Below are positions 1 through 49,227 of a stretch of 49,227 nucleotides of DNA, one piece after another (position 1 is the stretch's first letter; each line of letters begins with the position of its first letter). The stretch lies in assembly GCA_028719245.1 (NCBI GenBank), contig JAQUKG010000002.1, positions 1-49,227 on the forward strand, written 5' to 3'. The notes under the pieces are model-generated. The model ran no database searches. It was not told the origin of the DNA and saw only the letters and a program-made list of their open reading frames with translations. This DNA is from Candidatus Altimarinota bacterium. GTDB taxonomy: Bacteria > Patescibacteriota > Gracilibacteria > BD1-5 > UBA6164. A program made the translations under genes and the position numbers.

Positions 1-198
1 TAATTTATTTTTTAGTTCATTTACTATCAAAGCAGGATTTTTTCATAAATTTTTTGATAATAAAAAAGGTCAAAAACAAAAATCTCAAAGCTCTTTTTTT
101 GGTGGAGTTTCAATAGTTATTTCTTCTAAATTTATATTATATAATTCTAAGATTGTTTGAATTAATATTTTAGAAAGTTTATTTTTAATTAAGTTCAT
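1..198 (-). CDS. argS: Arginyl-tRNA synthetase, N-terminal 66 residues (cut by window edge)
   Basis: Only the amino-terminal end lies here; the gene runs off the left edge. The 66 codons from the ATG at 198 give an all-alpha start followed by PPKKELGDFCFGPFLLSKNL and GKNPALIVNEL. This matches the ArgRS N-terminal additional domain, where a 'P...LGD.......LAK.LGKNP..IA.EL' pattern is usual. That domain contacts the D-loop of tRNA(Arg), and the enzyme charges tRNA(Arg) in the cytoplasm. Three in-frame UGA codons must be read as Gly, including the G of LGD. The gene is divergent from the pilin gene at 354 and shares about 155 bp of AT-rich intergenic DNA with it. The catalytic domain is outside the window, so identity rests on this short domain. 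Confidence 0.75.
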
Positions 199-353
199 TT
201 TATATTTTAAGAAAATATTTTGTTTGATTATATGAATAAGAAAGTAAAAATCAAAAATTTATGCTTTTTGTGTGATTTTAAAATAACATTTTATTTTTAA
301 AAATATTTTATATAATGATTTCAAATATGAGTAATATTTTACTAAAACATAAT

Positions 354-692
354 ATGAAAAAATCAATAACTAAATTCCTCAAATCATTAAAAACTACAAA
401 AGCCTTCACATTAGTAGAACTAATAATAGTAATAACAATAATAGCAATATTAGCAACAATGGCATTTACAAGTTATCAATCATTCACAAAAGATGTAAGA
501 GATAGTAATAGATTATCAACATTAAAACAAATACAAACATGATTAGAAGCATATAATGTAAAGAGTTGATTATACCCACAAACAGAAAGCTGAGTAAATA
601 TAACAGCAAGTTCAAGTATAAAATGAGATTATTGATGAAGTTCGTATCTACAATCGTGCTTTATCAGATTCGGAAATACAAAGTTTATATAA
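354..692 (+). CDS. Type IV pilin-like protein with disrupted C-terminus
   Basis: A 112-residue product with a class III prepilin leader: a Lys-rich start, then KA|FTLVELIIVITIIAILA, cleaved before Phe with Glu at +5, and one hydrophobic helix. It would insert in the membrane and be processed by prepilin peptidase. After about residue 90 the frame leaves the expected path: the +1 frame over 622-705 encodes the end of a LamG/concanavalin-like domain. The gene therefore looks like the remnant of a pilin-LamG fusion that lost its middle by deletion. An in-frame ATG at 315 would add 13 residues, but TATAAT at 311-316 overlaps it and looks like a -10 box, so I prefer 354. The product may still be made, but its last ~20 residues are probably not native. 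Confidence 0.6.
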
Positions 693-705
693 TGCAACAA
701 AATAA
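622..705 (+). pseudogene. Fragment of LamG/concanavalin-like domain, out of frame with pilin
   Basis: In the frame starting at 622 the DNA encodes IIDEVRIYNRALSDSEIQ followed by SLYNATK and TAA at 703-705. This is the signature last strand of LamG-like (Laminin_G_3) jelly-roll domains (D-E-V-R-I-Y-N-R-A-L-S-x-x-E-I). No start codon or upstream domain exists in this frame. The codons CGT, TCG and ATC are unusual for the window, where Arg is nearly always AGA. I infer a deletion or recombination joining a pilin 5' end to a LamG 3' end. Confidence 0.6.
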
Positions 706-726
706 TTTATATATTAAATTACATAT

Positions 727-1179
727 ATGTTTAAATATGAATTAATTAATTTAAAAGATTTTAAAATTAATTTACAAATTATAAATAAGATTTTTTTTAA
801 AATAAACATTTTAATACAAAAAGATCAAAAATGAACTTTAAATATAGTTTTTGTTGATAGTGAAGAAATACAAAATTTAAATAAAGATTATAGAAATATA
901 GATAAAATAACTGATGTTTTAAGTTTTGCTTATTTTGAAGATTTCTCAAATGTAAAAGATGAAGAAGTTGCTTGAGAGTTGATATTTTGTGAAGAAAAGA
1001 TAAAATCACAAGCAATAGAATTTTGACTTTGAGAGGAAAAAGAATTTTATAAACTTTTAATTCATTCTATTTTACATATACTTTGATTTGACCATGAAAA
1101 TGATAATGAATATGAAATAATGCAAAATCTAGAAAATAATATTTGGCAAGAAATATTTGAAAAAAAACAAGAACTATAG
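727..1179 (+). CDS. ybeY: Endoribonuclease / rRNA maturation factor YbeY
   Basis: A 150-residue protein of the UPF0054 family. The diagnostic zinc motif H-x3-H-x5-H is present as HSILHILGFDH near residue 118, with its Gly encoded by UGA. Upstream, the family block '[16 protein letters not shown]' (normally N..YR..D..TDVLSFP) is intact. YbeY is a zinc-dependent single-strand endoribonuclease acting in 16S rRNA 3' processing and ribosome quality control. Length is normal. It leads a plus-strand run; the PrgI gene starts 34 bp after its stop, so co-transcription is possible. No Shine-Dalgarno sequence precedes the ATG. Confidence 0.9.
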
Positions 1180-1213
1180 TATAATGAGGAAAAATATTTT
1201 ATAAATTACAAAA

Positions 1214-1630
1214 ATGCAATATAAAATTCCAGTTCAAATTGAAAATGATGACCCAATAGTTTTATGATTGAGTTTAAAACAACTTATAATTATGATGGTT
1301 TGATGAGCAATGGCTTATTGAACTTTTAATTCTTTAGAGCCAAAAATCTGATGAGAAGTTGCCTTAATTCCAACTATTGTTTTAGTTTTAATTACACTAT
1401 TTATTGCTTTATTTAAACAATACGAAATGACTTTTTTGCCATTTATATTAGCATTACTTAGATTTAATATAAATTTCAAAGAAAGATATTGGATAAAAGC
1501 TGTTGATAGTTTTTCTCCACTTGACATATGAATAATTGTTAATCAAGAAAAAAAAGAAGATAATAATATAGATTTTAAGGATAAAATGGAGAAAATAAAA
1601 TCTCTAGAAGAAAATTTAAATAAAATTTAG
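1214..1630 (+). CDS. PrgI family membrane protein
   Basis: 138 residues starting KIPVQIENDDPIVLGLSLKQ, the characteristic N-terminal block of PrgI-family proteins ('IP..I...D.I..GLT.RQL'). Two hydrophobic segments follow (residues ~25-45 and ~50-70), then a charged C-terminal tail. PrgI-like proteins are inner-membrane components of conjugation-type systems in Gram-positive bacteria and are widespread in CPR genomes next to TraC/VirB4 homologues. Here the next gene, 22 bp downstream, is that TraC-like protein, which supports a role in a type IV secretion-like or pilus-like envelope machine. The actual substrate is unknown. Confidence 0.8.
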
Positions 1631-1652
1631 TTTATAATTTATAGCTTAGAAT

Positions 1653-2360
1653 ATGTCTGTAAAAGCAAGTAAAAAACCAATAGCCGACTCTTCAACTCAA
1701 AGATATTTACCTTTTTCACAAATAAGAGATAATTTAATTATAATGAAAGATTCTTCTCTTAGGGTTGTTTTAAAATGTTCAACCATAAATTTTTTATTAA
1801 AAAGTGCTGAAGAACAAGATTCTATAATTATGAGTTTTCAAAGATTTTTAAATTCTATAGATTTCCCTATCCAAATTATGGTTAGGTCTACAAAATTAGA
1901 TATAGAAGCATATTTAAATAAATTGAAAAATTTAGCTTTAAATCAAACAAATCCTTTACTTCAAAATCAAACTTATGAATATATTCAATATTTAAAAAAA
2001 TTAATAGAGGTAGCACAAATTATGAGAAAAGATTTTTATATAGTTGTTCCAATAGACAATGAATCAGACAATAGTGTTAGGGATTTAAGTTTTATGTGAA
2101 GATTTAAAAATTTTTGGGCTTCAATAAATTGACAAGATGATTTGTTATCCATAAAATATCAAATAAGAAATTTAAATAAAAATAAGAAATTATTAATTGG
2201 AAGGGTTAATAGTATAAGAACTAGTTTAGAATCTATATGAATTAGAGCTCAAGAATTAGATAAATCACAATTAGTAAAATTTTTATGAGATTATTATAAT
2301 CCAACTTTAGAAAATTATAATAATGTAAAAACAAATATAGAAAATTATAATTTAATTTAA
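1653..2360 (+). CDS. TraC/VirB4-like N-terminal domain protein lacking an ATPase domain
   Basis: 235 residues. The N-terminal half has the TraC/VirB4 amino-domain pattern found in CPR: STQRYLPFSQIRDNLIIMKD, SLRVVLKCSTINFLLKS, then FLNSIDFPIQIMVRSTKLD. The C-terminal half is helical and probably coiled. There is no Walker A or B motif, so this is only the membrane-proximal domain of a VirB4-type protein. In CPR the ATPase is often a separate gene, and none is seen in this window. It sits between PrgI and a VirB2/TrbC-like pilin, so the three probably act in one envelope complex. The in-frame UGA at 2097 and later ones must be Gly for the full length. Confidence 0.75.
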
Positions 2361-2377
2361 ATAATAACTTTGATTTT

Positions 2378-2731
2378 ATGGTAAATAAAATAAAATATAT
2401 AATATTTTGATTTTTACTTTCTGTTCATTCTCAAATTTTTGCAACTGATGCTTGAATATTATGATCAAAAAGTGTATCAGATTTAAGAAATTGAAATATT
2501 CATAGTGAAGATATTCCAAAAATGATTAGCTATGCAATTGACTTTTTAATGTGAATTGCTGGAACAATCTCAGTAATTTTTATAATTATAGGATCTTATA
2601 AAATAGCACTATGAACACTAGAATGAGATAAATCAAAATGAAAAGAAACTATTTTTCATGCTATTGCTTGATTTGTTTTAGCTGCTTTAAGTTGGATGAT
2701 TATGAAATTAGTAATTGATAATTTTTCTTAA
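2378..2731 (+). CDS. VirB2/TrbC-like pilin or DUF-type two-TM protein
   Basis: 117 residues. A signal-peptide-like start (positive, hydrophobic, cut near IFA|TD) is followed by a short polar stretch and two long hydrophobic helices: IDFLMGIAGTISVIFIIIGS and the C-terminal HAIAGFVLAALSWMIMKLVI. This signal plus two-helix layout with G-rich helices is that of VirB2/TrbC major pilins of type IV secretion systems. It follows the TraC-like gene by 17 bp. Family assignment is from topology and context, since VirB2 proteins share little sequence. Confidence 0.6.
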
Positions 2732-2753
2732 TTTTAATATTTAATTTATATTT

Positions 2754-3215
2754 ATGAACGATATAATATACAACTGGAGTTTTTCAAATGATAAAAATAG
2801 ATGAAGTATGTGGTATATAATAGCTATTTCTATAATAATTTGACTTATTATTTGGTGATTTCTAACTCGTCAATATGTTATGAGCTTTTTAATAATTCTT
2901 ATAACTTGAGTTTCATTTTTTATAGAAAATAATTCTCAGGAAAATACGGATATTTATATATCAAATTTGTGAATAAAAATAAATTCAAGTTTTTATGATT
3001 TTTCAAAAATAGCTTCTTATAGCTTTATTTATGATTGAGAATATGCTATTTATTTAAGACTTGCTTTAAATCAAAGATGAATTAAGTATTTAGACTTAGA
3101 TATTGATAATAATATAGCTTGAATATTAAAAAATATTTTACCAAATTTTATTTCAGAAGATGAAAAAGCAGAATTAAGTTTTACTGATAAATTAATTAAA
3201 ATTTTAAAATTATAA
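2754..3215 (+). CDS. Conserved membrane protein, two TM segments
   Basis: 153 residues. After a short N-terminus with Trp residues come two adjacent hydrophobic segments (residues ~20-55), then a soluble domain with the pattern 'DIYISNLGIKINSSFYDFSKIASYSFIYD'. This resembles a small conserved CPR membrane family in which two TM helices precede a PH-like beta domain. Function is not known. It ends the plus-strand secretion-like cluster, 22 bp after the pilin-like gene, and is followed 10 bp later by a perfect 40-bp palindromic terminator. Read-through of several UGA codons as Gly is required. Confidence 0.6.
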
Positions 3216-3224
3216 TATATTTAA

Positions 3225-3264
3225 GTATTAAAAAAGGATTTTAATTAAAATCCTTTTTTAATAC
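3225..3264. terminator. 40-bp perfect palindrome, bidirectional terminator
   Basis: The left arm GTATTAAAAAAGGATTTTAA and the right arm are exact reverse complements with no loop bases, giving a 20-bp stem with A and U runs in both directions. It lies between the convergent genes ending at 3215 (+) and 3267 (-), where a shared bidirectional terminator is expected. Confidence 0.85.
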
Positions 3265-3266
3265 AA

Positions 3267-4406
3267 TTAGTAATTTCACATTTCATAATCAAAATTTCAA
3301 CTTTCCTTATCAAAAATATAAATTATTCAATAATCTTTATATTGTTGAAAATCAGTTGGTAGGAAATCTATAAATCACTTTTCATAAAGAATTTTAGCAT
3401 TTATAGCATTAGTTTTATTTTTATCAAAATACTTTTTATTTGCTCTTTCTAAAAATTCTAAATTTAATTCTCTTATAGCTTTGTTTATATAATTCTCACA
3501 ATTATCTCAAGAAACAATTTCTTGTTCTTTTTTTTCATCAAATTTAAAATTTTTATCTCTGGCAAATTGAATATTTTTTATAATACCTCAAGTTAAATCT
3601 TTTGAATTTCTAAAAATTTGAAAAGAAATTCTTTGTAATTCATTTGAAAAATATTCACATACTTTGTCATCTTTTTTCTTTAATGAATCTGCTAAAGTTA
3701 AAAACATCATTATAGATCTTTCTCTATTTCAAGCTTTTCAACTCATTATTGCTGCCATAATTTTAGATCATTCTAGTCAATCTGTATTTGCTGACGAGAC
3801 TTTATAGAAATTAGCTGAAGCAAGTGGATTTTTTAAATAATAATAATATAAAAATGCTTGAGAAAATGGTATATTTGCTGTTTTACAAGGATTTTTATAT
3901 TTTTCATCTGTCCAGATTTTACTTAAATCATTTTCGTCTTTTATTAAATTTATTTTTTTTTCATCACAAAAATTCACAATTCATTTTAATCATATTTTTT
4001 CTGCTTGAGAATTATTTATTTGCCTTTCTTCTAAAGATAAATTTTCATATCTTTCATTATAATTTGGTAATAATAATTGTCATATTAAATAAGGTTTTTC
4101 AAAAAAAGGATTTAATTCAGTTATTAAATCAAGCATACTATACAAATATTTTTTATAATCACTTGATATAGCATTTCATCAAATATATTGAATAGTTTCA
4201 AGCCAATATATATCGGCTCTTAAATTTGAAAATCAAAAAGAGGTATATTTGGCAGTTTGCTTATTTGGTAATAGTTCTGGATGAATTACTATTTGATTTT
4301 TTAGCTGAATATTTTTTATATAATTTAGGTTGTTTATATAAAAAAATCATATTAAACAAGCGAATATTAAAAGTGTAATTAAAACATTTAAAATTCTTTT
4401 TTTCAT
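3267..4406 (-). CDS. Membrane-anchored TPR-like protein, function unknown
   Basis: 379 residues. One N-terminal hydrophobic helix (residues ~5-24, signal or anchor) precedes a long helical, charged domain predicted outside the membrane. The segment SNLRADIYWLETIQYIGGN recalls conserved TPR-like secreted proteins that have an 'ADYYWLRAVQY.G' pattern, and the repeated paired helices fit a TPR/alpha-solenoid, but I cannot name a family with certainty. It is last in a minus-strand group, with the Jag gene 18 bp upstream. Both genes could share a transcript and the palindromic terminator at 3225. No catalytic motif is visible. Confidence 0.5.
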
Positions 4407-4424
4407 AAAAATATTTCTTAAAAA

Positions 4425-4916
4425 CTAAATATCTATTCAATCCATATCTATAGTAATATTTTTATTTTTTTTACAAATATGTAATTTTCTTTCAGCTCAT
4501 TCTCAAATACTTTTTGTAAAAATACTATCATCATTTAAACTACTAACAAAGCCATGAATTTTTTTTCTTTCATAAGAATTAAAAAAAGGTAAAATTACTT
4601 CTTTTCAAGTTTTTGCTATTTGGATTTTCTTTGAAATAAAATCAATTAATTTATCTTCTTTTTTACTTAGATAATCATTAACTTCAAGATGAATAACTAT
4701 ACTTTGTCAATTTATTTTAGACAAGATTCATCTCAAAACAGTTCTAATATCTTCTAAGTTTTTTCAAGAATATCAAATTACCAAAGGAGAATCATTAGTT
4801 TTTATTTTAACATAAAAAATATTTTCATCTTCTTTTAATATTTCTATACTTTCTATATCAATAAGCATTTTATTAAAAAAATCACTTACAATTTGTTTTA
4901 CATTTTCTAATTCCAT
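4425..4916 (-). CDS. jag: Jag/KhpB RNA-binding protein (KH + R3H)
   Basis: 163 residues. The middle carries a KH-like fold with the GxxG-type loop SPLVIGYSGKNLEDIRTVLR (residues ~43-62). The C-terminus has an R3H domain: FFNSYERKKIHGFVSS, followed by TKSIGEGAERKLHICKK, which matches the family 'S.ERR.VH..........T.S.GEG..R.V.I'. Jag/KhpB proteins bind RNA and influence cell-wall synthesis and division. The usual N-terminal Jag_N domain is reduced. In many bacteria it lies beside yidC/rnpA; that context is absent here, though the membrane protein 18 bp downstream could be related. Confidence 0.85.
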
Positions 4917-5000
4917 AATTATTATATTAATATTAATTTATGAATTTGTTATATTTATTTTTCTAAAATTTACAAGTTTTTATAAATTTTTAATTTGTAA

Positions 5001-5025
5001 AAAAAAGAACTTTTTCAAGTTCTTT
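5001..5025 (-). terminator. Intrinsic terminator overlapping a stop codon
   Basis: Read on the minus strand: AAAGAACTT, loop gaaaa, AAGTTCTTT, then a run of T. The stem begins inside the stop codon of the wHTH gene (5024-5026). It separates that gene from jag. Confidence 0.8.
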
Positions 5026-5626
5026 ATAACATATTTTCAGCTCCAAGTTCATCTTTTAAAAATATATTTCAATTTTGTCTTAGTATATTAAATATAAGTT
5101 TATCATTGTATTCCAATCTTTTTTTAAAATCATCTTTTGTAATTATGGCATATTTTATTTTTCTATTAAAAAAGGTTTTAGCCAAGAACTCATTAAAAAG
5201 TATTTTATTTATTTCTCAAATTAGAAAAATATCAACTATATTATTTGTATTTCAAGTAAGTCTTTTTGATAAAGCTTCATTTATTAAAACTAAATTAAGA
5301 CTTGATTGTTCTTTGAAAAATTTTTTAATAGTTTCATAAGGGTTATAAGTTTTTAGAAAAATATTTTTAAATTCTTCAATTAAAAAAAAATTTTTATTCA
5401 AACAAAAAAATTTTTTTTTCGCTTCTTCTCTACTTTTTAAAATATTTAATTCTTCCAAACTATCAAGTTCTCTTTTTATAGAATTAATTTGTTCATCTAA
5501 ATCACGAGACAAAGCTCTCATATGAAATCAATCTGTATTTCAAGATTCATATTCTAAAAAGAACTTTTCAAGTATTTTAGTTCTAGTTTTAGAACCAAAA
5601 AGTTTAGTTAAGTCAAAATTTTTCAT
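5024..5626 (-). CDS. wHTH transcriptional regulator with nucleotidyltransferase-like C-terminal domain
   Basis: 200 residues. Residues ~1-75 form an ArsR/MarR-like winged helix: LFGSKTRTKILEKFF, then 'MRALSRDLDEQINSIKRELDSLEELNIL' as recognition helix and turn, then a wing. The C-terminal half has VDIFLIGEINKILFNEF and KIKYAIITKDDFKKRLEYND, the degenerate nucleotidyltransferase-like domain often fused to such regulators in CPR bacteria and archaea. The Asp pair needed for catalysis is not evident, so it probably acts as a sensor or dimer module rather than an enzyme. Targets are unknown. It is monocistronic, ending in its own terminator. Confidence 0.7.
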
Positions 5627-5704
5627 AAAGTCTTAGATAAAATAGCAATTTTTCAAGATAATATTAGTTTTACAAAAAAAAGCAACTTTTCAAAAATATA
5701 TATA

Positions 5705-7183
5705 TTAATCTTTAACACAACGAACAGAGAAAGCATTATCTTTCCGATAATCATTTTTAAATATTACATTATTCAAAGCATATAATACTATAGCATTAGC
5801 TCTATTTGAATTAATTTCATTAGACCATAAATAAGCATTAGAACCTAACATATTAAAATTTCCATAGTTACGATCCCAAAGCCCTGATAATGGAATTTTA
5901 AGAGCTTTCACTATATTATTTGAAGTAATTTTTGATTGGTTTCATAACCATCAAAGTCAAGAACATGAAGTTCAAGAACAATTTATTCATCAATTTAAAT
6001 CAGTTTCAAGATTTTTAAATTCAATATCATTAGGAAGATGCCATCAAGTTGGACAAGCATTATTTGTTTGAACTGCATTTGCCCGTAAATATAATTTTCA
6101 CCATATATTATTATCTACTCACCGAGTAGAATTAAATGCTTTCTCTTTTGCTGTATAAGTTAAATACAAAGTTGTACATCTATAAGTTGTAGTAGCTCAC
6201 AAATAATTATAACAATTTCAATTATAAACATCTGAAGGTAATCCTGTAGTTCAAAGTATACTATTACATCAAGCCCATATTTTTCATCATATTAGTATAT
6301 CATCATTATCACAACTAGTTAAAGGTATATCTCTCCATTGTGTATAAGTATAGAAACCTTTTACAGGATAAGGAATTCATTGATTTACTTTATCACTTGT
6401 GAAACTTAATAAAATACTTCAGGAATTAGTTTTTCATTCATCTTGTTTATCAACTAAATATTTTTGATCTGGATCTAAAGTGTTTCAATCATAACTTCAA
6501 ATTAAAGTTTTTGGACAATTATCTTTATTATCATAACAAGCTTCTTCATCATAATTTCAAACTATTTTTGTCATATATATATCACTGCCAGTTTTTTTAA
6601 CTGTATAAGCTATATTATAATAATCTCATCATTTATTATTTGTTCACCAAGTTATATTTCATTTTGATTTTGTATAAACTGCATAAATATATCTTCATAT
6701 TCATCTATCAATTAAAGTTCAACTTCAAGACACTTTTACATCTCATAATTCTGGGTCATACAAATCTTTAGATAAATATGCTTTTCAAACAGTAGTCATT
6801 GAAATAGTTCATTTTGCTCATATTTGTCATAAAGTTCAACTTCAATAAACTATTCATCAACCAGCTCAAAAATTTATTCAACTAATTTCTTGTCAGTTAT
6901 ATGAAACATATAAAGTGTTGCTAGGATTTGCAACACTTCAAGTATCATATCACCACATATTTGTAGTTGAATTGTATAAATCAACTGGAGGATATTGTCA
7001 GTTAGAATCTTTATATTGAATTAATGTAGTTTCTATAGTAGAAACATCATTTACTTTTCTTGAAGTAATAGCTTTATCCGTAGCTCAACCGAAATTTTGA
7101 TAAGCGACAACTGAAATAATAGTTAATATTGTTATTACAACTAATAACTCAACTAATGAGAAACCTTTATTATTTAACTCCAT
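5705..7183 (-). CDS. Prepilin-like protein with C-terminal FISUMP domain
   Basis: 492 residues. The start MELNNKG|FSLVELLVVITI is a class III prepilin leader and helix. A long Thr/Asn/Gly/Trp-rich beta region follows (residues ~40-330). The last ~130 residues match the Fibrobacter succinogenes major paralogous (FISUMP) domain: CPTGWHLPNDIEFKNLE, then LSGLWDRNYGNFNMLGSN, YLWSNE and the closing SVRCVKD. The protein should be exported, processed by prepilin peptidase and carried on or near a pilus, displaying the FISUMP domain as a tip or adhesin module. Rare CGG and CGT codons occur in the FISUMP part, unlike the AGA-dominated neighbours, suggesting acquisition of that domain. Most Gly codons here are UGA. 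Confidence 0.8.
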
Positions 7184-7200
7184 AAATTTTTGAAATTATT

Positions 7201-7228
7201 AAATATTATACTACTATGCATAATATTT
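7201..7228 (-). terminator. Hairpin after antiporter gene
   Basis: AAATATTAT and ATAATATTT form a 9-bp stem with a 10-base loop, 47 bp beyond the antiporter stop on the minus strand. It is all A/T in the stem, so the call is modest. It could instead sit in the leader of the pilin-FISUMP gene. Confidence 0.4.
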
Positions 7229-7274
7229 TTTTATATTTAAAAATCAAATCTCAACTTTAGTTTCTTTGTTTTTA

Positions 7275-9413
7275 CTAAATAATTTTTACATCTTTCAATA
7301 TTCATTCTTCTATTTCTTCCATAAATTTTATGTATAATTTTGGAGTTATAATTTCTTTACTAAATAAATCTTTTATAACATTTTCTTCCAATTTCAATAA
7401 GGATTTATCAGCCAGTCTTCATTCAACAATTGAAATTTCACTTTTATGTTTTTGAAAAATTATATCTTTTTTTTCATTTGCAATTATATTAAAATTTTCA
7501 TATAAATCTATTATGGAATCAAACTTCTTTTTATCAAATCAAAAATCAATAGTTGATAAATGTTTTAATTCTTTTATTACTTTTCTTGTAATAATTGCTT
7601 TGGTTCTATTTATAACATAATTATCTATAAAAGTATTTTCATAACCAGAAAAATAATTTACAATTTTTTGAAAAATATCATATTGAGTTTTTTCTCAGAC
7701 AATATCTTTTAGTTGCGGTTTTCATCATTCCAATCTTTCAATTTGTCTATTAATTTTATTAAAAATATATTTAAAGTTTTTTTCTCAAATTTCATTGTAA
7801 GTAAACAAATCTTTTAAATATTGTTTTTCAATTCATAATGCATGAAGAGATAAAGCTTTCACTATAAGTTCATTTCAATTATCTTTTCATTTTAAGTTAA
7901 TAAATTCTTTTAGATATTCAATTGCTATTTTTAATTCGTCTTCATATTTTAGTCTTAAATTATTTACTTCATTTATTGTTAAATAATTCTTTTTGTATAA
8001 ATTATCAAGTTTTTCAAGCATTTTTAAATGAGCTAATATTTTTCATTCTTGATGTTCAAATTCTTCTAATTCATGAAGTTTTGTTGCTCATAATTTTCTC
8101 ATCATTACTCAAATAGTCGTTGCTTTAATGAAAAGAGTAAACATTATACTACCAATTGTAATTACTATTAAAAAATCTTTAATTCAAAAATCAAAGTTCC
8201 ATCAAACTGAATTTTGAAAAGCTTGAATTTTATCATAATTTTTATCTCAAACTCAAGGAACCATTAAAACCATCATTAAAGCTAAAGCTCACCTTAAACT
8301 TCACCAAGATAAAAGGTGTTGCCAATTTTTAGGAATGTTTTCTTCCATTTTTAACTTATTTATTACATAAATCGGAATATAAACACTAACAGCTCTTGCT
8401 AAAATCACTATTATAATAACTATAAAAATAGGAATAATAAATGAATTGAAATTTACTTCTATATGAGACAATATTAATCACATTAATATAAATACAAGTG
8501 AATTAGCAATAAATGCAAAGAATTCCCAAAATTGGTTCATATGAGCTTCAACTTTTGGAGATATTTTATATCTTCAATAATTTCAAATAATTATTCAAGC
8601 GATAGAAGTTGCTATTACTCAAGATATTTTTAATTCAAATCCAAATATGTTAATATGCTCTGAAATAACTTCTGATAATATAAAAGTCAAATGAGCTAAT
8701 ATCATAGTTAATGTTATTTCAGCCATTTCATTATTTCTTATTTTTCAAATAATTTTTGAAAATAAAACTCAAGTAATACTTCAAAAAATTATTCATCAAA
8801 TCATCATAGAACTAAAAGATCAAAATCATTCAACATAAGTCCAAATATTCATTTCTCAACTTAGTATAATTCATAAAACTACTAAAAATAAAGCTAAAGA
8901 AGTTCAATCATTAAATAAACTTTCTCATTCAAAAATTAAAGTTAATCTTCTTGGAGCTCAAATACTTTTAAATATTGATAAAACGGCAACTGGATCAGTA
9001 GCTGAAATTAAACTTCAAAACAATAAACAAACCAAAAACGGTATTTTAAATCATATTAATGGAAAAATAAAATACATTAATAATCAAATAATTATAGCAG
9101 AAATTAAAAGTCAAAATATTGCAAGTCAGCTTATAGATTTCCAGTTTTTTAATATTTGTCTATAATTCATATTATAAGCTGATTCAAATATTAATATTGG
9201 TAAAAACACATAAAAAAGCACATTCGGAGTTAAATCAAAATGATTAATAAAAGAAAAAAGCTCTATTTTTGATAATGGTATAAGTATCAAACCTACTATC
9301 AAAAGTAAAACTGTATAAGGAAAATTTATTTTCTTAGATAAAATATATGTAAAAACTGACATTGCCAACAAAAAGAATAAAGACAATGTAGCACTTAAAA
9401 AAGTAACTTCCAT
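7275..9413 (-). CDS. CPA1-family Na+/H+ (cation/proton) antiporter with long cytoplasmic tail
   Basis: 712 residues. The N-terminal ~400 residues are a string of hydrophobic helices starting LSATLSLFFLLAMSVFTYIL. Diagnostic CPA1/NhaP motifs are visible: SLISATDPVAVLSIFKSIGA and RLTLIFEGESLFNDGTSLAL, where the ATDPVAV and FND acidic residues line the ion-exchange site. A hydrophilic C-terminal tail of about 300 residues, rich in Lys/Glu/Ile, resembles the regulatory tail of NhaP/SOS1-like antiporters. It would exchange cytoplasmic Na+ (or K+) for H+ in the plasma membrane, controlling pH and sodium. It may work alongside the ATP synthase encoded downstream. The two genes are not in one operon. 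Confidence 0.88.
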
Positions 9414-9471
9414 AAAATTATATTAAAAATTAAAACTTTGGAATTATATACTTTTTCTTTTTTAGTCAAAT

Positions 9472-10677
9472 TTACCTAACCATTTTAAACTTTTTCTTTC
9501 AAACTTGAATTAAAATATAATTTATTTTATCAAGCTTTATCATAAATTTTGGATCATTTTGAATTTCATTATTCACTTTAACACTATCTCAAGAAAGTGC
9601 ATTTCTAGCTTCTGAAGAATTATTAACCATTCAGGCTTTTACTAAAACACTAACTAAAGGCAATTCACTGTTTTCGTTTTCAATATCTATTTTTTCAATA
9701 TCTTTTTCATCTGGTACAATTCAATCTTTTAATACTCTTTCAAAATAATCATAAGCATTTTGAGCATCTTGCTCTGAATGATAAAGTTTCACAACTTCTT
9801 TAGCTAAATCTATTTTTACATTTCTAGGATTTTCTCAAGCATCAAGCCTTTTTTTATAAACCTCTATTTCATCAAGATATAAAGTTGTACAACTTTCAAA
9901 ATATTTAATTATTAGCGAGTCATTTATTTCCATAAGTTTTACAAACATATCATTAGCTGAAAAATTTAGTCAGATAAAATTTCAGTAAGTTTTACTCATT
10001 TTTCTTCAATCTGTTCATTCTATCAAATTAAACATCATTATATCTTGTTTTTCTTGCCCTAAAGCTTCTTGTATTTTTCTTCAGGCTAGTAAATTAAAAT
10101 ATTGATCATTTCAACCTAACTCTACATCTGCTTTTAAACAATAACTATCATATCATTGCATAATTGGATATAAAAATTCTTGTAGAGAAATTCTTACTCA
10201 AGCCTTAAATCTTTTTGAAAAATTGTCTCTATCAAGCATTTCAGAAACCGAAAAAAGTTTAGCTAATTCTCAAACTCAATTAAAATTAACTTTATCAAGT
10301 CACTCAGAATTATAATAAATTCTGACATTATTTATATCAATTATTTTAGCAAATTGTTGAACATAATCTTGAGCATTTTTTTTAGTTTCTTCTCTTGTAA
10401 GCATTGGCCTTTCAGCATTTTTATCCGATGTATCTCAAACTTGAGCTGTAGAATCTCAAATAAGAATAATTATTTCATGTCATAACTTTTGAAATTCTCT
10501 CAATTTTAAAATAGGAACAGCATGTCAAATATGAACTTGAGTTCAAGTTGGGTCTATTCAAAATTTTATTTTTAGTTTTTTTCAAGAATTAAGTTTTTTT
10601 TCTAAATTTTGTTTATCTATAATTTTTGAAACTCATTTTTCTAATAAATTTTTTATAATTTGCTTTTTATCTTCCAT
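9472..10677 (-). CDS. tyrS: Tyrosyl-tRNA synthetase
   Basis: 401 residues, class I synthetase. The HIGH motif appears as HIGHAVPILKL (near residue 50) after GIDPTGTQV, and the KMSKS loop as GRKMSKTYGNF (near residue 235). VELGGNDQYFNLLAGRKIQ carries the tyrosine-binding QxxN-type residues. A C-terminal S4-like RNA-binding segment ends the protein (LVKAGMVNNSSEARNAL...DSVKVNNE). It attaches Tyr to tRNA(Tyr). Several motif Gly residues are UGA-encoded, including the G of HIGH. The cyclic-nucleotide-binding gene lies only 2 bp upstream, so they are likely one transcript. Confidence 0.93.
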
Positions 10678-10679
10678 TT

Positions 10680-11075
10680 TTAGTAATTATTAATTAAATT
10701 TTGTTCTAATCTAAACATTATATCTCTATTTACAGATTCATTTCAACTATCAATTATTTCAAGTAAATATTCTTGAGTCAATACAATTAGTTGAGTTTCT
10801 GATATAGCTTTTATAGTAGCAGTTCTTTGTTCTTCATTTAGTAAAGCTATTTCTCAAAATATTTCTCATATTCCTAATTTTGCAATTTCTTTTCATCAAA
10901 TTTCAACAATAACTTCTCAAGATTTGATAATATATCATTTTCAATTAGACTTTTCTCACTGTTTGATAATTATTTCTCATTCACTATAAGTTTCAATTTT
11001 TGAGTTTTTAATTATTAAATCAACAATATTTTTATCAATTCAATTAAAAACTTTCAATCAATATATTTCTTGCAT
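10680..11075 (-). CDS. Stand-alone cyclic-nucleotide-binding domain protein
   Basis: 131 residues forming one CAP_ED/cNMP-binding beta-barrel. The phosphate-binding cassette is recognisable as GEIFGEIALLNEEQRTATIK, close to the family 'G..FGE.ALL....R.ATV.A'. There is no C-terminal helix-turn-helix, so it is not a CRP-type DNA-binding regulator as such. It may act as a sensor subunit, or the ligand site may be remodelled. It precedes tyrS by 2 bp. Its upstream region, shared with a divergent membrane-protein gene, contains a 40-bp inverted repeat at 11117-11156. Confidence 0.8.
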
Positions 11076-11116
11076 AAAAATTATTATTTATATAATAAAT
11101 AGGTAGCTATACTATA

Positions 11117-11156
11117 AATATTTTTCATAAATAATCAATTATTTATGAAAAATATT
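11117..11156. promoter_or_regulatory. 40-bp inverted repeat in a divergent promoter region
   Basis: AATATTTTTCATAAATAAT and its exact reverse complement are separated by CA (19-bp arms). It lies between the minus-strand cNMP-binding gene (start 11075) and the plus-strand membrane-protein gene (start 11265). Between divergent genes a terminator is not needed, so an operator or an RNA hairpin in a leader is possible. Assignment is inference. Confidence 0.45.
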
Positions 11157-11264
11157 ATATTTAAATAATTACACAATATTTATGTAATTTGTAAATAATA
11201 TTAAACTTTACTTATATAAATATTTATGTAATAAATCAATATTATTTAGAATTAATTTTTAAAG

Positions 11265-11861
11265 ATGTCTTATAAAATAAGTGCAAAAAATAGAAGATTA
11301 AAAAGAACTTTATTAGGTATAATAGGCATTCTTAAGTTTGAAAGTTTTAATATAGAAGCACCTAAAAAACTTGTTTTATTTTGAGTAATAATTTGATTTA
11401 TATCATTATTTATGAATTGGACAGAATCTACTAATTTAAATCATATTTGAAATTCTTTTAAAAGCATATTATGACTGACTTGATATATATTGTTTATTAT
11501 AAATATAAAAATTTTTTTTATAATTTTTAGTAAAACATTGAAAGAATTAATGAAATCTTATTTTAATTTTAATATTAAAGATTGAATAATAATAATATTT
11601 CTATGAGTATTTTGATTATTTTTTACTATAAATAGCCTTTTTGTAATACAAAATTTTAGTTATTTTACAGATGGAATTTTAATTTGAAAATGAGTTATTG
11701 TATCAATTATATGATATATTTTTATAATTATTTGATGAATTTGGTTAATGAATTTAAAAACAAATACATCTATTTATATTGAGTGATTTGAAGAAACAGA
11801 TAATGATAAACATTGAGATAAAGATGATTTAAGTAAAAATAATATGAAATTACCATTTTAA
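11265..11861 (+). CDS. Four-TM membrane protein, unknown function
   Basis: 198 residues. A basic N-terminus (KNRRLKRT) is followed by four hydrophobic segments at about residues 37-53, 70-92, 108-130 and 140-165, and an acidic, Asp-rich tail. I recognise no family. It is followed 50 bp downstream by the sigma-region-4/HARE-HTH regulator, and the two could be co-transcribed. No Shine-Dalgarno sequence is present. Many Gly residues inside the TM segments are UGA-coded. Confidence 0.55.
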
Positions 11862-11911
11862 TTTGACTTTTATTTAAAAAATATTAATAATATACTCTTA
11901 ATTATAACTTT

Positions 11912-12976
11912 ATGGAAACTATGCAAACAAAAACATTTAACGAATCTAATATAATATCATCTTTTAAAGATATATTAAATGCATTATCTTCTAAAGAAAA
12001 GACTGTAATAGAAAGAAGAATTTGATTAAAATGAGAAAAAGAAACTCTTCAAAATATCTGAGATTCTTTTGTTCCAAATATTACAAGAGAAAGAGTTAGA
12101 CAAATAGAAGATTCTTGAATTAAAAAAATTGGAAGAGTAATTAAAGCAACGGATTTAGTTAAAATTCAAGAGTATTCTAAAGAAATTTTAGAAGAACATG
12201 GGTGACTTTTAACAAAAGAGAATTTAGTTAATGCTATAATTAAATGATTTGAATTAAATAATGAAATAAATTCTTCAATAATTGAAACCATAATTCAATC
12301 TGATTATGATATTGTTAAATCAAAACCAAAACTATGAACTAGAACTTATTTTTATCTACCAAAAATTAGTAAAAAATTAGTTGATGTAATTTTTAAAGAG
12401 GCTGTGAGTATTTTAAAAAAGAAAAAAGATGTAATAGATAAAAATTCACTTTATGAGTTAATAAAAATAAATCTAAATAATTCAAATGTGAAAAATGTTT
12501 TTATAGACTCTGTGTTGAATGTTTATGAAGATATAGTTTTTTGAGAAGAAACTTTAGTTTGACTTACTAAATGGAAAATTTTAAATCCAAGAACCCTAAA
12601 AGATAAAGCCCAATATATACTTAGAAAAGAAAAAATTCCTATGCACTTTGTTTCAATTGCAAATAAAATAACTGAAACAATGTGAGAAAAAGTAAAAATA
12701 AATACTGTTCATAATGAATTGATTAGAAATTCGGAATTTGTGCTTGTTTGAAGATGAATTTATGCATTAAAAGATTGGGGAATATATAAACCTGGAACTG
12801 TTTTAGATGTAATAGTTGACATAATGACTAAATCTCAAGATCCTCTAACAACTGAAGATATAATTGCAAAAGTCCTAAAAGTTAGAAAAGTCAAATCAAC
12901 AACTATATATATGAATCTTCAAAATAAAAAAGTAATTCAAAGAGTTTGAAGGAATTATTATAAATTAAAAGATTAA
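11912..12976 (+). CDS. Sigma-70 region 4 / HARE-HTH transcription regulator
   Basis: 354 residues. Residues ~28-85 resemble sigma-70 region 4: LSSKEKTVIERRIGL, then LQNIGDSFVPNITRERVRQIEDSGIKKI, where RERVRQIE is the family's -35 recognition helix. No region 2 is present, so this is not a complete sigma factor. The C-terminal third carries a HARE-HTH (ASXL/RpoE-delta type) pattern: PMHFVSIANKITETMGEKVKI, then FVLVGRGIYALKDWG. Such fusions of sigma region 4 with HARE-HTH are known in reduced bacteria and probably modulate RNA polymerase. A GC-rich terminator follows immediately. Confidence 0.75.
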
Positions 12977-12986
12977 AAATATGTTT

Positions 12987-13010
12987 AGGGGAGCAATTGC
13001 TCCCCTTTAT
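12987..13010 (+). terminator. GC-rich intrinsic terminator
   Basis: AGGGGAGCAATTGCTCCCCT is a perfect 20-bp palindrome followed by TTAT. It is strikingly GC-rich against an AT-rich background and sits 11 bp after the HARE-HTH stop, isolating that gene from the ATP synthase locus. Confidence 0.85.
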
Positions 13011-13052
13011 TTACTTCTCACCTCATTTATTTTTAATTTTAACTTTATTTTT

Positions 13053-13286
13053 ATGTATAAAATTATATTGAAAGTATCAACTTTAATTTTAGTAAATTTA
13101 TTTGCATTTTTGCTTTTTTGAATTATACTCGGGGCGATTTTTTGAAATACAAAAAGTTTTTTATTAATTAGTATTGTTGTTTCAATAATACCACTTACAA
13201 TAATTATGATTTTTGAAATTCAAAAAACTACAAAAGAATTTAATAATATTTTACCTGAAAAAAAAGATGACTGAAACTCAAAATAA
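13053..13286 (+). CDS. Small AtpI/AtpZ-like membrane protein
   Basis: 77 residues with two hydrophobic helices (residues ~8-30 and ~37-55) and a charged tail. It directly precedes atpB and overlaps it by 20 bp (13267-13286). AtpI/AtpZ proteins occupy exactly this position and assist c-ring assembly or ion supply, but share little sequence, so the call is from position and topology. Confidence 0.55.
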
Positions 13287-14076
13287 TACAATTGAAACTA
13301 CACAAGAACATACTTGACCACATATTCCAAAAATCCAATGAGAGATAGTTTATGGTCCAATTAGTAATACAAATATTACTACTTTTTTGTTTTTAATAAT
13401 TGTTTTGGTTTTTTCAATATTTGCTAAAATGGCTTTGAAAAAAGATAATTCTAAATTAAAAACAGCAATTTTGGATGTAGTATCAGTTTTAGATAAAAAT
13501 TTTATTGAATCTTTCCATGATAAATATTTTGCAAGAGCTTATTTACCATTAATTTGATGAATATTTTTTATTGTATTATTTTGAAATTTATTTTGATTGA
13601 TGATAGATTGGGTTTGATCTTCTATTTCTCCAACAATTTTACATTATTTAAGACCTATTAGTAGTGATTTAAATACTACACTTGTATTATGAATTATTAC
13701 AGTAATTACATTTTTAGGTATTTCACTTAGACATATTTGAATTTGAAAAACTGTAAAATGATACATATTTAATTTTTCTTGAAATAATTTAACTGAAAAA
13801 ATTATAAATGTTTTTGTTTGATGGCTTCATTTCTTCTCTGTCCCAGCGACTATAGCTTCTCTATCTTTAAGACTTTTTTGAAATATTTTTGCTTGAATAG
13901 TTCTTATTTCAGTTTTAAGTTATTTATGAGTTTTAATGAGTTCTAACTTGTTTGAGATTTGAAGATTTATATCTATTCCATTTTGGTTTTTTGAAGTATT
14001 TGTTGCTTTTATACAAGCTATAGTATTCGCTTGACTTATGATTTCTTATTTTAATCAAAGTAAATCTCATCACTAA
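13267..14076 (+). CDS. atpB: ATP synthase Fo subunit a
   Basis: 269 residues, mostly membrane helices. The essential arginine of the ion pathway is in SLRLFGNIFAG (near residue 200), and the last helix has FEVFVAFIQAIVFAGLM, the usual subunit-a ending. Subunit a forms the half-channels through which ions reach the c-ring. The gene overlaps the preceding small membrane protein by 20 bp. A 76-bp gap with an imperfect stem (TTAGA...TCTAA) precedes atpE, possibly related to the higher expression c-subunits need. Gly is mostly UGA here. Confidence 0.92.
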
Positions 14077-14152
14077 AATAAAATCTAAACTTGGTTTTAG
14101 AAGAATCTTTCTAAGATCAGAATTTATATTTTATTATTAACTTACATATTAT

Positions 14153-14380
14153 ATGGAAGAATTAAAATTAGTTGCTATGGCTTTAGCTATTTGATTAGGT
14201 GCTATTGGACCTGGTATTGGTATTTGATTAATTGGTAAATGAGCTTTAGAAGCTTTAGGTAGAAATCCAGAAGCATCTTGAAAGATTCAATGATTAGCTA
14301 TTTTATGTATAGCTTTAGCTGAAGCTGTTGCTATTTATGCATTAGTTATAGCATTTATAATTTGATTTGTTAAATTATAA
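14153..14380 (+). CDS. atpE: ATP synthase Fo subunit c
   Basis: 75 residues, a two-helix hairpin. Helix 1 has the GxGxGxG-type packing run GAIGPGIGIGLIGKG, the polar loop is GRNPEASGKI, and helix 2 carries the ion-binding acid in ALAEAVAIYALVI. The Na+-type signature (Gln in helix 1 and a Ser/Thr after the Glu) is absent, so proton coupling is more likely, by inference from known c-subunits. Some of the packing glycines are GGT/GGA and others UGA. Membrane ring component. Confidence 0.93.
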
Positions 14381-14404
14381 TATATTTTATAATCTTATAT
14401 ATTT

Positions 14405-14905
14405 ATGGAATTACACGATTTCCAATTCTTTACATTAGAAACCTTAATAATTCAAACTATAATATTAGTTTTGATATTATGGGTTTTGAATCGTTTCATA
14501 TTTAAACCATATTTAAGTTATTTGGATAAAGAATCTGAAAAAAGAAAAAAATTAGAGAATGATTATAATAATATTGAAAAATTAAATAAAGAGGCTCAAG
14601 AACAAAAAGAAAATTTATTATCAGAAGCTAGAAAACAATCTGAAGAAATTAGAAAAAGTTGAGTTGACTTAGCAAAAAAAGAAAGCCAATCAATAAAGGA
14701 AAAAGCTGAAAATGAAGCTAAATTAATAAAAGAATCTGCATTAACTGAAATTCAAACAGAAAGGCAAACAATGTTAAATGATGTTAAATGAGAATCTGTT
14801 GATTTGATTTTGAAATTTAATGCTAAACTTTTTGATAAGGAACAAGTTAACAAAGATTTTGTAGAAAAAGAATTATCTTCTTTGAAAAAATATAGAGTTT
14901 ATTAA
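14405..14905 (+). CDS. atpF: ATP synthase Fo subunit b
   Basis: 166 residues. One N-terminal TM helix (LIIQTIILVLILWVLNRFIF) leads into a long charged coiled coil (residues ~40-140), as expected for the peripheral stalk. The segment NRFIFKPYLSYLDKESEKRK fits the family 'F...P....L..R' junction. Start at the ATG 24 bp after atpE. One in-frame UGA lies at codon 86. Length is typical. Confidence 0.9.
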
Positions 14906-14922
14906 TATTATATAATTATTTT

Positions 14923-15273
14923 ATGATGGGTATTTCTAAATTGGATAGACTTTGAATGAAAGATTTATTAAAAAAATTAAACCTTTTAAGTTCTTTAAAA
15001 AAGTCTTTATGAAAAAGATGAATTTTACAATATCAAAGAATTAATGATGATGTAAATTTTTACAAAATTGAATATTATAATTCTTGAGAAATGAGTTTAT
15101 CTTATGCAAAGGAAAAATCAATTGAATTGTTTAATAAATTATTTGGTATAGATTTAAAAGTTGAAGAAATTCAATTTATTTCTAACCAAGATTTAAAATG
15201 ATGACTTAGAGTTTTTTGTAATGATGATATGTATGATCTAAGTTATAAAAGATTTGAAAAATTATTAAAATAA
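14923..15273 (+). CDS. atpH: ATP synthase F1 subunit delta, short form
   Basis: 116 residues against about 175-180 for usual delta subunits. Position between atpF and atpA and the C-terminal pattern LKGGLRVFCNDDMYDLSYKR (family 'GG.....GD...D.S....L..L') identify it. The N-terminal six-helix domain that binds the alpha subunits appears much reduced or replaced by a short basic helical segment. Two adjacent ATGs begin the gene (14923 and 14926). The peripheral stalk may therefore attach differently. Confidence 0.75.
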
Positions 15274-15314
15274 CACCCAAGTGGGAAAGAAATTTATTTT
15301 ATAAAAAATTATTT

Positions 15315-16820
15315 ATGTCAAATGACTTACTTAATGGTATTATTAGTGATATTGAAAAACAAATAGATAACTTAGATGCAACTCCAGAAATGGAAAATGT
15401 TTGAGAAGTTTTTTATTTATGAGACTGAATTGCTAAAATTTCAGGGCTTAGAAATGTTGCTTATAATGAACTAGTTGAATTTGAATCAGGATGAGTTTGA
15501 ATTGCTTTAAACCTAGAGGAACACTATGTTTGAGTAGTAGTTTTATCTTGATTTAAAGAAATTAAAGAATGACAAAAAGTAAAATGTACTTGAAGAACTT
15601 TAGAGGTTCCAGTTTGAGAATGACTTATTTGAAGAGTTGTTGATGCCTTATGAAATCCTATTGATGGACTTGGTAAAATTAAATCTAGTGAAAATTATCC
15701 AATTGAAAGAGTTGCTACTTGAGTAATGGATAGAAAATCCGTTCATGAGCCAATGCAAACTGGTTTAAAAGCACTTGATGCTTTAGTTCCGGTTGGTAGA
15801 TGACAAAGAGAATTAATTATTTGAGATAGACAAACTTGAAAAACTCAAGTTGCAATAGATGCTATTTTAAACCAAAAAGGTCAAAACATGATTTGTGTTT
15901 ATGTTGCTATATGACAAAAAGAATGAAAAGTTGCTAGAGTAGTTGAAGAATTGAGAAACAGATGAGCTATGGATTATACTATCATAGTTTCTGCTTGAGC
16001 ATCTAGTCCAGCTTCTATGCAATATTTAGCTCCATATGCAGGTTGTGCTATGGCTGAGTATTTTATGTTTAATGGAAAACATGCACTTATTGTTTATGAT
16101 GATTTAACAAAACAAGCAAATGCTTATAGAGAAATGTCTTTACTTTTAAGAAGACCACCAGGAAGAGAAGCTTATCCTTGAGATGTATTCTATCTTCATT
16201 CAAGATTACTTGAAAGATCATCAAAATTAAATGATAAACTTTGAGCTTGAAGTATGACAGCATTACCAATTATTGAAACTCAAGCTTGAGATGTTTCTGC
16301 TTATATTCCAACAAATGTAATTTCTATTACTGATGGGCAAATTTTCTTAGAATCAGATTTATTTAATGCAGGGCAAAAACCAGCAATTAATGTTTGATTA
16401 TCAGTTTCAAGAGTTTGAGGTTCTGCTCAAATTAAAGCTATGAAAAAAGTTTCTTGAACTTTAAAACTTGATTTAGCTCAATACAGAGAATTAGCAGCCT
16501 TTTCACAATTTGCTTCTGATCTTGATGCTGGAACTAGAAAACAATTAGAAAGAGGTAAAAGAATGATGGAACTTTTAAAACAATGAGTTTTTGAACCAAT
16601 TACAACTGAAAAACAAGTTTGTGCTATGTATGCTTGAACTAAATGATTTTTAGATAATGTAGAAACTTCAAAAATTAAAAAAGTGGAAAAAGAATTATAT
16701 TTAGCTCTAGATGATGAAAAAACTGTTTTAGAATCTATTGCAAAAGAAAAAGTAATAAATGATGAAATAGAAAAGAAATTAGTTGAAATTATTAAAAAAG
16801 TAGTGGAGTTGAATAAATAA
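15315..16820 (+). CDS. atpA: ATP synthase F1 subunit alpha
   Basis: 501 residues, full length. The P-loop [16 protein letters not shown] (near residue 169) has its first and second Gly coded by UGA. Also visible are GRVVDALGNPIDG, the YVAIGQK block and '[23 protein letters not shown]' with the arginine-bearing GLSVSRVGGSAQ. Alpha subunits form the non-catalytic nucleotide sites of the F1 hexamer. The stop TAA (16818-16820) is the first triplet of a REP-like inverted repeat. Confidence 0.97.
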
Positions 16821-16913
16821 TCCTTCCAACCTCCCTTTGAGAAAGGGAGAGCTTATAAGGAAAAATTTTAATTCTCCCTTTCCCAAAGGGAGTAATTGAA
16901 AGCCGGTGGATTA
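16818..16913. repeat. REP-like inverted repeat element after atpA
   Basis: Two hairpins with identical 8-bp stems, CTCCCTTT/AAAGGGAG, lie at 16831-16849 (loop GAG) and 16874-16892 (loop CCC). The outer ends are TAATCC and GGATTA, inverted. The element is GC-rich in an AT-rich genome and begins with the atpA stop codon. It resembles REP/BIME palindromes and a second element after atpD. It could also act as a processing or partial termination site. Confidence 0.7.
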
Positions 16914-16953
16914 AAACTGAAATTAAATAAATTTATTTTTAAATTTTAAAATT

Positions 16954-17628
16954 ATGAAGAAAAATATTATATTTTTGTTAGCATTGGTTTTAATTTTAGT
17001 TTCTTGTTGAAAAACAGAAAATATTAACAATTCTACTAAAGTAAATCAATCTTCTTTAAATAATAAATCAGTAATTGAAAAAGTTAGTAGCTGAACTGAA
17101 TTAAAAAAAATAGATACTTTGATATCTACTTGAAGAAATATTAATTCTTGAACTGTTTTAAATGTAAATCAGGATAATAATAATCTTGAAACATATGTAA
17201 ATGGTGAACTTTGAATAAAATTTAACTATAATAAAAACGATTATACTAATCCAGTTGAAGTATATGATAAAGAATCTGATAATAAGATTACTAAATTTGT
17301 AAAATTATATGCTACAAATAATACAGATTGAACAGCAAATCCAAATATTTCTATTAAAAAGATATATAATAAAACAGATGATTATATAACAACATATGCA
17401 AATGAATATCTTTCAGATTGACTTTCTAAATGAGGTTCTTGATGCGATTTAATAAAAGATAACTTTATAAAATGAACTATATCAAGATGGGTTAAATGCT
17501 CTTGAATGTGAGATTCTGAAACAGTATTAATTAAAAATATTGATAAAAATTTTATTATTGAAATAGAATCTGATTTTTCTTATGAGAGTTTTAATAATAT
17601 AATTAACTCTATAGAATTTATTAAATAA
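16954..17628 (+). CDS. Lipoprotein of unknown function inside the ATP synthase locus
   Basis: 224 residues. A lipoprotein signal peptide ends in the lipobox LILVSC (Cys near residue 19, followed by UGA-coded Gly). The mature part starts with a Ser/Asn/Thr-rich linker, then a domain with GELGIKFNYNKND and a C-terminal FNNIINSIEFIK. That pattern resembles PsbP-like or similar small extracytoplasmic lipoprotein domains ('GI.F..P.....' to 'F..I..S..F'). Two cysteine positions (GSGCDL and VKCSGMG) may form a disulfide. It has no known role in ATP synthase and separates atpA from atpG. Confidence 0.6.
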
Positions 17629-17643
17629 ATAATTTAGAAAATT

Positions 17644-18561
17644 ATGGCAAACGGAAAAGAGATAAAAAGAAGAATCAAGTCAATTAAAAATACTTGAAAA
17701 ATAACAAAAGCTATGGAGCTTATATCAACTGTAAAGATGAAAAAAGCTCAAGATTTAGCTTTGGAAAAAAAGTCATATATGAGATCTATACTTGAAGTAT
17801 TTTTATGAATTAGTGATTCTCTTAGTGAATCTAAGTTTTTTTCTAAACAAAATATTTGATGAAAAACTTTGTGAATTATTATAACTTCAAATAAATGACT
17901 TTGTTGAGGTTATAATATAAATGTAATGAAAAAAGTTAGTCAGTATATGAAAGAAAATACTGATGAGACTATTGATTTTATTGCAGTTGGTAAAAGATGA
18001 TCACAATTTGTTTGAAGAACTTGAAATACTATTGTAGCTGATTTTTCCCATGATTTTAGTGATAATATTGATTTATACTTTGCTAAATCTATTTCAAGAT
18101 TAATTCAAGAAAAATTTTTATCTCCAGAATATTCTAAAATAGTTGTTTTTTACAATCATTATATTAATACTATTAAACAAGTTCCAGTAGCTAGAGAATT
18201 TTTACCTTTAACAAAAGTAGGAATTGAAATGTATTTTAAACAAGTATTTGGGGAAGATTTTTATGATGAGAAAGTTCAAACAAGAAATGAAGTAAAAAAA
18301 ACTGATTATACTATAGAACCGAGTAAGGCTGAAGTTTTAAATGAACTTTTACCAATGTTAATTGATAGTATGTTTTATGATATGTTAATTGAAGCAAAAG
18401 CTTCAGAACACTCATCTCGTATGATTGCTATGAAAAATGCTAAAGATAATGCTAATAAATATGCTTCTAAACTAACACTTGCTTACAACAAAGCTAGACA
18501 AGCAGCAATTACAAAAGAAGTTTCTGAAATAGTATCTTGAGTAGAAAGTATGAAAGAGTAA
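17644..18561 (+). CDS. atpG: ATP synthase F1 subunit gamma
   Basis: 305 residues. The N-terminus KEIKRRIKSIKNTGKITKAM and VKMKKAQ is the conserved first helix of the rotor. SNKGLCGGYNINVMK is the second family block, and the C-terminal helix has ASEHSSRMIAMKNAKDNA and 'KLTLAYNKARQAAITKEVSEIVSGVE'. The gamma subunit is the central shaft. Full length. Starts 15 bp after the lipoprotein gene. Confidence 0.95.
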
Positions 18562-18577
18562 AAATTATTATTACACT

Positions 18578-18985
18578 ATGAAACTAAAACTTTATACTGA
18601 TGGGTGAAGTAGATGAAATCCTGGCAAGTCTTGAATATGAGTTTATATAACAGATGAGAATTGACTTGAAATAGAAAAAAGATATAAATATCTTTGAATA
18701 AAAACAAACAACGAAGCAGAATATTTATGAGCTTATTTTTGAATAAAAAGATGTATAGAACTATGAAGTAATGAAATAGAATTATATATGGATAGCGATT
18801 TAGTAATAAAGCAATTATCCTGAGAACGGAAAATAAAAAAAGACGAATTAAAAATATTAAATTCAGACATAAAAAATCTTATATCTGAATTTAATATAAA
18901 AATCCACTTTAATTGGATTAGGAGAGAGAAAAACAAAGAAGCTGATAGATTAAGTAATGTTGCAATGGATAGTATTAATAAATAG
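18578..18985 (+). CDS. RNase HI-family protein
   Basis: 135 residues. RNase H fold with the acidic residues in order: LYTDGGSRGNPG (first Asp), NNEAEYLGAYFG (Glu), LYMDSDLVIKQLSG (Asp) and NKEADRLSNVAM (last Asp). This is the RnhA-like group (YpdQ-type) that cleaves RNA in RNA-DNA hybrids. 16 bp after atpG and 3 bp before the next gene. No link to ATP synthesis is known, so this is an insertion into the operon. Confidence 0.85.
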
Positions 18986-18988
18986 AAT

Positions 18989-19435
18989 ATGATTATAATT
19001 AATCTTGATAGAAATACAATAAAAAGACAAATATTTTCTAAAATTTTATTTGTATTAATTTCTTGTATTATTTGAATAATAGTTTCTATTTTAGCCCATT
19101 GGAATGCTTATAGAAATTTTACTATTTATGATTGGGGTAATTTTTTACTATTTTATATTTCAGTATTACCTGTATGAGCTTTATGGTATATTATATGAGT
19201 AAGATTTTTAGCTAAAAAGAATATTATATATAAGATTGATGAAGATTATATAATAGAGGAAAGTTCTAAATGAATTAAAATAATAGAAAGAAGAAAAATA
19301 AAAAAATTAGTAAATAATATTTTCTGATTATCGATAAGTGGTGAAGGAAAAAAGATTTTTATACCAAGGCAAATAGATAAATTTAAGGAAATTTTAAAAG
19401 ATTTAAAAGTAACTACAAAGACTTTTTTGGGATAA
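18989..19435 (+). CDS. Two-TM membrane protein with C-terminal beta domain
   Basis: 148 residues. Two hydrophobic helices (residues ~17-37 and ~52-75) are followed by a soluble region, IYKIDEDYIIEESSKGIKIIERRKIKKLVNN...GEGKKIFIPRQI, compatible with a small PH-like beta fold. No family recognised with certainty. It ends the insert between atpG and atpD. Confidence 0.5.
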
Positions 19436-19683
19436 ATAGTTTAAATTAATTTTTAATTTAAAAATATGTATAAAATAGTTAAATAATTGTTTTGAAAATA
19501 TTCCAGTATTTATTGATTTTAATGATTTTATAACTGTTAAGTGAAGGATTTAAAAAACAAGTAATGAAAGATGTGATTTATTTAAATTAAAAATGTTAAG
19601 GGTTAAAAGATATAAATTATAAATAGTTTTTAGCTTTTAATTTTTAACAAAACTAAAAAAATTTAATTTTTAACTTAATATTT
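19436..19683. other. 248-bp AT-rich gap between the inserted genes and atpD
   Basis: No gene could be supported. It contains short inverted A/T stretches (GTTAAGGGTTAAAAG against CTTTTAATTTTTAAC at about 19598-19650), which may form a hairpin ahead of atpD. One open stretch at 19491-19553 lacks a start codon. It probably holds the leader or a promoter for atpD. Confidence 0.4.
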
Positions 19684-21072
<1,389 letters not shown>

Positions 21073-21075
<3 letters not shown>

Positions 21076-21157
21076 CCCCCTCCTAACCTCCCTCTTATCA
21101 AGGGGAGGAACTAGAATTCCCCTCCTTGACAAGGGAGGGGCCAGGGGAGGGTTTATT
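21073..21157. repeat. REP-like inverted repeat element after atpD
   Basis: A GC-rich block reading TAACCCCCTCC...CAAGGGGAGG, then a short CTAGAATT spacer, then CCCCTCCTTGACAAGGG...GGGAGGGTTTA. The two halves are imperfect inverted copies (about 36 bp each), each containing its own hairpin. The first three bases are the atpD stop codon. Same design as the element after atpA. Confidence 0.75.
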
Positions 21158-21174
21158 TCTTAAAAAATGACACT

Positions 21175-21603
21175 ATGAAACTAGAAATCCTATCATTTAA
21201 CTGAAAATTATTTAAAAGTGAAACTGTATCTTCTGTTACAGCTATGACAAAAGCTTGAGAAATAACTGTTTTAAGTAATCATTCAGCACTTATTACATCT
21301 TTAAAACCTTCTGTTTTAAGAGTTGTTTATCTTGATGAAAATAATATGAAACAAGAAAAAGATTTTGCTATTTGAGGTTGAATTTTGGAAGTTGCAAATA
21401 ATTCTATGAAAATACTTATAGATATGCTTATTTCAGTTGATGAAGTTGATTTAAATTTAGCCGAACAAGCTAAACAAAAAGCTCTTGAAATGATGGAAAA
21501 ATACAAACATTCAGCTGATAGAGTTGATATGGAAAAATTTATTGAAGCTGAAGATATGCTACTCAAATCAATTGCTCAATTAAAACTTTGAGAGATAAAA
21601 TAA
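21175..21603 (+). CDS. atpC: ATP synthase F1 subunit epsilon
   Basis: 142 residues. The N-terminal beta sandwich reads LEILSFNGKLFKSETVSSVTAMTKAGEITVLSNHSALITSLKPSVLRV, matching the epsilon family 'G......L.NH.P....L..G'. A two-helix C-terminal part (LAEQAKQKALEMMEKYK onward) completes it. It links the gamma shaft to the c-ring and can inhibit ATP hydrolysis. The ATG at 21166 is out of frame and stops after four codons, so 21175 is the start. Confidence 0.9.
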
Positions 21604-21657
21604 TATGGGATTATATAATAGAACAAAACTTTGTTATTATCACAATAGATTAGAGAT

Positions 21658-21689
21658 TTAATAAATAAATTTTAAAATTTATTTATTAA
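21658..21689 (+). terminator. 32-bp perfect palindrome after the ATP synthase genes
   Basis: TTAATAAATAAATTTT and its exact reverse complement, with no loop. It lies between atpC and the YbaK-type gene. It is entirely A/T, so whether it terminates or only attenuates is uncertain. Confidence 0.5.
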
Positions 21690-21698
21690 CTAAGATAT

Positions 21699-22172
21699 AT
21701 GACAAAATTATATAATAATATAATGGATATTCTTAAAAATAATAATGTGATTTTCAAAGAATATTCCCATTGACCTATACTGAATTATGAAGATGCACTA
21801 AGAGAACAACAAATACATAATTGGGATTGAGTAGAAAGTAAAAATGTCTTTATGACAAATAAAAATTGAAAATATTATATATTTGTAACATTTCAATGAC
21901 AAAAAGTTGATTTTAAACTTTTGAAAGATATTTTATGAGAAAAACTTTCAATGTGTAATGAAGAAGAAGTTAGAGATATTATAAATTGTGTTCCTTGATG
22001 TATTGCACCATTTTGATTTTCGTATGATATACTAACAATAATTGATAAAAGAGTATTTTGACTCTGAAAATATTTATTTAGTCCTTGAGTTGTAGATAAA
22101 ACTATAGGGATGAATTCAATGGACTTACAAAAAATTTTTAATAATACAAAAAATATTATTTTTATTAACTAA
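21699..22172 (+). CDS. YbaK/EbsC-type aminoacyl-tRNA deacylase
   Basis: 157 residues. Residue ranges match the YbaK/ProX editing fold: SKNVFMTNKNGKYYIFVTF, a KLLKDILGEKLSM helix, and the family block CVPGCIAPFGFSYD ('PG.V.PFGL'). Such proteins hydrolyse mischarged aminoacyl-tRNA, for example Ala- or Cys-tRNA(Pro). The catalytic Lys of the family probably corresponds to the Lys of SKNVF. It lies after the ATP synthase genes and 6 bp before ppa. Confidence 0.8.
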
Positions 22173-22178
22173 TTTACT

Positions 22179-22763
22179 ATGGCAAATATAGACCACAAAC
22201 CAAGCAAATATATGCTTAATTTACTCCATGTTTTACCAGCTTTTGCTGATGAAGAAAAAGGTATAATAAATTCAATTATTGAAGTAAAAGCTTGAACTAT
22301 CAATAAATACGAAATAATTACAGAATGTTGAGCTTTAAAGCTTGATAGAGTTGGATATAGTTCTTTAACATATCCTTTTACATACTGAGCAATTCCTTGT
22401 ACTTGGGATTTAGATTGAGATCCTTTAGATGTAGAAATAGTTTGAGTAACTGAGGAAATTATTCCATGAGCTGTTGTTGAACTTAGAATTCTATGAATTA
22501 TGAAATTTGATGATTCAGGTGAAGTTGATGATAAAGTAATTGCTGTAGTAAATGATGATAAAAGAAATTCTCACATAAAATCAATAGATGATTTATGAGA
22601 ACAATTTATAAAAGAAACGACTTATTATTGGGAACATTATAAAGACTTAAAAAAACCTTGAACTTGTAAAGTTGAATGATTTTTTTGAGTTGAAGAAGCT
22701 GTAAAAATCATAAAAGAATGTGAAGAAAGATATGTAAAAGAATATTTACCAAAATTTGATTAG
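22179..22763 (+). CDS. ppa: Inorganic pyrophosphatase
   Basis: 194 residues. Family I soluble PPase: KYEIITECGALKLDRV, the diagnostic GDPLDVEIVG with metal-binding Asp residues in DLDGDPLDV, and VNDDKRNSHI. It splits PPi to phosphate, pulling biosynthetic reactions forward, and supplies phosphate for ATP synthesis, which suits its place behind the ATP synthase genes. A terminator follows at 22792. Confidence 0.95.
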
Positions 22764-22791
22764 AAAAATTAATTTTTAAGTATAGTTTTAA

Positions 22792-22827
22792 AAGAGAAAT
22801 ATTTTTTAATATATTTCTCTTTTTTTG
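22792..22827 (+). terminator. Intrinsic terminator after ppa
   Basis: AGAGAAATAT, loop TTTTTTA, then ATATATTTCTCT (one unpaired position near the loop) followed by a T run. It closes the ATP synthase-ppa transcription group before the giant gene. Confidence 0.85.
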
Positions 22828-22850
22828 TGTTTAAAAAAGCAAATTTTCTT

Positions 22851-22878
22851 TTGAAAAAAAACAAATTTATGATAGAAT
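22851..22878 (+). promoter_or_regulatory. Predicted sigma-70-type promoter of the giant gene
   Basis: TTGAAA at 22851-22856 and TAGAAT at 22873-22878, separated by 16 bp, about 30 bp ahead of the ATG at 22910. The preceding gene has its own terminator, so a promoter is expected here. AT-rich DNA gives many chance matches. Confidence 0.45.
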
Positions 22879-22909
22879 AAGCTAAATAATTATTTTAATA
22901 TATTTTTAT

Positions 22910-25900
22910 ATGCAAAATTACACTAAATTTCAAAAATTTATTTCATTTTTACTTATTTTTTCAATATTATTTTCATTTACAATTAATATAAAGTTCTTTG
23001 GTTTTATATGAACTATTTTTGCTTCAGACAATAAATATTACAATATTGTTTCTATTTTTGTTGAAGATAATATTTATAATGATATTAAAAATGATATAAA
23101 TATATATGCTAAAAATATTCAAAATACACTTGAAAATACAAAAACTATAATTATTCCAACTAAGTCAGATGAAGATCCTTTTAATATAGCTTCAGTAAAT
23201 GAAAAATTATATTTTGAGTGAACACAATGATTTTTTTGAGATAAATGAAATTCAAAACTTATAGGAAGTGTATTTGTATGAAACTTACCTTTACCTGTTG
23301 TTGAAAATGATTGAAATTATGAAAAAACAGTTTTCCCTTATGTTGATTTTGAAGATAAAAATTATATTTTCAATAATGAAACTAAGACTTATAGTTTAAA
23401 TACTAGTAATATAAAAGATCCAAAAGCAGAAATCTGGCATTGATTTATTTCACCAAATACTTGAAATAAAAGTGAAGATATAAAAGAAATCAAGGATTAC
23501 TTCACAAAAAATAATGATTATTATTTATGAGAGTGAAATTTTAAAAAGAGTGAATGAATATTAAATTGAAATGCAAAAGAAGAATTGATAGGAGGTTATG
23601 AACCATATGTTTTTTATTATGATCAATTTAGAGAATCAAAAGCTGTAAATTATACGGATTTCAAAGCTTATGAGTGATATTTACAAAATATTGAAGATTT
23701 AATTTATAATAGGTTTTCAAAAGAACTAGCTGAAAAATTAAAACAAAATTATTTTTGATCTAATCAAAGTTTAATTTCACAAATCTCTGGATTATTATGA
23801 GATTGAGTTAAAATAGATAGCTCTTTGTTATGACCAACTACACAAAATATTCCAGATATTCAAACTAAAGATATAATTAAAAATACAACAAAAAATTTTA
23901 TTCAGATATTCAACAGTGCATCTTTATGAGAATTTAAAAAAGATGTTCATAATTCTTGAAGATATAACTCTTGATCAACTAAAGTAAATATGGATAGTGT
24001 TCCTTATTTGGTATCAAGTATTGACTCCTTATCTAGTGCAGTTATAAAAAATGTTAATTATGATTTGGAAAATTATATTGATGATTTAGTAAAAAAATGA
24101 TTATCAAGGGATATTTCTATTCCAGATAATTTTGTAATTTGAGATTCTAATAATTGAAATTCTACTTACAATAATTTTTTATATTGAGACCAAGTAAAAG
24201 ATATTTCAAATGCTTCTTCTTGCTCTATTTATAGATGATCAACTTACAATAGCTGAACATTAGTAGAAGCAAATAGATGATATAATATAAATTTGGTACA
24301 AGCTGATATAAATAAATGTACATACGGTGAAACTAATTGATATTGGGGATGAAATAGTCCATTAAACTTAAATCCAGATAATAGTTCTTGAATAATTTGG
24401 AGGTTAAAATCTAGTGATTTCAAAAATGCAATTAATCCAATTTATGATATAGTTTGATGATTAAAAACTAGTGATACAACAAAAAATCCAGATCCAAGAA
24501 ATTGTTTTGATAATAATTTAATTTTGACTAAAAGGATAACAACAGATGAATGAGGTTGATTTAAAATATGATTTTTAGCTTGAAAATCAAATTATCAAGT
24601 TCCTATAAATTGACAATCAGCTATGTGATGGAGTTGTTCTACAACCAATCAAAATCTTTGATATTCTTATAATTTTGATTACACATATAGTCATTTTCCA
24701 ACATTATCATCATCTAATTGCGAAATTCAGTATTTAAAATTAGATTGAGTTAACATTAAAACTTATTCAAATAATAATTGTGAGGTATATACTACCGGTG
24801 GAAGTAATGGTTCTATTAATAGTGAAGAAAATGGTCTTGGTGGTTGATTTTGATGATGATGAACTACAACAACTCAAACTCAAACAGTAAAAACTCTAAA
24901 TTTTCATAAAATATCTTCTTATATTACTCATAAATCTCCAACGGCTGATGAGTTAATTAAGCAAACAAAATATATGGTTTCACCAAATCTACCAATTGAT
25001 AAAGATAGATATATAGATTTTATTTCGGCTGATAATACTTATTGAAAAATAAATTATCCATATTTGTTTAGAATAGTTTTAGATGATAAAAATGAATTTA
25101 ATATTGAAAATGCAAAAGTTCAATTACAAAAATATTTAGATAATAAATCTAAAGAACTAAATGATTTAATAACTGCAAAAAATCCGTCTAAACTTTCTTG
25201 ACTAGATTTAACTATTTACTCATTGCTAAAAACATGAAATTATCCAACAGCTAATATTGATTTATATAAAATATTAGAAAATAAACCAGATAAGGAAATA
25301 GAAATATTTTGAAATAAAAAAACTCTTAGTTATATAGATACTTTAATTTTTTCAATTTATCGGAATAATTTAAATTCTGTTTCAGCAAAATATAAATTTG
25401 TTTTTGAAAATTACCTATGAGACCAATTTTGATGAAATAATTTTGATTTCTTTTTACCAAAAAATAAAAAACAATATGAAATTTCATATTTATGAGCTTC
25501 TTGAGATTCTCAAAATATGTATGTAAAATTAGATCCCAATGAAAAAGCAGATAATCCATTTTCAGATATTATAGCAAATAATTCAATACTAAACAATTAC
25601 TTACTTTGAGTTAGATCAACAACATCAAATAATTGAGGTGCAAATTTTAAATGTGCTCCTCCAGAATGAGTCCCTATTTGGCAATGGCTTCCAGCTGTAA
25701 TATGTCGGTTAAAAGATATGTTACCACCAAAAATTTCTATTACAAATTGAAATTGTTGATTAAATCTTGTGTCTCAAGATTCAGATTGATGATATTTAGA
25801 TAATACAGATGATAATAAAAATTGAATTAATGATTATTTAGAAAATGAATTGGGAAGCTGAAGTTTGGAACTTAAAACGGACTCAAATAAATATTATTAC

Positions 25901-28900
25901 AATAGGGTTTGAAATCTTGAAGCAAATTTATTAAATTCTTCTTGAAGTGCTATACTTTTTGATAATAATTCAAATATTTATTTTGAATTACAAAAAGTTG
26001 AAATTCCAGTTGATGATAAAAAAGATTTTAATAATACAAATAAAAAGGTTATCTTTGATAATGACAATGTTAATCTTAATACAAGCGATGCTTATAAAGA
26101 TGCTTTAAAATATGTATCTTTTAAAAATTTAAACTCTCCCACAAAACAGTGAAAAGCAATATACAGTTTTGTCACAAAATCAAGCGAAGCAAATATTACA
26201 TTTAAGGCTTCAATAAAATTAAAAGATCAAAAATGAAATATAGTTATTTACAAAAGCTGAACAAAAACTATTCAAGTTAGATGAGATTTATTTTATGGAA
26301 CAAATTATAAATTATCTCAATATGCTTGAGAATTAACTCTTGATTCTTGAGTTAATTCTATTATAGCCTCTGATAACCAAAGTATATTTCTAATTCAAGA
26401 TTCTAATTTTGATACTCAAAAATCTAGTCTTTGAACTTTAAATAGTTTATCTAATTCAAAGGAAAAATTATTTATTTCATTGTCAAATAAAGATAGATTA
26501 TGAAAAGATTTAAATGTAGATTATCCATTAATTCTTAAAATAACTAACAAAGATTGAAATATAATTAAAAATAGTGTAATAAATGAAATAACTTGAAATA
26601 TTTGATTATGAATTTTTAAAGAAACTTGAACATTTAATATTGAAATAAAAGATAAATCTTGATTTATAATCAAAAAAGAAATTGATATTATTCCAGATGT
26701 TGCAGTCAAAATTGATCCAAAATTATCCACTACTTTAATGGAAAAATCTTGAGTTATAACTACGAATGTTTTTAGTATTTACGATAAATATTGAAATCCT
26801 ACTGTATGAGATAGTTATAATGTAGAAGCCTCTATTTCATGAAATAGTTTAACTTTTGGAGATGGAACTACTTCTTGAGATTTTAGAGTTTATGAATGAT
26901 TTAAATTGTTTAGACTAAAATCAACTTCAAATTCTTGAGATTCTAGTATTACTTTTAAATTAAAAGTAAATGATGTTGTTGTTGATACAAAAACTGTTAA
27001 TGTATCAGTTGTTGATAAAATTAACTTCAATATTGAATGATTATCAAATCAAGTTAAAGTTTGAAATATTAGTTATAATTTTAATTTAAAAATATTAAAT
27101 TCTAATTCTCAGGCTTCATTTAATTCTAGAGCATATTTAATTTCAAATAATGCTTATATTTCACCAGATCAAGAATTTATTGATATAAAGGATAATTTTT
27201 GATCTTGAAGTTTTATGACAAAAACTAGGGCTTGAGAAAAAATAAATCTTGAATTCAAAATTGAATGAGTAAAAGATTCAATTTATAAACAAATTGATAT
27301 TTTGCCAGATACAGCTTTAAAATTAAATTTATGATTATCAAAATCAAAAATTGAAGCAAGTACTAATTCTACTTCAACTCTTTATGTAGAGGTAAAAGAT
27401 AGATATAATAATACTATTTGGAATGATAATTCTACACAATTAAGTATAAGTATCCCCTATAATTATTCACATATAATAAAATCAAATACTTCTACACAAA
27501 CAGTTTCAAAATGAAAAGCTTTATTTATTATAAATTGAACTAATCAGCCGTGAACAGCATATTTTAAGGTGTCTTCAAATCCAAGTTTATCAAATAATAA
27601 AATTGAAATAATATGACAAGCTTGATTTAAAAAAGATAAACTTGATTTAATCTCTTGAATGAGAGCATCTTGAGTATTATCAATAACTTGAAAACTATTT
27701 TTTGAGGAATACGATTTAGAAAATTATAGATTCAAATATTATAATAAGAATTTATTACAAAACTCAGAAAATTTTAAGTCATTAAGTTCAACTGTTCAAA
27801 CACAACTACTAAATTTATTTGATGATAACAATAAAATAACTATTTCTTGAGTTTGAGAAAATGCTTGAAAAATAGAAACATTTTACTTTTGGAATAAAGA
27901 TAAAATAACTGGGAAAAAGTATAATTGACTTTATACAACACTTTTATGAAGTAATTATTGAGATATAACTGTTAAAGATAATCTAGCAAATTCTATATTA
28001 TTTGATAAAGATAATAGATCTTTAGCTATAACTTCTACTTTGGATAATTTAGAGAAATCTCAAGAAGTAATAAATATAAAACCAGATGGAAACATAGCTA
28101 TAAATAATAATTTAAATGATTTATCTCAAGATATTTCTACAAATTTTAATATAATTAATTCTTGAGACTTAGAAATGGTTTCAACTAATAATACTTTTGA
28201 TAATATTATTTCAAAGATTTATTTTAACTTCAAAAATTTTAATTTAACAAATTGTGATGATATAGATTTAAAAACTTGCATAAATAAGAATGAAAATATA
28301 CTTGCTTTAAAAGCTTCAACGGATTATTTGATTAATTATAATAGTTCAAATTCTTCATTAAAAGATAAAGATTGAAATATTATTTTTAGTGTTTCAAATA
28401 ACTGAAAAATTACTAAATCAACTTTTACTTCACTAGAAATTTCAACGGATTATTCTAATTGATTTGTTTTAGATATACTAAATAATTGAGAGTTAGCTTG
28501 AAATCTTGCTATAAAATTTTCCTGAAATTCACAAATAAATTTTATAAGAGATATAAATGTTTTAAATAGTTCTTTAAATTTGCAAACAAACTGATGAATG
28601 GTTATTTATTTAGATTCCAGAGATTATTATTCTCAAAAGAAATATTTATGAAATTCTACAAAAGGTAAAATTTGATATTCTATTTCATATAATGACCCTT
28701 TTGCTTCTGATACAAAAACACTAAATTCTTTTTCAAATAATTTTTCAAAATGATATGAAGATTTTCAAACTGATGGTTGAATTTGATGGAAAGAAGATAA
28801 TAAAACTTTATTATCTTTTGCTGCTGGAAAAAGTGTTTGAGAGGCAACTAAAGATTATATGAGTTTTTCATTAATTAATCTTTGAGATCCAGTAATTAGT

Positions 28901-31900
28901 CTTAAGCAAATAAAAAAGAAATTACCTTGAACTTCTGTTGATAGAAAATTTGATTCTTCAATTTGATACCTTGTTTCTAAAGATCCTGATAATATTAGTT
29001 ATTCTACATTTGATTATAATAATGATGGAATAATAGATATAGCTATTTTAAAAAGAACTTGATTTATAGAATTACTTGAATGAACAACAGATTTGAAAAA
29101 CTTCATAAACAGATGAAATTTAGTTTATTTATCCGATTTATCAACCAAATCAACTATTCAAACTGGAGACTTTAGTTGAGATTGATATGATGATATAGTT
29201 GTTTTAAATAAAAATAGACAACCAGTATTACTGTCAAATAATAAAAAAGATTTTTCCAGAATTAACTTAAATTTACATTTAAATTGAATAATAAGTCAGA
29301 TAATATCAAGAGATATGGACTTAGATTGAAAAAATGATTTAATTACTACAGATGATTTTGGAGAAATAAATATAAATTATTGAACTTCAACAAATTGAGT
29401 ATTTACCAAATTAAAAGTAGCTGATTGAAAATGAGTTACTCTAAACTGAACAACAATGAAAGCTTGATGAGCCGTTTATTTTGACTGATTATACCAAATT
29501 CCTAAAGATAAAACTGATACTTATTTGACAGAAAGTCAACAATTACTTCAATCTCAACAATCTACAACTACTACAGATGATAATTATTTTAATGAATCAA
29601 TGGTTGATAAATTGGTATTTACTCAAATGAATTATTGAACTGAGAGTGTAACTTCATCTTCAAATTCTAATGAAGAAAATAAACAATCAATATTAAATAA
29701 TCTTCCAGATTTATCAACTTTAAGTGCTTGATGATTAGAAGCAGATAACAGTTCAATTACAGATTTTATTACAAATACAGCTGAAGATTTAAACCCATGA
29801 AATAATATTTATGATAGTGTAAATCAAAATAAATTAACCACATTTATAAAAAGTGAATATAGTGAATATGAATTATTAAATGTAGAAAAGAATTATATTG
29901 ATGAAAATTCAGGTTCTCTTGCTTGATGAGATATAGTAAAATTAAATATAAAAATCACAAATAATACTAATAAAAAGATAAATAATGTGGCTTATGTTGA
30001 TAAAATACCAGATCCATTTTTTCTATCAACGGATAGTTTGATCTCATTAAATATAGGGTGAAAAGAAATTAAACAATCTGATATTTTACTAAAAAGTTCT
30101 CCAAGTGATGACTATACATTTTTATTAGATAGTTATAAAGATTCTTGAAATGAAAAAAGTATTTCACTAAATCCTTGAGAAAGTATTTTTCTGTGAGTTT
30201 ACTTAAATACAAATGCTTTCACATTTTGATTTATAGAAGTTTGAGATTTTGATAATACTACAGAGCACTGAGATATTATTTTTAAAAACAAAAATGAAAA
30301 TTGTTGACAAAAATTTGATCTTTATAAATCAATTACAAAAAGAGGTTATGAATATTTAGAAAAAGTATGAGTTTGTCAAAATGATTTACCAGATTCTATA
30401 GCCCAAAATGCAATAGACACAAATAATAATTGAATTCCTGACTATATTGATGATTTATCAACAAGTGCAGAAAATTCTTGAACAGAAATAGTTGATTTTG
30501 CAAAAGAGAAACTTTGAGAAATAAACAAAGATAGTGATTGAGATTGAGTTATAGATAGTAATGATTCTTCACCAGATAGAAATAATGATGATGATTTTAT
30601 GAATTCTTTAGATTGAATAAATTCACAAGTTGATAGTATAATGTGAACAATTGATACAATTTCAGACTGATTATCTTGTTGATTTTGATGAGGTTCTTGT
30701 TTATCTATGCCAATAAATGCCGCACCGTTAGCACCTTGAAGTTCAATAGCTGCATTTTGATTACCTGCTATTCCAGCATACCCTTCAATGTTTGAAAATC
30801 CCTTAAGTTGATTTCCAATATTTTCAGCTATGACTTGGTGTATGCCTATTCCTGGTTGATGTATACCATTTGTTTGGCCACCAATTCCTGGTTGATGATG
30901 ATGATTATTTTTCTGAACTTTGCCATTAAATTATTTTAGATTATTTATAACTCCAACATTAACTTGAGCAGTTTGAGTCGCAGCATGTTTTTGAAATCCT
31001 TTAATGTCATTAGTATATTGGCCTCCTTGAGTACATCCTTTAGTTCCTTGATGAAATTGTATCGTTGCCGCTGCTCCTTTATTTGGATGTAAAGATGATT
31101 GATCTGATTGAGAAATATATAATGTGGCAAGCAGTTCTCCTTGAACAGATATAGTAAATTGAAATTGTAACTGAGATAATAACTCTACAAAAACACCTTA
31201 TTTATGAGATACAGTTAAATCATATTTACAATACAAAAAGACTTGAGTCAAATCTAAATCATTAGTAGATGCTATTAAAGATTCTTTTTCAACTGTAGCA
31301 AAAGGTTCTGGAGGTTTTCAAATATCTTGAGGACCATTGTTGAATATAAATTGATGATGAAGTTGAGATTGAAGTTTTGATATGTCAATTGATGTCGAGG
31401 CCTTAAAAAGCTGAAATTTTCAAGATGTAATAAAAATTAAAATGACTAGAATTTCTGCTTTTCCTGATTTTATAATGGAATGGGCAACTAGACAAATAGA
31501 AGAAATAGCAAATAAACTAACGGATTTTCCAACAGTTTTTGTAATATTACCTGACTTTAGTTGAATTTTAGATAGTTGATGGAAGGATTTTATAAAGAAC
31601 TTAAAAGACAGTTTTAATAAATGAGAATGAAATATTAAGGCTAAACAAAATCAAATTCAATCGCAAATAGATGCTATCAATAATGCTAAACCAAAGAAAG
31701 ATTGCGAAAAAGATCAAATTTGATGTACTTTAGATAGTCTTGAAACAAGTAAATTAGCTATAAAAAAAGCAGTAACAACAAATGATACTATTTGATGAAT
31801 AAAATGAGCTTATGAGTTTATATCTACTTTACCAATGATATCAATTCAAACTCAAAAAGTAACTTTAAATGTTCCTTGGCCTGATAAAAAAACCATAGAA

Positions 31901-34900
31901 AAGGCATTGGCTGATTTTGAAGCTACAAAAAAACAATGGACTCAAGAACTAGAAAGAGCTCAAAAAGATTGGAATATAAATAATTATACAACTGTATGAA
32001 ATCAAAACTCAGTAAATCAAGATTGAAATAGAGAAAAAATTGTAATTAATACAAAAAATTTAATTAATTCTATTGATAAAAATATTGAGATATTAAATGA
32101 TTATAAAAATTTTCCAGAAAAAATCTATAAAATGTTAAAAATTAAAGAAATTCGGTTAAATCAAGTATTGTGTTATTTGGAAACAATAACAAAAATTACA
32201 GGTTGACGGATTTGAGATAATTGAAAAAGATTTAAAACTTGGGTTGAACTATATATATTAATAAAAGCTATACTTAAATCATGGCAATTACTTATTGATT
32301 TATTTATTGACTATAATGCTTCTTGTCATCAATGTAAAAATGAAAGATATGATTTAATGTATTTTATCTGGAAGTTAATTAGTGCAATAATTCCAAAGAT
32401 TCCAGTTATACAATTTCCAAAATGGCCAGATATTTATATAGATTTACATAATATAAGAGTTCAATTAAATCTTTTAATTCCAGAATTTGAGTTAAATTTT
32501 AGACCTATAGTTATACCTCATTTACCTAGATTATATCTTCCTAGTAGTCCAAATGTAAATATAAATATTCCTTCTTTACCATTATTACCAAAACTTATAC
32601 TTCCTGAATTACCATTATTACCTTCTATTCCAAAGATAGAACTGCCAAATTTACCACCCCCACCAAAATTACCAAAATTATTTTCTTCAATAGAATGAGT
32701 TTTAAAAATATTAAAACTAGTTACAAAAATAATGTGTATTTTAAAAACTAGCCCTTTTGTTCCAGAACGGAGGGCTTGAGATCAAATAGCATTTATAACA
32801 GAAAGATGATGATTTTTAAATTTAGATTTCTTAGATATTTCTTTACCACAATTTTCGTTTCCTTTTGTTGATGCTATAAAAATTACCACTTATGTCAATT
32901 TGGAAGTAGATATAGAATTTTTAGTAGAAATGGCTAAACAAATGGCATTACCATTAAATACTTTTACAAATGATATTGTAAATATGTTAAATATTGGTAT
33001 TTGAGATTTAGATTTTAGAAATATTATTCCTCAAAATATAGATGTAAATATTAATTCAAACTGATCGGTAAATGTAAATACAAGTTACAAGACTGATAAT
33101 AAATCTGATAAGATAAATATCTATAATTTTGCTAAATTAATAGCATTGAACTTACTAAAATTACATGAAACTATTAATAAAGATTCAAAAATTGAGTTGA
33201 GTAATGATGATTTTAAAAAAGAAGTTTCAAAACAACTTGCAAATATTTCAGATGAAAAGATTGTTTGAGTTTGGCAAAATACTTTGAATTATTCTTTTTC
33301 TAAAGAAAATAAGTTAATTGATGACTTAATAAAAAATAATGAAAATAAATGGAATGAAGTTAAAAGTATATTTAATGAAGAAAAAGAAATAAATAATAAT
33401 TTAATAAAAGAAATTGATAAAAGATTGTTAGAAACTCCAAAAGATATTATTTTAGCTAATATTTATAAAATTGATAATTCAAAGGATTATAATACTAGAT
33501 TAGAAAAATATAATTTAAAAGCTCTAAATTCTATTGCTAATTTATATACAAAACAAAATACAACTGATGATATAAAATCAGAGGCAAAAAATATATTAAA
33601 TCAAGTAAATGAATGATTAACCAGTTTTTCAGATAAGTTAGATGAAACAAAAAAAGCATTTAGTAATGTTAAAGTTAATCATATAAATATTCCAAATAAA
33701 TCAAAAGAAATAGCATATAATCCAATAAATTCAACCAATAATGCATTAAAACCTAATAAATTACTAGCAAATAATACTACTACTTCAACTACAACAAATA
33801 CCCAAACTCAATCAACAACTTGAACTTGTAATACAACAAATTGATGATACTCATATGTTTATAAATGAATTTACATGATTGAAAAATACCTAAATAAAAA
33901 GATTAGTTATTTACTTTTTGATTATTTAGATGAATTGGGGTGAAAAGAGGTTTCTAAGGAAGAAGATTTTGATAATGATTGAGATAAAGATGTAATTTAT
34001 ATGGTTTGAAATGAAATATTTATAAAAGAGAATCTAACAAACCAGAAACAAGTAAAAGAATATTATGATTGAAATCCATTATTTTTAAATAGTTCTGATA
34101 ATAAATTTTATAATAATGATTTTATTGAGTCAGTTAATGGGTTTGATGAATCAATTAGTAGTAATTCAAATGTAAACATTAAATTTCTTGATTCTACAAA
34201 TTCAGATATTTCAAATTATAAAACTGAATTTTATGAAATAGTTGATAAATTTGATGATTTAATGAATTGATTTAAATCAACTTATATTCCTGGAAATATT
34301 AAAAAATATGTAATAGATTCTTTTAGAGATATTGATGATATAACTATTGATAAGAACATAACAAATGATTGATATATTGTTAGGAAAAATCTTGCATATA
34401 TAAATAATGTTTGAAATTTAGCTTGAGTAAAGTTAAAAACAAAAGAATTATTAAACTTAGCTAGTGATATTAATTCAAATAAGGAAATAACTATAAATGC
34501 TTGAACACAAATCTATTCAACATCTGACAGTATTAAATTAACTTATTATTTATACAAAGATAAAGATAATGAATTAAAATATAAAGATATAAACTTAAAT
34601 AATTATTCTAATATAACTTTTGATGAAGATATAATTTTGGTTTGATTAACTTGAGATGCTTATGTAGAATGAGGAAGTAATATTGAATTAACTTGAAGTT
34701 CAATTATCTGATATGTCAAAAAACCTTTACTTCCTTGAGCAAAAATTGAATTATCTCAGGATACAACAAATACTAATACGACTTCATATATAAGTATAAA
34801 ATATTATGATGATAGTATTACTGATTTAGACTTTAGTGAAGTTAAATATTATGAATTATATGATTTATGATATAAATCTGATTCCTATTTAATAAGAACT

Positions 34901-36100
34901 TCAATGGAAAATAATTATTATTATGCAAAAATTAGATCTTTTAGGAATAATAAATTTTCAACATATTCAAATCAAATATTATTATCTCCACAAATAGAAT
35001 CTGATAATAAAGCTCCAGAAATTACAAATATTTCTTCAATAAAAGCCCCTGTTTATCAAAAAAGAAGTATTAACATAAGTGATTATATTTTTGAGGATAG
35101 TTGAAATAATAATATAAAAAATATTTATATTGACTCAGATTTAAAAGTTGATAGTAATAATAATTGAAATACAACTGATGATAAAGATTATGAAATGTGA
35201 AAAGATTGAAAATGAATTGATATAAAAATTGTTTGAAATAAAATTTATTTGGATGTAGGACCTTTTGATAAAATTTATAATAAAAAGGTTAGATTAAGTA
35301 TAGTTGATACTAATAATAATATTTGATATAAAGATATTTGATTTATTATTTATTCTCCAATTCCAACAATTACAAGTTATGAAAATAATACTCTTTCTTG
35401 AAAAATAAACGAGTCTTTAGAAACTGAACCGATAAGTTTTTATAGAGTTAGATGATGAAATATAGACAAATTAGCAGATAAAAATTGAATAGATATTTCA
35501 AATACTTTTAATGGTTGAAATTATAGTTTTGATGTATGAGATGCTAACTCTTCATCTTGAATAGCTTTTAGTGAGTCTTGAAGTAGTTTATTTAAAATTG
35601 ACGAATATACTTGAAAAATAAATATTTGAGATTTTGAAAAAATGATAAATAAAGTAACTTTTAAAGTTTATTCTTCAAATAATAAAAATAATGATTTAGC
35701 TTATCCAAAAATAATTATTTCAAAAGATAATATTCCTATATATTATGAATATCTTACAACTCCAAACTCTGGACAAGTTGAAGTTGTAGAAGATTTTAAA
35801 AATTTAAATAAAATATGAATTTATTATAAATCTAATTCTAATAATTATGATTATTATAGTATTCCTCTTTGAGTAAATATGAATGCTTGAGATTTATTTA
35901 TTTATGAATGAACAGACAAAACTCAAAGTCCAATATTTAAAATTTTTAAAGATTGAAGAATAAATACTTTAAACGATGGTTATTATTTAGAATATGATAC
36001 TTATGATAAATATATAGTTTACAATTTAAGAAAAATTTGAGATGACAATATCATTTGAAAAATAATGATTATTCCAGAACCTAACTATATTTTTAAATAA
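22910..36100 (+). CDS. Giant secreted multidomain protein (4,396 residues)
   Basis: A single frame of 4,397 codons under code 25, with very many in-frame UGA (Gly). A long signal peptide is visible (FISFLLIFSILFSFTINIKF...GTIFA|SD, about 39 residues). Layout by residue: ~40-640 a unique N-terminal region; ~640-960 a Gly-rich linker then an alpha/beta region; ~1030-1755 beta-rich Ig-like repeats (Big_1-like, with VFSIYDKYGNPTVG and YVEVKDRYNNTIW); ~2033-2154 three FG-GAP-like calcium loops; ~2503-2564 TSP3-like DxNxNGxPD repeats; ~2584-2733 a hydrophobic Gly/Pro/Cys block; ~2800-3150 Lys/Glu helical segments; ~3161-3261 a Leu-Pro-rich block; ~3682 one more FG-GAP loop; ~4000-4396 Ig/cadherin-like ending. 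No C-terminal TM anchor or sorting signal is visible. Known giant proteins of CPR bacteria are thought to mediate surface attachment; a role in contact with a host cell is inference. Confidence 0.85.
29005..29372 (+). other. FG-GAP/VCBS-like calcium-loop repeats in the giant protein
   Basis: Three repeats at about residues 2033-2154 have the D-x-[DNS]-x-D-G-x-x-D loop: DYNNDGIID, DFSGDGYDD and DMDLDGKND. Each is followed by a short hydrophobic strand (IAILKR, IVVLNK, LITTDD). This is the calcium-binding loop of integrin-type beta-propeller repeats. An isolated fourth copy, DFDNDGDKDVIYM, lies near residue 3685. Confidence 0.75.
30416..30600 (+). other. TSP3-like calcium-binding motifs in the giant protein
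   Basis: Residues ~2503-2564 contain DTNNNGIPDYIDD and, after 25 residues, DSDGDGVIDSNDSSPDRNND. These match thrombospondin type 3 repeats (DxDxDGxxDxxD), usually calcium-loaded linkers in extracellular proteins. A weaker copy, DDNKNGINDYLENE, lies near residue 967. Confidence 0.75.
30661..31110 (+). other. Hydrophobic Gly/Pro/Cys-rich block in the giant protein
   Basis: About 150 residues (2584-2733), nearly free of charge and rich in Pro, Gly, Phe, Trp and Cys. Examples are GFGGGSCLSMPINAAPLAPG, FPIFSAMTWCMPIPGGCIPF and VYWPPGVHPLVPGGNC. It stands out from the Asn/Lys/Asp-rich rest of the protein and its codons include more C and G. It is broken by prolines, so not a conventional TM helix. 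Possibly a membrane-inserting or tightly packed element. Confidence 0.6.
32390..32692 (+). other. Leu-Pro-rich repeat block in the giant protein
   Basis: About 100 residues (3161-3261) with Pro every 3-4 positions and alternating Leu/Ile: PSLPLLPKLILPELPLLPSI, then PKIELPNLPPPPKLPKLF. It may form polyproline-like extended rods or repeated beta turns. It follows a charged helical segment and a pair of Cys in ASCHQCKNERYD. Confidence 0.65.
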
Positions 36101-36118
36101 TTTTTTCAATATAAATAG

Positions 36119-36835
36119 TTATATATCATTTAATTTTGAGCTAATTTCTATTCTTTTATCATTATTATGAAATTTTAGCATATTATCATTTATTATTATT
36201 CAATAGGGTTTTGCTATTTTTTCATAATGTTTTAAAGTTTTTGGCAAAAAAAATTGTTTAAATATCTTATCAAATAAACCAAATATTTTACAATTATTTC
36301 AAAAACTTTTTCAAAAATATTTTATATGATTTTTATTTGAATTAATTATTGATTTATAATCTCAAAAATTTGCCCAAGACTGAGAATTGATAAAATTTTC
36401 ATAAGTATTATCAAAATCTAAAATTGGCTTTAAATAAATAATCCAGAAGTATAAATAAATATCATATTTTATTGCAAAATTTCAAAAATCCATTGAGTTT
36501 TCATCACAAAAAAAACTTAAACAAAATTTCCCAGCATGATATTTATTAGTTTTCCTTTGTCATAAAATAGTAAATATTAAAGTTATTAATATTCTAACAA
36601 ACCACATTCTATTTTTTGAAGTTATAATAAATAAATCTATATCACTTGTTTGTTTTGATACATTCATAGAAATACTATTTCAAATAGAAATTAATTTAAT
36701 TCCAGGGATCCATTTTATAAATTTAGTGTATTTAATAGTTTTATTTATAAAATGTTCATCTATTTTACTTGGATTATCTTTAATACCAAAGTAATTTATA
36801 AATTTTTGATGTTGTGTTTGATTGAAAGCTTGCAT
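36119..36835 (-). CDS. Nucleotidyltransferase-superfamily protein
   Basis: 238 residues. The N-terminal half contains KLISIGNSISMNVSKQTSDI followed by DLFIIT, the pol-beta nucleotidyltransferase pattern (hG[GSN]...S..SDIDLh) with the metal-binding Asp pair in DID. The C-terminal half has a hydrophobic segment and a Lys/Phe-rich tail. The third catalytic Asp could be the one in GKFCLSFFCDENSMDF but is unclear. Function is not assignable. It is convergent with the giant gene (18-bp gap) and divergent from the SGNH hydrolase gene. Confidence 0.6.
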
Positions 36836-36913
36836 TATTTTAACTTAAAAATAAATTTGTTTTATTATAGAAAAGGTTATAATTTTTGCAAATATAGTAT
36901 TTAAAACTTTTTT

Positions 36914-37552
36914 ATGAAATATTTACTTTTGTTTCTAAGTTTATTATTATTTTCTTGTTGAAATAATAATTCAGAAGTAAATAAAATTCAAAAACCAGAA
37001 GAAAAGAAAATAATTTTGTGTTTATGAGATAGTTTAACAGCTTGATATTGAGTACAAGAAAATGAAAATTATCCTTATAAATTACAAAAGATTTTAGATG
37101 ATAATTGATATAATTATTTAGTTATAAATGCTTGAGTTAGTTGAGATACTTCACAAAATATTTTATCAAGAGCAAGTTTATATTTAGACAAAAAACCAAA
37201 TATTGTGATTTTAGTTGCTTGATGAAATGACTGACTTAGATGACTTTCTACTACTGATTTAAAGAATAATATTTTAGGTATAGTAAATATATTTAAAGGT
37301 AGTAAAGTTGTGATCGCATGAATGGATATTCCACTAAATCTTTGACTTCAATATAAATCTGATTTTAAAAAGGTTTATAGTGATATATCTAATGAAAATA
37401 AAAATATTTATTTTTTAAAGTTTTTTCTTGATTGAGTTGCTTGAAAACAAGAATTAAATATTCAAGATATGATTCATCCTAATTCTTTTTGATATGATAT
37501 AATTGTCAAAAATTTATTTGATTTTCTAAAGGAAAATAAGGTTATAGAATAA
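36914..37552 (+). CDS. SGNH/GDSL-family lipoprotein hydrolase (TesA-like)
   Basis: 212 residues. A lipoprotein signal ends LLLFSC (Cys near residue 16). The SGNH blocks are intact: ILCLGDSLTAGYG (catalytic Ser, block I), NAGVSGDTSQN (block II Gly), LVAGGNDGLRG (block III Asn) and IQDMIHPNSFGYD (block V Asp and His). TesA-type enzymes hydrolyse acyl esters or thioesters, for example lysophospholipids. As a lipoprotein it would act at the cell surface, perhaps on lipids of the cell or of a neighbour. The ABC ATPase gene follows 17 bp later. Confidence 0.85.
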
Positions 37553-37569
37553 TATTTAACATAATTAAT

Positions 37570-38229
37570 ATGATACAAATAAAAAATTTACAAAAATATT
37601 TTTTAGCTTGAGAAAATAAAATTAAAATATTTTCAAATTTAAATATTAATATTTTAGATTGAGAGTTTATTTCTTTAATATGACCTTCTTGAAGCTGAAA
37701 ATCTACCTTTCTAAATATAATTTCTTGAATAGATAGAGATTTTGAATGAGAATTAAAAATTGAATGAAAAAATATTAAAAATTTATCTGACGATGAGATA
37801 ACACAATTTAGGTGAAAAAATATATCTTATATATTTCAAAATTTCAAATTAATTGAGAATTTAACTGTTTGAGAAAATATTGATTTAATAGTTGAATTAA
37901 ATAATTTAGAGAGAAACTTTGAAACTAAAGAAATTTTGAAAATAGTTTGACTTGAATCAAAAAAAGATACTTATGCTTTTAATTTAAGCTGATGAGAATC
38001 TCAAAGAGTTGCTGTTGCTAGAGCTTTTGTTTGAAAAACTAAATTACTTTTAGCTGATGAACCAACTTGATCTTTGGATCAAGAAAATAAAAAAATAATT
38101 ATGGACTTGATAATTAAATTACATAATAAAACAAAAAATACAATTATACTGATAACTCATGATGATGAAGTTGCAAAATTAGCAGGAAAGATTTATAAAG
38201 TTTGAGGTGGAAAATTATTTATGATTTAA
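37570..38229 (+). CDS. ABC transporter ATP-binding protein (LolD/MacB type)
   Basis: 219 residues. Walker A GPSGSGKSTFLNIISG with two Gly UGA-coded, Q-loop FQNFKLIENLTVGEN, signature LSGGESQRVAVARA, Walker B LLLADEPTGSLD and H-loop LITHD. The DEPTGSLD sequence and small size are those of the LolD/MacB/FtsE group. No permease gene is next to it, so its partner is elsewhere. It may share a transcript with the lipoprotein hydrolase. Confidence 0.92.
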
Positions 38230-38249
38230 AATTGTTAATTTATTATATT

Positions 38250-38276
38250 TTGACTTTTCAAAAAGTTTTATACAAT
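38250..38276 (+). promoter_or_regulatory. Possible promoter for the leader ORF and flavoprotein
   Basis: TTGACT at 38250-38255 and TACAAT at 38271-38276, 15 bp apart and slightly short of the optimum. They lie about 30 bp before the leader ORF at 38306. Confidence 0.4.
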
Positions 38277-38305
38277 ACAAATAATTTATAAATTGAATAA
38301 AATTT

Positions 38306-38362
38306 ATGAAAACAATATTTTTATCAAATATCTGGTGGAAAGCTAAAATCTCTAAAAAATAG
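38306..38362 (+). CDS. 18-residue leader peptide with tandem Trp codons (trpL-like)
   Basis: MKTIFLSNIWWKAKISKK, stop TAG. The two adjacent TGG codons at 38333-38338 and the overall look (compare E. coli trpL [14 protein letters not shown]) suggest an attenuation leader. Its end overlaps a hairpin (AAAATCT at 38345-38351 with AGATTTT at 38361-38367), and a strong terminator follows at 38399. A ribosome stalled at Trp would change this folding. The downstream gene is a NadB-like flavoprotein, not a known Trp gene, so function is uncertain. Confidence 0.45.
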   Translation: MKTIFLSNIWWKAKISKK

Positions 38363-38398
38363 ATTTTGGTTTTGTTTTGATAAAGTAATTTTTCTCAC

Positions 38399-38438
38399 AA
38401 AAAGAAGCTATTTTTTTAGGAAAAAGCTTCTTTTTTTT
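38399..38438 (+). terminator. Intrinsic terminator between leader ORF and flavoprotein gene
   Basis: AAAAAGAAGCT at 38399-38409 pairs with AGCTTCTTTTT at 38425-38435 (11 bp) and continues into a T run. It stands only about 20 bp ahead of the flavoprotein ATG, the position expected for an attenuator rather than the end of a gene. Confidence 0.7.
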
Positions 38439-38458
38439 ATTTGTTTAATTTCTAAAAT

Positions 38459-39847
38459 ATGTTTGATGTAATAATAATATGAACTTGATTATCTTGATAT
38501 TTATTGGCTTATAATCTAATTAAAAACAATAATAAATTAAAAATAATTATGATTTGAAATAGTGATACAACTAACTCATTAATTTCTTGATGAGAAATAT
38601 GTACAAGATGATTTGAATGAAAAAGTATAAAAAGATGTATAATAGAAAACTGAGAGTTTCTAAATAACAAATACTTATTAAATATCTTCTTAAAAAACCT
38701 TGATAAAAATTTAACAAAATTATCAAACGATTTTTATATAAAACCAAGTTTTATAGGATGAAACTTAAATATTTGAGACATTTTAAAAAAAATAAAAATC
38801 TATTTATCTGATAAAATAAATATAAAACATGGTGAACTTTGTGAAATATATAATGAAAAAAATATTTTCTCTTTTGTAAAAATATTTACAAATAATAATT
38901 TTGAAAATATAAAATGAAAAACATTGGTTTTGTGTTCTTGATGATATTGAAATATTTTTCACCAAAATGATAATATTAAAAATGATAATTTTAATTTTAA
39001 TAGTCATTGAATAGCTATAAAAGCTTGAATTAAAATGAAAAATCTCGAATTAATTATGTTTCATCCTTTTGGTAAAAAAGTAAATAATAAAAATTTAGAT
39101 TATATTTCTTCAAAAACAGATATTTTAGCTAATAAAAATATTTTAGCTAATAAAAATGAGAATATTGATGGTTTAAAATATATTCTTGATTCTCATAATG
39201 CTCACCAAAATTTTTCACAAATATTAAATATTTTTTCCAAAAATAAAGAGATTTTTATAAATGACATAAAATATAATCCAGTAGTTCATTATACTATTTG
39301 ATGAATAAATATAGATAAAAATTTTATGACAAATATTTTTTGAATTTTTTCTTATTGAGAAGCTAGTATTTGAGTTTCTTGAGCTTCTAGAATTTGATGA
39401 ATTTCTTTAGCAGAAATAATCTGATTTTCTAGTGAAATACAAAAAAAAATATTCAAATATTTAGATAGTTATAAAAATCCAAATTTTAAATATTTAGATA
39501 CAAATAATAATGTTTATGATTTTAGTAAAATTCAAGAAACAAAAAATATTATAAAAAACTTATTAAATTTTGAATTAGTTTATTGATGATGAAAAAAAGA
39601 ATTAATTAAATCTTTAGAAAAAATTAATAATTTATATGAATGTTCTTATAAATATATTGCAAAATGAATTATATTATCAAGATTAAAAAGGCAAGAAAGT
39701 AGGGGAATGTTTTTTAGAAATGATTATAAAAATAAATCAATTTTTCTTTACAATACTATTTTTTATAAAAATTGTGTTAAAATAGAATTTATAAATCTTT
39801 TTTTGAGATTTAAATATTTTTTATATAAAACCTTTTTGAATTTTTAA
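38459..39847 (+). CDS. L-aspartate oxidase / fumarate-reductase-like flavoprotein
   Basis: 462 residues. The FAD-binding start IIIGTGLSGYLLAYNLI is a GxGxxG dinucleotide fold, and SGGEICTRG follows. Further family blocks: LVLCSGGYGNIFHQNDN, GIAIKAGIKMKNLELIMFHP, VVHYTIGGINIDK, YGEASIGVSGASRIGGISLAE and RQESRGMFFRNDY, the last close to NadB 'ESRG.H.R.DYP'. It probably oxidises L-aspartate to iminoaspartate or reduces fumarate. Residues before the first HP block and the C-terminus are divergent. NadA and NadC partners are not in this window. Confidence 0.8.
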
Positions 39848-39917
39848 AAATTTATAACTTGATTTTTAAACATATTTTTATAATATGGCACCATATTTTA
39901 TTTTTTAATAGAGAATT

Positions 39918-40445
39918 ATGTTATTTTATCATCCTGAAAAACATATTACAAATCCTAGTATATCACCAGAAGATAAAAATTTATCAAGAAAAATTGAAAC
40001 AAAATATGAAGGACTAAAATGAGCAGTAGCTTTTGAGGAAGTGGTTATTTGAGATTGAGAGACTGATACTAATGAAAAACTTAGTAAAATAATACAATGG
40101 GCGGCTAATAGGTGATGAGTAATCATTGAAAAAGATTCTGTAGGACATAGATTTATTTTTATTAATAGAAAAGATTTATGAATGACTGATGAAAAATTAA
40201 ATTATGTTAATCTAGAGGGGTTATTAGATGATATATTAGCTAATAAAAAAACAATTACTAAATCTTTGTTAGTTTCAGATTTTCAAGGAAGCTTACAAAT
40301 CGGTACATTAGAAAAAGCATTACCTCCCACTGCTCAAATAGTAGTTAATGAAATCAAAGGCTTAGTGGATCCAATAGTAGTGCCATCACCAGAACAATTA
40401 TATATACCTTCCTCTACTGCCCCAGAAATACATCAAAGACAATAA
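39918..40445 (+). CDS. Hypothetical protein, atypical composition
   Basis: 175 residues, no family recognised. The N-terminal half has LKGAVAFEEVVIGDGETDTN and VIIEKDSVGHRFIFINRKDL. The C-terminal half has ILANKKTITKSLLVSDFQGS and a Pro-rich end (VVPSPEQLYIPSSTAPEIHQ). No signal peptide or TM helix. Codons such as GGG, GCG and CCC and a higher GC level than its neighbours suggest later acquisition or stronger selection. It is preceded by 70 bp of AT-rich DNA. Confidence 0.5.
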
Positions 40446-40513
40446 ATAATATATATATTAAATTTTTCTTATATATTACCTAAATTTAATAAAACAAAAA
40501 TAATTTTAAAAAT

Positions 40514-41011
40514 ATGCAATTAAAAAAATATGCAAGCCTACTTCAAGAACTTAATTCTCAAATATTAGTTAATGATTTTGATGTAATAAAAAATAAAAAC
40601 AAATTAGAAAAAATTACTGAAATATATGAAGAAATAAAATCTAAAAATTATGATAAAGCAAAGCTGATTATAAGCGAATTATGAATTGATGTTATTGATA
40701 AATTTGATTATTTTTGAAAAGAGCAAAAATCAAAAATAAACTCCAAAATATCTAAACCTTGATCTCCTATTTCACTTCAAAATTTTTTATCAAAATTCAA
40801 AAAAAAAGAATCTTCTTGAAGTAAATTACAAGAATTAAGTTCTTGTAATGCAATAGAATGATGAATTCTAGAAATTCCAGATGCTGTAAATAATGATTGG
40901 AATATAGAAAATAATTATGATGAAGATAATATTGAGATTTTTAATTCTATTGAAATGATATCAGAAATTTTTTTACAAAATCTGGAAAATAAATTATGAA
41001 CTCAAAAATAA
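40514..41011 (+). CDS. Hypothetical protein, soluble
   Basis: 165 residues. Helical N-terminus (LLQELNSQILVNDFDVIKN...EEIKSKNYDKAKLIISELG), a Ser/Lys-rich middle and an acidic C-terminus. No TM segment or signal, no recognised family. Its end overlaps the next gene by 16 bp (40996-41011), so the two are translationally coupled and probably act together. Confidence 0.5.
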
Positions 41012-42132
41012 TATTAGAAAATCCTTGATTTATAAATGTTATAACTTTTTATAAAAATATTAATTTTTGTGAAGAAGTTTTTTTAAAGTATTTAAATAAC
41101 TTATTAAAATTAAATATTGAGAATAAATCTTTATTTTTAGATAAAAGTTTTAAATTAAGATATAATATATTTGATGAAATAGATTATACAACTATTGAAA
41201 TATGGTTAATTGTAAACAACACAAAAAAACTTTATAGTAGTGAAGAAATTATAAATAAATATTTAAGCTTAAATATAAATTTAGACATCCTAAATCTTGA
41301 GATTTTTTGCAATAGAAATTATATTATTTGTAATAACAATCTAAATTTAATTTTTAGTGATGTTTTACTTTATAACATCTTTTATAAAAAAGTTGATGAA
41401 ATTAGATATATTTATTCTGATATAAAAAATAATGAATTTATAACAAATTTTTTAAAACATATTATTAAATTTGATATTTATTATTCTAAAATACTTAATT
41501 TTTACAAAAAATTTTCCTTATCTTATCCAAATTTACAAAAATCAAATTTTAAATTAATAAACGATTATTCAAAAATAATAGAATGAGATATTACAAAATT
41601 AAATCAAAATGATTTAATAGAATTAAATAAAAAAATTAACAACTTACAAGCTGTTAATTTTTGATTGATGTATGATATAGAAAGTTTAGATAGTAATTTA
41701 GAAAATTTAGAATCAAGATTAAAAACCATTTGAGCAGAAAATTCTAGGTATTTTTTAAATCATATTGAAAAAGCAAAATTTATAATTGAATCTTTTGACT
41801 CTATATTAAAAAAGAATAATTTAATAAAAGAAAATATACTAGAAAATTATATAAATTTTACAAAAAATAATATAGAAAGCCAAAAGTTAGAAAATGATAA
41901 AAAGAAAATAAATCATATAAAAAATATAAAAGAAATATTGTCTTGACTTGCTTTCATAGAAATATTTATAAATTGATTATCTGAAAGTTCAAAAATATTC
42001 CATTTTCAAGAACAAATTTCAAAAATACTTCAAAATACTGCATTTATGAGAATGATACTTATTTTATGATTTATCATATTATATTTTGTGTATTATATTT
42101 GAAAATACATTTTCAAAAAAATTATTAACTAA
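40996..42132 (+). CDS. Hypothetical protein with C-terminal TM segment
   Basis: 378 residues, Asn/Ile/Lys-rich. A mixed alpha/beta N-terminal half (residues ~1-190) is followed by long helices likely to form coiled coil (~200-330) and one hydrophobic segment MRMILILGFIILYFVYYIGK near residue 358. This makes it a tail-anchored membrane protein. No family recognised. Co-translated with the preceding gene, and followed after 138 bp by the Bat-like operon. Confidence 0.5.
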
Positions 42133-42239
42133 AAATCATAAGAGATATTGCATTGCAACATAAAATCTAAATCAATTTTTATCTTTACTAAAAAACGAAA
42201 AATAAACAAAACCTTAACGGTTTCTTAACAAAATATATT

Positions 42240-42245
42240 TATAAT
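42240..42245 (+). promoter_or_regulatory. -10-like box ahead of the Bat-like operon
   Basis: Consensus TATAAT, 26 bp before the ATG at 42271, inside a 138-bp gap. No convincing -35 at 16-18 bp, though TTAACG lies 20 bp upstream. Suggests the vWA operon has its own transcript start. Confidence 0.4.
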
Positions 42246-42270
42246 CAAGAAAATTAATAAAATATTGATT

Positions 42271-43116
42271 ATGAATACATATAAAAAAATAAAAACTTTT
42301 GAACTTAAATTTAAAAAAAATCTCTGAAGCAATTTATTTTGAGCTTATAAATCAGCTTTTATTTGAAGTTGAATAGAGTTTAGCGAAATAAAACAATATG
42401 CATATTGAGAAAATATAAAAAACATTGATTGGAAAACTACAGCCAAAAAATGAGAATTATACACAAAAAAATATGAAGAAGAAAGGGATTTAAATGTCAT
42501 ATTTGTTTTAGATATTTCAAAAAGTATGAATTTTTGAAGCAAAGATATAACTAAAAAACAACTTCAAGAAGAAATATTTTATACATTGTGATTATCGGCT
42601 ATAGAAAACGATGATAATGTTTGAGCAATAATTTATGATGAAGAAATAAAAGAATTTATTTTCCCTAAAAAATGATTTTGAAATTTATATAAAATACTTG
42701 AAAAATTAGAACAAAACTGAACTAAAAATAAAAATACCATAAATATTTTAAAAGAAATTATTAAAAGACATATAAAAAAATCTTTGATATTTATTTTAAC
42801 TGATGATGAAAAAATTGATGATGAAAAAGTATTAAAAATTGCATCAAAAGAAAACCAAATAATAATCATAAATATTTTTGATTTTTTTGAAAATAATTTA
42901 TTTCTAAATAATTCTAATTTAGCTTTAAACCTAGATAAAAGTTCTATAAATATAAATTTAGATAAACAAAAAATAACTGAATTTGTAAATCTTAGAAAAG
43001 AAAATTTAGAAAATTTTAAAAACAAACTACAAAAAAACCATATTTGATATTTGTATATTGATACAAATATGAACTTCTACAATGAATTAAGACAATATTT
43101 TTATAAAATAAGCTAA
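42271..43116 (+). CDS. DUF58/vWA-like protein (Bat operon)
   Basis: 281 residues. The DUF58 signature is clear: GSGIEFSEIKQYAYGENIKN followed by IDWKTTAKKG, then a vWA-like MIDAS start VIFVLDISKSMNFGSKD (DxSxS). DUF58 proteins usually sit next to a MoxR AAA+ ATPase and the BatA/B proteins and are thought to act as chaperones or assembly factors for envelope complexes. No MoxR gene is seen here. It is 1 bp before the next gene. Confidence 0.85.
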
Positions 43117-43117
43117 T

Positions 43118-43570
43118 ATGAAAGATATTTTTGATATAAAAGCAAATGTTTTGCCCGATTTAATTAATTTAAATTATTCTTTAATTTATATATTTTTTAT
43201 AATTTTGGTTTTGATTTTTATTTATTTTAAAAAAAGAAAACCCCAAAAAATAGAAATAGAAGAAATTGACTATAAGAAAATTCAAATAGATTTTATAAAA
43301 CTTTTAGAAGATATTTCAAAAAATTATATAAATTCACAAAAAGAAATTTTTTATAAAAAACTAAAATCATTTATAATTTTATTTTTGGAATACAAAACAA
43401 AAAGTAATATTTCGCAAATGACTCTTAGTGAACTTGAAAAAATTGATTTTACAAAAGATCTAAAAGAAATTTTTAAAGAAATATATTTTAGACAATATTC
43501 TGAAATATTAAAAGAAGATAGTGAAAATTATAGAAAAGAAATTTTAGAAAGAATTTCAAAAGTTATTTAA
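43118..43570 (+). CDS. Small membrane protein of the Bat operon (DUF4381-like)
   Basis: 150 residues. One N-terminal TM helix (residues ~22-39) is followed by a basic linker and a helical cytoplasmic domain. Position between the DUF58 and BatA genes and this topology match DUF4381-type proteins of MoxR/Bat loci, but the sequence is too divergent to be sure. Contains no in-frame UGA. Confidence 0.6.
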   Translation: MKDIFDIKANVLPDLINLNYSLIYIFFIILVLIFIYFKKRKPQKIEIEEIDYKKIQIDFIKLLEDISKNYINSQKEIFYKKLKSFIILFLEYKTKSNISQMTLSELEKIDFTKDLKEIFKEIYFRQYSEILKEDSENYRKEILERISKVI

Positions 43571-43581
43571 TTTTTTAAATT

Positions 43582-44616
43582 ATGGAAACTTTAGAAAATA
43601 TAGAATTTTTAGATAAATATTATTTTTGGCTTTTAGTCTTAATTCCAATAATAATTTATTTATTTTATAAAAAACAAAAATCCTGAATAAATATTATAAC
43701 TTTTTTAGATTTAAAAAGTATTTTTAAGTGAAATAGTATTTTATTTTATATAAAAATATTTTTATTATTTTTAATACTTTGTAGTTTTATTTTGCTTTTA
43801 GCAAACCCAAACTTAGTAAATTCAAAACAAAATATTACGAAAGATTGAATTGATATAGTTTTTGCTTTTGATGTTTCTTGAAGTATGGAAGCTCAAGATT
43901 TAAATCCAAGTCGTATAGAATCAGCAAAAAATGTTATAAACAATTTTATCTCAAATATAAAAACAGACAGACTTTGACTTGTAATTTTTGCTTGAAAACC
44001 ATTTGTTTCTATACCACTAACTTTTGATTATAATGTTTTAAAAGAAAATATTTCCAGACTTTCAACTCAAACTATTAACCAACAAAATCCAGGGCTTAAT
44101 TGAACTGCGATTTGAGATGCACTTTTAATGTCAAAAACACTTTTTAAAGCTCCAGAGTGAATATCTAAGAATGATTATGAAAAAAGACAAAAAGTAATTA
44201 TTTTACTAACTGACTGAGATGCAAATGTCTGAGTTGACCCAAATTTAGCTTCATTATCTTTAAAAGATGATAAAATAAAAATTTATACAATTTGAATTTG
44301 AAGTGAAAAATGATGAATTATTAATTATACATCTTGATGATTTACTCAGCAAATGCAAATTCCTCCATTAAATGATACATCTCTAAAACAAATTGCATTT
44401 AATACTTCTTGAGAATTTTTCAGAGCAACTGATAATAATACACTTAAAAATATTTTTGACACTTTGAAAAAATTAGACAAAAACGATATAAAAATAAATA
44501 TAACAAAACTTTATAATGAAAATTATGATTATTTTGTTTTAGTTTTACTTTTAGCTTTAAGTTCGTTTTGTATTTTAATTTTTAGAGATTTAGAATATGG
44601 AAATAACAAATTTTAA
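43582..44616 (+). CDS. batA: BatA-like von Willebrand factor A protein
   Basis: 344 residues. Two N-terminal TM helices (residues ~12-28, ~54-73), a vWA domain with MIDAS FAFDVSGSMEAQDL (DxSGS), a Thr position in PLTFDY and LLTDGDANVG (TDG-D), and a C-terminal TM helix near residue 322. BatA-type proteins are membrane-anchored metal-dependent adhesion domains facing the periplasm or outside. The gene overlaps batB by 20 bp (44597-44616). Confidence 0.88.
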
Positions 44617-45610
44617 TTTTTATACATTTATAGTTTTTATAATTTTATTTTTAGTAGTTTGATTTTTGTTTTATAAAAAAATAACTTCTCAAATTAGTTT
44701 TAATAAAGATTATAAATTATTGGCTTCTAAAAGATATTTCTTTATGAAATATATATTTTTATTTTTATCATTTTTCTTTGTTTTAGTTTCAATCTTTTGA
44801 ATAAAATATTGAGAAAAAGCTGGAAATAGTGAATTGAAATGAGTTGATATAATTTTTACATTAGATGTTAGTAAATCTATGAATGTTGCAGATTTTAATG
44901 ATGATAATTATTATTATACAAGGCTTCAAATTGCTAAAAAGTCAATTTCAGAATTTGCAATAAAACATCCAGAAAATAGATATTGACTTGTAATATTTGC
45001 TTGAGAAGCAGTTTCAGCAGTTCCATTAACAGAAGATAATGATTTATTTTTAACATTACTTGATGGGGTTGATTATAAAAATTTAGTGAAACAATGAAGC
45101 AATTTTTTAAGTGCAATTTCACTTTGAATTGGTAGATTTACAGATGAAAATAGAAGCAAAGTAATGATTTTTTTAAGTGACTGATGAGATAGCGATGATA
45201 AAATTGATTATGATTGAATAAAAAATATTTCTACAAAAAATCCTTGAATAAATTATTTTGTAGTTTGAATTTGAACTAATAATTGATGAAAAATAATAAA
45301 TTGACAAGATGTTTTTTGAAGAATTAATTATCAAACTTATAACTGAGAAGAAGTAGTTTCTAAACTAGAAATTGCTAATTTAAAAAAAATTTCAAGTGCT
45401 TTAAGTGCAAAATTTACACAAGTTAAAAATTTATGAGATATGTTAAATTTGAATAATGATATAGAAAAACTTAATAAAACAATTATAAAAAAATGAACTT
45501 CTTGAGAACTGGCTGATGCAAGTAGAAAATTATCTATAATTGGTTTAATATTTTTTATGTTATTTTTATTATTTTACTTTTTAAATGATAAATTATGAAA
45601 AAAGTTTTAG
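44597..45610 (+). CDS. batB: BatB-like von Willebrand factor A protein
   Basis: 337 residues, same layout as BatA: TM near residues 10-26 and 52-68, MIDAS FTLDVSKSMNVADF, AVPLTEDND, FLSDGGDSDDK and a C-terminal TM. It differs from BatA by a longer insertion after the MIDAS (FNDDNYYYTRLQ). The two form the usual BatA/BatB pair. Its last 16 bp overlap the next gene. Confidence 0.87.
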
Positions 45611-46362
45611 CAATTTCATTTATAATCTGATTTTTGATTTTAAATATATTTTCTATAAAAGATTTTTATTATAATGCTTTAGGAAATTATTTCTTCTCAA
45701 AAGCTGATTTTAAAAATGCTTTAGGAAATTATTCTAACTCAAATAATAAAGAAAGTATTTTAAATACAGCAAATACTTATTATAAACAAAAAAAATATAT
45801 TGTTTCATTAAAAAAATATTTAAGTATTTTAAGTGATAATAAAACAGAATTTAGTTTTAGATTAAATCATAATATTTGAAATAATTATTATAAATTATCT
45901 TTGAATGCCAAACAAAATGAAATAAAATATTTAGAAAATGCAGTTCATTATTATACTTCTGCTTTGAATATTAGGTATGATGAGCAAACAAAACAAAATC
46001 TTGATTTTGTTTTAAATAAACTAAAAAAAACTAAAGAAGAAAATCAACAAACTCAAACTTGAGAAACTAATCAAAGCGGGACTAAAACACAATCTTGAGA
46101 ATTATCAAATTCTTGAAGTTTACAAAAATCAAGTTCTTGAAGTCAGAATTCTAATTCTTGAAGTGTTTCAAAAGATATTAAAGAACAACTAAAAGCATAT
46201 GAAGAGCAACTTAAACAAGACCAAAAACAAAATCAAAATCAGGTTTGAAAAGTTTCACAAAATTCAAGTGATCCTTTTAGTCAGTTTGATAGTTTTTTTG
46301 GCAATGATCCATTTTTTGATAATTCTGATTTAGGTTGAAATAATAATAAAAAGGATTGGTAA
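45595..46362 (+). CDS. BatC-like TPR protein
   Basis: 255 residues. N-terminal TM/signal anchor, then TPR-like helices (residues ~22-140, with ALGNYFFSKADFKNALGNYS and YKQKKYIVSLKKYLSIL), then a Ser/Gly/Gln-rich tail and an acidic Phe-rich end (DPFSQFDSFFGNDPFFDN). Place and topology match BatC. Overlaps batB by 16 bp and closes the operon. Serine-glycine linker Gly residues are UGA-coded. Confidence 0.75.
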
Positions 46363-46367
46363 AAATA

Positions 46368-47066
46368 TTAATATTCAATTTCAATTTCAATATTTTCTCA
46401 ACTAAATCAAATCTGTTCTAAATTATAGCTTAGAACTTTTCATAAAGTTAAGGTCAAGATATGTTCTTCTAATAAACATTTTCTCAAAAAATCTATTTTA
46501 CTTTGAGTTAAATTTTTTATATAAATTGATGCTATAACTCCCCTATTTATTCACTTAAACATAGCTTTAGTAAGTCAGGCCTCACGAATTGGTGGAATAA
46601 AAAAAATATTTTTTCACTCTCTTTTATAATCGCTTCATCTCCACATAAGATTTTCTATATTAACTGAAGTTGTTATTAAAGGCTTAGAAAAATCAACTCT
46701 AAAACAATTTATGTCTTCTCTGAGAAAACCAAGTTCAGTATAATAATTTTCAAGCATTTCTATTTCGCTATCCAAAGTTATTCAAATTATATGAATTTTT
46801 TTATTATTTTTTAAAGCATATTCAAATAAATCTTTAAAAATATTAAATTCATCTTCTTCGCTATAAACATTTGAAAATATAGCATATTTATCTCATATTT
46901 CAGCTAAAAGTTTTGAATTTTCTTTTTGTTTTAATAATTCTCACATAAAAAAGACTTCTACATTTTCAAAAGAAAAATTAGTTTGTAAATAAGAAAATAA
47001 AAATTTATTATCAAACAAAGATGTGTTTTCTATATTTAAAATTTTGTCTTTATATATTTTTTTCAT
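46368..47066 (-). CDS. Hypothetical protein, convergent with the Bat operon
   Basis: 232 residues, no family recognised. The middle alternates strands and helices (IHIIGITLDSEIEMLENYYT), followed by NIENLMWRGSDYKREGKNIF and FIPPIREAGLTKAMFKGIN. The C-terminal ~60 residues look like a separate alpha/beta part. No signal or TM segment. It ends 5 bp from the BatC stop and lies downstream of the EamA-like gene (6-bp gap), so probably co-transcribed with it. Confidence 0.5.
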
Positions 47067-47072
47067 AAAAAA

Positions 47073-47951
47073 TTATTTAAAATAATATCAAATAGAAATT
47101 AAAAATAGAATCATTATTGATAAAATAACATCTTTAGATTCTATTTTTTCTCTTAAAATAGAAAATGCAAAAATTAAAGTTGTAAATACTCATAAAAATG
47201 ATAATAAAATTGACATAGATAATCATAAATTGGAAACAACAACAAGTGATAAAAACCAAGAAATCCACGATAAAGATCAGGCAGATAACATATTTATATA
47301 AAATTCTTTTTCAATATTTTTTAATTCTAAAAACCACCTTAAAATTAAAAAAGGAATAAATAAAATTATGGTTCAAATAATTAAATAATTTACTATAAAA
47401 GAAAAAGAACTAACTCATAATCATCATTTTGTTATTTCAAGTAAAGCATATCAAGTAAATAAATTTCAAATCGCATAAAGTATTTGTGCAAAACAAAAAA
47501 TTAAAATATTTTTTGAAAAAGTTAGATTTTTTTTGTCTATACTAAATATTATAATTATAAAAATAGTAAAAATAATTATAAAAAATGTAATGATAGATAT
47601 ATCTCAAAATATAAAAAATGATAAAATTATAGTAAATATTTTTTCTAAATTTGTATATGGAAGAAGATAACTAATTTTCTCAACTTTTAAAATTTTAGTA
47701 CGAAAATAAAATCAGATAGTATAAATAAAGAAAATTATTCAAATAAACATTACTATTTTTACTCCTAAATTTAAATTTATATTTATTGGAAATAAATTAC
47801 AAAAATATATAAATAAAAATAAACAAATAGTAAAAAACTGGCTTAAAAAATCATTATTCCAAATACTTACATTATATTTTAACGATTTTTTTAAAAAAAC
47901 ATTTGATAAAGATCAAAACAAAATTGAAAAAAAAGCTATTATTATATTCAT
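47073..47951 (-). CDS. EamA/DMT-like membrane transporter
   Basis: 292 residues, almost entirely hydrophobic, with about ten helices. The two-fold repeat is visible: each half ends with a Gly/Ser-rich helix pair, LPYTNLEKIFTIILSFFIFG and LSMSILLSFLGVFTTLIFAF, the second followed by REKIESKDV. This is typical of DMT/EamA proteins ('L.P....... .....E......'). Substrate unknown. Helix Gly residues are often UGA. Confidence 0.7.
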
Positions 47952-47972
47952 AATTTAATTATTATTATAAAA

Positions 47973-48629
47973 TTATATTTCATCAATATTTAAATTTTTT
48001 ATCTTTTCAAATACTTCTGATAATATAAAATTAGCATAACTATTAGATTTCTTCTCAGATATATTTATATTTATTTCAGAAAAGAAAAATGTAAAAACTT
48101 TAGATGTAAATATTTGTATAATCTTAAAATCTTCTTTTTTAGATACTTCTATCATATTTAATATTTGTAAAGATGAATATTCTATACTTGTTATATCAAT
48201 TATATCTTCTATCCACTGATTAATTCTAATTTTTATTTCATCATTTAATAAACTATCATTAAAATCTAAAATAGAAAAATTTTTATTATAATTAAAATTT
48301 ATTACTGGTTTCTTAGACATTTGTCTTATATGATCACTAATTGGTAAGTAAATCAATGATAAAATTCAAAGCAAAAAATTTGAACTAAATCAATTATCAA
48401 GAGATTTAAATAAATCATTTAATAAAAAATCATAATCTTTATTTTTAATAATTTGAACCAAAAAACTTGCCAAAATATTATCAAATTTTTTAGCTTTCTT
48501 CTCATCTTTTTGAACTCTTTTAATTCCGGCTGAAGATTTTTTTACTGCTTCTTTAAATTTTTCAGATACTTCTGATGATTTTTGTCATCATTCTCAGGAT
48601 TCAATAGGAGTAAAATCGTCTAATCACAT
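47973..48629 (-). CDS. Hypothetical protein, Lys-rich and soluble
   Basis: 218 residues. A charged N-terminus (GLDDFTPIESGEGGQKSSEV, then KFKEAVKKSSAGIKRVQK) is followed by a helical region and one short hydrophobic stretch (SSNFLLGILSLIYLPI). No family recognised. The true start is the ATG at 48629, whose second codon is UGA; taking UGA as stop would place the start at 48356. A 44-bp palindrome lies 1 bp upstream of the ATG. Confidence 0.55.
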
Positions 48630-48630
48630 A

Positions 48631-48674
48631 TTTAAATAAAATACAAAATAATATTATTTTGTATTTTATTTAAA
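48631..48674. repeat. 44-bp perfect palindrome just upstream of a start codon
   Basis: Arms of 22 bp (TTTAAATAAAATACAAAAT plus AAT at the centre) are exact reverse complements. It lies 1 bp upstream of the minus-strand ATG at 48629 and about 158 bp beyond the partial gene that ends at 48832. It could terminate that gene or fold in the leader of the next one and hide its start. The rest of the 202-bp gap shows no gene. Confidence 0.75.
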
Positions 48675-48831
48675 AACTTTATTTATTCAAATTTAAACAG
48701 AATTTTTAGTCATAGCAGATATAATGGGATATTGTGATTTTTAGGAAGTTAGAGTATAATTCAAAAAAAGTGTGTAAAGTAAGAAATAGCTTAAGTCAAG
48801 AAATATATAATAATAAACTGAATCTTTTGCA

Positions 48832-49227
48832 TTATTTAAATTTTATCTCTGTATATACTTTTGTTACTTTATTTGTTATTTTTACTTTTTTTCATATTAA
48901 ATCTTTTGCATTATTTGATGATAAAGTTCAGTCAGTGTTTATTATTAAATTAGAATTATTTGTTATTAAATCACTTATATTAGGAGTTTCACTAAAAATA
49001 GTTTTTTTTCATATATTAAAAGTATTACTTTGAGCTACCACATAATTACTTAAATTTAACACATCAATTTCTTTTTTTGCAGCTCCTCAAATTCAATAAA
49101 AAACATTTATTGTAAAGCTTTGTCAGATATTTAATTTTACATCAGAACAATTTCTAATTACAGATCAAGAAGAGTTTATTGCAGTTGAAGAAAAGAAGTA
49201 TCAATCATTTCATTTTAAACATAATCT
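48832..49227 (-). CDS. Partial protein, C-terminal 131 residues, cut by window edge
   Basis: The start lies outside the window. The visible part is beta-rich and Ser/Asn/Thr-rich: RLCLKGNDGYFFSSTAINSS, GQSFTINVFYGIGGAAKKE and a C-terminal KITNKVTKVYTEIKFK. It resembles the end of a secreted beta protein (LamG- or Ig-like), but no family is certain. A plus-strand frame over 48734-49033 lies on top of it and is a shadow. Confidence 0.55.

Follow-up and report, generated by a model that had tools for sequence, protein, structure and literature searches.

The locus and its reading frame

The DNA that we analysed is a stretch of 49,227 nucleotides (the window) from an organism placed in the Candidatus Gracilibacteria, the genome of which comprises 1.35 Mb in 113 contigs at a completeness of 91%. 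Upon translation with code table 25, positions 22910-36100 of the plus strand constitute a single open frame of 4,396 codons that runs from an ATG start to a stop. A preliminary description, made from the sequence alone, had proposed exactly this 13.2-kb frame and had put its share at about 27% of the window; the frame is indeed found at that place and takes up 26.8%. It contains 262 in-frame UGA codons. When UGA is read as stop (table 11), only one ORF of at least 150 aa remains in the whole 49 kb, in line with the earlier remark that merely scattered short ORFs would then be seen. The gene and the features of the encoded protein, which we will refer to as the giant protein, are the following.

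22910..36100, plus strand: gene of the giant secreted protein, UGA read as Gly, 4,396 aa (homologues, Gly correspondence)
22910..23023, plus strand: Sec-type N-terminal signal, aa 1-38 (sequence and relatives)
23024..25789, plus strand: conserved N-terminal module with an alpha/beta start, aa 39-960 (homologues, AlphaFold)
27335..27580, plus strand: Ig-like domain region, aa 1476-1557 (weak match in the window, E 0.003)
28787..29509, plus strand: FG-GAP/integrin-type propeller repeats with DxDxDGxxD calcium loops, aa 1960-2200 (Pfam, alignment)
29882..30259, plus strand: probable DUF11-like region, aa 2325-2450 (assigned by position)
30416..30589, plus strand: acidic D/N-rich TSP3-like calcium motifs, approximately aa 2503-2560 (sequence; TSP3_bac in relatives)
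30671..31114, plus strand: hydrophobic Gly/Pro/Cys block with conserved Cys and Pro, aa 2588-2735 (alignment)
31589..32389, plus strand: predicted helical region with a 75-residue helix, aa 2894-3160, and a conserved CxxC at aa 3139/3142
32087..32944, plus strand: most conserved block of the family, around the Leu-Pro ladder, aa 3060-3345 (alignment)
32492..32683, plus strand: Leu-Pro ladder, aa 3195-3258 (sequence)
32945..36097, plus strand: C-terminal quarter, aa 3346-4396 (Pfam scans)

A clear relation between UGA and glycine emerged from the alignment with relatives that use the standard code. Gly occupies 41.6% of the aligned cells at the UGA positions of the window, compared to 57.5% at GGN codons and 3.5% at non-Gly codons, and is thus 12 times commoner at UGA than at the latter. 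Frame and recoding therefore support each other. The concern raised at the outset that UGA might act as stop was checked along these lines, and the co-linear homologues, the standard-code orthologues and the Gly alignment all favour translation as Gly. The idea that the frame is an artefact (an assembly chimera, a decayed gene or the product of a wrong code) could draw on one homologue that is split into two frames, but it is already refuted by the intact co-linear homologues in many genomes, by orthologues without internal stops in standard-code genomes, and by the correspondence of UGA to Gly. A promoter-like site is located just 5' of the gene (22851-22878); it constitutes weak evidence, since chance yields nearly as many sites in this region.

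Architecture of the protein

The signal peptide of the preliminary description is visible as a Sec-type N-terminal signal, which is the sole strong hydrophobic segment at either end of the protein; at the likely cleavage site most relatives have an A. The N-terminal module that follows was modelled by AlphaFold with a mean pLDDT of 80.8 and a pTM of 0.73, and the model indicates a Rossmann-like topology at its start. The weak flavodoxin- and lumazine-synthase-like fold matches of this model suggest such a start and nothing further; a comparison with the PDB and with viral structures gave no fold match at E<=0.001, and a Pfam scan of 55 homologues gave no credible family for the module. A WH(G/S) motif has its W and H kept in at least 90% of the homologues. 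The notion of a gingipain/caspase-like peptidase N-terminus, which arose from motifs, was dropped as neither family nor fold matched. Nothing meaningful emerged when the entire protein, the N-terminal module and the core were compared by sequence with solved structures.

The Ig-like repeats that had been described are weak in the window (E 0.003, with no Pfam match of Big_1 or Invasin_D3 in the window protein itself) but strong in the relatives, where the region holds Ig domains of the Invasin_D3, Big_1 and GH2_C5 types (Invasin_D3 in 13/24 and Big_1 in 9/24). The FG-GAP repeats were found as claimed (PF13517, E 3.3e-5 at aa 2087-2145), although just under the Pfam cut-off. This block is present in 31/33 class homologues, FG-GAP_3 is matched in 22/24 relatives, and calcium-type DxDxDG loops, as predicted from sequence, can be seen in the protein. 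DUF11 was recognized by Pfam in 3/24 relatives. As for the TSP3 calcium motifs, the motif is visible in the window but the Pfam support comes from the relatives only.

Two odd blocks had been pointed out, a Gly/Pro/Cys stretch and a Leu-Pro ladder. Both are present, and in the alignment of homologues no part of the protein is better conserved than the former and the Leu-Pro core. In the ladder, 13 of the 18 prolines are preceded by L, I, V or F and the spacing between prolines is mostly 3. The core block is single-copy and its identity across the order amounts to 45-76%. In the AlphaFold model of the core, which is of moderate confidence (pLDDT 67.7, pTM 0.48), long helices, among them one of 75 residues, occur together with a long strand and an extended ladder; the model contains no barrel and found no fold match in the PDB at E<=0.001. 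For the Cys-bearing helices a saposin-like fold, as noted for Vampirococcus giants, is conceivable. Neither odd block corresponds to a Pfam family or a solved fold, and the family has at least three regions without a known fold.

The final 1,050 residues gave no Pfam match in the window or in any of the 19 own-order members, and SLH domains are absent from all 19 own-order C-termini including that of the window, 5 of which are incomplete in that they end with the retrieved stretch. The statement that the protein has no visible anchor is therefore correct for the window; yet its homologues in the sister orders are SLH-anchored. More specifically, among 33 class C-termini, a set that includes the window and five recoded sequences, SLH domains occur in 21 and TSP3 repeats in 15 (Pfam), and SLH is additionally found mid-protein in 11/24 relatives. 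Considering the SLH anchors of the sister orders, the anchorless state is lineage-specific and derived.

Distribution and inheritance

The N-terminal 500 residues match 40/40 genomes of the order, which together with the strong conservation supports the earlier claim that the protein must matter to the cell. Co-linear homologues of full or nearly full length (~4,000-4,400 aa) were obtained from 18 relatives next to the window. A search with the Leu-Pro block matched 163/242 genomes of the class, nearly always once per genome. In the orders of the class that use the standard code, the frame of the giant is unbroken and comprises the same blocks, arranged as in the window; its length is commonly ~3,900-5,900 aa and once 7,874 aa, the maximum. 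The domain order was thus rightly called unusual, but it is not peculiar to this genome, as the co-linear homologues show it to be common to the class. In ~340 genomes of the phylum outside the class the giant was not found, except for one 48-residue match to the Pro ladder, and the N-terminal module had no match among the other-class genomes searched. Two families of the class, f7 and f10, lack the gene in near-complete genomes. It is therefore not universal in the class, and some relatives may do without the protein.

In a tree built from five blocks every sampled family with at least two members is monophyletic, and the UGA-recoded families form one clade (0.875, midpoint root). This topology implies vertical inheritance of a gene that was of giant size under either code. 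The giant gene is a core, vertically inherited, single-copy gene of the class.

Genomic context and the type IV pilus

In the window the gene is preceded by genes for F1-ATPase subunits, a tRNA-editing protein and a pyrophosphatase, and followed by a minus-strand gene of no assigned product, a GDSL lipase and an ABC ATPase. An operon comprising these neighbours was rejected because the flanks are not conserved: the own-order relatives retrieved share no flanking gene set around the giant. The standard-code orders revealed a clear association with type IV pilus genes. These genes, encoding a prepilin (N_methyl motif), PilC/T2SSF and PilB/T2SSE, lie just upstream on the same strand in 18 of the 25 loci for which upstream sequence was available. 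Just downstream, a small secreted Cys-bearing partner is encoded in 22/28 loci, often overlapping the giant gene, and a second small secreted partner follows the first in 12 loci (neighbour clusters were built by single-linkage BLAST). When searched for across whole genomes, the first partner was found in 58 genomes of the class, and in 46 of these it lies at most 7 kb from the core block of the giant.

A secreted protein of 300 residues in the window's own order is related to the second partner (hhalign probability 96.4, E 1e-9); profile comparison showed no relation between it and the first partner. This own-order homologue is present as a single copy in 39/40 genomes, and on contig 11 of the window's genome it is located directly behind a PilB-type ATPase. 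Among the 14 own-order partner loci examined, PilB adjoins or is near in 7, and in 3 further loci minor pilin genes lie a few kb away. The simplest history would be that the giant left the pilus operon and the partner stayed behind. Taken together, the link of the giant to the type IV pilus system is well supported.

The window's genome has seven T2SSE-family matches. The Secretin family was matched in none of 117 class genomes, the control being matched in six genomes, which indicates that the pili do not use the canonical outer-membrane channel. The retractable pili of such cells are thought to serve in grabbing other cells.

Comparison with known surface proteins

The giant resembles several known systems in part. 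Like the PilY1/PilC tip adhesins (PF05567; PMC7541494, PMC8833165) it is large and secreted and has calcium-type loops and a propeller. PilY1 is encoded together with pilus genes, as is the giant at the sister-order loci described above, though not in the window's genome. Unlike PilY1, the giant is about four times longer, starts with another N-terminal module and has SLH anchors in the sister orders; to our knowledge, a conserved helical Leu-Pro core is not part of the PilY1 family. Moreover, the adhesive role of PilY1 is known, whereas that of the giant is presumed. Membership of the PilY1 family was rejected, as its defining domain PF05567 has no Pfam match in the window protein or its relatives. 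The corresponding search of the class matched 0/117 genomes, which is no evidence of absence since the control matched nowhere.

Large surface proteins have been reported from related lineages. In the predator Vampirococcus lugosii, giant membrane proteins that reach 4,163 aa and contain DUF11, integrin and saposin domains were proposed by the authors to form a fibrous surface and to hold the host (PMC8080830). These proteins come from a related lineage and share the DUF11 and integrin (FG-GAP) domains with our giant, a likeness that is drawn from the description; in the available text they appear as a size class in one genome, without a family, a distribution, conserved blocks or a link to a pilus operon (PMC8080830). 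Another Absconditicoccaceae species has very large proteins that are targeted to the surface and contain adhesion domains (PMC13059738), and a Gracilibacteria metaproteome contained a VCBS-repeat adhesion-type protein as well as type IV pili (PMC11452946). As far as their description goes, the published proteins fit our reading of the giant.

Three further groups share individual elements. The sister-order homologues combine SLH with Ig and TSP3 modules just as SLH S-layer and cell-surface proteins do (PF00395); unlike those, the window protein and the sampled members of its order lack SLH, and the family has a pilus operon context and a conserved core block. With intimin/invasin-type adhesins the giant has the Ig repeat types Big_1 and Invasin_D3 in common (in 9-13/24 relatives), but no invasin family was matched beyond the Ig repeats, which form only one part of the protein. 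In the streptococcal antigen I/II adhesins an alpha-helix is wound with a polyproline stalk. The giant has a possible long helix beside its proline ladder, according to a model of moderate confidence, and no sequence relation to antigen I/II was found.

Proposed function

We favour, with about even confidence, a reading in which the giant, as a core surface protein of the class Gracilibacteria, acts in concert with the type IV pilus system and serves attachment. The protein would be exported via Sec through its N-terminal signal and would fold extracellularly into an elongated series of modules, beginning with a novel alpha/beta head and continuing with invasin-type Ig repeats, an FG-GAP propeller of the calcium type, linkers of the DUF11/TSP3 kind and the conserved core with its helices and Leu-Pro ladder. 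Most likely it would present binding sites that hold host or prey cells while these are pulled in by the pili. The sister orders would express it from the pilus operon and fasten it to the cell wall through its SLH domains. In the recoded lineage, where SLH domains are missing and the gene lies elsewhere, some other means must hold it, such as the partner protein of the pilus locus. From sequence and genomic context one would expect the protein to lie at the surface in the window's species and to touch the pilus or the partner. Attachment to a host or prey cell had been called plausible before; the pilus operon of the sister orders and the pilus-locus partner of the own order now lend it new, indirect support.

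A number of observations count against this reading. The giant gene of the window's genome has housekeeping genes and no pilus genes as its neighbours, the core model is only moderate, families f7 and f10 lack the gene, and operon neighbours can share regulation without touching. In addition, the wall anchoring by SLH in the sister orders is at odds with a position at the pilus tip. Because of these anchors a role at the pilus tip is less straightforward than for PilY1, and two other readings stay alive. The giant might be a structural wall or S-layer-like fibre that has no direct part in the pilus, the adjacency of the pilus genes then reflecting shared regulation. Its great length, the Ig repeats, the SLH domains at the C-terminus and mid-protein (21/33 and 11/24), its position away from the pilus loci in the window's order, and the fibrous surface ascribed to giant proteins in Vampirococcus (PMC8080830) are all in line with this. 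Nevertheless, the gene order with PilB, PilC, pilin and the secreted partners is conserved over many families, the partner accompanies pilus genes also in genomes whose giant gene lies elsewhere, and the identity of the single-copy core across the order is, in our own judgement, high for a mere coat, so that we consider such a fibre unlikely, albeit a serious contender.

The lack of a secretin in cells with plentiful pilus ATPases opens the way to a second thought, namely that the giant is a new pilus component, a wall-anchored conduit, exit collar or docking scaffold for type IV pili in secretin-less cells, at which the helical Leu-Pro core and the Gly/Pro/Cys block would meet the pilus and the partners. 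That these are the most conserved parts, and that the gene lies in the pilus operon and has SLH anchors in the sister orders, would agree with such a role. Monoderm bacteria, however, assemble type IV pili without a conduit of this kind, the model of the core has neither a barrel nor a fold match, and f7 and f10 lack the protein; we therefore regard this role as doubtful. It is more improbable still that the giant is a secreted effector or peptidase directed against prey, with the alpha/beta module as its catalytic part. The Rossmann-like topology of the model, the well-kept W and H of the WH(G/S) motif and the existence of predatory relatives (PMC8080830) may point that way, but the homologues contain no credible enzyme family, no confident fold match and no clear invariant catalytic set, and the SLH anchors of the sister orders speak against release.

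Implications

An attachment protein that works with the type IV pilus would bear on the ways in which Gracilibacteria, Absconditabacteria and Peregrinibacteria grip other cells and make use of them; our statements on the Absconditabacteria rest on the genetic code and the kinship of family f13. Until now, giant proteins of such bacteria had been reported from individual genomes. The giant described here belongs to a single-copy family, with genes of up to ~24 kb, that has been retained through much of a class with very small genomes, that spans a change of the genetic code and that is tied to the pilus system by gene order. A specific protein, its conserved blocks and its partner genes are now available to test, and the giant gene provides a long and recognizable marker for finding recoded genomes.

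Homologues of the giant protein

The longest homologue of the giant secreted protein is an open frame of 7,874 aa (loci L113 and L114 on contig 6 of genome G041), found in a member of the class Gracilibacteria that uses the standard code. In one relative (locus L013) the giant is made up by two overlapping frames together, 7001-9556 and 9502-19959, and this division is due to a frameshift or an assembly error. Within the class, many near-complete genomes from families f7 and f10 do not carry the giant.

Genomic context

The gene directly convergent with the giant is the following:

36119-36835, minus strand: 238-aa gene

A clear family assignment was not found for this gene. Elsewhere in the window, the F1-ATPase genes alpha, gamma, beta and epsilon, as assigned from Pfam matches and position, form a run (15315-21603) that is interrupted between gamma and beta by an RNase H-like gene (18578-18985). 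A DUF58 gene and two VWA-domain genes follow each other at 42265-46362, a row that resembles a BatA/BatB-type cluster.

On contig 11 of the same genome, close to the locus of the pilus-linked secreted partner, a separate gene (locus L149, 12952-14000) has an N-terminus that by eye appears SLH-like. It occurs in a lineage in which the giant itself carries no SLH domains.
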